DNA of 50,987 nucleotides from a virus: the IMG/VR virus record IMGVR_UViG_3300025070_000051, positions 1 to 50,987 of that record; one strand, 5' to 3'. The first letter of the stretch is position 1, and the number at the start of each line of letters is the position of its first letter. The notes beneath the pieces are model-generated. The model was given only the letters and a program-made list of their open reading frames with translations, was not told the origin of the DNA and did no database searches. The position numbers and the translations under genes are program-made. Below, one piece after another: positions 1-50,987 of the stretch.

Positions 1-507
1 AATGACAATTACTTTCATATCGATATGGAGCGCTATTCACTTGAAGCTGTCTTGAAGAAAGGAGCCGAGCTGGTGAAAAGAAAAGGTATCAAATGCCTGG
101 TTATTGATCCGTTTAACAAAGTAAGAGATATTAATGCTGAATCTGACGACGTTAATAGATATACTATGGATTACTTAACAAAGATTGAAGTCTTTGCTAA
201 GAAGTACGATGTGTTAGTATTTGTTGTTGCTCACCCAACTAAGATGTATAAGAATCAAAAGACTGGTGATATAGAAGAACCTACTATGTATTCAATCAAA
301 GGTGGTGGTGAGTGGTATGATGCAAGTTATCACGGTTTATTAGTTCACAGAAATTATGAAGCAAATACAGTTAAAGTTAAAGTACTTAAATGTAAGTTTC
401 AAAACTTAGGAACCAACGGAGCTGAATGTCATTTTACTTGGGAAAGAAACAGCGGGTGTTATATTCCTCACACACCAGCTGAGGATCAGAATATGCCTTG
501 GGAATAG
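1..507 (+). CDS. Replicative DNA helicase (DnaB/Twinkle type), C-terminal part, truncated by window edge
   Basis: The reading frame is open from base 1, so the gene starts outside the window; an internal ATG lies at 25. The visible 168 residues are the end of a RecA-fold hexameric helicase that unwinds DNA at the fork. A Walker B strand (LVIDPFNKV) is followed by a strand ending in AHP (VFVVAHPTK, motif H3) and a glycine-rich loop with a following Arg (KGGGEWYDASYHGLLVHR, motif H4). This order matches T7 gp4/Twinkle-type primase-helicases and DnaB. The P-loop and any primase domain would be upstream and cannot be seen. The stop codon touches the next ATG, so it heads a tightly packed + strand operon. 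Helicase assignment is fairly secure; whether it is a primase fusion is unknown. Confidence 0.82.
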   Translation, partial: NDNYFHIDMERYSLEAVLKKGAELVKRKGIKCLVIDPFNKVRDINAESDDVNRYTMDYLTKIEVFAKKYDVLVFVVAHPTKMYKNQKTGDIEEPTMYSIKGGGEWYDASYHGLLVHRNYEANTVKVKVLKCKFQNLGTNGAECHFTWERNSGCYIPHTPAEDQNMPWE

Positions 508-762
508 ATGCCTAGAAAAAAAGCGTCAATGATGGGTTATTATAACTCAGATGAATACGATGAAGCTGCACGCATGTGGTGTAATAAGAATGGTATAAGG
601 ATTTATCCTAAGCCTACTGTTAGAGGAACGCCTACAAAGTGGTGGCTAATAATCGAAATTAACAAGAACATAAACCAATCCCCAGAAGAATATCCTAGAA
701 ATAAAGTATGGCAAAAGATGTATGAATTTTATAACTATTATTTTAAAAAATATAACAAATGA
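508..762 (+). CDS. Hypothetical protein, 84 aa
   Basis: The start codon directly follows the helicase stop codon and the end overlaps the next start by ATGA, so this gene is translationally coupled on both sides. The protein begins with a basic stretch (MPRKKAS) and is rich in Tyr, Trp and Asn. No catalytic motif is visible and I do not recognise the family. Its place between helicase and nucleotide-metabolism genes suggests a replication accessory role, which is inference only. Confidence 0.7.
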   Translation: MPRKKASMMGYYNSDEYDEAARMWCNKNGIRIYPKPTVRGTPTKWWLIIEINKNINQSPEEYPRNKVWQKMYEFYNYYFKKYNK

Positions 763-971
763 CAAAAAAAGAAATAGAATTTAGAGATCCAATAATTGAG
801 AAGGTCGTTGATCAATTAGTTAGTAGATCAGATGTTGGCTTTAATAAGTATAAGGTCACGTTAGATGGCGATAATTCAAGTTTATTAACTTGGTTACAAC
901 ATTTGCAAGAAGAGCTGTTAGACGCAGCTAATTACGTTGAGAAAATTAAATCAGTATTAAACAATGATTAA
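759..971 (+). CDS. Small helical protein, possibly all-alpha NTP pyrophosphatase-like, 70 aa
   Basis: The gene overlaps the upstream one by 4 bases and the downstream one by 8. The C-terminal half is a predicted amphipathic helix pair, LTWLQHLQEELLDAANYVEK, in which the E-E-x-x-D spacing resembles the metal-binding helix of MazG/dUTPase-like (all-alpha) nucleotide pyrophosphohydrolases. It is far shorter than a complete family member (usually about 100 residues or more), so it may be a minimal or partner-dependent version. The position just before a dUMP/dCMP-modifying enzyme fits a role in nucleotide pools. Family assignment is tentative; the gene itself is well supported by coupling. Confidence 0.68.
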   Translation: MTKKEIEFRDPIIEKVVDQLVSRSDVGFNKYKVTLDGDNSSLLTWLQHLQEELLDAANYVEKIKSVLNND

Positions 972-1791
972 TATACAAGATGAGTACAGAGGAATTGTTT
1001 CAGCTATACTACATGGAGGTAGAGCTAAAAAAGATCGTACAGGAACTGGAACTAGATCAGTCTTCGGAAGGATTATTGAACACGACATGTCTCTTGGATT
1101 CCCTATCCTTAATGCAAAGCGTATTAGTTTTAACGCAGCAAAAACCGAATTATTATGGATTCTTAACGGTAGGACAGACTTAAAGTATCTTGAAGACAAT
1201 GGTGTTAAATACTGGAGACCAGACTATGAAAGATCTAGTCGTACAGATGAGACGTTAGGTCCTGTATATGGCAAGCAATGGCGTGACTTTGATGGAGTAG
1301 ATCAGTTATATCAATTAGTACATGAATTAAACTATACTCCTTATTCGAGAAGATTAATGGTTAATGCATGGAATCCAGCTGATATACCTCAAATGGCTTT
1401 GCCCCCTTGTCATTACGGCTTTCAAGTATATGTTAATGATGGCAAACTAGATTTAATGTGGCAGCAACGATCTGCTGATGTGTTCTTAGGATTACCCTAT
1501 GACATTGCAATGTATGGATTATTACTAGAGCTATTAGCTAAAGGAGCTGGATTCAAGCCAGGTAGATTAATAGGTAGCTTAGGAGATTGTCATTTATACA
1601 ATAATCACATCGATCAGGCTAACGAGTTTGTATCAAGGTATCATAATCCGCAGTGTGCTGAATTAGAATTAGATTATGGACTGTTTAATGATACCCTTGG
1701 TATCTTACACATACCTGAATTAAATGAAATAAGATTAAATAACTATAACCCTTTGCCTAGTATAAAAGCGCCATTGAGCGTAGGCAAATAA
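964..1791 (+). CDS. Thymidylate-synthase-family enzyme, predicted dCMP methylase/hydroxymethylase
   Basis: This 275-residue protein has the complete ThyA fold: DRTGTGT phosphate loop (residues 24-30), active-site Cys149 in LPPCHYGF, QQRSADVF (167-174) and GDCHLYNNH (207-215). The length is normal for ThyA. These enzymes transfer a one-carbon unit from methylene-tetrahydrofolate to C5 of a pyrimidine nucleotide. The residue equivalent to E. coli Asn177, which hydrogen-bonds the uracil ring, is Asp180 here (LPYDIA, codon GAC at 1501). In T4 dCMP hydroxymethylase the equivalent residue is Asp179, and Asn-to-Asp mutants of thymidylate synthase gain dCMP activity. I therefore predict dCMP as substrate. 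Whether the product is methyl- or hydroxymethyl-dCMP cannot be read from the sequence. Ordinary thymidylate synthase remains the alternative. Confidence 0.9.
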   Translation: MINIQDEYRGIVSAILHGGRAKKDRTGTGTRSVFGRIIEHDMSLGFPILNAKRISFNAAKTELLWILNGRTDLKYLEDNGVKYWRPDYERSSRTDETLGPVYGKQWRDFDGVDQLYQLVHELNYTPYSRRLMVNAWNPADIPQMALPPCHYGFQVYVNDGKLDLMWQQRSADVFLGLPYDIAMYGLLLELLAKGAGFKPGRLIGSLGDCHLYNNHIDQANEFVSRYHNPQCAELELDYGLFNDTLGILHIPELNEIRLNNYNPLPSIKAPLSVGK

Positions 1792-1802
1792 ACAACAACC
1801 CT

Positions 1803-2654
1803 ATGAGTAAAACAAAACCAATGTATTACGTTTATCATGTACCCGGAGTCAAAGTGGGTATGACAAAAGATTTAGGAGACAGAGTCTTTGAACAACAAGG
1901 ATATGATCCTCATGAAGTCGAGTTGCTATACGTATCTCGTGACATGGAATCCGCTTCTAAAAAAGAAATAGAATACCAAAAATTTTACGGTTACACTGTA
2001 GATAGGCAAAGCTATAAAGACTTAATGAAAAAACAAAAACCAAAACCTATGAGTGAATTTAAAATTAATGTTACCGATATGACTACAACGTTTCCTTGTT
2101 ACACAAGAGAATTAGAGGCATATCTTATGAACAACAGAGGCAGGCATATTACTTTAAACAACGGAACAGTATTTGTTGTTTGCGACAATTTAATTAGCTG
2201 GTGTAAGAAAAACGCTAGGACATCGATGTACAATAATGACAGGTGTTATGTATATAATAAAGCATTAACTAAAGCAATGAAGTTTGACCCAATAAGAGAT
2301 GCAATTGACATGGAAGTTGTATATGATCTTGTTAAGCCTAAAACTAACTGTGAGCAATGTATATTTCCTGCAATACGTGAATGGGCTAATGAGCGCGGTT
2401 TATATGAAGAGGGTGATATTAAGACACAATTTATAAAAATGCAAGAAGAAGCTGGCGAACTTGCAAGAGCAATCATTAAAGCAGATGAGCCTGAGATTGT
2501 CGATGCAATAGGTGATATTGTTATTGTACTAACAAACCTAGCTCATTTAGCAGGACACAATATAGAAGATTGTATTTCTACCGCTTACGATGTTATAAGC
2601 AAACGTAAAGGGTCTATGATTAACGGATCATTTGTAAAGAATGAAACGCTTTAA
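1803..2654 (+). CDS. GIY-YIG-like / MazG-like fusion protein, 283 aa
   Basis: Residues 8-45 resemble the start of a GIY-YIG nuclease domain: YVYHVPG, then KVGMTKDLGDRV with the conserved Arg at 27. Residues about 210-270 form a MazG-type all-alpha nucleotide pyrophosphohydrolase with metal-binding EExxE (215-219) and ExxD (231-234), followed by Asp238. MazG enzymes hydrolyse (d)NTPs to monophosphates and pyrophosphate. The middle (about 70-185) is unassigned. An active nuclease would need a catalytic Glu late in the first domain, which I cannot place with certainty, so that part may be a binding domain. The start at 1803 lies 11 bases after the previous stop; the end overlaps the nuclease gene by 14. 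The MazG call is strong, the GIY-YIG call moderate. Confidence 0.82.
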   Translation: MSKTKPMYYVYHVPGVKVGMTKDLGDRVFEQQGYDPHEVELLYVSRDMESASKKEIEYQKFYGYTVDRQSYKDLMKKQKPKPMSEFKINVTDMTTTFPCYTRELEAYLMNNRGRHITLNNGTVFVVCDNLISWCKKNARTSMYNNDRCYVYNKALTKAMKFDPIRDAIDMEVVYDLVKPKTNCEQCIFPAIREWANERGLYEEGDIKTQFIKMQEEAGELARAIIKADEPEIVDAIGDIVIVLTNLAHLAGHNIEDCISTAYDVISKRKGSMINGSFVKNETL

Positions 2655-3093
2655 AAGATCAAAGAAAAAAGGTCCTGTCCGCGCTAAAAAAGCTACTGCG
2701 GATGGGATCAGCTTTCGATCAGGTTTAGAAAAACATACATACTTAGCCTTGAAAGAGGCTGGGTTATTTGAAAAGTATGAAGATGAAGTATTCCAAACGC
2801 TAGAAGGTTTTCGTTTTCCAAATATATCATTTGAGAAACAATCAAACGGTAAAGGCGATATGAAAGACAGAGGACAGAAAAAAATACTAGGTATTAAATA
2901 TACTCCTGACTTTACAGGTAAAGATTATATAATAGAATGTAAAGGAAGAGCCAATGAACAATTTCCGCTTCGCTGGAAGTTATTTAAACTTTGGTGTACA
3001 CTTAATAATGAAAAACGAACTTTATACAAACCTCAAAACCAAAAAGATGTAGCATTAATGATTAAACTTATATTAGATGGTAGGAAACAATAA
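2641..3093 (+). CDS. PD-(D/E)XK endonuclease, phage endonuclease I / DUF1064-like, 150 aa
   Basis: The protein begins with a very basic tail (MKRFKRSKKKG) and then has the layout of small phage resolvase-like nucleases: SGLEKHTYLAL with Glu30, YTPDF with Asp90, and IIECKG with Glu99 and Lys101, together the PD-(D/E)XK active site. Such enzymes cut branched or host DNA using divalent metal. The size is typical. It overlaps both neighbours (14 and 17 bases). Likely roles are resolution of recombination intermediates before packaging or degradation of host DNA; the sequence does not decide between them. Confidence 0.8.
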   Translation: MKRFKRSKKKGPVRAKKATADGISFRSGLEKHTYLALKEAGLFEKYEDEVFQTLEGFRFPNISFEKQSNGKGDMKDRGQKKILGIKYTPDFTGKDYIIECKGRANEQFPLRWKLFKLWCTLNNEKRTLYKPQNQKDVALMIKLILDGRKQ

Positions 3094-3226
3094 ACGATTA
3101 GCTCGTAAAGCTTATGCCGAAAGACAAATAGCTAAATGGGTTAAATGGTCCTGGAATAATAAGGGTAAAATCTCATGGAAAGAATTAGTTAAAAAACAAG
3201 ATGAATTTAAAATTAGAGTATTATAA
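3077..3226 (+). CDS. Small basic hypothetical protein, 49 aa
   Basis: ATG at 3077 lies inside the end of the nuclease gene (17-base overlap) and the TAA stop directly precedes the reductase ATG at 3227. The exact abutment on both sides is the main evidence that this short frame is real. The translation starts MVGNNKRLARKAYAERQIAK and has a Trp-rich centre (WVKWSWNN). It is strongly basic and probably helical. Function is unknown; it may bind nucleic acid. Confidence 0.62.
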   Translation: MVGNNKRLARKAYAERQIAKWVKWSWNNKGKISWKELVKKQDEFKIRVL

Positions 3227-5089
3227 ATGAACAAATCTAACAGAATATTAAGTGACATAACGGTATTTATGAAATATGCTAAATATATACCAGAGACAAA
3301 GCGTAGAGAAACATGGGATCAACTTGTGTTTAGAAATGAATCAATGCATATAAAAAAGTTTCCAAATTTAGAAAAAGAAATAAGAGCAGCTTATGAAGAT
3401 GTGTATAGCAAAAATATATTACCAAGCATGCGTAGCCTACAATTTGGTGGCAAGCCTATCGAGATATCTCCTAATAGGATATATAATTGCGCTTATTTGC
3501 CAGTAGAATCTGTAGCGGCATTTAGCGAAACAATGTTTTTATTATTAGGTGGAACAGGCGTGGGTTATTCAGTGCAAAAGCATCATGTAGCTAAGTTGCC
3601 ATCCGTAACCGTGCCGTTTGAAAAACGCACAAGAAGATTCTTAGTTATGGATTCTATTGAGGGCTGGGCCGATGCTATTAAAGTATTAATGAAATCATAT
3701 TTAGGTAACAAACGGAGTTCTAGAATTGACTTTGATTATTCTGACATTCGCGCTAAAGGAGCAAGGCTTGTAACATCAGGTGGTAAAGCACCTGGACCAC
3801 AACCTCTTAAAGAAGCTATAGTTAAAATAACAGGTATATTGGATTCATTAAAAGACGGGGATTACTTAAGTACAGTGCAAGCACATGATATTATATGTCA
3901 CATTGCCGATTCAGTTTTAGCTGGGGGAATAAGAAGAGCAGCTTTAATATCTTTATTCTCATCTGATGATGTTGAAATGATTGGTTGTAAGTCAGGAGAT
4001 TGGTGGGAGAAAAATCCACAGCGTGGTAGAGCTAATAATTCAGCTGTGCTTATGCGACAGAAGCTTACTAAGTCCTACTTTATGGATTTGTGGAAACGTA
4101 TTGAGTTATCCGGATCTGGTGAGCCAGGTTTTTATTTAACTAATGATAAAGATTGGGGTACTAATCCTTGTTGTGAAATTGCACTTAGACCTTATCAATT
4201 TTGTAATTTATGTGAAGTAAATGGATCGGACTTAGATACTCAAGAAGAGTTTGACAGACGTGTAACTAATGCAGCTCTCATAGGGACATTACAAGCCTCG
4301 TACACGAGCTTTCATTATCTTAGAGATATATGGAGAACTACAACAGAAAAAGATGCTTTAATTGGAGTTTCAATAACAGGAATTGGATCAGGGAAGGTCT
4401 TAAAATTAGACATGGATAAAGCGGCTTTGCTTGTTAAAGCAGAGAATAAACGTGTTGCAAAATTAATAGGTATTAATCCATCAGCTAGATCGACAACGGT
4501 TAAACCAGCAGGGACTACATCATTGACGCTAGGAACGTCATCTGGTATTCACGCTTGGCATAATGATTATTATGTAAGAAGAATACGTGTAGGTAAGAAC
4601 GAGTCAATGTATAAGTTCCTTGCTGAAAACCATCCTGAGTTAGTTGAAGATGAATACTTTAGACCTCACGACACAGCTGTAATATCTATACCGCAAAAAG
4701 CACCAAAAGGATCTATGCTTAGAACAGAGCACCCTGTAGAATTATTAGAGCGGGTAAAGTTTGTATCTGAGATGTGGGTTAAACCAGGACACAGAGATGG
4801 CAGGAACACACACAATATATCTGCTACTGTATCTATTAAAGAAGATGAGTGGGATATGATTGGTGAATGGATGTGGGATAATAAGAAGTTTTATAACGGT
4901 CTATCTGTATTGCCTTACAATGGAGGTACTTATGTACAAGCGCCTTTTGAAGATATAGATGAGACTAAGTATAATGAAATGATGGAAACCCTGCGGCTAG
5001 TTGACATCGCAAAGATTGAAGAAGATGATGACGAAACTGATTTGTCAGGAGAACTTGCTTGCGCTGGAGGAGCTTGTGAAATTACTTAA
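3227..5089 (+). CDS. nrdJ: Ribonucleotide reductase, monomeric class II (adenosylcobalamin-dependent)
   Basis: This 620-residue enzyme reduces ribonucleotides to deoxyribonucleotides, supplying dNTPs for phage replication. It follows the Lactobacillus leichmannii RTPR pattern: Cys88 (YNCAYLPV) corresponds to Cys119, the NPCCE block (313-317) supplies the radical Cys315 and Glu317, and Cys326 lies 11 residues after Cys315, the same spacing as Cys408 to Cys419. The tail has Cys612 and Cys617 (CX4C), matching the re-reduction pair of RTPR. It is about 120 residues shorter than RTPR, so part of the regulatory region may be reduced. No small subunit gene is nearby, as expected for a cobalamin-radical enzyme, so the host must supply B12. 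Last gene before the terminator. Confidence 0.92.
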   Translation: MNKSNRILSDITVFMKYAKYIPETKRRETWDQLVFRNESMHIKKFPNLEKEIRAAYEDVYSKNILPSMRSLQFGGKPIEISPNRIYNCAYLPVESVAAFSETMFLLLGGTGVGYSVQKHHVAKLPSVTVPFEKRTRRFLVMDSIEGWADAIKVLMKSYLGNKRSSRIDFDYSDIRAKGARLVTSGGKAPGPQPLKEAIVKITGILDSLKDGDYLSTVQAHDIICHIADSVLAGGIRRAALISLFSSDDVEMIGCKSGDWWEKNPQRGRANNSAVLMRQKLTKSYFMDLWKRIELSGSGEPGFYLTNDKDWGTNPCCEIALRPYQFCNLCEVNGSDLDTQEEFDRRVTNAALIGTLQASYTSFHYLRDIWRTTTEKDALIGVSITGIGSGKVLKLDMDKAALLVKAENKRVAKLIGINPSARSTTVKPAGTTSLTLGTSSGIHAWHNDYYVRRIRVGKNESMYKFLAENHPELVEDEYFRPHDTAVISIPQKAPKGSMLRTEHPVELLERVKFVSEMWVKPGHRDGRNTHNISATVSIKEDEWDMIGEWMWDNKKFYNGLSVLPYNGGTYVQAPFEDIDETKYNEMMETLRLVDIAKIEEDDDETDLSGELACAGGACEIT

Positions 5090-5096
5090 ATTAAAA

Positions 5097-5124
5097 AAAG
5101 CCGTTACTTAATTGTAGCGGCTTT
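5097..5124. terminator. Bidirectional hairpin terminator between convergent gene blocks
   Basis: An 11-bp stem (AAAGCCGTTAC, 5097-5107, with GTAGCGGCTTT, 5114-5124; one G-T pair) encloses a 6-base loop. On the minus strand the stem is followed by a run of T (bases 5093-5099 are all A on the plus strand), a strong intrinsic terminator for the late operon. On the plus strand it is followed by a weaker AATTTTAAT. It sits just after nrdJ, where the + and - transcription units meet. Confidence 0.85.
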
Positions 5125-5128
5125 AATT

Positions 5129-5230
5129 TTAATCATACTTTTTAAACATTAATAAGTAAAGAAACGAATTCCATTTTTTCATTAATACTATAAGTAATTT
5201 TCTAAATTTAGAATCTTTTTTGTTTTTCAT
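5129..5230 (-). CDS. Possible 33-aa peptide, end of late operon
   Basis: An ATG at 5230 opens a 33-codon frame ending at 5129, right beside the terminator. The peptide starts MKNKKDSKFRKLLIVLMKKW and is basic with a hydrophobic middle and end. The 10-base gap from the stop of the upstream endopeptidase fits operon spacing. No homology is recognised and the AT-rich DNA makes chance frames likely, so this is a possible gene only. If it is real, the basic-hydrophobic composition could fit a lysis accessory peptide. Confidence 0.35.
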   Translation of the reverse strand: MKNKKDSKFRKLLIVLMKKWNSFLYLLMFKKYD

Positions 5231-5240
5231 AATTTTTGCT

Positions 5241-5567
5241 TTAATATAACCAAGTTACTCGCGGATCTTTATCTTTATCTCCGTCGACGTGAATAAATGT
5301 TTTTGCAATTCCTATTCTATTAAATCCTGCAGCTATTAAAGATTGTAATACAATAAATCTTTGTCTGCTGTTTTCTATTTTTATGTCTACAGCTAAACCC
5401 TTTAAATGTGAAGAATTAGGTTTCCCTCCAACATCTTTGTTGTGTTCGGGGCTTCGCCATGCTGAATTTATTATGAACGGCATATCAGCTATAACTCTAG
5501 CGTTGTCTAGTTTAGCTAGGAAGTCTTCGTCCATGTTTTTTTCACACTCTTTAAAATATATACTCAT
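5241..5567 (-). CDS. Peptidase M15-type cell wall endopeptidase (endolysin candidate), 108 aa
   Basis: The protein has the zinc site of the VanY/M15A peptidase family: SAWRSPEHN (Arg38), SSHLKGLAVDI (His54 and Asp61) and FIHVDGD (His93). These phage enzymes cleave peptide cross-links of peptidoglycan and act as endolysins or as DD/LD-endopeptidases. The length (108 residues) is that of a bare catalytic domain with no wall-binding module and no signal peptide, so release would need a holin. The immediately upstream gene encodes a one-TM peptide, giving a lysis cassette at the end of the late operon. I regard this as the main endolysin. Confidence 0.85.
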   Translation of the reverse strand: MSIYFKECEKNMDEDFLAKLDNARVIADMPFIINSAWRSPEHNKDVGGKPNSSHLKGLAVDIKIENSRQRFIVLQSLIAAGFNRIGIAKTFIHVDGDKDKDPRVTWLY

Positions 5568-5568
5568 A

Positions 5569-5715
5569 TTATTTTATTTTATTCCACTTAGAGATAGTAT
5601 AGCCAATAGTTACTAGTAAAAGTATTATTTTTAACCAGTCTTCTATGTGAGTAAAGGTGGTTATACTTAATGTGCTGCCGTTAATTAAGTATAGTTTTAT
5701 TTCTTGTAGGCTCAT
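5569..5715 (-). CDS. Single-TM holin-like peptide, 48 aa
   Basis: A longer frame runs upstream to 5874 but overlaps a well-formed gene, so I chose the ATG at 5715, which lies 4 bases after the preceding stop codon. The peptide begins MSLQEIKLYLINGS and has one hydrophobic segment (WLKIILLLVTIGYTI) followed by a short basic end (SKWNKIK). It lies one base upstream of the endopeptidase start. This layout suggests a small holin or pinholin; a second, clearer holin candidate lies at 37838-38239. Confidence 0.62.
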   Translation of the reverse strand: MSLQEIKLYLINGSTLSITTFTHIEDWLKIILLLVTIGYTISKWNKIK

Positions 5716-5719
5716 AGTT

Positions 5720-5977
5720 TTATTTTTTATATTTACTAACTCTTCCTTTTGTATTTTTTTCTCTTTGACCTCTTGCTTTTTCAGCAGGAGTAAGCTCGTC
5801 CCACGTAGCAGGAGTATCTTTCGAAACCCTTTTGGTTGGTCTAAAGGTATTTCCTCCTTTACTATAGTCCTCATTACCTTCAGGAGTTTTCCAATCTTCT
5901 TTGAACCAGCGCTTTAAAGCTAATCCTTCTTTAGTTTTTCTTACCTTAAACGGCGAAGATCTCATTTTAAATCCCAT
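5720..5977 (-). CDS. Small basic phage protein, 85 aa
   Basis: This Lys/Arg-rich protein (MGFKMRSSPFKVRKTKEGLA at the start) contains ATWDELTPAEKARGQREKNT and no hydrophobic segment. Its start shares one base with the stop of the gene before it (TAATG), so it is coupled. Similar short basic proteins occur near polyvalent and structural genes of marine phages, but no function is known to me. DNA or RNA binding in the virion is a guess from charge. Confidence 0.68.
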   Translation of the reverse strand: MGFKMRSSPFKVRKTKEGLALKRWFKEDWKTPEGNEDYSKGGNTFRPTKRVSKDTPATWDELTPAEKARGQREKNTKGRVSKYKK

Positions 5978-6219
5978 TACTTTATGTTGCCTTTACGTTT
6001 CCTACATTTAGCTATGTACCCAGAAGCATAAGCGGACGGAAATTTATCGTATTTAGCTTTGGCTTTGCGGTAGCAAGCATCCTTCAGTTTAGCTGGAGAG
6101 CTACAACCGCAGGTATCTATAGGTCCGCCACTACCATCTGCATTCATAGTTACTTCTTGATTAGCAGGATATAAAGTTCTGCTTCTACTTTCTTTAACTC
6201 TAGTTGTTATAGGTTTCAT
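5977..6219 (-). CDS. Small Cys-containing basic phage protein, 80 aa
   Basis: The C-terminal half has the arrangement ACYRKAKAKYDKFPSAYASG followed by KCRK, a module I recognise as recurring in small proteins of marine phages with no established role. A DTCGCSSPAKLKD segment adds paired cysteines that could bind metal. It starts 7 bases after the stop of the giant upstream gene and is coupled to the next gene by TAATG. A virion or DNA-condensing protein is plausible but unproven. Confidence 0.68.
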   Translation of the reverse strand: MKPITTRVKESRSRTLYPANQEVTMNADGSGGPIDTCGCSSPAKLKDACYRKAKAKYDKFPSAYASGYIAKCRKRKGNIK

Positions 6220-6226
6220 AGTTTTA

Positions 6227-9200
6227 TTATTTAAGTTTTCTTTTCTTAAGTTTTCTTTTTTTCCACTTCATTTTTTTTCCAAATTTAGTTTTCTTTTTAT
6301 CTTTTTCTATCATATTAAGATCCCATTCGCTAAATCCTAATAATAAAGATACCGATTGCCAAAATTTAGTTTCCTGAGCAAATGCTAGTCTAACATGATT
6401 TGCTTTTCCTATTGCTCTATCTAATGGTATGTTAGCAGTTGCCGAAGTTATTTGACCTACTGCGTAGTAAGCAGGATTGTCTAACCCAAACCCAACCATT
6501 TTTTCTCTAGTTTTTTTATAGCTAAAAGCTCTACCGGCACTCCTGCCTTTTCTTATTTTAGAAGATATAGGCGGAGATAAATCTAATGCTTTTACCGCTG
6601 CTTCTGAATAGTCAGGGCGATCTTTTTTAGATTGCTTATCAATCTCGAGCGCAATGTTTTTTACCGTAGAAGCTACAGCTCCGTATATACCTAAACCTCT
6701 AAGCATGGAATCCAACATGGTATTAGCCACCCTAGTTCCTTTCTTTTTAGTTTCTTCTTCTTCTTCGTCGTCAAATAGCATCGCAAACAAAGCAGCTTGT
6801 AAACTACTAAATATAACATTTTGTATTGCCGCATAATAAAGCATTTTAGTAATATTCTCTTTAGCACTGCCACGCCCATTCTTAAGATCCAAGAAAGCTT
6901 TTTTAGTTAATCTCATGTATTGCATAGGTGTATTCGCAAAAGCTAATATAATACGTCCCAGCGGACTAGCTTGTTGTTGTGATACTCTATCAGGTCTAGA
7001 TGATTGCTGAGTAGCTTCAGCTATTTCTTGAAAATCTAAAAATGCTTGTTCCTCTGCTGCTAGTCTACCCATACCCGGTTTACCTTCACCTTTTTGCATA
7101 TAAGTATTAACTCTATTCCTGTAAAAAGATGCTCCACCCATTGCAATAGCGAAACTATCTGCCATTTGTGTGGGTAAAAACCCGGCTTTAAGTAAAACAG
7201 CTAAGACGGCTTTAGCTTTATTAGTTTGTGTAGCAGCAGCATTAGCAATTTCATCGGCATTTACATCGTTCTTTAATCCTGTACGTCTAGATTTTAAAAA
7301 GTCAGAATTGAATAACATTGAAAAATCACTCCAAAATTGTTTTTGATTACTAAAAGCTTTAGCTGCTAATAATGGATTATTATCACCCCAGTTTATAAAG
7401 TTTACGGTTGACAATGTTTGTAGCAATGCCGATCTTGTATTAAAGAACATTATGGTTGCTACAGAATCATTAACCCAATTCATAAATCTATTGGTTAACT
7501 TGTTGGCTCCAGATGGCCTGTTACGCCCAGATTTCATTCTATATAAAGAATCTTTTAAAGCTTCAACATAATCTTCTCCAAAAGTAGCTTCTAGTTTATT
7601 TAGATTATCTTCTGAAAATATTATGTCTGCATTCTGCTGCCAAGTTTCTAAAAACTCTTTTCTTTTTATGGTGTTAACCATATTTATAGCGTCAGTTGTA
7701 ATAGTACCAGCTAACCAACTTTCTTGAGGAGCGGGGTAGCCACCCATGGTTTTATTTAGTTGTCTTGCAAATCTTTTTAAGTTAGGAGAATTTTTAACAA
7801 TGTCTACTAAAGCCTTAATGTCGGATTCGGATATTCCCTTTATTTCGTGGCCGTTTAATTGCCAAAGATATACTCTAACCGCATCTTCATATTTAAAATC
7901 TGTCTTAGGATCTCTTTTTCCTAATTCTTTAGGTATATTCTTTAAAGACTTTTTAAGTTGCCTAACAGCATTAGCTACTTGCAGCTTATATGTGTCAAAT
8001 TCGTTTATTCCTCTAGCAAAAGGATCAAACAATGCTTTCTTAAACCACTCTTTTTGTTGCTCCCCAATCTTTCCCTTATCTAGTAACTTATACATTAGAC
8101 CTTCAAAATCTTCGGCTCCAGGTGGTATAAAGAACTGGAATCGACCTTTTTTACGGCCCATTACCGATGCTTTGTATTTAGATATAGTACCTCTAGCATC
8201 AATACCGCTTTTCTTTTCAATCATTTGATTGAACTCACTGTTCATGCTTTTAGAAAACTGTACATTCGCTTGTCTAACCTTACTCTTAACGTCTAGCACC
8301 TCTAATGCCTTAGCTACTGCTTTAACATTTTGAATGGCGTCGTCTGCAAAATAAAAGTCATTATAACCTTCTGCAGCTTTTCCTACAACCCAATCAGCTT
8401 TAGCTTGAGGTGATGAATTAGCTAAGCCAGTAATATTTTCTAAAGGTATGTTTAATCCAATACCTTTTAAAAACTCGTGTATAGCATTTGCGCTGTTTGC
8501 CGGTCTAGCTGTAAGTATAAAAACATTTTTGTTTCCAAACTTTTTATTTCTAGCCATAGCCTTTTCAAAGAAAGGCCCCTTGCTTCCATTAACAACTTTA
8601 CTGAATTCACTAAAGTCAAAATCAGCCCCCTCAGCCATTAACTTATCGCCTTCTTTTGCAAACTGTTCAGCATCTAGTTTATTTTGTTCCTGCACAACTT
8701 TCTTGTCAAATACCACAACGTTCTCAGTTTCTCTTCCTTCATTTTTACCTTGGCTAATATTGGTATCTGTAAATCGTGCAGCCTTTATTCCTTTTCTTTT
8801 AAGCGCTACTGCTAGTTTTTCAAGATCTTTTTTAGAAAATGATTGCTCAAATCTAGGATCAATAAGTTCATATAAGTTAGATTCGTCTACCGCATAACCA
8901 GCTCTTGGCTTAATATCTAAGTTGTTAATAACATCAAACACTTGATCTTCTGTTGCAATAGATGCTTCGTCTATCTTAAAACTACTAATCTCTCCTTGAT
9001 TGCCTTTAGCGTAGGCTGCAGCTTGTTTTTTATCTTCTGAAAAATATACAAATCCAGCAATGTCTTTGACTGATTTTATATCACCGCCGTGGAATATTCT
9101 AATTTCCCCGGGCATTGTATATAATACATTACTTTTAGTCTTAGCTAGTGTATCGTCAAAATCCCAAACACTTATACCTTTAGGTTTAGCATTGATATTA

Positions 9201-12200
9201 TTAGCGTTATTGTTAGCCTTGTTTAAGGTTTCAGTAACTTCTACTCTATTTATAGAAAACTGAGCTTCTCTCCCATTTACGATAGCGTCGTAATTAGCTT
9301 GATCAATAGGCGTAAGTATATTCTGTAAAGGTTCTAACCCGTTCTCTTCCAGTAGCTTTTCAAAAGCAGGTATTTTATACCTAGTGGGAATGCCGTCTTT
9401 TCCTGGCTTCAATAATTTTTTAATGTAATCTTTCCTAGTTTTAGTACCTTCTCTGTCTCCGTTTTCTTTAGCTATTGTATTTAATAATTTATCATAGATT
9501 TTTGGTATCAACGCAACCGTATACCCATCCATAATTTCCTTAAATTCTTTTTCAATATTTGGGTTTTTGCCAAATTTTTGATTTTTCGCAAATTTATTAA
9601 AGACTAATTGCATTAATTCTCCCGATGTATCGGAAGCGGTTTGAGTATGTTCGTAAATATATTTTACAGGTGTATCTTTAAATCCTAAAAGCCTTGGAAT
9701 TATAGCCATTTGCGTAGGAACAGCTGAGGTACGAAGTATTCCGTTCTTATTTTTAGTGTTTAAATAGTTAAAATAAGCAAATATACCTAATGATATATTC
9801 TCAAAATCTTTACGATCAAACCCTCCTTTTTTAGAAGAAGTTTCATCTAAAATTTCTGACAATGTTTTAACTATTTTAAGTAACCCTTTTTGCTGCTCTT
9901 TTGCAAATGTTTGTCTATCTTTTATATTTCCTACAAAAGCCTTAATGTCTTGTATAAAAGAAGCTCCCTGGTAATATTCGCTAGTAACTTTTGCTAATTT
10001 TAACTCGGCTCCGCCTTCAACAGATATTCTTCGTTGATTAGGCTTGTAATCTCCAAATTTACTTTTTGCTTGCTCTTTTAGTTTTCTAAAAAAATGAGTT
10101 TTGTTTCTAAAAAGTAACCTTGCTTCTTGCTTATAGTTAGAGCCGTCTACATCAGAAATTAAAGGCAGTATGTAATCTCTAACTTCTTCTGGAGTAAACC
10201 TAAAAGATAATTCAATTAATAAATCTTGGCCTGCTTTTCTATATTTTTCGCGTGTATGGTAAAAGTTATTTCTAAAACTTTCAGTTCCCTCAACATTTAA
10301 AGCCTCAAGGACACTCGCACTTTTACTAAATTGTAAATCACTTTTACCAGCGCCCACATTCATTTTCTGCTCAGCGGTTAACCCTAAGTCTGTTCTAATA
10401 ACTTCATTCATTATTAGTTTACCTAACATTTTGTAAGCAGAAGATAATACAATCCCAGATTTGGCTCTTTGGTAATTTAGTTTATTACCGGATGAATCCA
10501 TTCCAAAAGCTTTGTGTACGTCACTGTAACGAATATTATCTTTCAATATAAATGGTGTAAGTCCAGCTTTTTTAGTGAATCTTTCTGTACCTTTATCGTA
10601 AAAGTTTTTCAATATGGAACCATCTAGCTTAGTAGATTTACCATAATTATCGTCTTTAACTACAGCTTTATTCTTGCCTTTAGGCATTACCGCCCCTCTA
10701 GGCAGAAGATTTATAAATAGTTCTATTAATTCTTGATCGTTCTCAGCTAATTTACCTAGAACAATAGAGGCTTCTCCACTGGTGAACATAGTACGACTAT
10801 CTAAAAACTTTTCAGGATCAACGCCTGGGAATAATTCTTTTAATACTTCGTTTAATACTTTAACATCTTTGCCGTCTATTTTAACAGTAGCATTAGCATC
10901 TACATCTCCAAATCTAAATGTATCGAAATCTATATTATTTTGGCTAGCCCAAGTTTTTAGCATGTTCGCTAAGTCCGCTCTAACTTTAGAGGTTATTACT
11001 TTCGATGCTTTTACAAGTTTGTCTGGCGCAATTTGCTTTTCATCTGCAAAGTTTCTAATAACACCAGCGTCTCCTGATATATTTCCTGCAAAACCTGTTT
11101 CTCCAGCTTCTACGTCTAAAGATTTACCTCCAAGATCAGCCTCTTTCTTGAATCTTTTTAGTACATTACCTTTTTTGAAACGTAATTGACTATTAATCCA
11201 CCCTATTAAACTGTTGTTTTTCTCAGGATTAAAATTCATTAGCACAGGTAATAATTCATCTTTAACAGCCTGTATGAAGTCCTGTAAAGACTTTCCTTGT
11301 ACTCCTTCTCCAGTTATACCTCTTGTTATTAACGGATTTAATATGTCACCATAAATAATGGATTGACTAGCTTTACCTATACCAGTTCTATCCCATTCTT
11401 TTTTAGACATTACGTAATTACCGTCTTCGTCTTTTTTACCAGCTAGCTTATCAACTTTTTCATTAAGTTCTTTTTGCTTGCTAGTTGTTTCTTTTTTAGC
11501 TTTAGGCTTATCCTCTTTCTTAACTTCTTTTTTAACTTCTTTCTTAGGTTTAGGAGCTACAACTTTAGGTTTTGGAGCACCAGATATAGCTCTTTCTTCA
11601 GCTTCGTCTAAAGCTTTTTCAGCTAGCTCTACATTTTTTTCCAATGTAGGATTATTTGGATCCGCTGCATAAGCGTCTTCCGCGGCATCTAATGCCTCCG
11701 TTAAATCTAGTATTTCTTGATTAACCGATTTTTGTATATCTCCTGATCTATTTATAGTAGCTGCTTTTACTTCAGGAGCATCTGCATTTTCTTTTCTAAG
11801 CTTAGTAGTACGTTTTGTTTCTGCAGTCTTAATAGCTTCAACTGCTTTTTCACTTACCTGTCCAGTTTCTTTTAAGCTAGTATTGTATTCTTTTAAAAAG
11901 TTATATACTTCTCTACCGCTATCAAAAGAAACATTTTCAAATCCAGCTCCTTTTAATACTCTTAAGACAACATCTTTTAGTTTTTCAAATAGAGTTTTGT
12001 CGTAATTGATCTCTCCTTTTAATATTGCATCAGAAAAGTAATTTAGATATTCTGTGTTCCAGTCTGCTGGATTCACATTAGCTTTAAGTTTATTCCTAAC
12101 AAATCTTTTTTGTTTAGAAGTCATTGCCTTCTTAAACTCTCTAACTATTTTACCTTGTGCTTTAGCATCACCAATAGCTGCATTAAACACAGGGTGTAAT

Positions 12201-14128
12201 AGTTCGTGAGAAGCAACTGTAATAGCACCTACTTCTTTAGCTTTTTGTTTATCAATGAACATAACGCCCTCACCTAAGAATACACCATCTGATCCTCTTG
12301 ATATTTCAGCGGCTTTTTCAATAGATATGTTTTTTCTTTTAGCTACATCAGCTATATATTTATCAAAAGAGTCAAATCCCTCTTTGGCAGCTATAGCTTT
12401 TTCGTACCCCTTAGTTGTTTTGTAAATTTTAGGACCTTGCTTAAATCCTAAATCTTTAGCTGCTTGCTTAGCCCCTTTATAGTATTTATTAAAGTTTTCT
12501 TCAAATTTAGTATCAACCGCCTTAGCCACCGCTTCTTGGCGTTGCTTAATAGTTACATCAACTTCAGAGCCTTTATACTTATCTTGTATTTCAGTTATTT
12601 GAGATCGTATTTCTTTTTTAGTATTGCTCGCAGTTACACTGTCGTTACCTTTTAATTTGTTTAATTTTTTTTGTAGCTTAATTATTTCAGCTCTATCATC
12701 AACTCCGCTTATAGTGGCATCGATCTCTTGATCTATTTTTATATCTTGTTTTCTGTTCTGAATTATCTTCTCCATTAAAGGGTCATTAGATATTTCAAAC
12801 TTCACAGTAGCAACGGTAGCATCGTCCATTGTTTGAACAGCCTCTCTGAATCTTTTACCATTCATTTTTTCACCTTCTAATGTATACTTAGGGCCTTTTA
12901 AACCTCCTCTAGCTACATTTACAAGTGTAAACGTTTTATCTGCAAATCCTTCAGTAAGTATTTCTTGAGCATCTAATTCTTGTTCAGCGGCTAACTGTCC
13001 AGCTATTTCACTAGCTAATCCTCCAGCTGTTTCAGTAGCAGCAACAGCAGCAACTTCAGCAGCTCCAGCAAGAGCACTTTTAGTTGTTGCAGTAACACCT
13101 GTTCTAGCAGCTCCACCTATACCGCCAGTCAAAGCTCCGGTAACCGCATCTATAGATCCTATAGCAATACCTCTTCTTAAAGCCTTGTTGGTTAGATCGT
13201 TATATAGTTCTTCATTATTTACAACTTCTTTAGTCCAGTCTATTCGCTCTTTGTTGGACATAGTATTCCAATCTTTACCGGCATCGATTGCAGCTTCTTG
13301 TAATAACTGGGCGGTAGTAAAACCTACTTCCATAGTTCCAGACAAAGCCCCCATCCCGCCTGATAGTCCTCCTAAAATAGTCCCAACAACTGGAATAGCA
13401 GAACCAATTCCTGCTCCGGTTACAACACCGCCAGCAGCCATTAAGGCAGCTTCTTCACTGTTTCTTGCGCTAGAAGCCATATTAGCTAATGACTGTGCAG
13501 TGTATTGAGTCATTACTGTTGGATTTTTCCACCAACTTGTAAAAAACCCACCTACACTTCCATATTCTTCTTTATCTTTAGCATATTGCTTGCCAAATTC
13601 TATCATTTCATCTGTTTGACCAGCATCTTCCATAGCCCGAGCTTGCTCAACAAATTCAACATACTGATCTTCAGTCATGTCTTTGCCACTCTTAAATATT
13701 TCTATAGCGGAATCTAAAGATCTTCCTTGAGCTGTACCTGATTGCCAAGCCCTAGCTATATCCCCGAAAAAATCAGTAACTTCGTTCTTACCGAATAATC
13801 TTTCAATTCCCGTATCTTTTTCTTGAGACTCCGAAAAACCATCGTCCAATCCAGATCCCGTAGTGTCTGACTCCACACTTGGATCCACATTCGCAGAGTC
13901 GTTTGTCTTTCCCAATTCTTCATCTGATAACATTATAGTGTTATCTATACCCATTAAATTATTGAAGTCAGCGTCAGAGCCATTATAGCCATCACTGGTG
14001 AACAAATTATAAGAAACTGATCTAGCCTTATCATTTGTTTTAATAAGCTCTTTATAATCGTCTATGGTGCCATTGTATCCATCTTTCACAAACAGATCAA
14101 ATGAGTACTTTAATGCTTCTTCGTTCAT
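6227..14128 (-). CDS. Giant polyvalent protein (2633 aa) with zincin, HAD phosphatase and inserted ART-like domains
   Basis: Polyvalent proteins are very large phage proteins thought to enter the host with the DNA. Visible parts: two N-terminal repeats around DGYNG (about residues 5-55); a Gly/Ala-rich hydrophobic stretch (about 226-275); a zincin motif HELLH (641-645); a Lys/Pro/Glu-rich linker near 880-915; a HAD phosphatase signature DFDDT (Asp1656, Asp1658), ILTAR (Thr1873) and FADD (Asp1929, Asp1930); and, between HAD motifs I and II, an ADP-ribosyltransferase-like segment starting IFHGGD (His1680) with YFSEDKKQAAAYAKG. The C-terminal third is mostly helical, with a hydrophobic segment near 2430-2455 followed by DDEEEEE, and a very basic tail. 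Position after two internal-virion genes suggests an ejected core protein like T7 gp16. Domain functions are inferred from motifs only. Confidence 0.85.
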   Translation of the reverse strand: MNEEALKYSFDLFVKDGYNGTIDDYKELIKTNDKARSVSYNLFTSDGYNGSDADFNNLMGIDNTIMLSDEELGKTNDSANVDPSVESDTTGSGLDDGFSESQEKDTGIERLFGKNEVTDFFGDIARAWQSGTAQGRSLDSAIEIFKSGKDMTEDQYVEFVEQARAMEDAGQTDEMIEFGKQYAKDKEEYGSVGGFFTSWWKNPTVMTQYTAQSLANMASSARNSEEAALMAAGGVVTGAGIGSAIPVVGTILGGLSGGMGALSGTMEVGFTTAQLLQEAAIDAGKDWNTMSNKERIDWTKEVVNNEELYNDLTNKALRRGIAIGSIDAVTGALTGGIGGAARTGVTATTKSALAGAAEVAAVAATETAGGLASEIAGQLAAEQELDAQEILTEGFADKTFTLVNVARGGLKGPKYTLEGEKMNGKRFREAVQTMDDATVATVKFEISNDPLMEKIIQNRKQDIKIDQEIDATISGVDDRAEIIKLQKKLNKLKGNDSVTASNTKKEIRSQITEIQDKYKGSEVDVTIKQRQEAVAKAVDTKFEENFNKYYKGAKQAAKDLGFKQGPKIYKTTKGYEKAIAAKEGFDSFDKYIADVAKRKNISIEKAAEISRGSDGVFLGEGVMFIDKQKAKEVGAITVASHELLHPVFNAAIGDAKAQGKIVREFKKAMTSKQKRFVRNKLKANVNPADWNTEYLNYFSDAILKGEINYDKTLFEKLKDVVLRVLKGAGFENVSFDSGREVYNFLKEYNTSLKETGQVSEKAVEAIKTAETKRTTKLRKENADAPEVKAATINRSGDIQKSVNQEILDLTEALDAAEDAYAADPNNPTLEKNVELAEKALDEAEERAISGAPKPKVVAPKPKKEVKKEVKKEDKPKAKKETTSKQKELNEKVDKLAGKKDEDGNYVMSKKEWDRTGIGKASQSIIYGDILNPLITRGITGEGVQGKSLQDFIQAVKDELLPVLMNFNPEKNNSLIGWINSQLRFKKGNVLKRFKKEADLGGKSLDVEAGETGFAGNISGDAGVIRNFADEKQIAPDKLVKASKVITSKVRADLANMLKTWASQNNIDFDTFRFGDVDANATVKIDGKDVKVLNEVLKELFPGVDPEKFLDSRTMFTSGEASIVLGKLAENDQELIELFINLLPRGAVMPKGKNKAVVKDDNYGKSTKLDGSILKNFYDKGTERFTKKAGLTPFILKDNIRYSDVHKAFGMDSSGNKLNYQRAKSGIVLSSAYKMLGKLIMNEVIRTDLGLTAEQKMNVGAGKSDLQFSKSASVLEALNVEGTESFRNNFYHTREKYRKAGQDLLIELSFRFTPEEVRDYILPLISDVDGSNYKQEARLLFRNKTHFFRKLKEQAKSKFGDYKPNQRRISVEGGAELKLAKVTSEYYQGASFIQDIKAFVGNIKDRQTFAKEQQKGLLKIVKTLSEILDETSSKKGGFDRKDFENISLGIFAYFNYLNTKNKNGILRTSAVPTQMAIIPRLLGFKDTPVKYIYEHTQTASDTSGELMQLVFNKFAKNQKFGKNPNIEKEFKEIMDGYTVALIPKIYDKLLNTIAKENGDREGTKTRKDYIKKLLKPGKDGIPTRYKIPAFEKLLEENGLEPLQNILTPIDQANYDAIVNGREAQFSINRVEVTETLNKANNNANNINAKPKGISVWDFDDTLAKTKSNVLYTMPGEIRIFHGGDIKSVKDIAGFVYFSEDKKQAAAYAKGNQGEISSFKIDEASIATEDQVFDVINNLDIKPRAGYAVDESNLYELIDPRFEQSFSKKDLEKLAVALKRKGIKAARFTDTNISQGKNEGRETENVVVFDKKVVQEQNKLDAEQFAKEGDKLMAEGADFDFSEFSKVVNGSKGPFFEKAMARNKKFGNKNVFILTARPANSANAIHEFLKGIGLNIPLENITGLANSSPQAKADWVVGKAAEGYNDFYFADDAIQNVKAVAKALEVLDVKSKVRQANVQFSKSMNSEFNQMIEKKSGIDARGTISKYKASVMGRKKGRFQFFIPPGAEDFEGLMYKLLDKGKIGEQQKEWFKKALFDPFARGINEFDTYKLQVANAVRQLKKSLKNIPKELGKRDPKTDFKYEDAVRVYLWQLNGHEIKGISESDIKALVDIVKNSPNLKRFARQLNKTMGGYPAPQESWLAGTITTDAINMVNTIKRKEFLETWQQNADIIFSEDNLNKLEATFGEDYVEALKDSLYRMKSGRNRPSGANKLTNRFMNWVNDSVATIMFFNTRSALLQTLSTVNFINWGDNNPLLAAKAFSNQKQFWSDFSMLFNSDFLKSRRTGLKNDVNADEIANAAATQTNKAKAVLAVLLKAGFLPTQMADSFAIAMGGASFYRNRVNTYMQKGEGKPGMGRLAAEEQAFLDFQEIAEATQQSSRPDRVSQQQASPLGRIILAFANTPMQYMRLTKKAFLDLKNGRGSAKENITKMLYYAAIQNVIFSSLQAALFAMLFDDEEEEETKKKGTRVANTMLDSMLRGLGIYGAVASTVKNIALEIDKQSKKDRPDYSEAAVKALDLSPPISSKIRKGRSAGRAFSYKKTREKMVGFGLDNPAYYAVGQITSATANIPLDRAIGKANHVRLAFAQETKFWQSVSLLLGFSEWDLNMIEKDKKKTKFGKKMKWKKRKLKKRKLK

Positions 14129-14134
14129 GCTTTA

Positions 14135-15463
14135 TTATTTATTAAATTGAGATGCTCCTCCTGTACTTTCAGTAGTTTGAGGCTGGTATTGTTGTAGAAT
14201 ATAACCTTTAGCATTATCGCTTAACCCCGAAATTTCTTTTATGAAAAACTTATATTTAGCATTGGGGTCCGAAAGGTCCACTTTTATAGGTCTGCCACCT
14301 GACCCTGGGTCGTATATTATTTTATCTTTATGTTCTTCAAGCCATTTTTCTTTGTTTCCAACCTCATCGTCGGGCACTTGTTTTATAAAATCTTCAGGCG
14401 TAAAAAACTCTGTTTTAAGAGCTCCGCCATTAAGAATTTCTACTAATTCTACCGGATCGTTCGTAGACACAAAAGAATTTGCTCTTTCCACAACATCTGT
14501 TCCTTGTAAAGCAAGTTCTTGTCTAAGGCCAGGGGTCATTGACAGCCCTGAGTTTTTTGAAGTTTTAGGCGCTTTATCTGCAGCCCCTTGAGCAGCGGAT
14601 GCATCTAACACGTTCATGTAACCATCCAGTACAGCTTGTTTTAAAGCGTCTTGATTTTCTGGCTCAAATAACATAGGATCTTGCAATCCTAAACCGCCCT
14701 CCATGATAAAATCATCCGATGCTAAAGACATAAGAGTGTTTCTGCCTCCTTTGCTTATTAAGTTTTTTAGTTTTTGCGCTATCATGTTTCTTCTAGCTCC
14801 TGTTAATGATTGTCCTGATTTATATAGACTTTCATTCATTTGTAGTATTGCGTCGGCAGCCGCGAAATCTTTAAGGAATGGTTTATTTATATCAGAATAA
14901 CTTTTTAGAGAACCTGAAGCAGCATCAAAAAACTCTAGTACTCCTCCATTGCCTACTTTGAAATCACCGCCTGTGGTATATATATTAGAGGCTTCACCTA
15001 ATGTGTTTACCTCGTTACCTTCAGATAACATTCCATTATCAAAGTCCTGCAAAAACTCAGATTTGTCTTTTTTAAACGTGTTTATATTATTAGCTAAGTT
15101 ACGGAAGCTCATTTGTATGTCGTTCATTTTAGTAACTTCCTCCATATACCTAGGATCATCTGCGTCTAATTTAGCTATTGTACTGGCAGAATAAGCATAG
15201 TCATTTCTACCTTTAAGTAAAAATTCAGTTACGGAATTTTGCTGGTTTTGATCTAGCTCGCTAACGTCAACACTAGATTGTAACCTGTTTATATAATTTG
15301 CTGTTTTTGCATTTATATTAGCTTTTTCTCGCTTCCTAGCTGCAGCAGCTGATTGCGCCTGTTGTGCTCCTTGCTTTATACTTTTAACTAAAGACGCTCC
15401 CATGTCCCCGGTTTCTGTAGCATACAGCTGACCTGCTCCTTTTATTAAATCTGAATTTGCCAT
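14135..15463 (-). CDS. Putative internal virion protein, 442 aa
   Basis: The start (MANSDLIKGAGQLYATETGD) and an Ala/Gln/Lys-rich helical N-terminus resemble internal (ejection) proteins of podoviruses. No enzyme motif or membrane segment is visible; the rest is mixed helix and loop. It sits between another helical virion protein (15473-16129) and the giant polyvalent protein, mirroring the T7 gp14-gp15-gp16 order. I infer a core protein that helps form the DNA-ejection channel. Gene assignment is firm; role is positional inference. Confidence 0.75.
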   Translation of the reverse strand: MANSDLIKGAGQLYATETGDMGASLVKSIKQGAQQAQSAAAARKREKANINAKTANYINRLQSSVDVSELDQNQQNSVTEFLLKGRNDYAYSASTIAKLDADDPRYMEEVTKMNDIQMSFRNLANNINTFKKDKSEFLQDFDNGMLSEGNEVNTLGEASNIYTTGGDFKVGNGGVLEFFDAASGSLKSYSDINKPFLKDFAAADAILQMNESLYKSGQSLTGARRNMIAQKLKNLISKGGRNTLMSLASDDFIMEGGLGLQDPMLFEPENQDALKQAVLDGYMNVLDASAAQGAADKAPKTSKNSGLSMTPGLRQELALQGTDVVERANSFVSTNDPVELVEILNGGALKTEFFTPEDFIKQVPDDEVGNKEKWLEEHKDKIIYDPGSGGRPIKVDLSDPNAKYKFFIKEISGLSDNAKGYILQQYQPQTTESTGGASQFNK

Positions 15464-15472
15464 CTTTATTTT

Positions 15473-16129
15473 TTATTGTTCTACTGGTAAGTCACCTGTT
15501 TTACCTAAAAGCTTCTCTACACCTGGCCCCATTATTCCACTAGCGGCACCTGACATTGCTCCGCTAAATATATCTCCTACACCTGACATAATGCTTTGTT
15601 TAGCTTGCTCCCTAGCAGCATTAGCAGCAGAAAGTCTTTGCTGAGACATCCCAAGTAATGTATTAGTTTTTTGTCTTTCTAGCCTTCTGGAATCTTCTTC
15701 GCCTCTACGTTCTCTCATAGCTAACGCGTCCGCTTGTTGTCTTTCAGCCATTTGGTTAGCTTGCTCCTGCTGCCCTATAGATATACTGGCTTGACGCATG
15801 TTTTGAGCTTGTTGACCTGCCATAGCTTGAGCCATAGCTGCAATACCGCTACCCCCCGCAGCTCCTTGCATTGTGTTCATAGTATTTGCAATACCTTGAT
15901 TTGCTTGCTGTGCCTGGAAATCCGCTTGCTGAGTATTTACTGTTAAATCTTCCATGGTATTTTCCATGTCCTTATATAAATTAGAGGTATCAGCCATTTC
16001 AAACTGCGCCATACGCATATTCATTTGCTTTTGAGCCTCCCTTTGTTCTCGCTTTCTTTTTCTAGACCCTATTATACCTCCCGCTATGTTTGCTAAGCCG
16101 CTTACGCTGCCTGTTATCATTCCTATCAT
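15473..16129 (-). CDS. Putative internal virion protein, gp14-like, 218 aa
   Basis: The protein begins with a Gly-rich hydrophobic stretch (ITGSVSGLANIAGGIIGS), then a basic patch (RKRKREQRE) and a long Gln/Ala/Met-rich coiled-coil region (about 30-175) and ends in another Gly/Ala-rich segment. This is the composition of T7 gp14-like internal virion proteins, which insert into the outer membrane during ejection. It is followed 9 bases later by the second core protein. The function is inferred from composition and position. Confidence 0.75.
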   Translation of the reverse strand: MIGMITGSVSGLANIAGGIIGSRKRKREQREAQKQMNMRMAQFEMADTSNLYKDMENTMEDLTVNTQQADFQAQQANQGIANTMNTMQGAAGGSGIAAMAQAMAGQQAQNMRQASISIGQQEQANQMAERQQADALAMRERRGEEDSRRLERQKTNTLLGMSQQRLSAANAAREQAKQSIMSGVGDIFSGAMSGAASGIMGPGVEKLLGKTGDLPVEQ

Positions 16130-16159
16130 TTCTTATGTTTTATATTATATTATTACACA

Positions 16160-16510
16160 TTATTTACTGCTCTCAAATACTTCAGCGCCAACTGAAAACA
16201 ATTCCGCGTATTTAGTTTCTGTGTTTACAAACTGTGCCTCTGCAAAATATCCTTTTAAAGAGCTAGCATATCCTATTGGGTTTTTCTTGTAGTAAACAAA
16301 ATCTTCTGTAGTAGGGGCAGAAACGCCCGCTCCCGCATCTACTATTATATAATATGTAGAAGTCTCATCGTTGTTTACTATTGTAGTTACTGGGCCCATC
16401 ATTACGTCCTCTTCTGTAGACGCGTCTAAGTACCATATTATGTCGTTTAAATCTAATCCTATTGGAAGATGATTTGCAAAGTTTATTTGTATAGGTATTC
16501 CTGCTGCCAT
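16160..16510 (-). CDS. Hypothetical virion-region protein, 116 aa
   Basis: An acidic, beta-rich protein starting MAAGIPIQINFANHLPIGLD with no recognised motif. It lies between the propeller-type adhesin gene and the internal-virion genes and is translated in the same direction. The small size and mixed beta composition fit a minor structural or tail-tip protein, but nothing in the sequence proves it. Confidence 0.65.
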   Translation of the reverse strand: MAAGIPIQINFANHLPIGLDLNDIIWYLDASTEEDVMMGPVTTIVNNDETSTYYIIVDAGAGVSAPTTEDFVYYKKNPIGYASSLKGYFAEAQFVNTETKYAELFSVGAEVFESSK

Positions 16511-16544
16511 ATTTTATTTATTTATGTTGTGCAAATTATGTTTT

Positions 16545-18383
16545 TTACGGTCCTAATGTATATTTTGATAAAGTATATGTATATGGTGATTGTCCGGTTC
16601 TAAGGATTGTAAACAGATAACTTTCATCTGAGCTATTCCAAGCTGGAGAAATTGCTGAACTACCACAGCTTGCAGTCCCGCTATTACTTGCAAAATCAGG
16701 TATTGTTACGTCATTAGCAAACGCTGTTATAGAACTTGCTCTTCCAAAAAGTATGTAATCATCACCCCCTAAGGCAGAAGCGGGAAAATACGCAGACCCG
16801 GATGCTCCTAAGGGAGAGGACATACCTGGTAGCGCAAACAAACTATCAAGAACTGTGTTTACAGGAGCCTGCGCTGTAGAAAGATCGTAAGGGGTTGTCA
16901 ATACGATCTTAATGGATTCATAAGTATTGACACTAGCCGCATCTCTCATAAAGCCAAATATTTTTGTGCCATCGGCGCTAAGTACAAAGGTAACATTGTC
17001 ATAAGTTCCCCCTCCCCCATTAGTAAAAGAAACTTGTTGGTCAGAAGTGCTAGAAGCGGTAGATATATCCCAAGGTGTTGACAATATAAACCTATGTATT
17101 TTAAAATTTGCTGAAGAGGTGTCACCTATAAACATTTTGCTCCCGTCTGAAGAAAACCTAAGACCCTCCGATTTATATAGGGGTATACTGGTTAATGTAG
17201 GCGAAACATTCACGTAAGATATTGTAGATGTAGGATCATTAGCAACTGCTAAACTCGCTTGAGACACTGATTGATCTCCGAATCTTTGTACATAAAATGC
17301 CAATCCGTCAGCTCTCATAAATAGCTGTCTCTCTGCCACCGCTAGTGGAGATATTATATTAGACGATAATGTTGCTGAAGTAGAGCTAAACGTTGTACAC
17401 ACATCAATAGGTGGGGCTGGAGCTACTGGATGTGCTTGATCGAATATTATAGTAGTTGGGACTCCAGGTTCTATATCCCCAGATATAGTTGCTGTCCAAG
17501 TTATGTTTGAAGCGCCGGTATTATTAGGTATTATAAAATTATGTTGAGCACTACCAGCATCTCCCATTACTACATTAGTTACTACAGCGGCGGAGGTTGT
17601 TCCGTCGCTCATGGAAATGCTATACGTAGCTCCGGGAGCACCTTGCACTCTCATTATATAATTAGTTCCATCAGCTGATACGGTTCGGTTGTCTCCCAAA
17701 AATGCTGTGATTCCGGTAGCTGGTACTAAAATTAATACTTGTTTAGGAATTACTATATCAAAACTATCTCCAGCTACATCTTGATCTGTAAATATATAAG
17801 TTACCGTATAGGTTATAGCTATAAGCTCATCGTTAGCCGTATAGGTAGGTGTCTGAGTAATATTATATTGACCCAAATTGCCATTGGTAAGCTGTATGCT
17901 GGGACTATTGTTATCAGGCCAATAATTACCAGATGCCGCAGTGTAAGTTCTAGTAAACAATGTTCCAGAGGTAGCTCCTTCTGCTCCTGACGCACTATAC
18001 GGGGTGTTAGTTTCAGACGGCGTAGTCGTTACTGTGTTAGGATCCACTAATGTCGTTAACGTACCTGCTATATTTACTCCTGCTAGAACAGCGTCTCCTA
18101 TTATACACAGACCTATATTCACATTATAGGCAGGCATTACAGACGTAGTATCATACGTAACTGTACACAAAACAAACTCTCCATCCTGAGTAAAAGCTAC
18201 GCTAGTAACCCCTGCTAAAGGGCCATTCCAAGAAAAGTCTCCAGCTGTTACTGTATACCCCGGGTTAGCTGTTATTTTTATAACTGCCGTAGGGTGTTGA
18301 CTAGAAATATTAGTCCCTTCTAATATAGTATATTGTACTACCGTAGCGGTGTAATTAAATTCTGATGATAAATCTTCTGCCAT
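16545..18383 (-). CDS. Ig-like and beta-propeller virion surface protein, 612 aa
   Basis: Residues 1-330 are Thr/Ser/Val-rich beta sandwiches with repeated ITANPGYTVTAGDF-type strands, as in bacterial Ig-like adhesin modules. Residues about 340-600 carry repeats of the form GLRFSSDGSKMFIGD followed by STPWDIST, a pattern of surface beta-propeller repeats. No signal peptide is present, as expected for a virion protein. It directly follows the nozzle-like gene, so it may be a tail-tip or receptor-binding component. Family recognition is moderate; the role is inferred. Confidence 0.75.
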   Translation of the reverse strand: MAEDLSSEFNYTATVVQYTILEGTNISSQHPTAVIKITANPGYTVTAGDFSWNGPLAGVTSVAFTQDGEFVLCTVTYDTTSVMPAYNVNIGLCIIGDAVLAGVNIAGTLTTLVDPNTVTTTPSETNTPYSASGAEGATSGTLFTRTYTAASGNYWPDNNSPSIQLTNGNLGQYNITQTPTYTANDELIAITYTVTYIFTDQDVAGDSFDIVIPKQVLILVPATGITAFLGDNRTVSADGTNYIMRVQGAPGATYSISMSDGTTSAAVVTNVVMGDAGSAQHNFIIPNNTGASNITWTATISGDIEPGVPTTIIFDQAHPVAPAPPIDVCTTFSSTSATLSSNIISPLAVAERQLFMRADGLAFYVQRFGDQSVSQASLAVANDPTSTISYVNVSPTLTSIPLYKSEGLRFSSDGSKMFIGDTSSANFKIHRFILSTPWDISTASSTSDQQVSFTNGGGGTYDNVTFVLSADGTKIFGFMRDAASVNTYESIKIVLTTPYDLSTAQAPVNTVLDSLFALPGMSSPLGASGSAYFPASALGGDDYILFGRASSITAFANDVTIPDFASNSGTASCGSSAISPAWNSSDESYLFTILRTGQSPYTYTLSKYTLGP

Positions 18384-18401
18384 TTTTTATTTTTTAATTA
18401 A

Positions 18402-21400
18402 TTATGGAGTACAATTTGTAAAGTTAGGTTTTGCTAATGTCCATCCGGTTGATAGTAAACTAAAATTTAAACAAGCTGTTACATTAACAACGTTCCAGCC
18501 ACTTAGATTTTGATTAAACGAACTTACACCACGAAACATGCGTTCCATATTAGTCACACTGCTCACGTTCCAAGAGCTAATATTTTGATTAAAAGAATTA
18601 GCATCTTGAAACATTTTATTCATATTAGTAACACTGCTGACATTCCAAGAGCCAATATCTTGATTAAAAGCAGTCGCACTTAAAAACACACTACTCATAT
18701 TAGTAACACTGCTCACATCCCAATTGACTATATTACCATCAAAAGCACTGCAAAAACTAAACATACTGTTCATATCGGTCACATTACTCACATCCCAAGC
18801 AGTGTAAGTACTTCCTCCAGCTGTAACTGATTGAGTGTTTAATGGTTGATTAAATATACTGTTGCTTGAGAACATACTATTCATAGTGGTAACATTGCTA
18901 GTGTTCCAATTGTATAAAGGCTTATTAAAAGCGGTTGCGGCCCTAAACATTTTTTTCATAGAAGTTACACTACTAACATTCCATGAGTTTATATCTTGAT
19001 TAAAAGAAAGGGTGTCTTCAAACATGCTTTCCATACTAGCCACACTGCTCACGTCCCAGCTGTTTAGAGGTTGGTTAAAAGCCTCGGCATTATTAAACGT
19101 TCCGTACATAGTGGTCACACTACTCACATCCCAGTTATTTAGAGGTTGGTTAAAAACAATAGCATCAGTAAATGTGGATGTTAAATTGTTAAGGTTACTA
19201 GTGTTCCAGCTATTAAGAGGTTGATTAAATGCGCGAGCGTCGTAAAACGTCCATGATAGAGACGTTAAGCTGCTGGTATTCCAAGAATTTATATTCTGAT
19301 TGAAATAATGATTATGTAAAAACATCCTCTGCATAATAATTACATTACTCACATCCCAAGAACTTATATCTTGATTAAATATAGTCGGCGAAGAAGCACT
19401 ATTGGCTGCAAACATAAAGCTCATGCTAATCACATTACTCACATCCCAGTTATTTAGAGGTTGGTTAAAAGCGATTGCATCCCTAAACATACTACTAGTA
19501 TATTTAACACTACTCATATTCCATGAGTTTAATGGCTGATTAAACGACGTTGCCTGATAAAACATAGTAGTTACATTAACAGCACTACTCATGTCCCAAG
19601 AATTTATGTTTTGATTGAAAGCTGCGGCATTGTGAAACATACTCTCCGTTGCGGTAACACTACTAACGTCCCATGAACCGATGTTCTGATTAAAAGAAGT
19701 ATTATCACGGAATGCGGCCTCCATACCAGTCACATTACTCACATCCCAATTACTTATATTATTAAAGTTGTTAATAGATAAGCCTCTCGTGAGATTCTCT
19801 ATATGAGCATTAAAAATAAAACTAGGTACATCTTCTACCGTAGAAAAATCCATGTTAACTGCCCCATCAATAACAGACGAACTAGCTCCAAAGCTTAACC
19901 TTTCAAAATCCATAGGAGATCCAAATTTTACCAACTTAGTATAAAGTGCCGCTATAGAATTAGATAGATTACTGAATATTATTCTTGATGATCTACCGGA
20001 TATTTCTATTGTATAAACACCTGCCGCCGTATATGTGTGGGTTCTATTAGCGTAAGAATTAACAGAGGTATTTCCATCTCCCCAATTAATAGTGCCTGAA
20101 TATGTCCCCGAAGCATCATAAGGTAACTCTACACTTGTAGAATTTACTGTTGTAGTAACTTCAAAAGTAAGTGGATTTGTTAAGGGAGCATCCCCACAAG
20201 ACCCTGTTATAGTGTTGTATTGAATTATATCTGTTATAACCCCACTAGAATTATATATTATTATATCATAACTGTCTAGGACAGTAGCAAGATTATTGGG
20301 ATCTAAGCCGGAATCATTAGGCTCCCCTAAATTACTAGGCACGTAAAGCCCAAGTCCAGCGGAAGTTAAAGGTTCTTCAGTGTTATAATCATATAATTGA
20401 GTTCCCACAACTAATCCAGCTGTAGCAAAATATTTAAACTCAGCCCCTGATTTATCTATGTTAGTGTAATCGCTTAGAGTATTATAAAATCCTTCTATTA
20501 TACACTTAGCGGAAAGAGCGGTTGTTTCATTAGCTATTGTAACATCATTGTTACCTATAATCTCATCCCAATTAGTCCATAAGAATAGATCCGCATCTGG
20601 ATCCGTAGTAGAGCCTGTGTTGCTGCAAGTGAGATCTATAAAAGTAGTTAATAGATAATTTTGAGAGCCAGAATCTGTTCCAGTAGGATAACCTATACCA
20701 AAGGCTTCGTTACATACCGCTAGTGCTTTTATATAATTAAAATACTTACCTTCTTTGTCTTCAAATTCTTTTACTTCTCCTCCTTCTAAATTTGTTCTTA
20801 TATAGTTTACATACCATCCTGGGTTTTTTATCCTTAAAGATGTTGGCAGCCAACCACCCGCGTTCACCTCAGCTATAGAATACCATTTGTTACTACTTGC
20901 TTTTTCATATTCTAAAACTCTAGATTTTGTACCGGTATAATTTAAAGCGGTATAACCTTTGACAGAGTTAGGTAGTTCGTTTATAAGAACATTAAAAGAA
21001 CTAATGTATTGTTCGCCATAAAATTTGTTATATATAGGATTTTCATTATGAGCCCACATTAACCCATCTTTAAATGTAAAATACCTGTCATTTAAAGAAA
21101 CTCCCGATTCAGGAACGAATGATTTTCTACTAGTCCAACCGTCTACGGATTCTTTAAAAGATACGGTGGTGCTTATATAATTTTCTTGAAAAGGCGGGTT
21201 TTGTATATTGTCTTCGCAGGCAATAGCTAAGTTATCCGCTTGGATAGGGTTAAATTTAGTTTGCCAATCGGAAGTAAGACTATTTAAAGTTAGATTATAT
21301 AACCCTTTATCTGCATCATAAGATCCTATTAATTTATTATTAGCTTTTAAATTATCAGCAAAGAAACTACTCATACCTTTTTCAGATATTTGTGTTAAGC

Positions 21401-24400
21401 CGTCTCTTGATAATCTCATAACGCTACCTCTATTTTTGTCGGTAAAATATAGTCTAAAACCATAATCCGCAAAAGATTCTGGGTTTTTAGATATTCCAAA
21501 CTCTCCTGCATAAGGCGTAGCCTGCCCTAAAACGTTATTATTCGATGTAACATTAGCGTTGCCGTCTGCATTAAATAAAGCATCTTTATTAGCTAGTACT
21601 CTAAAGCATTTGTCTTCGCAGAAAGTTATTAAATCGGTATCTCTAGCATGTAACTTTTGTATAGTGCCATATATAGGATTGAGGTCCTTTGTTATAGGCA
21701 ACGCCTGTATGAATTGATTTAATCTATTTATTCCCGATGTGGAATTGTATATTTGAGAAAATATATAGCCACTACCCCTTCTCTCTTCTCCATAAGGGTC
21801 TGCTAATATGGATGATACGGTAGCCCCTTTATCCATGGTGACCGCATTGTAATCATCTCTAATTCTGTTTGACTCTACTCCATTACCGAAGCTAAAGCAG
21901 TTATACCAATCTAGTTGAACTGGGTCATTATATCCAGATATAGGCAATGCATTACTTGCTTGATAATATAAATCTAGGTCTACAGCTTCTTTAGGCTCCG
22001 TTTCAAATATAGCTGGATTATTAGACGTAAGAAGTCTATTCCCTTGGGGTACAACCGGCTTTATTGCTTGTATTGCTATATCAGCCGCTTGTGATAATCT
22101 TGTTGTATAAACGTTAGAATCAGGAGCATACTCCCAATCCACGTCTTCATTTAGCTCTAATAATATAACATAAGCATAATTACGAGCGTCTCCTTCATTA
22201 TCGTCTTGCGCTCTTCTATGGTGAAAAGCTTGAGCTTTAACTATTTGATAAACAGGCGAAAGTTCCCCAGTAGGAGTATGTTCAAACCTTACAGATCCTC
22301 CGGTTGTTATAAATCCATTAGGGGTTACGGGCCGTGTAGCCCTTCCGTCTTCAATATCCGGGTCAAAAGGGGTGGGTACTGTTCCCGACATTGCATCTAT
22401 ATAGGTAGGCACCCCATTAGTACGTTGTTTTACTTTAACATAAGAAAAACCAACAAATCTGTTGTTTTTAGTTATAGGTCCAAAATTTTGGAAAAAAGCC
22501 CTTTGAGGCTGTATGTCATTAAGCCTACGACCTATGGGGCCATTAGATGGATTAGCCCCTCCATACGGAACCCCGTTCATCCAAACGCCTGTGCCAGCTA
22601 CAAACATTTCAGTAGGAGTTTCTGTTTCAGCACCGTCTCCTTTGAACCCCCAATCAATCCAATAATACCCCGGCTCCCCGGTACGACCAGTCCCATTTTC
22701 TCCTACTAGTCCCCGTGTACCACTTTCCGTAAAAGATATACTTCCAAGTATAGAAAATTGAGGATCTAAAGCTTGGAATGAGGTCATTATGTGAGTGTCA
22801 AAAGCTGCGTCTCTTGGTATTTTTACAAAAAATCTACCTTGATACTCAGGTTTTGTTTCTTCCTGCTCAGCTACAACTGTTATGTCAAAGTTCTGACCAA
22901 CGCCTACTACTTCTAAAAAAGTAGCATCTGCTCCTAACCCTCTGCCTATAGTTAATTCATAATTAGTTTCATCTCCTACTGTGTTAACAACTTTATAATC
23001 TATAACCTTATACTTTTCGGATTTAAAAGCTCCTAAAGCAAAAATTACACTATTTCCTGCAAAATTTGGGGCAAACTCAGGATTAGCACTAGGAGAAGGC
23101 CCTTTAAAAGCGAAACCTAGCGAACCAACGCTAATCAAAGATATATTTTCAACAGCTTCGGTACCTAAATTTTTATCTACAGTTCTTATAAAATCAGGGG
23201 CTTCATTAGATATAGACAGAACTCTATACCTTGAAAGTGACTCTATAGGTGTGTTATTATCGTGCTGTTTTTTTGATATTAAATACGATTCTTCTGATAT
23301 TTTGTTTCTTTCAGAAGAGGGAAAAGATAACCATACGTTGCCATCCTCAGCATCATAATATCTGTCTAGGGCTAAATTATAGTATTCATTAGAATTTTCT
23401 TTTATGAATATTTTATAATGGGTAGCCCAGTCGGGCGGGGTATTTGTGGGTTGAGCTATGAGCCTATTGAATGTACTCGAACTAGATATGTTTAGTTTAG
23501 TACCAGCTTCTTTACTCGTAAACACCGGCGTTTCTCTTCCGTATTTATCTAAATAAACTACTCCCGCTTGATATGTTCTGATGGACTTTACAGAAAAAGT
23601 GGGCTCGCCAACTATCATCGGCACAGTGTATTGATTTGATATAGAACTTAATGTTATTTCAGAGGTAGGCACATTATAGTTTTGTAGATAATTTCCGTAA
23701 ACTATTCTATTTCCAATTATCTCCTGAGCTTGAGCTTTTCTAGGCACATTATCCCAGGGTCTTAATATTTGGTTTCCTTCTATCAAGGCTCCTATTAATT
23801 CTGTTTTAACTTCAAACTCAGTTATGAGATTTCCGGACGTATCATACGATTCATCTTTAACTAAAGTGTCTACAACATATACTGCAGAGCTGTTAGATTC
23901 TTTGTATAATATGTCCACTTCGGTAACATCCACATGCCCCCAGCTTATATCTTTAAGTATAAGCTTTCTTATGCTATTGATCATTCCTGTATTGTAGCCT
24001 TCTCTAGACTCATAGCTAAAATCTCCCGCTAAAAAAGCTACCTCTGAAAATGGCGAAAATGTAGAGTATTCGTTGTCTATAAACTTCCATCTATAAGCAA
24101 ACCTAGGAAATACATCTTCAAACATTGCATCATCTTCTTCTAACAAGCACTCCCATTCGAATTTAATTATATTTCCATTAGCATCTATAAATGTACCTAT
24201 ATCAGATGATATAGATTGTATTTCGCATTTCCATTTAATATTAGTGCTATTTAGAGGTTCTACTAATCTTATAGATAGCCCGTATTCGTAATCTGTAAAA
24301 TTAGTGTCTTCATAGTCAGCATTTATATTTACTATGTCCCCTGTCTGCCAATTTAAAGGTAGTGGAGACCCGAATTCAAGTTCCAAGTAACCGTTCCATC

Positions 24401-25244
24401 CCTCTATACTGGTTTCGTCATAATAATCAGGATCATTACTTATATTATCTTCCCATTGAAATCTAGTGGGTAAAGACCTTCTAATCTCAGGACTAGCGGT
24501 GTCTTCTGCATAAGTAAAATTAATTCTTTTTTCATTATTACCCGTTGGATTATATACCCCGCCAGGAATAAATTGAACTTCAGAAGTTCCAGTGCCAGGT
24601 GAATTACCGTACTTACTTGCAGCCATATCTAAAGTAAGCGCGGTAAGAGGCGATTTTTTAATAACAGTTACATCCGCTTCATTAAAATCGGGTCTGCCTG
24701 TTAAATTAGCGCTATATGTTTGGCTTGTACTGTCGTAATCGGGTATCTTAGTATGCGTTACAAAGTTTACAGATCCTCTTTTAAATTTATCAATATTTAT
24801 TGTTTTCGGTTCAGAATTGTTATCTGTCCAAAACAATAGATTGTCAATAATATTTATGCCTGTAATTAAATATTGTGTAGAAAAATTTAAGACATTATTA
24901 GTGTCTACTATAACCGGTTTTATTTGGCCACCTGCAAAATTGTATTCAGCAATACAATCAGCTTCTGTAGAGGTTATAAACCAATATATTTTATCTGATT
25001 TATCGTCAACAAAAGATCCTATACACTTTGCATTAGTTAAGGAATCTATATAATCGCTTGTCCATTGAGGCTTACCTCTTAGCTGTTGGTTACCCTTCAC
25101 ACTTTGCAAAGAACCCATGTTGCCGTTGTCTGAGTTTGCTAAATCTAAATTTAACGCATCTCGGTATTCACCATTAGGAACAAGTCTTTCATCAAGATCT
25201 TTGTTCATCTTTCCTTTTTGGAAAACATGTACAAATTCACCCAT
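18402..25244 (-). CDS. Nozzle/tail stabilisation-like protein with PKD and BspA/DUF285 repeats, 2280 aa
   Basis: The N-terminus (HVFQKGKMNKDLDERLVPNG, then EYRDALNLD) is the recognisable start of large podovirus tail proteins that occupy the place of T7 gp12/P22 gp10 beneath the connector. About 1650 residues of mixed beta structure follow. Residues about 1690-1755 look like a PKD domain (INWGDGNTS, HTYTAAGVYTIEISG). From about 1825 to the end run some 17 repeats of about 25 residues built on FNQ-W-DVS-V-M-MF, the BspA/DUF285 leucine-rich-like family found on bacterial surface proteins. The protein therefore joins a tail scaffold to a tandem-repeat adhesin, probably exposed at the tail tip for host binding. 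It directly follows the connector genes. Confidence 0.82.
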   Translation of the reverse strand: MGEFVHVFQKGKMNKDLDERLVPNGEYRDALNLDLANSDNGNMGSLQSVKGNQQLRGKPQWTSDYIDSLTNAKCIGSFVDDKSDKIYWFITSTEADCIAEYNFAGGQIKPVIVDTNNVLNFSTQYLITGINIIDNLLFWTDNNSEPKTINIDKFKRGSVNFVTHTKIPDYDSTSQTYSANLTGRPDFNEADVTVIKKSPLTALTLDMAASKYGNSPGTGTSEVQFIPGGVYNPTGNNEKRINFTYAEDTASPEIRRSLPTRFQWEDNISNDPDYYDETSIEGWNGYLELEFGSPLPLNWQTGDIVNINADYEDTNFTDYEYGLSIRLVEPLNSTNIKWKCEIQSISSDIGTFIDANGNIIKFEWECLLEEDDAMFEDVFPRFAYRWKFIDNEYSTFSPFSEVAFLAGDFSYESREGYNTGMINSIRKLILKDISWGHVDVTEVDILYKESNSSAVYVVDTLVKDESYDTSGNLITEFEVKTELIGALIEGNQILRPWDNVPRKAQAQEIIGNRIVYGNYLQNYNVPTSEITLSSISNQYTVPMIVGEPTFSVKSIRTYQAGVVYLDKYGRETPVFTSKEAGTKLNISSSSTFNRLIAQPTNTPPDWATHYKIFIKENSNEYYNLALDRYYDAEDGNVWLSFPSSERNKISEESYLISKKQHDNNTPIESLSRYRVLSISNEAPDFIRTVDKNLGTEAVENISLISVGSLGFAFKGPSPSANPEFAPNFAGNSVIFALGAFKSEKYKVIDYKVVNTVGDETNYELTIGRGLGADATFLEVVGVGQNFDITVVAEQEETKPEYQGRFFVKIPRDAAFDTHIMTSFQALDPQFSILGSISFTESGTRGLVGENGTGRTGEPGYYWIDWGFKGDGAETETPTEMFVAGTGVWMNGVPYGGANPSNGPIGRRLNDIQPQRAFFQNFGPITKNNRFVGFSYVKVKQRTNGVPTYIDAMSGTVPTPFDPDIEDGRATRPVTPNGFITTGGSVRFEHTPTGELSPVYQIVKAQAFHHRRAQDDNEGDARNYAYVILLELNEDVDWEYAPDSNVYTTRLSQAADIAIQAIKPVVPQGNRLLTSNNPAIFETEPKEAVDLDLYYQASNALPISGYNDPVQLDWYNCFSFGNGVESNRIRDDYNAVTMDKGATVSSILADPYGEERRGSGYIFSQIYNSTSGINRLNQFIQALPITKDLNPIYGTIQKLHARDTDLITFCEDKCFRVLANKDALFNADGNANVTSNNNVLGQATPYAGEFGISKNPESFADYGFRLYFTDKNRGSVMRLSRDGLTQISEKGMSSFFADNLKANNKLIGSYDADKGLYNLTLNSLTSDWQTKFNPIQADNLAIACEDNIQNPPFQENYISTTVSFKESVDGWTSRKSFVPESGVSLNDRYFTFKDGLMWAHNENPIYNKFYGEQYISSFNVLINELPNSVKGYTALNYTGTKSRVLEYEKASSNKWYSIAEVNAGGWLPTSLRIKNPGWYVNYIRTNLEGGEVKEFEDKEGKYFNYIKALAVCNEAFGIGYPTGTDSGSQNYLLTTFIDLTCSNTGSTTDPDADLFLWTNWDEIIGNNDVTIANETTALSAKCIIEGFYNTLSDYTNIDKSGAEFKYFATAGLVVGTQLYDYNTEEPLTSAGLGLYVPSNLGEPNDSGLDPNNLATVLDSYDIIIYNSSGVITDIIQYNTITGSCGDAPLTNPLTFEVTTTVNSTSVELPYDASGTYSGTINWGDGNTSVNSYANRTHTYTAAGVYTIEISGRSSRIIFSNLSNSIAALYTKLVKFGSPMDFERLSFGASSSVIDGAVNMDFSTVEDVPSFIFNAHIENLTRGLSINNFNNISNWDVSNVTGMEAAFRDNTSFNQNIGSWDVSSVTATESMFHNAAAFNQNINSWDMSSAVNVTTMFYQATSFNQPLNSWNMSSVKYTSSMFRDAIAFNQPLNNWDVSNVISMSFMFAANSASSPTIFNQDISSWDVSNVIIMQRMFLHNHYFNQNINSWNTSSLTSLSWTFYDARAFNQPLNSWNTSNLNNLTSTFTDAIVFNQPLNNWDVSSVTTMYGTFNNAEAFNQPLNSWDVSSVASMESMFEDTLSFNQDINSWNVSSVTSMKKMFRAATAFNKPLYNWNTSNVTTMNSMFSSNSIFNQPLNTQSVTAGGSTYTAWDVSNVTDMNSMFSFCSAFDGNIVNWDVSSVTNMSSVFLSATAFNQDIGSWNVSSVTNMNKMFQDANSFNQNISSWNVSSVTNMERMFRGVSSFNQNLSGWNVVNVTACLNFSLLSTGWTLAKPNFTNCTP
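18410..19770 (-). repeat. About 17 coding tandem repeats (75 bp, BspA/DUF285 type)
   Basis: Within the 3' end of the nozzle-like gene, units of about 25 codons recur, each reading roughly FNQ(P/N/D)(L/I)-x-x-W-(D/N)-(V/T)-S-(S/N)-V-x-x-M-x-x-M-F. Most units are exactly 75 bp; two are longer (insert after SFMFAANSAS and after FNQPLNTQSV). DNA identity between units is high in the WDVSSVT part, so unequal recombination could change repeat number. Confidence 0.85.
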
Positions 25245-25247
25245 ATA

Positions 25248-26153
25248 CTAGTGTTTTATAATTTTAGATTTGTTACGCATAACCTGCGTAAGCTCTTCTA
25301 TTTTAATATTTGATAATCTTAATTTGGTGTTTCTTTTGGTAGCCGCTAATTCTTTTTTGTACCTAGCAACTAAATATTCTGGAGTGTTCGCTTTTGTAGA
25401 TAAAATTCCGTAAGCTATATATTTATATATTGCTTCTTCTGCAAACTTATGAACCACCATTTCCTCATCGGTGGCTAATCCATCGGATATGTATTTTAGC
25501 GTAACAACTTGCCCTACAAAGCTAGAGTCAAAATATATTATACCAGCAACTCGGTCTATATAAAACACACCATTCGATTGTGCTTGCTCAGGAGAAAGCC
25601 CGTAACGTCTGCCCCAACCACCTTGATTTAATCGATCACTTAAATCTTCTTTATTATTATCACCTGTATTATTCTGAGCTTGAAATTTTTTTCTAGTTTC
25701 TGATTCTTCAGCTGTTAACATCTCTCCTGTTTGCTCGTCAAATAAATACTCAAATTCAGCATCTTGGAGTATAGGCAGTGGATTGGAAGTCTTACTGGTG
25801 GGGTATATGATCCGTTCTATGCCCTTAGAATCAACCCAAACTAATTTTACATAGTTTACGTAGTCTTTAGGTAAAATAAAGTTTAAGGTGGGCCCTATCT
25901 CAATCTCTTGAGATTTTATAGAAGGTAACGTGTCAAAGCTAAATTCCTGTATGCCTCTTTTAGCATGAAAGGCTACTTCGGTTCTTTTTACTTTGGATAT
26001 ATTTTTTTCTAATCCCACATAGGAAATCATGAAATTATTTATTATATCTTTTAATAAAATGAATTGATAACTACCATAATTTTCGTCAAAGCTATTCCAT
26101 ACTCCGTCAGGGCCTAAATAGTATTGTTCGTCAGTTTGTGTTATTAAGCCCAT
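25248..26153 (-). CDS. Head-tail connector/adaptor protein A2, 301 aa
   Basis: The N-terminal region (LLKDIINNFMISYVG, RTEVAFHAKRGIQEFSFDTL) is clearly related to the protein at 26866-27471 (LNDIINNFLISYTG, RTEVILHARRCLQEFAFETL). Both end in a similar region (KFAEEAIYKYIAYGILSTK versus KLAEEALYACMIYAILANR). This copy is 100 residues longer because of an insert around 125-190. Position between capsid and nozzle-like genes fits a ring or adaptor protein. It forms the second half of a duplicated two-gene module. The role is inferred from position and family resemblance. Confidence 0.75.
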   Translation of the reverse strand: MGLITQTDEQYYLGPDGVWNSFDENYGSYQFILLKDIINNFMISYVGLEKNISKVKRTEVAFHAKRGIQEFSFDTLPSIKSQEIEIGPTLNFILPKDYVNYVKLVWVDSKGIERIIYPTSKTSNPLPILQDAEFEYLFDEQTGEMLTAEESETRKKFQAQNNTGDNNKEDLSDRLNQGGWGRRYGLSPEQAQSNGVFYIDRVAGIIYFDSSFVGQVVTLKYISDGLATDEEMVVHKFAEEAIYKYIAYGILSTKANTPEYLVARYKKELAATKRNTKLRLSNIKIEELTQVMRNKSKIIKH

Positions 26154-26156
26154 ATA

Positions 26157-26846
26157 TTATAATTTTTGTTGTTGTATTGTTTCTTGATCTTCCTTGTCAA
26201 AAGCTTGGTATAAACTTAAATCTTTTATTAATATACCACAAAGCTCTAGTATTTTTATAACTAACTCAGTTTCTTCGGACTCGTGTAATTCAAAGTCTAT
26301 CGAGGACGATGAATCGTATAAAGGCTCCCCAAATACAATCTGATATTTCCATTCAACCTCCGCGGGTTTTTTAACATAGTATAGTGTTACATCTTGAACT
26401 ATAGTATTTGGGAATAAATTAATTTTATTGTCATTTTGTATATATACGGGATATGTTTCCGAAGGCGCTGTTAAATCCGATTTATTTAACTTTAAAAAAT
26501 GCTGGTAGCTTACCTGTTCGGCTTCATTTTCAGAAGTTTGAACAACTACATTATTTAAACGGTATAAATCAGAGGGCAGCAAATAATAGCCATTATTAAT
26601 AGAGACATTTAATTCTTTTTCAAACAAAGAAATTTTTTCCTCAATTAGATTTGGTATGCTGGCGTTTGCGTGTCCATTAGCAGGCAACCTTAAAAATTGA
26701 CCTATATCATAAAAATATTGCTCAAATAAATCTAGTTGTGCTTGATTTGCAAATAAGTTAAATTCCTGAGGCGTAACATACCCTCGTTGTTCTTTATTAA
26801 GTATACTCAATACTCTTTGATATACTGTATCTATGCTTATACCCAT
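26157..26846 (-). CDS. Connector-region protein B2, 229 aa
   Basis: The N-terminus (TVYQRVLSILNKEQRGYVTP, then QEFNLFANQAQ) matches the protein at 27478-28176 (SVYKTVLVILEQEKRGALMP, then SEFNRMATQAQ), and both continue with F-x-Q-x-L-R-L-P, so they are paralogues. The rest is mixed alpha/beta with a LYYVKKPAEVEWKYQ segment also mirrored (VNYLKYPADVKWGF). It lies 3 bases upstream of gene A2. A tail-ring or tubular protein is the likely role. Confidence 0.75.
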   Translation of the reverse strand: MGISIDTVYQRVLSILNKEQRGYVTPQEFNLFANQAQLDLFEQYFYDIGQFLRLPANGHANASIPNLIEEKISLFEKELNVSINNGYYLLPSDLYRLNNVVVQTSENEAEQVSYQHFLKLNKSDLTAPSETYPVYIQNDNKINLFPNTIVQDVTLYYVKKPAEVEWKYQIVFGEPLYDSSSSIDFELHESEETELVIKILELCGILIKDLSLYQAFDKEDQETIQQQKL

Positions 26847-26865
26847 ATATATGTACTTTACTTTA

Positions 26866-27471
26866 TTATTCGAAGTTTGTAAAAACCAGCCTAGATTTAG
26901 ATTTTTCTAATTTTAGCATTTTTTCCATTAAAAGTCTTTGGAGTGTGTTTGGATCTGTACTTCCTCTATTTGCTAATATTGCATATATCATACAAGCGTA
27001 TAAAGCCTCTTCGGCTAATTTAGGAACTGCTGCTGTTTCATCAATAGTTAATGCGTTTGATAAATACGTGTATGATAAGCCATACCCATCCAAGGAAGTA
27101 TCAAATATTATTTTTTTATTATTATAGTCAACATAATAGTTTGTACCATCTATATTAGCTAATTCTTTTGTCTCACTCATTTCTACTGTATAAGTGACAC
27201 CTCCAGGTGAAGCGCTTCTAAATATACTAATGATAGCCACGTTGTCGTCCGGCTGTTCATATTCGCCATTCGCAGGAATAGTTGTTGTTTTATTAAATTG
27301 ACTTTTTAATGTTTCAAAAGCAAATTCTTGCAAACACCTTCTAGCGTGTAGTATAACCTCTGTCCTATCTGCGTCAGGTATCATTCTTCCAGGTCCGGTA
27401 TAAGATATAAGGAAGTTATTTATTATATCATTTAAAGATATAAACGCATTAATTAATTGTGTATCTGCCAT
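26866..27471 (-). CDS. Head-tail connector/adaptor protein A1, 201 aa
   Basis: The shorter paralogue of the 25248-26153 product, sharing the DIINNF-ISY-G, RTEV-HA-R and AEEALY segments. It lacks the central insert of A2 and may represent the basic form. Such helical proteins between capsid and tail genes of podoviruses (T7 gp11 position) form rings under the portal. Six bases separate it from B1 upstream; 19 separate it from B2 downstream. Confidence 0.75.
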   Translation of the reverse strand: MADTQLINAFISLNDIINNFLISYTGPGRMIPDADRTEVILHARRCLQEFAFETLKSQFNKTTTIPANGEYEQPDDNVAIISIFRSASPGGVTYTVEMSETKELANIDGTNYYVDYNNKKIIFDTSLDGYGLSYTYLSNALTIDETAAVPKLAEEALYACMIYAILANRGSTDPNTLQRLLMEKMLKLEKSKSRLVFTNFE

Positions 27472-27477
27472 TTATTA

Positions 27478-28176
27478 TTATTTTACGTTATCTCCGTTAA
27501 TTTGTACCTCCTTTTGTTGAGCTATGCCGCCAACAAATTGATCTTTTGTTACAACCCCTGCAAATCCAAGTATTTTTGAAATAAGCAACGGTTGATCTAA
27601 CTGGTGTATTTCAAAAGAAGTTGAATCAGATTCGTTATACACGTAGTTTCCTAATTCTTTATCAATAGTAAATCCCCATTTAACGTCGGCGGGATATTTT
27701 AAATAATTCACAGAAACTTTACCAGATGCAGTTTCGGGATAAATTTTTAACGTATTATTTTCATACGTATAAACTGGGTAGTATTCCGTAGGTGCAGTTA
27801 AAGGCGAAAGGTTTGTTGTGTATACTTCGTGAGTTTGTATCCTTTCTGCTTCCCTATTATTATATACAACCACTCCTAACTCCTGAACATTAGAAGGAAG
27901 AGTGACTTCTTGGTCTTGATCTAATGTAAACGCTTCAAGCCTTTTAAATAAAGATATTTTTTCATCTAACAGAGCAAATCTGTCAGCATAAGCTAAACTA
28001 GTTTGCGGCAACCTAAGTACTTGGTTGAAGTCGTCAAAGTATTGAGTGTATATTTCTTGTTGGGCCTGAGTGGCCATCCTATTAAACTCCGAAGGCATTA
28101 GTGCGCCTCTTTTCTCTTGTTCTAATATAACTAGAACAGTTTTATAAACTGAATTAATATTTATAGTTCCAGCCAT
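27478..28176 (-). CDS. Connector-region protein B1, 232 aa
   Basis: First gene of the A/B connector cluster and paralogue of the 26157-26846 product. Conserved points are the EKRG-MPSEFNRMATQAQQE helix, the VLRLP motif and a C-terminal YLKYPADVKWGF strand. No enzyme signature is present. It starts downstream of a strong stem-loop at 28195-28235 that separates head from tail genes. A structural connector role is inferred. Confidence 0.75.
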   Translation of the reverse strand: MAGTININSVYKTVLVILEQEKRGALMPSEFNRMATQAQQEIYTQYFDDFNQVLRLPQTSLAYADRFALLDEKISLFKRLEAFTLDQDQEVTLPSNVQELGVVVYNNREAERIQTHEVYTTNLSPLTAPTEYYPVYTYENNTLKIYPETASGKVSVNYLKYPADVKWGFTIDKELGNYVYNESDSTSFEIHQLDQPLLISKILGFAGVVTKDQFVGGIAQQKEVQINGDNVK

Positions 28177-28194
28177 TTTTTAATTTTTTAAATT

Positions 28195-28235
28195 TATAGT
28201 GATTAAGCCACATTTAAAGCGGCTTAATCGCTATA
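28195..28235 (-). other. Long stem-loop between head and tail genes
   Basis: Bases 28195-28209 and 28221-28235 form a 15-bp stem with a single mismatch, closed by a short AT-rich loop (two further pairs possible). Neither strand has a T-run after the stem, so it is not a standard intrinsic terminator. It may serve as a processing or stability element between the capsid-side and connector-side cistrons. Confidence 0.6.
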
Positions 28236-28244
28236 AAAAGTAAC

Positions 28245-29105
28245 TTAGTAAAGTCTCTTTAATATTACCTTATAAACCTCCATACCTTCATCTGTCTTAA
28301 AGAATGAAGCTAAAGCGCTATAAGGGTGCTCGTCAAAAGGTACAGTCATTAACTTTCTATTACCTTCGCCGTAAGTGAACGTTCTTTGATCAGCGGATAA
28401 GTTTATTATTCTAGCTTCTACAGCTTTAATACCTACATTACGTAATTGAACGTTGTCGTCATTAGCTAATTCTATAAATAACGCAGGTTGCCTTTTGGCA
28501 AATATCATTAGATCTCTTTTTAATTCACTAGATGATAAATCATTAACTGCACTACCGTATTCAGCTCTTAATATTCCTTCAGCTGTGTCAATTTCCATAT
28601 CCTTAGCTAAAGTTAATGCTTCAAGTTCTAACTCAATCCAATCTAGTTCATTTACAGAAACTTGCACTGGATCAAATTCGTAATATACTTTATCTTTCAG
28701 TGGATGATATAAAGATAATAATTTTTGTAAAGATACATCTTCCTTTTTTACTTTGATTAAACCGTTCCGCATAGATATTCTACCTAATGTTGCAGATCCC
28801 TTTTGTTCATCTACAAAGGGAGACTTCTGATTAGTAGCGTAACGTAATTCCCTTTGAAATCCTTTTTCTGGGTCAAACCATAATAAAGGTTTTCTTTGAG
28901 AATGTTTAGAAGGTAATGTATATAAAAGCGGAGACTTACCGGTTTTTAAAACATAAGTTCGATCTCTGTATTCCCACGTTGGTTTTGCCGGTTTTGATGG
29001 CTTAACTGTCACGGGTTCTGCTTTTTCTATTTGTACTGGTAACCCATCTGTGATAGGTTCTTGTGGTGCAGCTTTTTTAGCTACGGGCTTTTTCTTGTTT
29101 GCCAT
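28245..29105 (-). CDS. Capsid-associated hypothetical protein, 286 aa
   Basis: A Lys/Pro-rich N-terminal tail (MANKKKPVAKKAAPQEPITD) leads to a region with WEYRDRTYVLKTG, LLWFDPEKGFQRELRYATNQ and KSPFVDEQKG, which I associate with conserved but unassigned proteins encoded next to capsid genes in Bacteroidetes and marine phages. The second half is helical. It starts after the capsid gene terminator. A capsid auxiliary or head-completion role is plausible. Confidence 0.7.
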   Translation of the reverse strand: MANKKKPVAKKAAPQEPITDGLPVQIEKAEPVTVKPSKPAKPTWEYRDRTYVLKTGKSPLLYTLPSKHSQRKPLLWFDPEKGFQRELRYATNQKSPFVDEQKGSATLGRISMRNGLIKVKKEDVSLQKLLSLYHPLKDKVYYEFDPVQVSVNELDWIELELEALTLAKDMEIDTAEGILRAEYGSAVNDLSSSELKRDLMIFAKRQPALFIELANDDNVQLRNVGIKAVEARIINLSADQRTFTYGEGNRKLMTVPFDEHPYSALASFFKTDEGMEVYKVILKRLY

Positions 29106-29123
29106 GATATAATATTATAAAAT

Positions 29124-29165
29124 TGATAAAAATAGTGGCCAGGGACCAATGATCCCCAGCACACT
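29124..29165 (-). terminator. Intrinsic terminator after the major capsid gene
   Basis: Read on the minus strand, AGTG-(T)-GCTGGGGA pairs with TCCCTGGC-CACT (12 pairs, one bulge, two G-T pairs) and is followed by ATTTTTAT. It lies 11 bases past the capsid stop codon. Partial termination here would raise capsid transcript over downstream genes. Confidence 0.72.
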
Positions 29166-29175
29166 AATAAATTAA

Positions 29176-30618
29176 TTATGGTGTAGTTGCAGTATTCTTC
29201 AATAATATGAAGTTGTTTGCAGCTTGTACACATAAACATCTTTCTGATAAGAAGTGAACGTTCATTGCATCCTCGTCGCTTGTAAAGTTTCCACCTACAG
29301 ATCCTGTGATCCAAGACTTCATTTTTCTATCATCTGCTTCAGAAGCTCTGTAACGGATGTGTAAGAAAGGTCTTGAGATGTTTTTACCTAACATTTGATC
29401 GTAAACTGTTGAAGTTCCAGCAGGAACAACCACACCTTCAATATCTCCAACTAATCCTCTAGTTGTAGCGTCGTTTAAGTATTTCCAGTCTGTTTTGTAG
29501 AAATCATAAGATCCTCTACGGAAACCACTGAATCCTAAGTTAAGTGCCATATCTTCTGAATTTTCGAATACACCGTAAGATGTTCCTCCAGTTCCGTAAG
29601 AATTTTGGGCCGCTAACATATTGTCAATACCTAAAGAAGTTGAACGATCTAAGAACAACATGTTCTCTTCGATAGCTCCTTGCTTGTCAAGTTCTCCTAG
29701 GATAGCGTCAAAATCGCTTAATCCTAAATCAGCTCCGCTCCCAAAATCCGCGTCTGTATATACAAGACCTCGGTTTTCTAAAGCAGCAAAAAGTCCGTCA
29801 GAACCTGTGATTTCAGTTCCTCCTCCTAATCCAGCAGCTGGCGTAATTGGTGCCGCAGCTTTTTCAGCTTCAATCATAGACATTTCTAAGTGATCTTCAA
29901 AACGTATACGAGATTCGTGCTCAGACTTTAGATACCATAAGTACCCTGAAGTTCCAGCTTCAGTAGTTACTTCTACCCATCCAATCTGTGCCGTATCAGA
30001 CCCGTTTACCGCGTACTTATTACGTAAAATGATTGGTTTGTTGCTGAACTGTTCGAAAGCAGCATCAATAGAAGTTCCTGCATTTGAAGTTCCTTTTGCA
30101 TATTCAGATCCGTATACGAATACTTTTACATTCCCAGTACCAGTAACTGTAACAGCTCCTGCGTATCCTGCAATTGTTAAAGTAGCTACTCCGTTTCCTG
30201 CGACAGCTACTTCGCTAACGTAAGCTTTTTCAACTGTTAATCCAGTAGAATCAGCGATAACGATAGTATCTCCAGGTCCGATTAGGTTTTTGCTAGTAGC
30301 TCCAGCTCCTGCTGGAATTGTAATTGAGGTTGCTGATACAACAGTAACGTCGTCATAAGCAATGTGTAAACGCCCTTGCTCAGACCATACTACTTGATCA
30401 GATGCCATAGGCATTTCAGCTCCTACCATACGTAAGAATCCAGAGATTGTACGGTTTCCGTAACGCTCTACTTCTTTTTCGTATACTTCTGGTAAGAATT
30501 GTTGTGTAAAATCCATGTCCCCAAGGGCCAGGTAGTTGTCGTTAAACAACGTTTGTGTTGGTCTAGGAGTTAAGTGCGCTAAAGCCGCTGCACTCCCAGT
30601 AAATGATCCATTTGCCAT
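29176..30618 (-). CDS. Major capsid protein, HK97-like fold, 480 aa
   Basis: Position after portal and scaffold-like genes, size and abundance-type layout mark this as the major capsid protein that builds the icosahedral shell. The N-terminal arm (MANGSFTGSAAALAHLTPRP) is followed by an E-loop-like region and, at about residues 90-175, a Thr/Val/Gly-rich beta domain (VVSATSITIPAGAGATS onward) that looks like an inserted surface domain. The C-terminal part contains FLHIRYRASEADDRKMKSW and the final strand region. A dedicated terminator follows. No protease cleavage site could be placed. The fold is inferred, the identity is well supported by synteny. Confidence 0.88.
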   Translation of the reverse strand: MANGSFTGSAAALAHLTPRPTQTLFNDNYLALGDMDFTQQFLPEVYEKEVERYGNRTISGFLRMVGAEMPMASDQVVWSEQGRLHIAYDDVTVVSATSITIPAGAGATSKNLIGPGDTIVIADSTGLTVEKAYVSEVAVAGNGVATLTIAGYAGAVTVTGTGNVKVFVYGSEYAKGTSNAGTSIDAAFEQFSNKPIILRNKYAVNGSDTAQIGWVEVTTEAGTSGYLWYLKSEHESRIRFEDHLEMSMIEAEKAAAPITPAAGLGGGTEITGSDGLFAALENRGLVYTDADFGSGADLGLSDFDAILGELDKQGAIEENMLFLDRSTSLGIDNMLAAQNSYGTGGTSYGVFENSEDMALNLGFSGFRRGSYDFYKTDWKYLNDATTRGLVGDIEGVVVPAGTSTVYDQMLGKNISRPFLHIRYRASEADDRKMKSWITGSVGGNFTSDEDAMNVHFLSERCLCVQAANNFILLKNTATTP

Positions 30619-30640
30619 TATTTGTAAAGTTTAGTAATTA

Positions 30641-31822
30641 TTATTTTCTCTTTTTAATTCTAAGCTTAGTAGTTGAGTCATTACTTCCCGGTACGGATCT
30701 AACCTTCCACCCGTTAGGTGGCTTAACATCTTCATGAGTCCCTCTCGGATCCATGTCAATATTTTTAGCTTTTTCCATGCTTGATTTCATTGCGTCCGCT
30801 TTACCTTGCTGGTAAAAGTGATTTGCAATTGCGTCAGGGTTCATTGCTGTGAATAAAGATTTATGATAACCTTTAGCATCTGCCATTTCGTTTTTATCGT
30901 TTAAGAACTTCTTAACAAAATTTGAAATGTCTCCTTGCTTAGATTTAACTCCCTCTACATCATTAACTTTATACCTGAACTTTTTTTCTCCAACTTCGAA
31001 ATCAAAACCTTTGAATTCATTAGAAAATACTTTTTCAGTTTTTTCGTTAAATATAGAAACTTGCTTTTCTCTATCCTCTGTCAACTTCTCGCTATCTTGG
31101 TTATAACGATTGAAAAATTCAACCGCCTTTTTTTGTTCTGGATTTAACCGAGACCCAGCTTTTATCTCTTCGTAATATTTGTCTTTTAAACTCTCTAGAT
31201 GATTTTTAGCTTTTGCCAACTCTTCTTTTCTAGCTAATTTTTTTCTGCGTATATCTCTATCCTCGTCCATGTCTTCGTCAAAACTGAATTTGTCTTCCAT
31301 AACAAACCCTATTTCTTCAGAATCTAAGTGAGGCTTAGTGTTTTCGTAATACTCTCGTAGTAACTGATCTTCGTTTAAAGACGCATAATCTGTGTTTAGA
31401 TTCACGTAGTCTTTCAAACTTCCGCCTGTATCATTCATAAAGTCTACGACTTTTTGAATATTCTCAGGTAGGTCTATTCCAGGCTCCTGATTTTCAATAG
31501 CCTCCGCAACTTGTTCTTTTACTTCCTCTACTTTTTCTTGTACTTCCTCGTTTGTTATTTCTTGTAAAACGGGTTGCTCTTCATTTGAAACGGGCTCCCG
31601 TACTTCTGGAACCACTTCTTCGCTACTTTCCGTGTTTTCGGATTCTCTGACAGGAACATCGCTTGCATTTGTTTCTTGCTCTGGAATGGCATTTGCTTCT
31701 ACTTTGTTTAATTGACCTAAGTCTACTTTAATTAATCCGCTATCTTCCTGTGTAATAGGAGACGCTTCTTGAGGTTGGGTTTCTTCAGTTTTCTCAACCT
31801 CGGTTTTTACTTCTTCTTCCAT
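30641..31822 (-). CDS. Putative scaffolding protein, 393 aa
   Basis: The first 120 residues are extremely acidic (many E, Q and V, e.g. EEVQEKVEEVKEQVAEAIE), the middle is a charged coiled coil (about 175-260) and the end is basic (KLRIKKRK). This acidic-helical-basic design and the place between portal and capsid genes are typical of podovirus scaffolds that guide capsid assembly and bind the shell through a basic C-terminal helix. No similarity proves it. Confidence 0.75.
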   Translation of the reverse strand: MEEEVKTEVEKTEETQPQEASPITQEDSGLIKVDLGQLNKVEANAIPEQETNASDVPVRESENTESSEEVVPEVREPVSNEEQPVLQEITNEEVQEKVEEVKEQVAEAIENQEPGIDLPENIQKVVDFMNDTGGSLKDYVNLNTDYASLNEDQLLREYYENTKPHLDSEEIGFVMEDKFSFDEDMDEDRDIRRKKLARKEELAKAKNHLESLKDKYYEEIKAGSRLNPEQKKAVEFFNRYNQDSEKLTEDREKQVSIFNEKTEKVFSNEFKGFDFEVGEKKFRYKVNDVEGVKSKQGDISNFVKKFLNDKNEMADAKGYHKSLFTAMNPDAIANHFYQQGKADAMKSSMEKAKNIDMDPRGTHEDVKPPNGWKVRSVPGSNDSTTKLRIKKRK

Positions 31823-31854
31823 GATAAAATATTATATAATTATTACTATTATTA

Positions 31855-34281
31855 TTACCTAGGATCACCTGATCCTAAATTGAAATTACCGTTAAGTACA
31901 TCATTGCCTGATGATTCAAAGTTTTTAGGCATTGAATCGTTTTTCCTTTGATCTATTAACTCGCTTTGTTGCGTTGCTTGTATTTTAGTTCTTTCGTCTT
32001 TTCTGTCTTCTCTCTCTGTTAGCTCTGATTTTTTGCCTTGCACCTCCATGCCTTTAAGTTGCATGTTCATTTGAAACTCGAGACTCATTAATTCTTTTTT
32101 AGCAGCAACTTCAGCTTGCATTTTTTGCGAATCAATTTGAGCCTGCATCTGAGCTAATTCCATTTTTTGCTGAGTTAACGCTTGCTGCTTTTGAATCTCA
32201 GCTTGAGCAGCTACTTGTTGAGCTTGAGCATTAGCTTGAGACTGCGCCTCAATATTTTGCTGTTGCATTTGCTGATCTCTTTCTTGTTTCTCAACTCTTC
32301 TTATTTTTAAAAGCTGATTAGCTAAGTTTATGTTTTTTATTTCCCTTATATCTATAGCGTCAGTAAGATCTATTAAGCCTGCTTGTAATGCTGTTTGTAT
32401 ATTGTTTTCTAATACAGCTTTCTGTTCCTCATCAGGCTGTAATTCTATAAATATACCAAAATCATATAAATACAAATCGCTCATTTCTTCTAACACTGCT
32501 ACATTTTGATTGCCTATTTTATGTATAAATGCTTCTTTGGTTGGGGAATATTCTATTATGTCTGATATTCTCAAGGACAAATTTTCGCAAAGATCTTGAG
32601 CTAAAAACAAAGTAGAGTCTAATATATGCCTAGTAGCCGTATTAGAATTTGCAGCTGCTAATTTTTGCACACCCACTAAAGCTCTAGCATCCGGAGTACT
32701 TCCGTCTCTCGCTTCATTCAACCCGGTGACGTCTCTAATCATTTGCATATAATAATTATATGTTTGAATTAATGATTGCAACTTAGCCCCCCCAGATCCA
32801 GATTGTAATTCTTGAATAGGTACTTTACCGGGATTCATATCTCCTTCTTGTGTAAATGACCTACCTATTACAGAACCTGTTTGAAAGAACATATTTAACG
32901 CTTCCTGCGGGTTATAGTTTGTTCCGTTACCCAAATCTACTTCAGCCAGGCCGTCTGCATCGAGATAAACCCCATCCGGCACCATCCTAGATAATACTTG
33001 TTGTAACTTCAAATGTGTTAACTGAATCATGTCAGCAAACCCCGTTATTCTTGACACAATACTTTCTATACGCCCTTTATACATTCTTGGAGCGACTATA
33101 CTATAATTCATTTTTACTTTAGTATAATCACTTTTTGGACGTATCATATTAGCCGCCATTTCCCACTTTAATGTTTTACCTCCTAATATTTTAACTCCTT
33201 CATATAAAACTTCTAATGATCTAGACAATTTTTGTATACCATATTCAACATATAATTCCTCAGGCGGATTAAACTGATCGTCTTTCGGTATTAATTTTGC
33301 AGCGCCTGTAGCAGACTCTTTTACTTTATACACTTCATTAGCATAAGTTTTATAGTTATAATATAAAACCTGAACAGTATTAGAATCGTCTTCGTCGTAA
33401 TTAGTTAAAGTTCTATCGTAAAAGCCATTATTTTGATATGACTGACTAGATATTTCTTTTAGATCTTCATTAGTCAAAAACGGAAATTGTTTCTTTAATT
33501 CATTTATGTGAACACTTTTAACTTCTCCTACATAATATATATCGTCAAAATAGGGAGATTCGGTGTATGACCATATTAAATTAACGGGATCTACGTAGTC
33601 GATAGTAGCTCCTTCGGATTTACTAAATCCATTTTTAACTGCAGCAATTCCTATAGTAGCTAGGTCGTACGTGCATCTTTTTTTGATTAGGTCGTAATTA
33701 TTGCCCTGAAGCAATGTATTTATGGCTTGCTCTTCAGCTAATTCAACTTCTTGCTTATAAGACAGTTGCATGTGCAAATTAAGTTCCTCTTTGTTCTTTG
33801 GTAAATCGTCTGGGTTATTTTCAAATAAATTAACACCAAATTCAGCTTCTACGTATTCGCCTAGTTCTTTCGTTTGCATATCTCTAAGTATAGATTCCAT
33901 ATACTTAGTTCTTTTGTCTACACCATAAGGATCTTGAGAATAAGCTTTAACATCAAACATTCTCTCTGATATTCCATTAACTAGTATGTCTACAAATTTA
34001 GGTATTATAGGTACAGGTTTCCAATCTAAATTAAGATAGGATAAATCCCCATTTATAGATAATTCATCTTTATACTTTTGCACCCCTTGCTCTCCTCTTG
34101 CGTATAATCTTAAATTATGAAAAGTGTTTTGATTACTTTTAAAACGACCAATACCATTATCAGAACGAAACCACTCGTTCTCTATCGCTCTACCTACTCT
34201 AGTTCCATAGTCTAGACTCATCTTTTCAGAATCGCTAGCTATTTGGCTCGGAAAATAACTTGTTATAACTGACTCAGCCAT
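31855..34281 (-). CDS. Portal protein, 808 aa
   Basis: The portal forms the dodecameric ring through which DNA is packaged and ejected. The protein has the expected order: N-terminal wing and stem regions, a section with IQTYNYYMQMIRDVTGLNEA around residues 500-530 that is typical of podovirus portals, then an end rich in Gln and Ala forming a long coiled coil (about 664-767), which resembles the barrel helix of P22-like portals. It lies 4 bases after terL and precedes the scaffold. Length is in the upper range for podovirus portals. Confidence 0.88.
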   Translation of the reverse strand: MAESVITSYFPSQIASDSEKMSLDYGTRVGRAIENEWFRSDNGIGRFKSNQNTFHNLRLYARGEQGVQKYKDELSINGDLSYLNLDWKPVPIIPKFVDILVNGISERMFDVKAYSQDPYGVDKRTKYMESILRDMQTKELGEYVEAEFGVNLFENNPDDLPKNKEELNLHMQLSYKQEVELAEEQAINTLLQGNNYDLIKKRCTYDLATIGIAAVKNGFSKSEGATIDYVDPVNLIWSYTESPYFDDIYYVGEVKSVHINELKKQFPFLTNEDLKEISSQSYQNNGFYDRTLTNYDEDDSNTVQVLYYNYKTYANEVYKVKESATGAAKLIPKDDQFNPPEELYVEYGIQKLSRSLEVLYEGVKILGGKTLKWEMAANMIRPKSDYTKVKMNYSIVAPRMYKGRIESIVSRITGFADMIQLTHLKLQQVLSRMVPDGVYLDADGLAEVDLGNGTNYNPQEALNMFFQTGSVIGRSFTQEGDMNPGKVPIQELQSGSGGAKLQSLIQTYNYYMQMIRDVTGLNEARDGSTPDARALVGVQKLAAANSNTATRHILDSTLFLAQDLCENLSLRISDIIEYSPTKEAFIHKIGNQNVAVLEEMSDLYLYDFGIFIELQPDEEQKAVLENNIQTALQAGLIDLTDAIDIREIKNINLANQLLKIRRVEKQERDQQMQQQNIEAQSQANAQAQQVAAQAEIQKQQALTQQKMELAQMQAQIDSQKMQAEVAAKKELMSLEFQMNMQLKGMEVQGKKSELTEREDRKDERTKIQATQQSELIDQRKNDSMPKNFESSGNDVLNGNFNLGSGDPR

Positions 34282-34285
34282 ATTT

Positions 34286-36502
34286 TTATTTTTCTATTAA
34301 TTTCGAAACACTTCCTGTGTTGGAGTATCTGCTTATTTTTAAATTTAGTTTTTGCTTTTGCCTTTCAGCGGCTGGACTATATAAATTTCTATTAACAGCC
34401 ATTATAGCTAACCCTGAGCTTATAGCCGCATCAAATTTAGTTCTGTTATTAATATCGAACTTAGCCCAATCATTTAGCGTTGTATTAAAATACATTCCTC
34501 CATACTGTCCATCTTCTTTTAGTCCCACATATCTATCTATGTAAGATTCAATTGCAGCGGCATGTGCCTGCTTTATATCTTCACTAGAGTTTGGTATTCC
34601 TCCAATTTCTTTTTCTGTTTTAGATAATTTATTCCAAAGCCTATCCGGCCTATTCATTGAATAACCTCTATACCCTCTTCTTTTTAAATAATACAAAAGT
34701 CTAGGCTTGTTATTTTCACATAACAAAGGCATACCGTAAAACACTAAAGCCATCAATACATCTTCGAAAAACATTTCCGCTGTTTGAGGTCTAGCTAGGT
34801 ATTCAAGAAAAAAGGTATTAGGGGGAGCATCTTCCATTGAAAACTTTGTAAGTCCATGAAGAGCGCCTTTAGACCCTCTACCATCTGTTGTACCACTAAT
34901 ATCATAACTATCACAGCCAAAAGCACCAATGTGATCATTGCCTGGCGACTTAAAGCCATTCTTAACATATTGTTTGTTTTGTAAATTTAAACTTGGCACC
35001 CAAGAAATATTAAATCTTCCTTGAGGATTAGGTGTAAATTTAACTTTAGTGTCTTTTATTCCGTTTTCCCAACTAAAACTTCCACGCGTTAATACTCCTG
35101 AATGTTTTAAGTCTTCGTTGTAATCTATTTGCTCGTATATCTTTACTAAATTATACAAGCTGTTTTGAGTCTCGTCCCTGAAAGCATGTTCTGTTGTACG
35201 CGGAAACTGCCTGTAATGCTCATTTAAGCCGTCCTGGTCGCCTTTTAATCCATCTGCCTCATTATTCCAATGCTCAATGACTCCGAGCTCGATAGGGTCG
35301 CCGTATGGATCTTCTAAAGGTTTTTCAGGAGTATCGAATACGGGCATTCCGTATTTGTCAATGAATCCTTCATAATTCCATTCCATAGGAATGAACAGAC
35401 TATATAGTCCAGATTTGGTTTGTCCATTCTTATTTCTTTTAGCTATATTCGATGCTTGATATAATTTTTTAAAATTGCTACCCCCTTTGTCTAATGCGTT
35501 CGAGGTAGACCCCATCATACACTTACCGATAATTCTACTACCTAAACGTAAACATGTTTTGGTAACCCCCCAGTTGTTTAATATATTGTTAGGTCTTTCC
35601 CACTTACCCGATTCATCGTGAACTAAAAGTTTTAACTTTTCACCGTCATAACTATTGTCCCCTGTGTTTTTGTAATCTATAGTAGTGTCTAGTCCCTCTA
35701 ATATTATCTGATCCGAATCAGTGTTTTGTATAGATCTTTTTGTTAATCTAGAAGCCGGGACCCTATAAGCTAATTCTTGCTTTGGTCGATCCATACCGTC
35801 CTGGATCGGTTTAAAGAAAAACGGATAGTTGATAGATATGGGTACGACTTTATCCGTGAACATCTTCTTCGCATCAGCACCCGATTTCGATAGTATACCA
35901 AATCTGGAATCACTCGACACCGTAGCTTGGTTAATTGTTTCTCCCGACGCCATGAATGAAAATCCGGAACGTCTGTTTTTAAGGTAACAAATACCGTAAC
36001 AACGTGCGTCTGCCTTGCACGCTTCCCAGAATATATAGAATAACCTGTTTGATTCACGAAAGTCGGGTAACCCCACATCGATTTTTGACCACTGCAAATA
36101 CATGTAGTGAGTACCAGTAATATAAGTAGGTATATTGTTGTTAAGAAACCAGTAACCATTTTCTCTTCTTTCAAATTGCTCATCTATATAGGGTTCCCAT
36201 TTTTCTTTAAAGCTATCCGGATAGTCTTTCCACTCAAATATGCTTTGTATTCTTTTAAGTTCTTTAGGGTATTCTTCAGGTTTCCATAAATTATTACCTT
36301 TAGTTAGTTTTTTGGGCGTCTTAGGTAAAGCTATTTTTAAACCTTGTATATTATATATTTCCCCTATTTGTCCGGTATTACTAATAACAATTATGTCGTT
36401 ATCTTTATCGTATCCGTATTTCCAGTTTTTTAAGCTGTTGCGCTTAGATAGCACATTGCCTTTTACAGGAGTTATAACTGAGTATAGATCTTGCTTGTAC
36501 AT
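34286..36502 (-). CDS. terL: Terminase large subunit, 738 aa
   Basis: This motor packages DNA into the prohead. The start includes IGEIYNIQGLKIALP, typical of Bacteroidetes-phage terminases. The adenine/Walker region is LKNRRSGFSFMASGET (about 170-186), which departs from the canonical GxxxxGK[ST]. Walker B is LLVHDES with Asp296 and catalytic Glu297. The nuclease domain starts with FGCDSYDISG (about residue 530), giving the first metal-binding Asp, and continues to late Asp/Glu residues around DRYVGLKED. The start ATG overlaps the last base of the preceding gene. Portal follows 4 bases later. Confidence 0.88.
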   Translation of the reverse strand: MYKQDLYSVITPVKGNVLSKRNSLKNWKYGYDKDNDIIVISNTGQIGEIYNIQGLKIALPKTPKKLTKGNNLWKPEEYPKELKRIQSIFEWKDYPDSFKEKWEPYIDEQFERRENGYWFLNNNIPTYITGTHYMYLQWSKIDVGLPDFRESNRLFYIFWEACKADARCYGICYLKNRRSGFSFMASGETINQATVSSDSRFGILSKSGADAKKMFTDKVVPISINYPFFFKPIQDGMDRPKQELAYRVPASRLTKRSIQNTDSDQIILEGLDTTIDYKNTGDNSYDGEKLKLLVHDESGKWERPNNILNNWGVTKTCLRLGSRIIGKCMMGSTSNALDKGGSNFKKLYQASNIAKRNKNGQTKSGLYSLFIPMEWNYEGFIDKYGMPVFDTPEKPLEDPYGDPIELGVIEHWNNEADGLKGDQDGLNEHYRQFPRTTEHAFRDETQNSLYNLVKIYEQIDYNEDLKHSGVLTRGSFSWENGIKDTKVKFTPNPQGRFNISWVPSLNLQNKQYVKNGFKSPGNDHIGAFGCDSYDISGTTDGRGSKGALHGLTKFSMEDAPPNTFFLEYLARPQTAEMFFEDVLMALVFYGMPLLCENNKPRLLYYLKRRGYRGYSMNRPDRLWNKLSKTEKEIGGIPNSSEDIKQAHAAAIESYIDRYVGLKEDGQYGGMYFNTTLNDWAKFDINNRTKFDAAISSGLAIMAVNRNLYSPAAERQKQKLNLKISRYSNTGSVSKLIEK

Positions 36503-36777
36503 TACTTAGCTCTTCTTTCTGCAAAGCCTTTGTAAGTTTTTTCCTTAGACTCTTCTTTAGGCTTTTCATTTAGTATATCCTCTTCCGCTTGTATTCTATT
36601 TAGTATTTCAAACGCGTCAAATATAGCTAGCTTTTTTGTAGCTGCTGCGTTTTTAAGTCTATCAGCAGAAATGTCATCGTCTGAATCTACAATAGCTTCT
36701 TTTGCTACTTTAATTAATTCTTCAACTGCTTTGTGCCCAGCCTGGATTATATTCTTCTTCGTTTCCTTTATATTCAT
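36502..36777 (-). CDS. Small helical protein before terL, possible terminase small subunit, 91 aa
   Basis: The frame extends upstream to 36831, but the ATG at 36777 (MNIKETKKNIIQAGHKAVEE) gives the smaller overlap (56 bases) with the preceding gene. The protein is fully helical and charged, with a conserved-looking core SADRLKNAAATKKLAIFDAF and a Lys/Glu-rich end. Location immediately upstream of terL and size match a small terminase subunit, which recognises phage DNA. No helix-turn-helix is evident, so this is positional inference. Confidence 0.65.
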   Translation of the reverse strand: MNIKETKKNIIQAGHKAVEELIKVAKEAIVDSDDDISADRLKNAAATKKLAIFDAFEILNRIQAEEDILNEKPKEESKEKTYKGFAERRAK

Positions 36778-37321
36778 ATTTAATTGTGATTTGATTGGTA
36801 GGAACTCGATACATTTTTTTGCCTTCCACAATAAATTCGTATTCAGCTCCGGGTCTAAACCCTATAAGGTCATTCGCTTTTATAGATTTAAGCGCAGGAT
36901 CTTTATACTTTATTATGCCTATTCCTTCTTTTTCAAAAGAACTAGAAAACATTTTTGTTTCTTTAATAGGTTGCACGAAATTAAATCCTTCGCAAGCCAG
37001 CCATTTGTTATCTCGCTTGTAAGCAAATATTTGATTAGGTTGCACAAAATATTTATCTTCTTCGTAAAAACTTCTTGAATTTTTTTCTTTACCACGTATG
37101 TCTCTAAACCTTCTGAATACATTGTGATGTATTATTATTATGTCGTCTTTACGTATTTTAGTGTCGTTGAAATAGGGCTCTGAAATAACTAGCCCTATTC
37201 TTGACACATAAGAATGATTCTGTAATTCTGTGTTTAATATAAATTCTGTACCGTCTATATTTAATTTGTTTTGATAACGACCCTCCAATGGCCTTACCAC
37301 AAAATCGGTATATCCTTTCAT
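36722..37321 (-). CDS. Possible GroES-fold protein, 199 aa
   Basis: Residues 7-120 run like an elaborated GroES barrel: FVVRPLEGRY near the start, RIGLVISEPYFN, then KIRKDDIIIIHHNVFRRF and VQPNQIFAYKRDNKWLA, corresponding to the -RPL-, -G-V-, -GD-V-F- and final -ILA- positions. The rest is extra beta structure. A genuine GroES gene exists at 41209-41466, so this may be a second co-chaperonin-like protein or a repurposed barrel. Sequence evidence is suggestive only. The gene overlaps its neighbour downstream by 56 bases and abuts the upstream one by one base. Confidence 0.65.
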   Translation of the reverse strand: MKGYTDFVVRPLEGRYQNKLNIDGTEFILNTELQNHSYVSRIGLVISEPYFNDTKIRKDDIIIIHHNVFRRFRDIRGKEKNSRSFYEEDKYFVQPNQIFAYKRDNKWLACEGFNFVQPIKETKMFSSSFEKEGIGIIKYKDPALKSIKANDLIGFRPGAEYEFIVEGKKMYRVPTNQITIKYEYKGNEEEYNPGWAQSS

Positions 37322-37539
37322 TAATACTCTAAATTATATTCTATTGCTATTGCCATATTTTTATTAAAATCTTTCCAAGGCAATACTTCATTATTTTTAG
37401 TTATATATATTGAATACTTATCTTCTTCTTCAATTATACTATCTATAATATGACCACCATACACTTCCTGACCTACAGAATAGTGCATGGCGTCATTTTT
37501 ATAGTCTCTACCTATACTTATCTTACGTACTAGGTGCAT
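37321..37539 (-). CDS. Hypothetical protein, 72 aa
   Basis: A small mixed-charge beta-rich protein beginning MHLVRKISIGRDYKNDAMHY with VGQEVYGGHIIDSIIEEED, suggestive of a compact SH3-like barrel. It overlaps the upstream gene by 17 bases and shares one base with the downstream gene. I know no function for it; its place upstream of terminase genes is all the context available. Confidence 0.65.
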   Translation of the reverse strand: MHLVRKISIGRDYKNDAMHYSVGQEVYGGHIIDSIIEEEDKYSIYITKNNEVLPWKDFNKNMAIAIEYNLEY

Positions 37540-37798
37540 TATCTTTCATTTCTCCGGTAACTATATCTATAGATACATCTCCGTATTTTTCTTCTAGTGC
37601 TTTTTGCACTGACTCTAGCACATCTGTTTTCATTTTCATGGTGTGCATTAAGTCATGCTTTTGTAGCTCAATACCTCCAACTTGCATTTGCAATCGGTTA
37701 ACAGCTTCAACTGCGGATTTAACCCCAGTTAATTCATCGCTTGTAATGAATCTTTTACCTATTACAGGTACTTCTTTTTTTGTTTTCTTTTTTGCCAT
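37523..37798 (-). CDS. Coiled-coil hypothetical protein, 91 aa
   Basis: A basic start (MAKKKTKKEVPVIGKRFITS) is followed by about 60 residues of heptad-like helix (VKSAVEAVNRLQMQVGGIEL, then VLESVQKALEEKYGD). The short acidic end carries MKDNAPST. No enzymatic motif. It lies between the holin gene and small pre-terminase genes. A structural or chaperone-like adaptor is possible. Confidence 0.65.
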   Translation of the reverse strand: MAKKKTKKEVPVIGKRFITSDELTGVKSAVEAVNRLQMQVGGIELQKHDLMHTMKMKTDVLESVQKALEEKYGDVSIDIVTGEMKDNAPST

Positions 37799-37837
37799 TT
37801 GATTAAATTTAAAATTAATATTCCGTTATTTTATTTA

Positions 37838-38239
37838 TTACGCGTTTTTGTTACTTATTGATTTTGCTTTTTCATACGAACGCCCAACAAAATAAGCGCC
37901 ATAGACAGTAACTAGTAAAGTTTGAAATATAGGTATATACTCTTCAGCTACTTTAAACTCACCTATATTACCATCAAAAAATGCACAAGCTGTAAATATA
38001 ACTGTTAAATATATAAGCACCATAGGTCTTATATTCTTTGATAAAAAAGAATCAGACTTCATATCTGACTCCCATCTTCTAGTTACTTGCTTTTGCGCAT
38101 CTGCCTCCGCTTGTTGCAATATAACCTCTATTGCTTTTTTAGCTTCTAGCTTTTCTTCCTTACTTGTTATAAGGTTATCGAGAACGCCTCCAACTTCTTT
38201 GATAACGTTCCCGGTAAGCCATGACCATATTTTATCCAT
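37838..38239 (-). CDS. Holin of the 3TM family, 133 aa
   Basis: The protein shows the design of the 3TM holin family first described for gene transfer agents: a helical N-terminus, VTRRWESDMKSDSFLSKNIR before the first membrane segment PMVLIYLTVIFTACAFF, a loop and a second segment (IFQTLLVTVYGAYFVG) ending in a basic tail. Two segments are clear and the N-terminal amphipathic helix may be the third. Holins make the membrane lesions that let the endolysin reach the wall. The endopeptidase is 32 kb away at the end of the operon. Confidence 0.8.
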   Translation of the reverse strand: MDKIWSWLTGNVIKEVGGVLDNLITSKEEKLEAKKAIEVILQQAEADAQKQVTRRWESDMKSDSFLSKNIRPMVLIYLTVIFTACAFFDGNIGEFKVAEEYIPIFQTLLVTVYGAYFVGRSYEKAKSISNKNA

Positions 38240-39048
38240 TATTTTCCGTAATAACCTTTCTTATAATTTTTTACAGGACTTTTTTTATTATCTTCTCTTC
38301 TTTTTTTTCTGGTTTGCTGTTGCATTGTTTGCTTAGCCGGTGAAGCATTTCTAGCAGCTTTTCTGTTGGCTTTGTTTTCTTCTCTCGTTGCTTTTCTGTT
38401 AGCTCTGTTTTCTTCTCTAGCAGACTTTTTGTTAGTTCTGTTTTCAACTCTAATATCTTTTTTAGTCTTAGGAGTTGGTTTAGCGGTTGCCTTGGCAGAT
38501 ATTTTTATTTCTGGAGTTTTTTCTACTTTGGCTTTTTTGATTGTTTGTGTCTTAACCTTACTTACCGGTTTTTTGCTAGCAACATAGCCTTTAGTAGTAG
38601 CATCTTGAGCCCAGCCTCGTCTGGTATACTCATCGTATCTTTCTTTAGATCCCTGCTTCATTTTGCTTAAATCATTTGCTTTTGGCTTTGAGTCAGATTT
38701 GGTGCTTTTATTTTTATTAGGTACTTCCGCATTTCTACTTTTGTTAGGCACTTTAGCCCTTGCCTCTAATAACTCTTTTTTATTTTTTGCTTTTCTGCTT
38801 TCGCGCTTATTTTTGTTATAAGCTTTACCCTCGCTCGTAGAGTTATACACTGCGTCTTTTAGAAAATTCGCTATAATCCCATCGCCTTCCTTACGCTTTC
38901 TTGGGCCAGGTTCTGTTTGCTTTGCCATTGAAGGATTTTTCTTCATGGGCACACCCATCGATTTCAACAGAGGGTTTGTAACTCCGCCTTTGGTAGTCTT
39001 TTGAATCTTTGCTGTAATCGGAGTACAGCCTTTTTGTTTGTATGCCAT
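38239..39048 (-). CDS. Highly basic low-complexity protein, 269 aa
   Basis: Composition is dominated by Lys, Arg, Asn and Ala with imperfect repeats near the end (ENRTNKKSAREENRANRKAT, then REENKANRKAARN). An unusual C-terminus (KNYKKGYYGK) follows. Such a charge suggests nucleic acid binding inside the virion. One base is shared with the holin start. No similarity gives a function. Confidence 0.68.
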   Translation of the reverse strand: MAYKQKGCTPITAKIQKTTKGGVTNPLLKSMGVPMKKNPSMAKQTEPGPRKRKEGDGIIANFLKDAVYNSTSEGKAYNKNKRESRKAKNKKELLEARAKVPNKSRNAEVPNKNKSTKSDSKPKANDLSKMKQGSKERYDEYTRRGWAQDATTKGYVASKKPVSKVKTQTIKKAKVEKTPEIKISAKATAKPTPKTKKDIRVENRTNKKSAREENRANRKATREENKANRKAARNASPAKQTMQQQTRKKRREDNKKSPVKNYKKGYYGK

Positions 39049-39049
39049 C

Positions 39050-39196
39050 TTATTTGTTTTTATATGGTAATAATTTGTTTAATGTTTCTTTTCTTCTGTT
39101 ACAGCCGCAGCCACCTGGTATTTTATCAGCTAATCTTTTTATGCCAGTTGCTTTTGTAAATTTTTCTATTGAATCTCCTAAGCCTTTTGATTTCAT
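39050..39196 (-). CDS. Small Cys-pair phage protein, 48 aa
   Basis: A longer frame begins at 39265 but overlaps the upstream gene by 65 bases. The ATG at 39196 lies 4 bases after that gene's stop, so I prefer it. The peptide starts MKSKGLGDSIEKFTKATGIK and ends GCGCNRRKETLNKLLPYKNK. I recognise this GLGD-IEKFTKATGI-CGC-R-LNKL-PY form as recurring in marine phages, with unknown role; the Cys pair could bind metal. Confidence 0.68.
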   Translation of the reverse strand: MKSKGLGDSIEKFTKATGIKRLADKIPGGCGCNRRKETLNKLLPYKNK

Positions 39197-39200
39197 AATA

Positions 39201-39599
39201 TTAACAATTCCATCTACGTCTAGCCGCTCTACCTCTTTCTGAAGTCCAACTTTTAGATCTAGCACAAAATGCTTTTCTACGTTTTGCAGCTTTACCCCCT
39301 TTTTTTAATTTAGAAGGATCTTTAGTAACAGCTGTTTTTAATTTACTACCCGGATTCTTTCGTCTATACTCGGCAGTTCCTTTAGCAGTCATACCTCCCC
39401 CTGCTGCTGCCCCAGTTCCTGTTTTGTTAGCTTTATTATAATACCCTAAAGATTTTTTACGAGATGGAGCATCCCCTTTTTTTTTAACTGGGGATTCGGG
39501 AGCTGCTTCTATTTTAGCTTTTAAATGCTCTGGCAAATTATGTTGCTTGCCTTTTAAAGCTTTTGCCAATGGTGATTTTGGTGATTGTGAGTATGCCAT
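39201..39599 (-). CDS. Basic phage protein of the GGGMTAKG type, 132 aa
   Basis: After a Pro/Lys-rich N-terminus the protein has GAAAGGGMTAKGTAEYRRKN and ends KAFCARSKSWTSERGRAARR, a recurring module of small marine-phage proteins. Very basic, no hydrophobic segment. The stop lies 4 bases before the downstream start. Likely a virion or DNA-associated component, with no known mechanism. Confidence 0.7.
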   Translation of the reverse strand: MAYSQSPKSPLAKALKGKQHNLPEHLKAKIEAAPESPVKKKGDAPSRKKSLGYYNKANKTGTGAAAGGGMTAKGTAEYRRKNPGSKLKTAVTKDPSKLKKGGKAAKRRKAFCARSKSWTSERGRAARRRWNC

Positions 39600-39604
39600 A
39601 ATTA

Positions 39605-40417
39605 TTACTTTTTAAAATAGTTTTTCTTCATAGGAGCTCGCATAGGAAAGCCAGTAAGTATTTGGCCTATACTCTGCGCAGCTAATCTGTTTTTATTCCT
39701 TTTATTTTTTGCGTCATCTATCAATTCTTTTTTAGTGTAATCACCTTGCGTTTTCAAAACATCAACCTCATAAGCTTCTCCTGCTTTCCTTCCGAACGCT
39801 TGAGCTTCTCGATTTAGTTTTGATCTTGTTTCAAAAGCCGCTCTTTCATTTGCTATTTCTTCTTGCTTAGCTGTGCGCTTAGACTGATTAAAAGCTTTTC
39901 TTCTTTCTTTTCTTGATGTACCGTCAGCTTTAGCTTGTTTTCTAGCTTCTCTAGCTTCTTTTATTTTAACTCTTCTAAGATCTTTTTCTGTTTTCTTGGT
40001 AGTACGATTCAATTCTCTAGTTTCAAGATCTCCAAGAACTCTACGCTTTTGTTTTTTATATTCCTGTATATCCCCTATAAAATCATCAGTACCAGGTTTT
40101 TGTTCAGTGAATGTCTCAAATTCCCCAGTACCCACTTCTTTAGTGTTCTTAGCGGTGTACGCTTTTCCGGCCTCAGTTTTTAGCCATGCTTCCCATTTGT
40201 CATTATCCATATACCCTCCGGATCCATCATAATCGTCAGTGTTTACTGTTTTAGTTTTTTCTCTCCTACCGGTAATGGTTTCGCCGGGGCTTCCTTCCTC
40301 TTTGTAAGTCGTACGGTAAGCGTCGCCTGCTCCTTTTACTAAATCAGCCTGCTTTAACGCAGAGTTATACTCTCCAGCAGTTTTAGCTTTTTTTGTTATT
40401 GGTGTGGATTTATACAT
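39605..40417 (-). CDS. Basic coiled-coil protein, 270 aa
   Basis: The protein starts MYKSTPITKKAKTAGEYNSA. The centre (about 120-215) is a long charged helix rich in Arg/Lys/Glu, with KERRKAFNQSKRTAKQEEI. The end includes a short hydrophobic element (SIGQILTGFPMRAPMKKN). It is one of a run of basic proteins between holin and chaperonin genes. A structural role in DNA packaging or the core is conceivable but unsupported by homology. Confidence 0.68.
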   Translation of the reverse strand: MYKSTPITKKAKTAGEYNSALKQADLVKGAGDAYRTTYKEEGSPGETITGRREKTKTVNTDDYDGSGGYMDNDKWEAWLKTEAGKAYTAKNTKEVGTGEFETFTEQKPGTDDFIGDIQEYKKQKRRVLGDLETRELNRTTKKTEKDLRRVKIKEAREARKQAKADGTSRKERRKAFNQSKRTAKQEEIANERAAFETRSKLNREAQAFGRKAGEAYEVDVLKTQGDYTKKELIDDAKNKRNKNRLAAQSIGQILTGFPMRAPMKKNYFKK

Positions 40418-40418
40418 C

Positions 40419-40772
40419 TTATTGTTTTTTATATGCCTCGGCTTCCCAAGGTAAGTTATGAGCTCCTTCTTCCATAGTTGCTCGTGAATATACTCTAGCT
40501 GGTGATCTTGTATCTTTTTTCCAAGTTACCGTATTATTATCATACTGCAATCGACCTTGTTTCATTTGATCCATGTGAACTTTTTCGTGCTCAATTGCTT
40601 CTTGTTTTTCTTTTCCTTTAAGACTCTTATCTATAAATATAGTTCCGTCATTATTAGCTTCCGCTAATACTCCTCCATCTTTTAAATCTTTTTTAAACAC
40701 TGGAGTATCATAAGTAGATGTTTCTTTATCTACACCTATCATGTCCGAGAAGTCTTTAAGTTTGAATGCCAT
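40419..40772 (-). CDS. Zincin-like metallopeptidase-fold protein, 117 aa
   Basis: The HExxH motif lies at residues 62-66 (IEHEKVHMDQ), followed downstream by LPWEAEAY whose Glu110 or Glu112 could be the third zinc ligand. The spacing matches small gluzincin-like proteins. The total length is short for an active protease but complete for a minimal zincin core. It ends one base before the basic coiled-coil gene and overlaps the upstream gene by one base. It might act as a maturation protease or on host wall, neither shown by the sequence. Confidence 0.7.
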   Translation of the reverse strand: MAFKLKDFSDMIGVDKETSTYDTPVFKKDLKDGGVLAEANNDGTIFIDKSLKGKEKQEAIEHEKVHMDQMKQGRLQYDNNTVTWKKDTRSPARVYSRATMEEGAHNLPWEAEAYKKQ

Positions 40773-41212
40773 TATCGTTCTTTATCTTTAATCATATCGT
40801 CAATAGCCTTGTTAAAGGTTTTATCAGTATATGTTTTGTTTTTGTAAAATACGCTCCTACTAGATTGCGGTAAGTTTTCCTCACCTAATAATATTCTATA
40901 TACTCTTGTTATAAGAGACTTAGCTTTCCGAGACATCTGATATACTGCATATTTAGACGATGTTCTATTTCGTTCTTTAAATACATCGATCCAACCTTCC
41001 CTTCTTAATCTCTCCCATCTGTTTTTATCCCAGGTGTAAGTATAAGCTCCGTCTATAAAATCTTGTCTTCTAAAAAATTCTTTGCAATCCAGATACACCA
41101 ATAACTCAAAATCTGCACTTGAAAGTTTATACGTTTTAGTAACCCATCTTCTAGTTAGCCTATAGTACTTAAAGAGGTTCATGTCCCTTAAATCTTTTGG
41201 CGATAGCTTCAT
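40772..41212 (-). CDS. Winged-helix-like DNA-binding protein, 146 aa
   Basis: Helices and a beta hairpin in MarR-like order can be read: LSSADFELLVYLDC, a recognition-helix candidate (KNRWERLRREGWIDVF) and a wing (KERNRTSSKYAVYQMSRKAK). It may regulate late genes or bind DNA in the virion. It overlaps GroES by 4 bases and the zincin gene by one base. The fold is a pattern-based guess, and I do not recognise a precise family. Confidence 0.68.
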   Translation of the reverse strand: MKLSPKDLRDMNLFKYYRLTRRWVTKTYKLSSADFELLVYLDCKEFFRRQDFIDGAYTYTWDKNRWERLRREGWIDVFKERNRTSSKYAVYQMSRKAKSLITRVYRILLGEENLPQSSRSVFYKNKTYTDKTFNKAIDDMIKDKER

Positions 41213-41466
41213 TCCACTAAAACAATATCATTTGCTTTTATAACATATAACATCTTGTCATTCCAGTCAATACCAAACCCTGCGTGTTTGTCGTACCTTA
41301 TTATGTCACCTTCTTTTATAGTCGGTACATTCTCCCCAACGCTTACAACGTTGGCTCGAACATATCTTATATCTGTATTTTGCTTATCTGTTAATTCTAA
41401 GCCAGCAACCTTCTTAGGTGCTTCTTTTATTTTGTCTACAACTACGTAGTAATTTATTGCCTGCAT
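41209..41466 (-). CDS. groES: Phage co-chaperonin GroES-like, 85 aa
   Basis: Short Cpn10-type barrel: VVVDKIKEAPKKVAGLEL gives the first strand and mobile-loop area, RANVVSVGENVPTIKEGDII the VxxVGxG and GD elements, YDKHAGFGIDWNDKMLYVIK the late strands, ending in NDIVLVE. It is somewhat shorter than bacterial GroES (about 97 residues), mainly in the mobile loop, whose hydrophobic tip is not obvious. It caps GroEL during folding. Its start shares one base with the groEL stop, so the pair is co-translated, with groEL first. Confidence 0.85.
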   Translation of the reverse strand: MQAINYYVVVDKIKEAPKKVAGLELTDKQNTDIRYVRANVVSVGENVPTIKEGDIIRYDKHAGFGIDWNDKMLYVIKANDIVLVE

Positions 41467-43019
41467 TATGCTAATCTTTTATTACTGATTACACAATCTG
41501 CAGAAATTATAGTATTGACAACACTAACTGCATTCTTCAGCGCCGACTTTGTAACTAACACAGGATCTATAATACCTGCTTTAATCATATTAACTTCTTT
41601 ACCGGTTTTTACGTCTATCCCCCTATTTTTACCTTTGGGATCAGACATTGAGTGAATACCTGCATTTGCTAATATAGTTTTAAAAGGTGCTCTAATTGCT
41701 TCTAGTAATATTTCTTCACCTTCATTTGCTGCAACAATTTTATTAGCAGCGTTAAGTAAAGCTATTCCGCCTCCTGGCACTATACCTTCCTTATAAGCGG
41801 CTTTTGTCGCATATATTGCATCTTCAACTCTATCTTTCTTTTCTTTTAGCTCTACTTCAGAATCTGCTCCTACGAACACAACCCCTACTTGGCCAGACAG
41901 CATAGATAATCGCTGTTCTAATTTTTTCTTAAAGAATGGATTTGTTTCGTCTTTTAACTTAGCGACTACACTATCTATTCTTTCTTGTAATAAATCGTTA
42001 TCAGGTTCTATTTGCAATACTGTGCTTTTATCATTAGTAACTGCTTTAATAGCTTCTCCTAGTACGCTTGGATCTATTAAATCTAAATCATCACCAAGCT
42101 CTTCGTTTATTACCTGAGCTCCGGTTAGTATCGCAAGATCTTCTATAGTCTCTTGTCTAGTGGGTCCAAAACCTGGTGTGTCAATAATATTTACTTTAAT
42201 ATTACCTTTAACTTTATTTGCCATTAATGTAGCAAATGGCTGCTGCTCTACTTCTGATATTATTAATAAACTTCGCTTGTTCTTTACGACGTGTTCTAAG
42301 ACACTTTGTATCCTTCTGATATTTGGTATCGGCGAAGATACAATAAGTACACACGGATCGTCTAAAACAGCTTCACCCTTGTCTTTGTCGGTTGCAAAGT
42401 GCGGCGACTTTAATTTGGAATCAAATTGTACGCCTTCAACAAAATCCACGTAAGTCTCATTAGTTTCTGACTCTTCCATTAAAACAACCCCGTCTTTACC
42501 TACTTTTTCGTAAGCCTGTCCGATTTTGGTTCCTAGCTCTTCATCATTATTACAACTTATTATTGCAACATTTTTTAACATTTCGCCTTCAACTGGAACA
42601 CAGTTTTTATCTAAATACTTTTTTACTTTTTCGGCTCCACTTGCAATCCCCGCTTTTAGATCTCTTACGGATGTTTGCTTATCTTTATTAGCTTCTTCCA
42701 ATAAAGCGTCAGCTAAGACAGTAGCGGTTGTTGTACCGTCCCCTGCCTCTCTAACTGTGTTGCTAGCAGCTTCTTTTATCAAGGTAGCTCCTATATTTTC
42801 AACCGGATGTAATAAGACTACGCTTTCCGCAACGGTTACTCCATCTTTTGTTATTACCGGTCTACCTAAGGCATCTTCAAAAATTACACATTTACCGCTG
42901 GCCCCTAATGTGGACTTTACCGCGTTTGACAATTTCTTTACGCCTTGCATTATTTCTTCATTGGCTTGTACGCCAAATGTAAGAGTTTTAACAATCTCGC
43001 TTGGTTTATTAAATTCCAT
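41466..43019 (-). CDS. groEL: Phage chaperonin GroEL, 517 aa
   Basis: A full Cpn60 with ATP site ITKDGVTVAE (Asp59), GDGTTTATVLA (93-103, Asp94), RVEDAIYATKAA with catalytic Asp400, and GIVPGGGIALL. It assists folding of proteins in its cavity; in a phage the likely clients are large or aggregation-prone virion proteins such as the capsid or the giant tail proteins. It is shorter than bacterial GroEL because it ends at NKRLA and lacks the GGM tail. The leader at 43020-43112 is noncoding and holds a direct repeat. GroES follows immediately. Homology is strong and the protein is clearly viral by context. Confidence 0.92.
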   Translation of the reverse strand: MEFNKPSEIVKTLTFGVQANEEIMQGVKKLSNAVKSTLGASGKCVIFEDALGRPVITKDGVTVAESVVLLHPVENIGATLIKEAASNTVREAGDGTTTATVLADALLEEANKDKQTSVRDLKAGIASGAEKVKKYLDKNCVPVEGEMLKNVAIISCNNDEELGTKIGQAYEKVGKDGVVLMEESETNETYVDFVEGVQFDSKLKSPHFATDKDKGEAVLDDPCVLIVSSPIPNIRRIQSVLEHVVKNKRSLLIISEVEQQPFATLMANKVKGNIKVNIIDTPGFGPTRQETIEDLAILTGAQVINEELGDDLDLIDPSVLGEAIKAVTNDKSTVLQIEPDNDLLQERIDSVVAKLKDETNPFFKKKLEQRLSMLSGQVGVVFVGADSEVELKEKKDRVEDAIYATKAAYKEGIVPGGGIALLNAANKIVAANEGEEILLEAIRAPFKTILANAGIHSMSDPKGKNRGIDVKTGKEVNMIKAGIIDPVLVTKSALKNAVSVVNTIISADCVISNKRLA

Positions 43020-43052
43020 TCAATTATATTTTAATTATATTTAATTTTGGTC

Positions 43053-43075
43053 TACGTATAATTATTACGTATAAT
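43053..43075. promoter_or_regulatory. Direct repeat TACGTATAAT upstream of groEL
   Basis: The decamer TACGTATAAT occurs at 43053-43062 and again at 43066-43075, separated by 3 bases, inside the 93-bp gap before groEL. Each contains the palindrome TACGTA. On the minus strand the repeats read ATTATACGTA and lie 34-56 bases upstream of the groEL ATG, a suitable place for a promoter or operator. No function is proven. Confidence 0.45.
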
Positions 43076-43112
43076 TTTAATCTTGCAATATTTTAGTCTC
43101 CTTAGCAATTAT

Positions 43113-43526
43113 CTAAGTAGTTACAGATAATACCTCTACAATTGGGTTAGTAGCCCATAAAGAGCCTGTCGGCGCTGGATTTAAAGTTATAAGATCTCCA
43201 ACCGCATAGCCAGAACCTTCATCTCCAGTGTTAATTTGTTGAGCTGATATATAACTTCTGTTTTTTCTTTGGAAATAATCAACTGTTACAGCAAACTTAG
43301 CGCCTGTACCACTGCCATCAGTGCTAGATTGCTCAAACACATAGGTTCCACTTACATCGCCGCTATATTCTCCTACTTCGTTAATACTCGATGTAATTAC
43401 TGCACCACCTGTTGATGGCAATTCCCATACTTGTACATCTTTTATAAATGCCTCAGTGATTGCGACATCTTTTACCCCAATCTCAATGATTTCTACATCT
43501 TTTATTTCTATACCGTAATCTGGCAT
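43113..43526 (-). CDS. Tail fibre-associated protein, 137 aa
   Basis: The N-terminus contains three short imperfect repeats (IKDVEIIEIG, VKDVAITEAF, IKDVQVWELP), then a beta domain with GEYSGDVSGTYVFE and a GSGYAVGDLITLNP turn often found in phage fibre and baseplate proteins. It shares one base with the upstream fibre gene. It is the last gene of the fibre cluster and is followed by the groEL leader. A fibre tip or attachment protein is likely. Confidence 0.7.
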   Translation of the reverse strand: MPDYGIEIKDVEIIEIGVKDVAITEAFIKDVQVWELPSTGGAVITSSINEVGEYSGDVSGTYVFEQSSTDGSGTGAKFAVTVDYFQRKNRSYISAQQINTGDEGSGYAVGDLITLNPAPTGSLWATNPIVEVLSVTT

Positions 43527-44227
43527 TATGCAAAGATTAAATAAGCTGTTCCTGTTACTAAATTTCCTGCTTGATCTGCATTATCATAATTAGTTTTACT
43601 TATCTGAACTATATTAGTTATAGTTGAGCTTCCAAACGGCTCTCCTGTCGTTACAGAGGTTACTTGGTCTTCTAATAAATCTGATTTTTCAATATACTTT
43701 ACCTGTCTGCCTGCACTAACATCTACTATAGCTAAAATATCATCATCCTCCGTTGAGGTTAATTGCGAATTGCTTGCAAATATAAAATTATTATTTCCAG
43801 AATAATCTAAAGCTATTGACCCAGAAGTTGTTATTGTTCCGCCTGTTAATCCTCCTAAAGCTCCTGATGTTGCTGTTATACTAGTTACAGTTCCACTTCC
43901 TCCGCCTGCATTTTCCCACGCAACTCCAGACCCTGTTGAGGTTAAGACTTGACCATCTGTTCCCTGCGCACCTGATACTTTTAAATTAACTAAATCTAAA
44001 GTATCGTCAACAGTAACAGCTCCATTAAGGTAAGATGTTCCATTGTTATAGAAATCAAAAGATGAGTGGGTAGCTGCAATACCTACAGCAAACTTACCTG
44101 TTACATTAGCTCCACCTGATACTGTAAGCTTCTCAGCAGGACTCGTAGTCCCAATCCCTACTTTACCAAGAAAGTAGGAAGCAGTAGTACCTGTGACACT
44201 TAAACTATCATAATATTTTATTGCCAT
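43526..44227 (-). CDS. Tail fibre protein, 233 aa
   Basis: After MAIKYYDSLSVTG the protein has GKVGIGTTSPAEKLTVSGGA, a hallmark of phage fibre shafts. Repeated Gly/Thr/Ser-rich beta segments follow. The usual S74 intramolecular chaperone is not present; the protein ends soon after TNIVQISKTNYDNADQAGNL. Its N-terminus resembles the next fibre upstream (MAIQFYDSIDL), suggesting a shared attachment module. Confidence 0.75.
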   Translation of the reverse strand: MAIKYYDSLSVTGTTASYFLGKVGIGTTSPAEKLTVSGGANVTGKFAVGIAATHSSFDFYNNGTSYLNGAVTVDDTLDLVNLKVSGAQGTDGQVLTSTGSGVAWENAGGGSGTVTSITATSGALGGLTGGTITTSGSIALDYSGNNNFIFASNSQLTSTEDDDILAIVDVSAGRQVKYIEKSDLLEDQVTSVTTGEPFGSSTITNIVQISKTNYDNADQAGNLVTGTAYLIFA

Positions 44228-44243
44228 TTAATTATATTTTATA

Positions 44244-45809
44244 TTATCCTATTTTCTGTACCAGTATTCTAACTGTAGTTGGAGGAGTCGCATTGAAAGT
44301 TAAAGCTACATCATTGACGCCTGTCCTATCTACAGTAGCGTAGATAGTTTCCTTAGTAGCATCATCAAACAACTGCACTATAACATCCAGGCTATTTAAA
44401 CCATGATTTACTGTTTTTGGGGTACCAGCAGTTATACTGGTTACATTTGCTGCAAAAGTTGTGACCCCGCTAGTTCCTGATAATAAATTAGCAACTGTAA
44501 TTTTTTTGTTTTTTCCATCACTTCCTTGAGACTCATCAAAAATTACTAGTTCATCATCCGTTGCTGGTGCAGTTAATGCATCTAATCCTGTTACGTCTAA
44601 TCCTACAGTAGCTGTACCCCCGGAATAAGTTACTGATAAGCCGTCTAATAGGTCCGCCGCGGAAGCATTTACATTACCTATACCTACCGTAGTTAAATCA
44701 GCTAGATCAATATTGTTTTGTACGGTAGTCCAATCAGCAAGCTCTGTTGGCGCGTCAACCTCTGCAATAAGAACATCACCAACACGAACCTGCTCTGCGA
44801 AGAACGTGCCTGGATTAGTAACAGTGTATGTCCAACCTTTTTTGATATCTGAACTAGGCGAAGAATCTAAATCAGGCGAGTTAGTCCCTGCATTATAACC
44901 CCCTTGATATATTAATCCACCCACAACTGCATCGTCAATGTATGTTTTAACTAATGTTAATGCATCTATTGGGATAGCTCCAAAAGTACTTTTCTTTACA
45001 ATATTAGTCTCGGTAGTTGGTGGGTTAGCTCCCGGTGTATATAAATTAAAAGGTAATGTGTCATCTGAAGAGATTGTACCATTACCTGGTATCATTATAT
45101 AGTTATTGCCGTAGTCTGCAGTGCCCCCATAGTTAAGATCAACATCTATATTTAAAGAGCCATCGGATGCCAAATTAGCTATAACGCTTTCTGTACCGTT
45201 AAGTACTAAAGTATTTCCAGAAGCCACGGTAGTTGTGAAGGCAGTTCCATCGGCTTTAAAAGTTTTAACATCCCAATCGTAAGTCCCTGGAATTGTATCA
45301 ATTTCTGCCCACTTATTGTTTTTACTTAAATACCTTATTCCATTTCCTTCTTCAGTTGCTGCTGCCGTTCCATCTACAGCATTTAAACTGGCGTCCACAG
45401 TAGTAACCCCATTGGCAGTGGTATCTGTCATGTCTATATAGTCCGTATCGCTGGTGCCTACTTCACTAGTAACAGTTAACACATCATTAGCTTGAGTTAC
45501 TAGTGTGCTCCCGCCACCTTGTATTATAACATCATGATTATTAGTGCCATCAGTTAATCTGATACCAGCAGTAGTATCTCCGGACCCTACACCCTCGAGC
45601 TCGTAGGTATTACCGCTCCCTACTGCTACCCAACCTGGAGAACCCGAACCATCATCAAGTACGTATTGTTTTAAAGTGTCTTCGCCGGTATTAAATATTA
45701 TCTGCCCAATTACATTGTTAGATGAAGGGTCATTAGCCACATTTTGGATGCGTACGTTTAAAAGTTGTTGCCGATTTAGATCGATCGAATCGTAAAATTG
45801 TATTGCCAT
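44244..45809 (-). CDS. Tail fibre protein, 521 aa
   Basis: The N-terminus (MAIQFYDSIDLNRQQLLNVR) is an anchor shared with the 43526-44227 product. The body is Gly/Thr/Asp-rich beta structure. The C-terminus, VNHGLNSLDVIVQLFDDATK followed by a strand ending in RILVQKIG, is a receptor-tip type domain widespread in phage fibres. It probably makes a trimeric fibre. Upstream are two related MARI-start fibres. Confidence 0.78.
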   Translation of the reverse strand: MAIQFYDSIDLNRQQLLNVRIQNVANDPSSNNVIGQIIFNTGEDTLKQYVLDDGSGSPGWVAVGSGNTYELEGVGSGDTTAGIRLTDGTNNHDVIIQGGGSTLVTQANDVLTVTSEVGTSDTDYIDMTDTTANGVTTVDASLNAVDGTAAATEEGNGIRYLSKNNKWAEIDTIPGTYDWDVKTFKADGTAFTTTVASGNTLVLNGTESVIANLASDGSLNIDVDLNYGGTADYGNNYIMIPGNGTISSDDTLPFNLYTPGANPPTTETNIVKKSTFGAIPIDALTLVKTYIDDAVVGGLIYQGGYNAGTNSPDLDSSPSSDIKKGWTYTVTNPGTFFAEQVRVGDVLIAEVDAPTELADWTTVQNNIDLADLTTVGIGNVNASAADLLDGLSVTYSGGTATVGLDVTGLDALTAPATDDELVIFDESQGSDGKNKKITVANLLSGTSGVTTFAANVTSITAGTPKTVNHGLNSLDVIVQLFDDATKETIYATVDRTGVNDVALTFNATPPTTVRILVQKIG

Positions 45810-45821
45810 GTTTTTTGTTTA

Positions 45822-46535
45822 TTAGTTCATATAAGCTTTGCCCGAAAACGCCGCAAAAAATGTTAGTCTTAAGTTATTGTCGTCTATATATTCGACTTCC
45901 GTATATATTTGAGATCCGGCTGTATCTACTATTGACACAGAGGGGTTTTTGTTTAAATTATGTTGTATGTTCCAAACAGCTGAGGGATTTGCTTGTGTAT
46001 AAGTAAAATGTTTATCTCCTTCTAGCTCTCCACTTACAAATTCACTAAATATATAGTAGTTATCTAAGCTTATCGTTCCATTGGTTACAGAAGGAGTCAG
46101 GCTAACCTCAAAAAAGTTAGTATCAGGTAAATAATCCGTTATACCTGTTACTTTATAAGTGCCATAACTATTTCTATTACCTATTTCCGATAATATTATG
46201 TCTTTACCATTAAATAAATTAGCATAACTAGAAACCGATTGGCCTCCAGGCAAGGTTTTACTAATTAATAAGCTAGTTATTGCAGAAAACATTGTTTCAT
46301 TACCGCCTCCCGCAGCAAAACTAATGGTTCCAGGCAGTCTACCTTGCGATATATCCCACTGAAATTTATAAATCATCTGATCTGCGACCGCAGTGCTGTT
46401 AGTTATGTTCAATAACTCAACAATGTCCTCAAATGAATAGTTTTTAGTTAAGAAAAGCCCGTTATTTTCAGTACCAATTACCTTATCTCCTAATGAGGGT
46501 TTTGCATCTATTGCATAAGTACTTATTCTAGCCAT
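45822..46535 (-). CDS. Tail fibre protein with MARI-type anchor, 237 aa
   Basis: The start (MARISTYAIDAKPSLGDKVI, then GLFLTKNYSFEDIVELL) matches that of the collagen-like fibre at 46633-47805. The C-terminal domain VWNIQHNLNKNPSVSIVD ending SGKAYMN is a recurring phage fibre tip. The protein is short with little shaft. A predicted RNA structure precedes the gene in the 97-bp gap. Confidence 0.77.
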   Translation of the reverse strand: MARISTYAIDAKPSLGDKVIGTENNGLFLTKNYSFEDIVELLNITNSTAVADQMIYKFQWDISQGRLPGTISFAAGGGNETMFSAITSLLISKTLPGGQSVSSYANLFNGKDIILSEIGNRNSYGTYKVTGITDYLPDTNFFEVSLTPSVTNGTISLDNYYIFSEFVSGELEGDKHFTYTQANPSAVWNIQHNLNKNPSVSIVDTAGSQIYTEVEYIDDNNLRLTFFAAFSGKAYMN

Positions 46536-46553
46536 TCTTAGTTTTTATTTGAT

Positions 46554-46626
46554 GGGCAACCTGTAAGCCCTACCTATAAGGGTAGAGCACCGTGGCCAAC
46601 CGCTTGGGCCAGTCACTTAGGTTCCC
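46554..46626. ncRNA. Predicted three-way-junction RNA structure between fibre genes
   Basis: The 73 bases fold into a closing stem (GGG-C-AACCT, 46554-46562, with AGGTT-CCC, 46619-46626) enclosing two hairpins: GCCCTACC/GGTAGAGC (46567-46588, 6-base loop, one G-T) and TGGCCAA-CCGC-TTGG-G-CCA (46593-46611). It resembles no tRNA or riboswitch I know. Gene-free gaps of this size are rare in this operon. It could control translation of the downstream fibre or be processed; the transcribed strand would be minus. Confidence 0.5.
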
Positions 46627-46632
46627 GCTGTT

Positions 46633-47805
46633 TTACTTTAATATAAAGGTTAGTCTTTTTTGTTGTCCCGTGGACATCCCGGGATTATTAATAGCTCTAA
46701 GAGTAAACGTTTTTAACACAGGGGACACCTCTGTTATATTATCTTTTTCTTTTGAGATTCGCAAAGCAAAGTGTACGTTCGAGTATGTGATTACACCTTG
46801 AGTACGTTTTTTGCCTGCTGGTGCAGGAAACCCATTACTTTTAAAAAATAAGTCCCATCTAAAATCAAATTTATTGCCGGTTGCAGTAGTGAATTCTATT
46901 TCACTGGGTCTACTGCTATAAGGTGGGAGCATTCCGCTACCTGTTTGTCTTTTGTAACCTGCTTTTCTAAAATTATTAAGGCTTCTCGCGCTTGCGCTCC
47001 TCTTTCTTTCTAAAATAAGTTTATAAGTGTAATCAGATTCTATTTCAAGATTTTCAAAATCTACGCCTAGTTTTGAATATTTTAAATTAGGGACATGAGT
47101 GCTGTTCACAACATAATCCGGATCTCGAGTAGACCAAGACAAGTTCAGACCTATTAAAGCAAACTCATCAGCCGGGTTCCCTTGGATCCCTTGGTTCCCT
47201 TGAATTCCTTGTTCTCCCTGCTCTCCTTGCGGCCCCTGAGCTCCTGTATCTCCTGTGTTTCCTTGAGGTCCAGGAATTCCTTGAGGACCTTGCGAGCCAT
47301 CACTTCCATCCGATCCATTAGTACCATCCGTACCGTTAGTTCCGTTCTGACCAGGCACACCTTGTATTCCTTGCGGCCCTCTTAAGGGTCCAATGTTTAA
47401 CCAAGTGTCCGTAGATGTCCACACATAACCATCTCCAGCAGTACCCGCTCCATAAGAACAGCCACTATCATCGGAATCTAATATATATAAGTCCCCAGAA
47501 GTATTACCCGTTGTTGGTAAATTTGCACAGCTAGCAACAGTACCAAGTATATTGATAGAAGTACCGTCCGCTCCTGGGGCTCCTTGTTCTCCATCTTGGC
47601 CATCTTGCCCGTTAGTTCCATTCTCACCTGGATCACCCGGAGGGCCCGGAGGACCTTGCTGCCCTTCTATAGATTGCCCTATGTAATCTACTAAGTCCGA
47701 TACCCTAAAATTTTTAGTTAAACTATTGTCCTGACTATCTGATCCTAGAAGTTTATCATCGGGGTCTACAATTACATCGTTAGGATACGTTTTAATTCTA
47801 GCCAT
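46633..47805 (-). CDS. Collagen-like tail fibre protein, 390 aa
   Basis: After the MARI anchor (MARIKTYPNDVIVDPDDKLL) come two Gly-X-Y repeat blocks: about residues 48-83 (GQQGPPGPPGDPGENG and on) and about 140-210 (GPQGIQGVPGQNGTNG and on), separated by a compact domain with a Cys pair (CANLP, GCSYG). Such triple-helical blocks form thin flexible fibres. The C-terminus is a beta domain of about 170 residues. It is the second gene of the late operon as drawn. Likely an adhesive side fibre. Confidence 0.85.
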   Translation of the reverse strand: MARIKTYPNDVIVDPDDKLLGSDSQDNSLTKNFRVSDLVDYIGQSIEGQQGPPGPPGDPGENGTNGQDGQDGEQGAPGADGTSINILGTVASCANLPTTGNTSGDLYILDSDDSGCSYGAGTAGDGYVWTSTDTWLNIGPLRGPQGIQGVPGQNGTNGTDGTNGSDGSDGSQGPQGIPGPQGNTGDTGAQGPQGEQGEQGIQGNQGIQGNPADEFALIGLNLSWSTRDPDYVVNSTHVPNLKYSKLGVDFENLEIESDYTYKLILERKRSASARSLNNFRKAGYKRQTGSGMLPPYSSRPSEIEFTTATGNKFDFRWDLFFKSNGFPAPAGKKRTQGVITYSNVHFALRISKEKDNITEVSPVLKTFTLRAINNPGMSTGQQKRLTFILK

Positions 47806-47810
47806 TCCGT

Positions 47811-48065
47811 TTAATTCGTATTATAGTTATTACCACTTTCTGATTGAGTACCCATACCTTCATTACCTCTATTAGACTTAATAGAAACAAACCGCTGTCT
47901 TTTATGATCATAATCCCGCCCATCGATATTTCTACCCTCACGCTTAGCCTTATTTCGTTCTCTCTGAGAGTGGGCTTTTTTAGCCTTCCTCGCAGGACTC
48001 ATTGCATAGGCTTTATCCCTAGCGGCCTTAGCTCTTCTAGCTGCCGGCGAAAGTTGTTGTCTCAT
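47811..48065 (-). CDS. Small basic protein, 84 aa, first gene of the late operon
   Basis: The protein is rich in Arg, Lys and Ala with SPAARRAKAARDKAYAMSPA at the start and a polar tail (NEGMGTQSESGNNYNTN). It is the most upstream gene on the minus strand, so its promoter should lie in 48066-48481. It may bind DNA. No family is recognised. Confidence 0.65.
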   Translation of the reverse strand: MRQQLSPAARRAKAARDKAYAMSPARKAKKAHSQRERNKAKREGRNIDGRDYDHKRQRFVSIKSNRGNEGMGTQSESGNNYNTN

Positions 48066-48105
48066 ACTTTGTATGATTACACTATTTTTTAATTACTTAA
48101 AACGC

Positions 48106-48146
48106 GACAATAGCCCCTTACTATTATTATATAACAGGCTAATGTC
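48106..48146. repeat. GACRATAGCC hairpin cassette, copy 1
   Basis: GACAATAGCC (48106-48115) can pair with GGCTAATGTC (48137-48146) with one mismatch. The sequence GACRATAGCCCCYTACTAT is shared with the hairpin at 50243-50293. There is no T-run after the stem, so it is not an obvious terminator here. It sits about 40 bases upstream of the first late gene on the minus strand. Confidence 0.55.
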
Positions 48147-48299
48147 ACATTAGTGACCCAAAAAAAAATTAAAAAAATTTTTTATTCCGCATAGGGAACC
48201 ATTGGGTTACGCTACGCTATACATTTTTTTTTTCCCGTGGGGGAAGTCGATTATTTTTTACCAGCCCCCCTTTAATTTTTATTTATTTATCTGATCGTT

Positions 48300-48334
48300 T
48301 TGCAACTCTGGTACGTGGTTATTAGCTTAACTAA
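48300..48334 (+). promoter_or_regulatory. Degenerate copy of the 35-bp element (upstream half only)
   Basis: TTGCA at 48300 is followed at the usual distance by ACG, but the terminal GATAATATA block is replaced by CTTAACTAA. It lies just left of the pure A/T tract. Probably inactive or an independent binding site. Confidence 0.35.
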
Positions 48335-48401
48335 TTTTTTTATTATATATTTTATTATTTATTTTATTATTATATAATTTTTTATATATATATTTACCTT
48401 T

Positions 48402-48436
48402 TTGCAGATCTACCACGTTGATCTAAAGATAATATA
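48402..48436 (+). promoter_or_regulatory. 35-bp promoter-like element, copy 1
   Basis: TTGCA-GAT, central ACG and terminal TAAA-GATAATATA, total length 35. It ends 45 bases before the ATG of the 48482 gene. The other five copies have the same length and layout, which points to a promoter or activator site rather than random AT-rich sequence. Confidence 0.7.
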
Positions 48437-48481
48437 GTGGAAGATAAAATAATAATAATATAAACTTTAAATTAATTAACT

Positions 48482-48673
48482 ATGCTTTTAAAAATTAAAT
48501 CACCTCAACCTAAATTAATCTTATCACAAATCTTAAACAAACACATTAACACTTATCCAGTCACCCTATCAAAAGATTCTATAATCATACATGAAAAAGA
48601 TCTTGACCCAATCAAAAAAGTATACAAACAAAACTATATTAAAATAAAACAAGTAACTAACTGGGCTAAATAG
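48482..48673 (+). CDS. Small basic protein, 63 aa
   Basis: Begins MLLKIKSPQPKLILSQILNK and is Lys/Ile-rich, with IIIHEKDLDPIKKVYKQNYI in the second half. It follows a 35-bp element and an AT-rich leader containing TATAAAC, with no Shine-Dalgarno. No known family. As the first gene of the right block it may be an early host-takeover protein, which is inference from position and size. Confidence 0.65.
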   Translation: MLLKIKSPQPKLILSQILNKHINTYPVTLSKDSIIIHEKDLDPIKKVYKQNYIKIKQVTNWAK

Positions 48674-48685
48674 TCCAGTCCTAAA

Positions 48686-48720
48686 ATGCAGATCTAACAC
48701 GACCGATCATAGATAATAAT
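48686..48720 (+). promoter_or_regulatory. 35-bp promoter-like element, copy 2
   Basis: ATGCA-GATCTAACACG then GATAATAAT at the end; same 35-bp length. It lies 12 bases after the stop of the 48482 gene and ends 22 bases before the ATG of the next. It heads a run of four closely spaced small genes. Confidence 0.65.
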
Positions 48721-48742
48721 AATGTAACTAAATAATAATAAT

Positions 48743-48907
48743 ATGACTAAAAATAATAGAATAGATCAATTGATCAACGACAGATACCCAGGAAAAGTAC
48801 AAATGATCTATAGAGTGATCAACATAATGAGAAGAGATTATGATCAGGATCAATTCCTTGAGGAAGACATAATGGAAAACATACTAATGGAACTAGATAT
48901 AATATAA
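48743..48907 (+). CDS. Small acidic protein, 54 aa
   Basis: Begins MTKNNRIDQLINDRYPGKVQ, then a helical part with MIYRVINIMRRDY and an acidic end (EEDIMENILMELDII). The frame lies directly after copy 2 of the 35-bp element and precedes three further small genes. No homologue is recognised. The helix-rich amphipathic sequence would suit a protein-binding peptide that modifies a host factor, but that is speculation. Confidence 0.58.
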   Translation: MTKNNRIDQLINDRYPGKVQMIYRVINIMRRDYDQDQFLEEDIMENILMELDII

Positions 48908-48924
48908 ACTTAAATTAAAAACTA

Positions 48925-49026
48925 ATGGATGAAGTAGTAACAACAACAGCGTCAAATTTAGAGTATCTAAACTATATCGCATATTACACTGTAGAAAAAG
49001 AAATTGTCGAATTTAAAACAAAATAA
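48925..49026 (+). CDS. Very small acidic protein, 33 aa
   Basis: ATG at 48925 follows an A/T leader (TATAAACTTAAATTAAAAACTA). The peptide starts MDEVVTTTASNLEYLNYIAY and has a Tyr-rich centre. It ends one base before the next ATG, which supports a small-gene operon. Very short, so the call rests on spacing and composition. Confidence 0.48.
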   Translation: MDEVVTTTASNLEYLNYIAYYTVEKEIVEFKTK

Positions 49027-49027
49027 T

Positions 49028-49144
49028 ATGGACGAAAAACAAGATCACTGGAACGAAGAATACCTGTACACTCAGGCACTGAACTATGACTATGAGCTAG
49101 CGCTCGCAGTAGAATATCTTAACTCACTAACACAAATAAATTAA
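49028..49144 (+). CDS. Small acidic protein, 38 aa
   Basis: Starts MDEKQDHWNEEYLYTQALNY. Strongly acidic and aromatic, single helix likely. It begins one base after the stop of the previous frame and ends one base before the next ATG. Resemblance in style (MDE start, Tyr-rich helix) to the 33-aa neighbour may reflect duplication. No function is known. Confidence 0.55.
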   Translation: MDEKQDHWNEEYLYTQALNYDYELALAVEYLNSLTQIN

Positions 49145-49145
49145 T

Positions 49146-49298
49146 ATGTACGAAAAAAATTATAACATCTGGGATGAGGTTATGAGAAACATAGCCGAGT
49201 CTGAACGAAGAACCTTAATCTGTCAGGACATGTTCGGGCAGGATGATCTAAGAGGACTAACTCCAGAGCAGCAAGATCTGTTCTGGGCGTCAGTCTAA
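49146..49298 (+). CDS. Small acidic protein, 50 aa
   Basis: Starts MYEKNYNIWDEVMRNIAESE and contains RRTLICQDMFGQDDLRGLTP. Helical with one Cys. It is the last of the four-gene run and ends 3 bases before a predicted structured RNA. Codon use (several C-ending codons) differs a little from the AT-rich late genes. Unknown function. Confidence 0.58.
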   Translation: MYEKNYNIWDEVMRNIAESERRTLICQDMFGQDDLRGLTPEQQDLFWASV

Positions 49299-49301
49299 AG
49301 C

Positions 49302-49375
49302 ACACGGATCCTGGTGTGAGGTGGGATAACCTCAGCTAATTGACCTCGGAGGTAACCAGCCGGGGTCCGGCGTGT
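49302..49375 (+). ncRNA. Predicted structured RNA downstream of the small-gene run
   Basis: A GC-richer segment inside AT-rich DNA. ACACG-GATC (49302-49310) pairs with GGTC/CGTGT (49364-49375) with a bulge; CTGGT (49311-49315) with ACCAG (49355-49359). Inside are hairpins TGAGGT-GGGATA-ACCTCA (49317-49334) and ACCT-CGG-AGGT (49343-49353). The result is a three-way junction, not a simple terminator, and no T-run follows. It could protect the upstream mRNA end or act as a small RNA. Confidence 0.55.
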
Positions 49376-49385
49376 ATAGCACCGC

Positions 49386-49437
49386 GTATAGCACTGCAGA
49401 TCCTTCACGCTGTATAGCACTGCAGATAGAATACGCT
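49386..49437 (+). repeat. Two tandem 26-bp direct repeats
   Basis: Units at 49386-49411 and 49412-49437 both begin GTATAGCACTGCAGAT and end ACGCT, differing in five central bases. The second unit runs into the 35-bp element at 49420, so the repeat contains the upstream half of that element. GTGTATAGCAC also occurs at 49372-49382 and 50196-50206. Confidence 0.7.
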
Positions 49438-49454
49438 GTATAAAAGATAATATA
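49420..49454 (+). promoter_or_regulatory. 35-bp promoter-like element, copy 3
   Basis: CTGCA-GAT-AATACGC-TAAAA-GATAATATA, 35 bases. It overlaps the second 26-bp repeat. No gene starts directly after it; the next ATG is at 49596, beyond copy 4, so the two may act together on one gene. Confidence 0.65.
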
Positions 49455-49525
49455 TGTGTAAGTTAATAAAGAATATAATTAAATAAATATAAAAATAAAT
49501 ATTAAATTAATTAACTAAAATAACT

Positions 49526-49560
49526 TTGCAACTTAAATACGCTATTAAAAAGATAATATA
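49526..49560 (+). promoter_or_regulatory. 35-bp promoter-like element, copy 4
   Basis: TTGCA-AATACGC-TAAAAA-GATAATATA with the fixed 35-base length. It ends 35 bases before the ATG of the 49596 gene. Consensus match is high. Confidence 0.7.
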
Positions 49561-49595
49561 ACTGAATAATAAATAATAACTTAAAATTAAAAATT

Positions 49596-49913
49596 ATGAA
49601 CACAAATGAAATTATGCAAAAAGCTCTAAAAACAATGTCTAACGAAGAAAAAGCAGCTATCTGGCCACCGCTTGTAAGAAAGAACTTTGTTGTCCGCGAA
49701 AGCTGGCTTGGTCGCAACCAACAGATCACCTTTGTCAACAACAAAAATCAAACAGTAACATACTGCCATGATACTATACTTACTGCAATGTTACCTAAAT
49801 TAAAACTGCAAGCATGCTGGATCAAAAGAAAGTACTGGTCACAAAGTACTAACTTACCAAGCACTGTTAGACATCTAGCAGCAATCACTGAAGCTAAGTC
49901 TACTAAAAAGTAG
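49596..49913 (+). CDS. Hypothetical protein, 105 aa
   Basis: Begins MNTNEIMQKALKTMSNEEKA and continues with a beta-rich centre (VRKNFVVRESWLGRNQQITF) and a basic end (EAKSTKK). It is the largest product of the right block. The gene is preceded by two promoter-like elements and an A/T leader. No family recognised; a small DNA- or protein-binding role is possible. Confidence 0.68.
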   Translation: MNTNEIMQKALKTMSNEEKAAIWPPLVRKNFVVRESWLGRNQQITFVNNKNQTVTYCHDTILTAMLPKLKLQACWIKRKYWSQSTNLPSTVRHLAAITEAKSTKK

Positions 49914-49971
49914 GCTTATGGCTTCGGCTAATAAATAACTAAAATAAATATAAACTATAAATACTATAAAC

Positions 49972-50103
49972 ATGGATCGACAAATTAGAATAGAAACTTT
50001 AGCAATGATTGACAGTTTAAACCAATACCTCAACGGTAATGTAACAGACGAGGGCATGATCGAGTATGCCAGAGACTACCACCATAAATTAACTATTGGC
50101 TAG
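49972..50103 (+). CDS. Small protein, 43 aa
   Basis: Starts MDRQIRIETLAMIDSLNQYL and ends with YARDYHHKLTIG, probably two helices. Its leader has TATAAACTATAAA, also seen before the 50455 gene. A 12-bp perfect palindrome (TAGTTTAAACTA, 50105-50116) starts right after the stop codon. Function unknown. Confidence 0.58.
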   Translation: MDRQIRIETLAMIDSLNQYLNGNVTDEGMIEYARDYHHKLTIG

Positions 50104-50242
50104 GTAGTTTAAACTAACCACAACATCCATGAATCTACCACGGGTGTATAGCATACCTATGTTCCGTCCACACTTTCACCCGCACCTGCAGGTTGGTGTA
50201 TAGCACCGAACGAAAAGAGAGATCACCGAGTACCGAAAGTGC

Positions 50243-50293
50243 GACGATAGCCCCCTACTATATATACTTAACTTGCTATTGTCACCTTTTTTT
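50243..50293 (+). terminator. Intrinsic terminator, copy 2 of the GACRATAGCC cassette
   Basis: GACGATAGC (50243-50251) pairs with GCTATTGTC (50275-50283) in 9 pairs including a G-T, followed by ACC and seven T (50287-50293). It would end transcripts of the 49596 and 49972 genes. The 5' arm and loop GACRATAGCCCCYTACTAT are shared with 48106. Confidence 0.7.
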
Positions 50294-50366
50294 AACCAAT
50301 CTCTATTAAGAGAGGTGAGATAATACCCGTCTATCTATTTTTACTCTATAATACTTTATATACCTT

Positions 50367-50401
50367 TTGCAGATCGAATACGCACTCTAAAAGATAATAT
50401 A
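50367..50401 (+). promoter_or_regulatory. 35-bp promoter-like element, copy 5
   Basis: TTGCA-GATCG-AATACGC-TAAAA-GATAATATA, total 35, ending 53 bases before the ATG at 50455. Close to the consensus of all copies. Confidence 0.72.
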
Positions 50402-50454
50402 TGTGACTTTAAAATATAACTAATAATTAATAATATAAACTATAAACTATAAAT

Positions 50455-50694
50455 ATGAAGTACAATTGGAATGAAGAAACGGTGCAACACTTTAAATTTG
50501 AATCTTACTATGAATATAGAGGAGAAATGGAAAAACGAATTAGAGAATTTGTAGAAATGAACTGTATACCGGAAGATGGTGAAACTGAAGAAGAGTTGGT
50601 CTACGACCTGATCGATGCAGTATATAATGATACTGAAGTGATGGGTGAGACGTGTAGAAACGGTAAAGACTGGAATAACTGCGAATGTTGTTAA
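50455..50694 (+). CDS. Acidic hypothetical protein, 79 aa
   Basis: Begins MKYNWNEETVQHFKFESYYE, has an acidic helix (EDGETEEELVYDLIDAVYND) and ends with a Cys cluster (ETCRNGKDWNNCECC) that could bind a metal ion. It is flanked by copies 5 and 6 of the promoter-like element, so it is probably a single-gene unit. No known family. Confidence 0.68.
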   Translation: MKYNWNEETVQHFKFESYYEYRGEMEKRIREFVEMNCIPEDGETEEELVYDLIDAVYNDTEVMGETCRNGKDWNNCECC

Positions 50695-50699
50695 AACGG

Positions 50700-50734
50700 T
50701 TGCAAATTAAATACGCACCATAAAAGATAATATA
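50700..50734 (+). promoter_or_regulatory. 35-bp promoter-like element, copy 6
   Basis: TTGCA-AATACGC-TAAAA-GATAATATA, 35 bases. It starts 6 bases after the stop of the 50455 gene and ends 28 bases before the ATG at 50763. Confidence 0.7.
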
Positions 50735-50762
50735 ATAAATTAATAATTAAATATAATAAACT

Positions 50763-50987
50763 ATGCAAGTATTAAACATCAGTAAAAACGGTACAATTAA
50801 ATGTGAAATGAGTGATGGAAGATTAGGTTACACCTACAAGTCCGGTTACGTTAGAGTATCACTAAAACATAATAATAAAAGACTCTACCAGATCAACACT
50901 AAACGCACTCATTATAATGCGGAACGTAGTAACTACTATTACACTAGAGAATTACTATATAATGAACTAGATCGACTACGTATGCTA
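50763..50987 (+). CDS. Hypothetical protein, N-terminal 75 codons, runs off the window
   Basis: Begins MQVLNISKNGTIKCEMSDGR, with beta-rich sequence (LGYTYKSGYVRVSLKHN) and then a basic Tyr-rich region (NAERSNYYYTRELLYNELDR). No stop is reached, so the length is unknown. The start follows the promoter-like element copy 6 and a TATAATAAACT leader. The beta turn pattern resembles short homing-nuclease-associated or NUMOD-like modules, but the match is weak. Confidence 0.6.
   Translation, partial: MQVLNISKNGTIKCEMSDGRLGYTYKSGYVRVSLKHNNKRLYQINTKRTHYNAERSNYYYTRELLYNELDRLRML

Follow-up and report, generated by a model that had tools for sequence, protein, structure and literature searches.

T4 gp55, SPO1 gp28, and phiEco32 gp36 serve middle or late genes, and in T4 and phiEco32, the phage sigma factor switches transcription to middle or late promoters. 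The standard sigma70 promoter consists of TTGACA and TATAAT spaced by 17 bp. The virion polymerases of N4 and crAss-like phages have a catalytic DxDGD motif, and the N4 promoter is a hairpin. The role of gp55 as the phage sigma factor of T4 (PMC5780444), the transcription of early genes by a virion RNA polymerase in Crassvirales (PMC10136315), the sigma28 (FliA) promoter consensus TAAAGTTT-n11-GCCGATAA (PMC2859248), and the host sigmaA box, TAnnTTTG at −12 to −5 (PMC9723704), are taken here from these four papers.

Three viruses, MW202828 (an uncultured podovirus), phi38:1 (Pervagoviridae), and Elemovirus, have terminase and portal homology, GroEL, and the divergence of early and late genes in common with the viruses described here. 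They have host-type boxes, and neither the element that we term E nor a sigma factor was found in them. In openly licensed literature (CC0, CC BY, and CC BY-SA only), no description of E or its sigma factor was found.

RESULTS

A repeated element ahead of putative early genes

The window, by which we mean the whole stretch of DNA analyzed, is IMG/VR record IMGVR_UViG_3300025070_000051 (50,987 nucleotides). An earlier note had listed six copies of a 35-bp element, and all six are present (start sites, +1, are predictions):

48402..48442, plus strand: putative E promoter copy 1; 35-mer at 48402-48436; predicted +1 G48440; ahead of a 63-aa ORF (48482-48673)
48686..48726, plus strand: putative E promoter copy 2; ATGCA start, GATAATAAT end; predicted +1 G48724; ahead of a 54-aa ORF (48743-48907)
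49420..49460, plus strand: putative E promoter copy 3; CTGCA start; predicted +1 G49458; next ORF start only past copy 4
49526..49566, plus strand: putative E promoter copy 4; predicted +1 G49564; ahead of a 105-aa ORF (49596-49913)
50367..50407, plus strand: putative E promoter copy 5; predicted +1 G50405; ahead of a 79-aa ORF (50455-50694)
50700..50740, plus strand: putative E promoter copy 6; predicted +1 A50738; ahead of an ORF beginning at ATG 50763 and cut by the record end

The pattern TTGCA-N8-ACG-N10-GATAAT is exact in four copies (48402, 49526, 50367, and 50700) and has one mismatch in two (48686 and 49420). Some details of the note needed correction: the end GATAATATA is not common to all since copy 2 differs, and AATACGC, which was said to be in most copies, is present in four of six and not in the remaining two. 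Its distances to ATG codons (22 to 53 bases, copy 3 excepted) were reproduced, with first ATGs 45, 22, 141, 35, 53, and 28 bases past the 35-mer; copy 2 has, besides the ATG at 22, a second ATG only 1 base past it. The 21 bases from TTGCA to GATAAT are nonstandard for sigma70, as stated, and correspond to a 20-bp spacer if the hexamers are TTGCAn and GATAAT.

At ≤1 mismatch, six matches were observed, compared to none in 300 shuffles of the region and none in 30 of the window; the remaining five pattern matches in the window have three mismatches each, which is chance level (11 in total versus 5.5 expected). The six copies have PWM scores of 28.4 to 36.5 bits and are the only sites of the window scoring ≥16, so that the late block is indeed free of copies; the reversed sequences of eight genomes reach at most 4.7.

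The element is not local to the window. A search of relatives, as the note had proposed, yielded 96 IMG/VR stretches with exact matches, and 42 records, mostly the larger ones behind these stretches and all selected for holding an exact E, were studied together with three named phages. At ≤2 mismatches, 259 copies were found in 42 of 42 records, 257 of them on the strand that holds most copies in the record concerned; the reversed pattern, used as a control, gave 4. Near-full-length relatives have 9 to 13 copies each, all on the early strand. In eight genomes, 79 of 79 PWM sites are on the early strand, and 52 of these have an ORF start ≤100 bases past the predicted +1, with a median leader of 21 bases. 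Bacterial genomes are almost devoid of consensus E (9 stretches in 257 Gb, all MAG contigs), and the viruses that bear it are an uncultured group whose hosts are probably Bacteroidetes.

Form of E

The logo (276 sites) reads TT(G/A)CA(A/G)A-N3-AATACG-N10-GATAATATA-N2-TG(A/T)A, with a sigma-type −10 and a purine at position 39 as the likely start. Columns absent from any search pattern are also conserved in these sites (A7, 84%; A11, 94%; A12, 83%; T13, 73%; T38, 76%; purine 39, 99%), and in 357 distinct sites from loci fetched with the sigma protein described below, A11 reaches 94%, A12 92%, and the purine at 39 a rounded 100%. GATA occupies positions 27 to 30 in 589 of 589 sites and A31 is present in 587 of 589 (the scan itself required ACG or GATAAT plus the PWM score); the GCC ahead of GATA is not conserved in the logo. 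In an unsupervised 7-mer count on the early strand of eight genomes of the clade carrying the sigma gene (the sigma clade), GATAATA ranked top (50 of 124 regions versus 2.75 expected), and on the late strand, it was not enriched (1 versus 2.7 expected). As these genomes were chosen as E carriers, the GATAATA enrichment is not independent there, whereas the TAnnTTTG counts given below are.

If E is a promoter, its −10 region would be GATAATATA, spanning −12 to −4, transcription would start at the purine in position 39, and TTRCA (−38 to −34) and AATACG (−28 to −23), about one helical turn apart, would be its upstream recognition blocks. The AATACG position lies outside the usual sigma contacts. 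E departs from the standard sigma70 promoter in its spacer and in having TTRCAR and GATAAT. Its GATAA with G at −12 resembles, in part, promoters of bacterial sigma28 (FliA/WhiG, group 3) and appears to fit sigma28, which has GCCGATAA, better than host sigmaA, which has TAnnTTTG; unlike sigma28 promoters, it has TTRCA and AATACG, and the sigma28 −35 (TAAAGTTT, 11 bp from the −10 octamer) is absent from the logo. With Bacteroidetes sigmaA promoters, E shares a −10 with A-11 and T-7, a purine start, and a short leader, and it differs from them in lacking TAnnTTTG at −12 to −5, where GATAATAT stands.

The earlier note had taken the copies for a phage-specific early promoter family, and the comparative data support this, "promoter" and "early" being inferred from position, sequence form, and conservation. 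We give little credence to the idea that E is a DNA-binding protein site or leader RNA element: a repeat ahead of small genes could be an operator, and no transcript data exist, but E is asymmetric, keeps to one strand, and has a fixed length of 41 bp; its core is −10-like, its predicted start is a purine, and in the two copies that were folded, hairpin formation did not exceed chance (z, −0.3 and 0.1). By the same folding, an N4-like hairpin promoter was ruled out.

It appears very unlikely that E is used, without a sigma factor, by a phage-encoded or virion-borne RNA polymerase, whether single-subunit T7-like or N4/crAss-like. AATACGA plus 9 bases plus G does match the spacing of the T7 promoter up to +1, and one of the virion proteins here weakly matches the crAss muzzle. 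However, a DFDGD-type catalytic motif pattern gave no hit in sigma-clade genomes, the large proteins scanned (window and relative G018) had no polymerase match, and the hairpin is missing from both folded copies. PF00940 (T7-like polymerase) had no match in 30 records, but the controls were equally silent.

A sigma-70-family gene linked to E

The early array has at its end, or close to it, a gene for a 250-aa protein that, judged from its homology to regions 2 and 4, is a member of the sigma-70 family; ahead of this gene, an HTH protein is encoded. The 250-aa protein matches phrog_351 (1e-21), Sigma70_r2 (1.4e-4), and Sigma70_r4 (0.022), both Pfam scores being below their cutoffs. TIGR02937 matched in three of three E carriers (above its cutoff in two of the three) and in none of seven other genomes, with controls matched in 14 of 14, and 14 of 14 members match it. 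The best PDB profile match is Aquifex sigma28/FliA (profile positions 29 to 242), with RIKGAI, presumably part of region 2.4, common to both; the score against FliA_WhiG is 26.7 bits, far under the cutoff of 189.6 bits. Foldseek on a modest model (pLDDT 74) placed primary sigma factors, not FliA, on top, and all of the best 50 matches listed are sigma or RNA polymerase entries. Candidate stretches in IMG/VR include 503 relatives of the sigma factor. In the phage collection searched, it had no close match; ten records with distant relatives (<60% identity) divide evenly into Synechococcus phages and unannotated human-faecal contigs, and four of the five contigs resemble bacterial dnaG-rpoD loci (inferred from ORF sizes and composition) and have no E.

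A sigma match was present in 30 of the 42 E-bearing records, as an intact frame in 29 and, in G020, spread over frames with stops. In ten of the 12 records without a match, no more than ~2.6 kb separates the last E copy from the contig end toward which transcription runs; in the remaining two (G005 and G021), the distance is ~4.3 kb, and the single copy in G005 may be chance. The window's own sigma gene is cut off. The record lacks what lies between base 50987 and base 1, and this is where the near twin G014, with 99.8% identity across 12 kb, has the gene; on the strength of G014, the window, without its sigma region, was grouped with the sigma clade. The left record end is marked by the following feature:

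1..507, plus strand: primase/helicase gene, C-terminal part; matches the G018 protein (residues 401-569) at 78% identity

In the 80 loci retained after searching with the sigma protein, there are 388 E sites upstream on the same strand (535 kb), 16 downstream (745 kb), and 1 on the opposite strand (1.28 Mb), and E is present in 59 of 59 loci having at least 3 kb upstream. The predicted +1 lies 0 to 3 bases ahead of the sigma ATG in 10 of 78 sigma genes and 97 bases ahead in 2 of 78. Part of these sigma-anchored records also contributed to the PWM. In G022, one E copy lies beyond the sigma gene.

Seven relatives without the sigma gene have no E. Among 18 E-less relatives (the longer ones of 80; four are 56 to 61 kb, the rest fragments), E and sigma were each found in 0 of 18, while the same sigma query gave matches in E-bearing records. 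In a terminase tree, the seven sigma-clade genomes included group as a single clade (support 0.995), and the co-occurrence of E and sigma therefore amounts to about one evolutionary event. Covariation of the motif with sigma was explored by a column scan and distance correlations (40 and 29 genomes) after near-identical sigma rows were removed (3% and 4%, respectively), and sigma was not favored over its neighbors (upstream-half motif r, 0.12 and 0.32 for sigma, 0.19 and 0.41 for ERF, and 0.47 for exonuclease in 29 genomes).

Host-type boxes are at chance level in the sigma clade

TAnnTTTG was counted ahead of mechanically called ORFs (ATG, ≥40 aa) against base shuffles per region, as for the 7-mers (G033, G043, and G045 lack their last 394 to 934 bases). 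Seven sigma-less genomes have 76 boxes versus 10.6 expected (late strand, 57 versus 5.4; other, 19 versus 5.1), and eight sigma-clade genomes have 13 versus 11.8 (late, 6 versus 4.8; other, 7 versus 7.2), which is chance level. The upstream-only test separated the two sets, unlike a whole-genome count of host −33/−7 promoters, in which Elemovirus (elemo) had 9 versus 4.2 expected (largest shuffle, 8) and no enrichment was found in six sigma-clade genomes, MW202828, or phi38:1. No host-type promoter was seen ahead of the sigma gene, either among the matches listed or in the upstream box count. On the early strand of sigma-less relatives, phage-specific words rank above host boxes in the 7-mer count, so E need not have replaced host promoters.

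No strong sigma-type box was recognized on the sigma-clade late strand by eye or in the 7-mer count, where just terminator words and GTAATAA and ACGTAAT were prominent (16 and 9 of 119 regions). A near-palindrome restricted to the sigma clade among the genomes compared occurs twice in the window, and its first copy is a candidate operator or late promoter:

48104..48148, minus strand: L element 1; 45-bp near-palindrome GTGACATTAGCCTGTTA-N11-TAAGGGGCTATTGTCGC, preceding the first late gene (47811-48065)
50241..50285, no strand assigned: L element 2; second near-palindrome copy, within the early array

DISCUSSION

The element with its conservation, strand, and position, its linkage to the sigma gene, and the chance-level host boxes are observed directly. 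From these, we infer that host core RNA polymerase with the phage sigma factor reads phage-specific E promoters, a reading whose promoter function, start site, and reader are all inferences and on which we are evenly divided. The phage sigma-70-family factor would bind the host core enzyme and, where its gene stands directly behind an E promoter, as in part of the genomes, could sustain its own expression by positive feedback. The phage factor suspected by the earlier note has a candidate in the sigma factor travelling with E. T4 gp55, SPO1 gp28, and phiEco32 gp36 are likewise phage sigma factors in phages with their own promoter class; here, in contrast, the class precedes early genes, among them the sigma gene in part of the genomes, and the eight genomes counted have chance-level numbers of host-type boxes.

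Because host boxes vanished from the late strand too, the sigma factor is less certain as the reader of E. The loss is clearest on that strand, which is without E, and the factor may act on late genes, either in place of E or in addition to it. It remains possible, if in our judgment doubtful, that E is read by a host sigma (sigmaA or ECF) on the host's RNA polymerase, perhaps with a virion or host cofactor, and that the phage sigma then switches transcription to middle or late promoters. Early genes need transcription at entry, the array has the sigma gene at its far end or close to it, with an E copy immediately ahead of the gene in some genomes, and the late-strand box loss would suit a factor for late genes. 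Against this, E has no TAnnTTTG, is nearly absent from bacterial genomes in its consensus form, and is unlike any of the Flavobacterium psychrophilum motif descriptions consulted (sigmaA, sigma54, TAnnTTGY, and an ECF-like CGT box; PMC9723704), and late-strand 7-mers offer no strong sigma-type box.

If E depends on the phage sigma factor, that factor must first be made without E. A conceivable but unlikely solution is that the virion brings in the sigma factor, or a protein that reprograms RNA polymerase in an equivalent way, so that E is fired at once and the delivered protein then maintains itself via its own E; with no recognizable host-type promoter on either strand, infection could not, on this proposal, start with the host sigmaA holoenzyme in the normal way.

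For a large uncultured phage group, the data provide a promoter consensus that is strict and can be searched for, together with a sigma factor as its candidate partner, and the pair would be a candidate for orthogonal expression in Bacteroidetes. The interest lies in the loss of host boxes across the clade: relatives retaining them form a natural before/after pair for the departure of a phage from the host promoter class, and the question is raised of how infection starts in a phage without recognizable host-type promoters. Were virion delivery true, this would be a lytic phage with its entire program, early genes too, on its own sigma factor.

Genome layout and relatives

The window, 50,987 bases long, is an entire virus record from IMG/VR; its left end lies inside a primase/helicase gene and its right end within the early block. 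The terminase shares 61% identity with that of the uncultured podovirus MW202828 and 46% with those of the Flavobacterium elemo phages, while that of Cellulophaga phi38:1 is more distant than the elemo phages; the host is inferred from these relatives. Record G014 is a near twin, with 99.8% identity across 12.2 kb and 88% in the first 2.3 kb.

Features of the window
Left end, plus strand: thymidylate synthase and ribonucleotide reductase
~48065 down to 5241, minus strand: long late block with portal, terminase, a structural protein and GroEL
48104-48148 and 50241-50285: copies of a near-palindrome, the L element
From 48402 on, plus strand: small genes

Positions 18402-25244 encode a 2,280-aa virion protein that contains five DUF285 stretches and weakly matches the crAss muzzle C terminus (E 3e-4, under the cut-off). 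Positions 6227-14128 encode a 2,633-aa protein whose sole match is phrog_32588; by eye, it has HAD-like, ADP-ribosyltransferase-like and metallopeptidase-like stretches, presumably reminiscent of large polyvalent ejected proteins.

A family of early-strand elements

A pattern scan recovered the six copies of the 35-bp element (E; TTGCA-N8-ACG-N10-GATAAT type) that the earlier note had placed at 48402, 48686, 49420, 49526, 50367 and 50700, four exactly and two with one mismatch. Additional matches had three mismatches each, which is chance level, and shuffled sequence gave no copy with one mismatch or fewer. The six copies stand, with two minor corrections: copy 2 terminates in GATAATAAT, and the spacing, put at 21 bases, becomes a 20-bp spacer when counted between the hexamer-like blocks. 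The claim that the late block lacks E agrees with the genome maps. GTATAGCA is repeated close to the E copies (49374, 49386, 49412, 50146 and 50198) and also occurs in early regions elsewhere in the clade.

The proposed search of relatives found 96 IMG/VR stretches with an exact TTGCA-N8-ACG-N10-GATAATATA, several carrying 4 to 7 copies. Forty-two whole records hold 259 copies at ≤2 mismatches. Within a record these nearly always share a strand, G003 and G030 supplying the two exceptions; the reversed pattern, as a control, gave 4 matches. The logo of 276 nonredundant sites reads TT(G/A)CA(A/G)A-N3-AATACG-N10-GATAATATA-N2-TG(A/T)A, and its columns 7, 11 to 13, 38 and 39 are conserved though they lie outside every search pattern, as they are in 357 distinct sites from loci fetched with the sigma protein described below. 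Across eight genomes, all 79 E sites lie on the early strand, and in 52 an ORF starts ≤100 bases after the predicted start site (median leader, 21 bases). On the genome maps, the array begins at the late/early divergence, spans the first 8 to 10 kb, where most genes are small, and becomes sparser ahead of the replication and nucleotide genes. In a bacterial genome collection, the consensus form occurred in nine stretches, all MAG contigs (L190 to L198). Four of these (L194, L195, L197 and L198) have 4 to 6 sites each, and L193, which is classified under Desulfobacterales, codes for proteins closely related to the clade's helicase and ERF protein; the nine are probably misbinned phage DNA.

A phage sigma factor accompanies E

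In record G018, the last E copy stands before the gene for a protein of 252 aa that has sigma-70 regions 2 and 4 and whose best PDB profile match is FliA; the Foldseek matches listed for its structure model (pLDDT 74) are all sigma/RNA polymerase entries. This sigma was present in 30 of the 42 E-bearing records, and the same search did not find it in MW202828, phi38:1 or the elemo phages. The G014 gene (44020-44769, 72% identical to that of G018) falls in a part absent from the window. In 80 loci drawn from 503 sigma relatives, E sites on the strand of the sigma gene numbered 388 ahead of it and 16 behind it, with 1 site on the opposite strand; every locus with at least 3 kb upstream (59/59) had at least one. 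Neither sigma nor E was found in 18 long records for which the MW202828 terminase was the anchor and the motif played no part in the choice (four of 56 to 61 kb, the others fragments). A general sigma model matched 3/3 E carriers and 0/7 others, and the positive controls matched as well. The seven sigma-clade genomes included in a terminase tree form one clade (support 0.995), so the linkage reflects roughly a single gain or loss rather than many.

Ahead of sigma is encoded a conserved protein of ~206 to 211 aa with a C-terminal HTH (L126:17482-18117 in G018; conservation read from G018 and 96 loci). Its HTH_11 match (E 2e-4) was under the cut-off, and its PHROGs match was weak (0.039).

Host boxes are at chance in the sigma clade

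According to PMC9723704, flavobacterial sigmaA recognizes TAnnTTTG at −12 to −5, and Flavobacterium psychrophilum has, besides sigmaA, one sigma54 and seven ECF factors. TAnnTTTG was counted in intergenic DNA ≤200 bases before ORFs, with expectations from shuffles. Seven sigma-less genomes had 76 in 207 regions (10.6 expected; maximum of 200 shuffles, 19); the late strand accounted for 57 (5.4 expected) and the other strand for 19 (5.1 expected; largest shuffle, 12). Eight sigma-clade genomes had 13 in 227 regions (11.8 expected), 6 on the late strand (4.8 expected) and 7 on the other (7.2 expected), so host boxes have been lost on both strands. GATAATA occurred 3 times in the sigma-less regions (5.5 expected) and 65 times in those of the sigma clade (6.9 expected), 64 of them on the early side. 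An unsupervised 7-mer count put GATAATA at the top on the sigma-clade early strand and ATCTTTG at the top on the sigma-less late strand; the sigma-less early strand was led by CACTATC and the MW202828 palindrome given below, not by host boxes. By sequence, E is thus not a host sigmaA promoter. The early strand carries E, and the late strand something unidentified.

Before late-strand genes of the sigma clade, e.g., upstream of 39660 in G018, the non-terminator-like words with the strongest enrichment are GTAATAA (16 of 119 regions, 1.9 expected) and ACGTAAT (9 of 119, 0.5 expected), a possible late element. The perfect palindrome GTGTCGTTAACGACAC precedes at least eight early genes of MW202828 (L009/L010, 43867-49907), is absent from upstream regions of the six other sigma-less genomes and is perhaps an operator set of MW202828.

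What may read E

Element, family, strand, position, linkage and chance-level host boxes are observed for E; that it is a promoter of some kind we hold to be very probable, without transcript evidence. The −10 would be positions 27 to 32 and the inferred start position 39, a purine in 587 of 589 sites; AATACG (−28 to −23) would be read by an unidentified partner. Three observations lead to the inference that the phage sigma is the reader: like sigma28 promoters, which carry GCCGATAA according to PMC2859248, E has G at −12; the phage protein has RIKGAI in common with FliA; and no other sigma-like protein was found in these genomes. Against this, Foldseek places primary sigma factors first; the motif covaries with sigma no more strongly than with neighboring proteins; and the late-strand host boxes are lost as well, so that the effect of sigma may reach, or mainly concern, late genes. 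Without transcripts, we consider the case for sigma reading E evenly balanced.

Sigma could serve the L element, since this is likewise limited to the clade among the genomes compared. L is a 44- to 46-bp near-palindrome, GYGACATTAGCY-TTA-N11-TAA-RGCTAWTGTCRC, with 65 rows over the sigma-clade sequences scanned (four being a listed site read again on its other strand) and no match in MW202828, phi38:1 or elemo. Both copies in the window are predicted to form hairpins (z about −5). Record G008 has L at three places, ahead of the first late gene, within the early array and where the HTH gene preceding sigma begins; perhaps it is the operator or promoter of an early/late switch. In most of the loci listed, an L-like near-palindrome reaching the HTH start codon marks the beginning of the HTH-sigma operon, and no host-type promoter was seen before it among them; the first sigma would therefore be made from L or a cryptic promoter, or be brought by the virion.

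T4 (gp55), SPO1 and phiEco32 are known examples of phages whose sigma factors have promoters of their own. A literature search, with most subscription journals outside its scope, found no description of a clade like the present one. Whereas those factors serve middle and late genes, here it is the early genes that stand behind a sigma-linked, non-host promoter class, and a clade with this arrangement and with host boxes at chance is, to our knowledge, undescribed.
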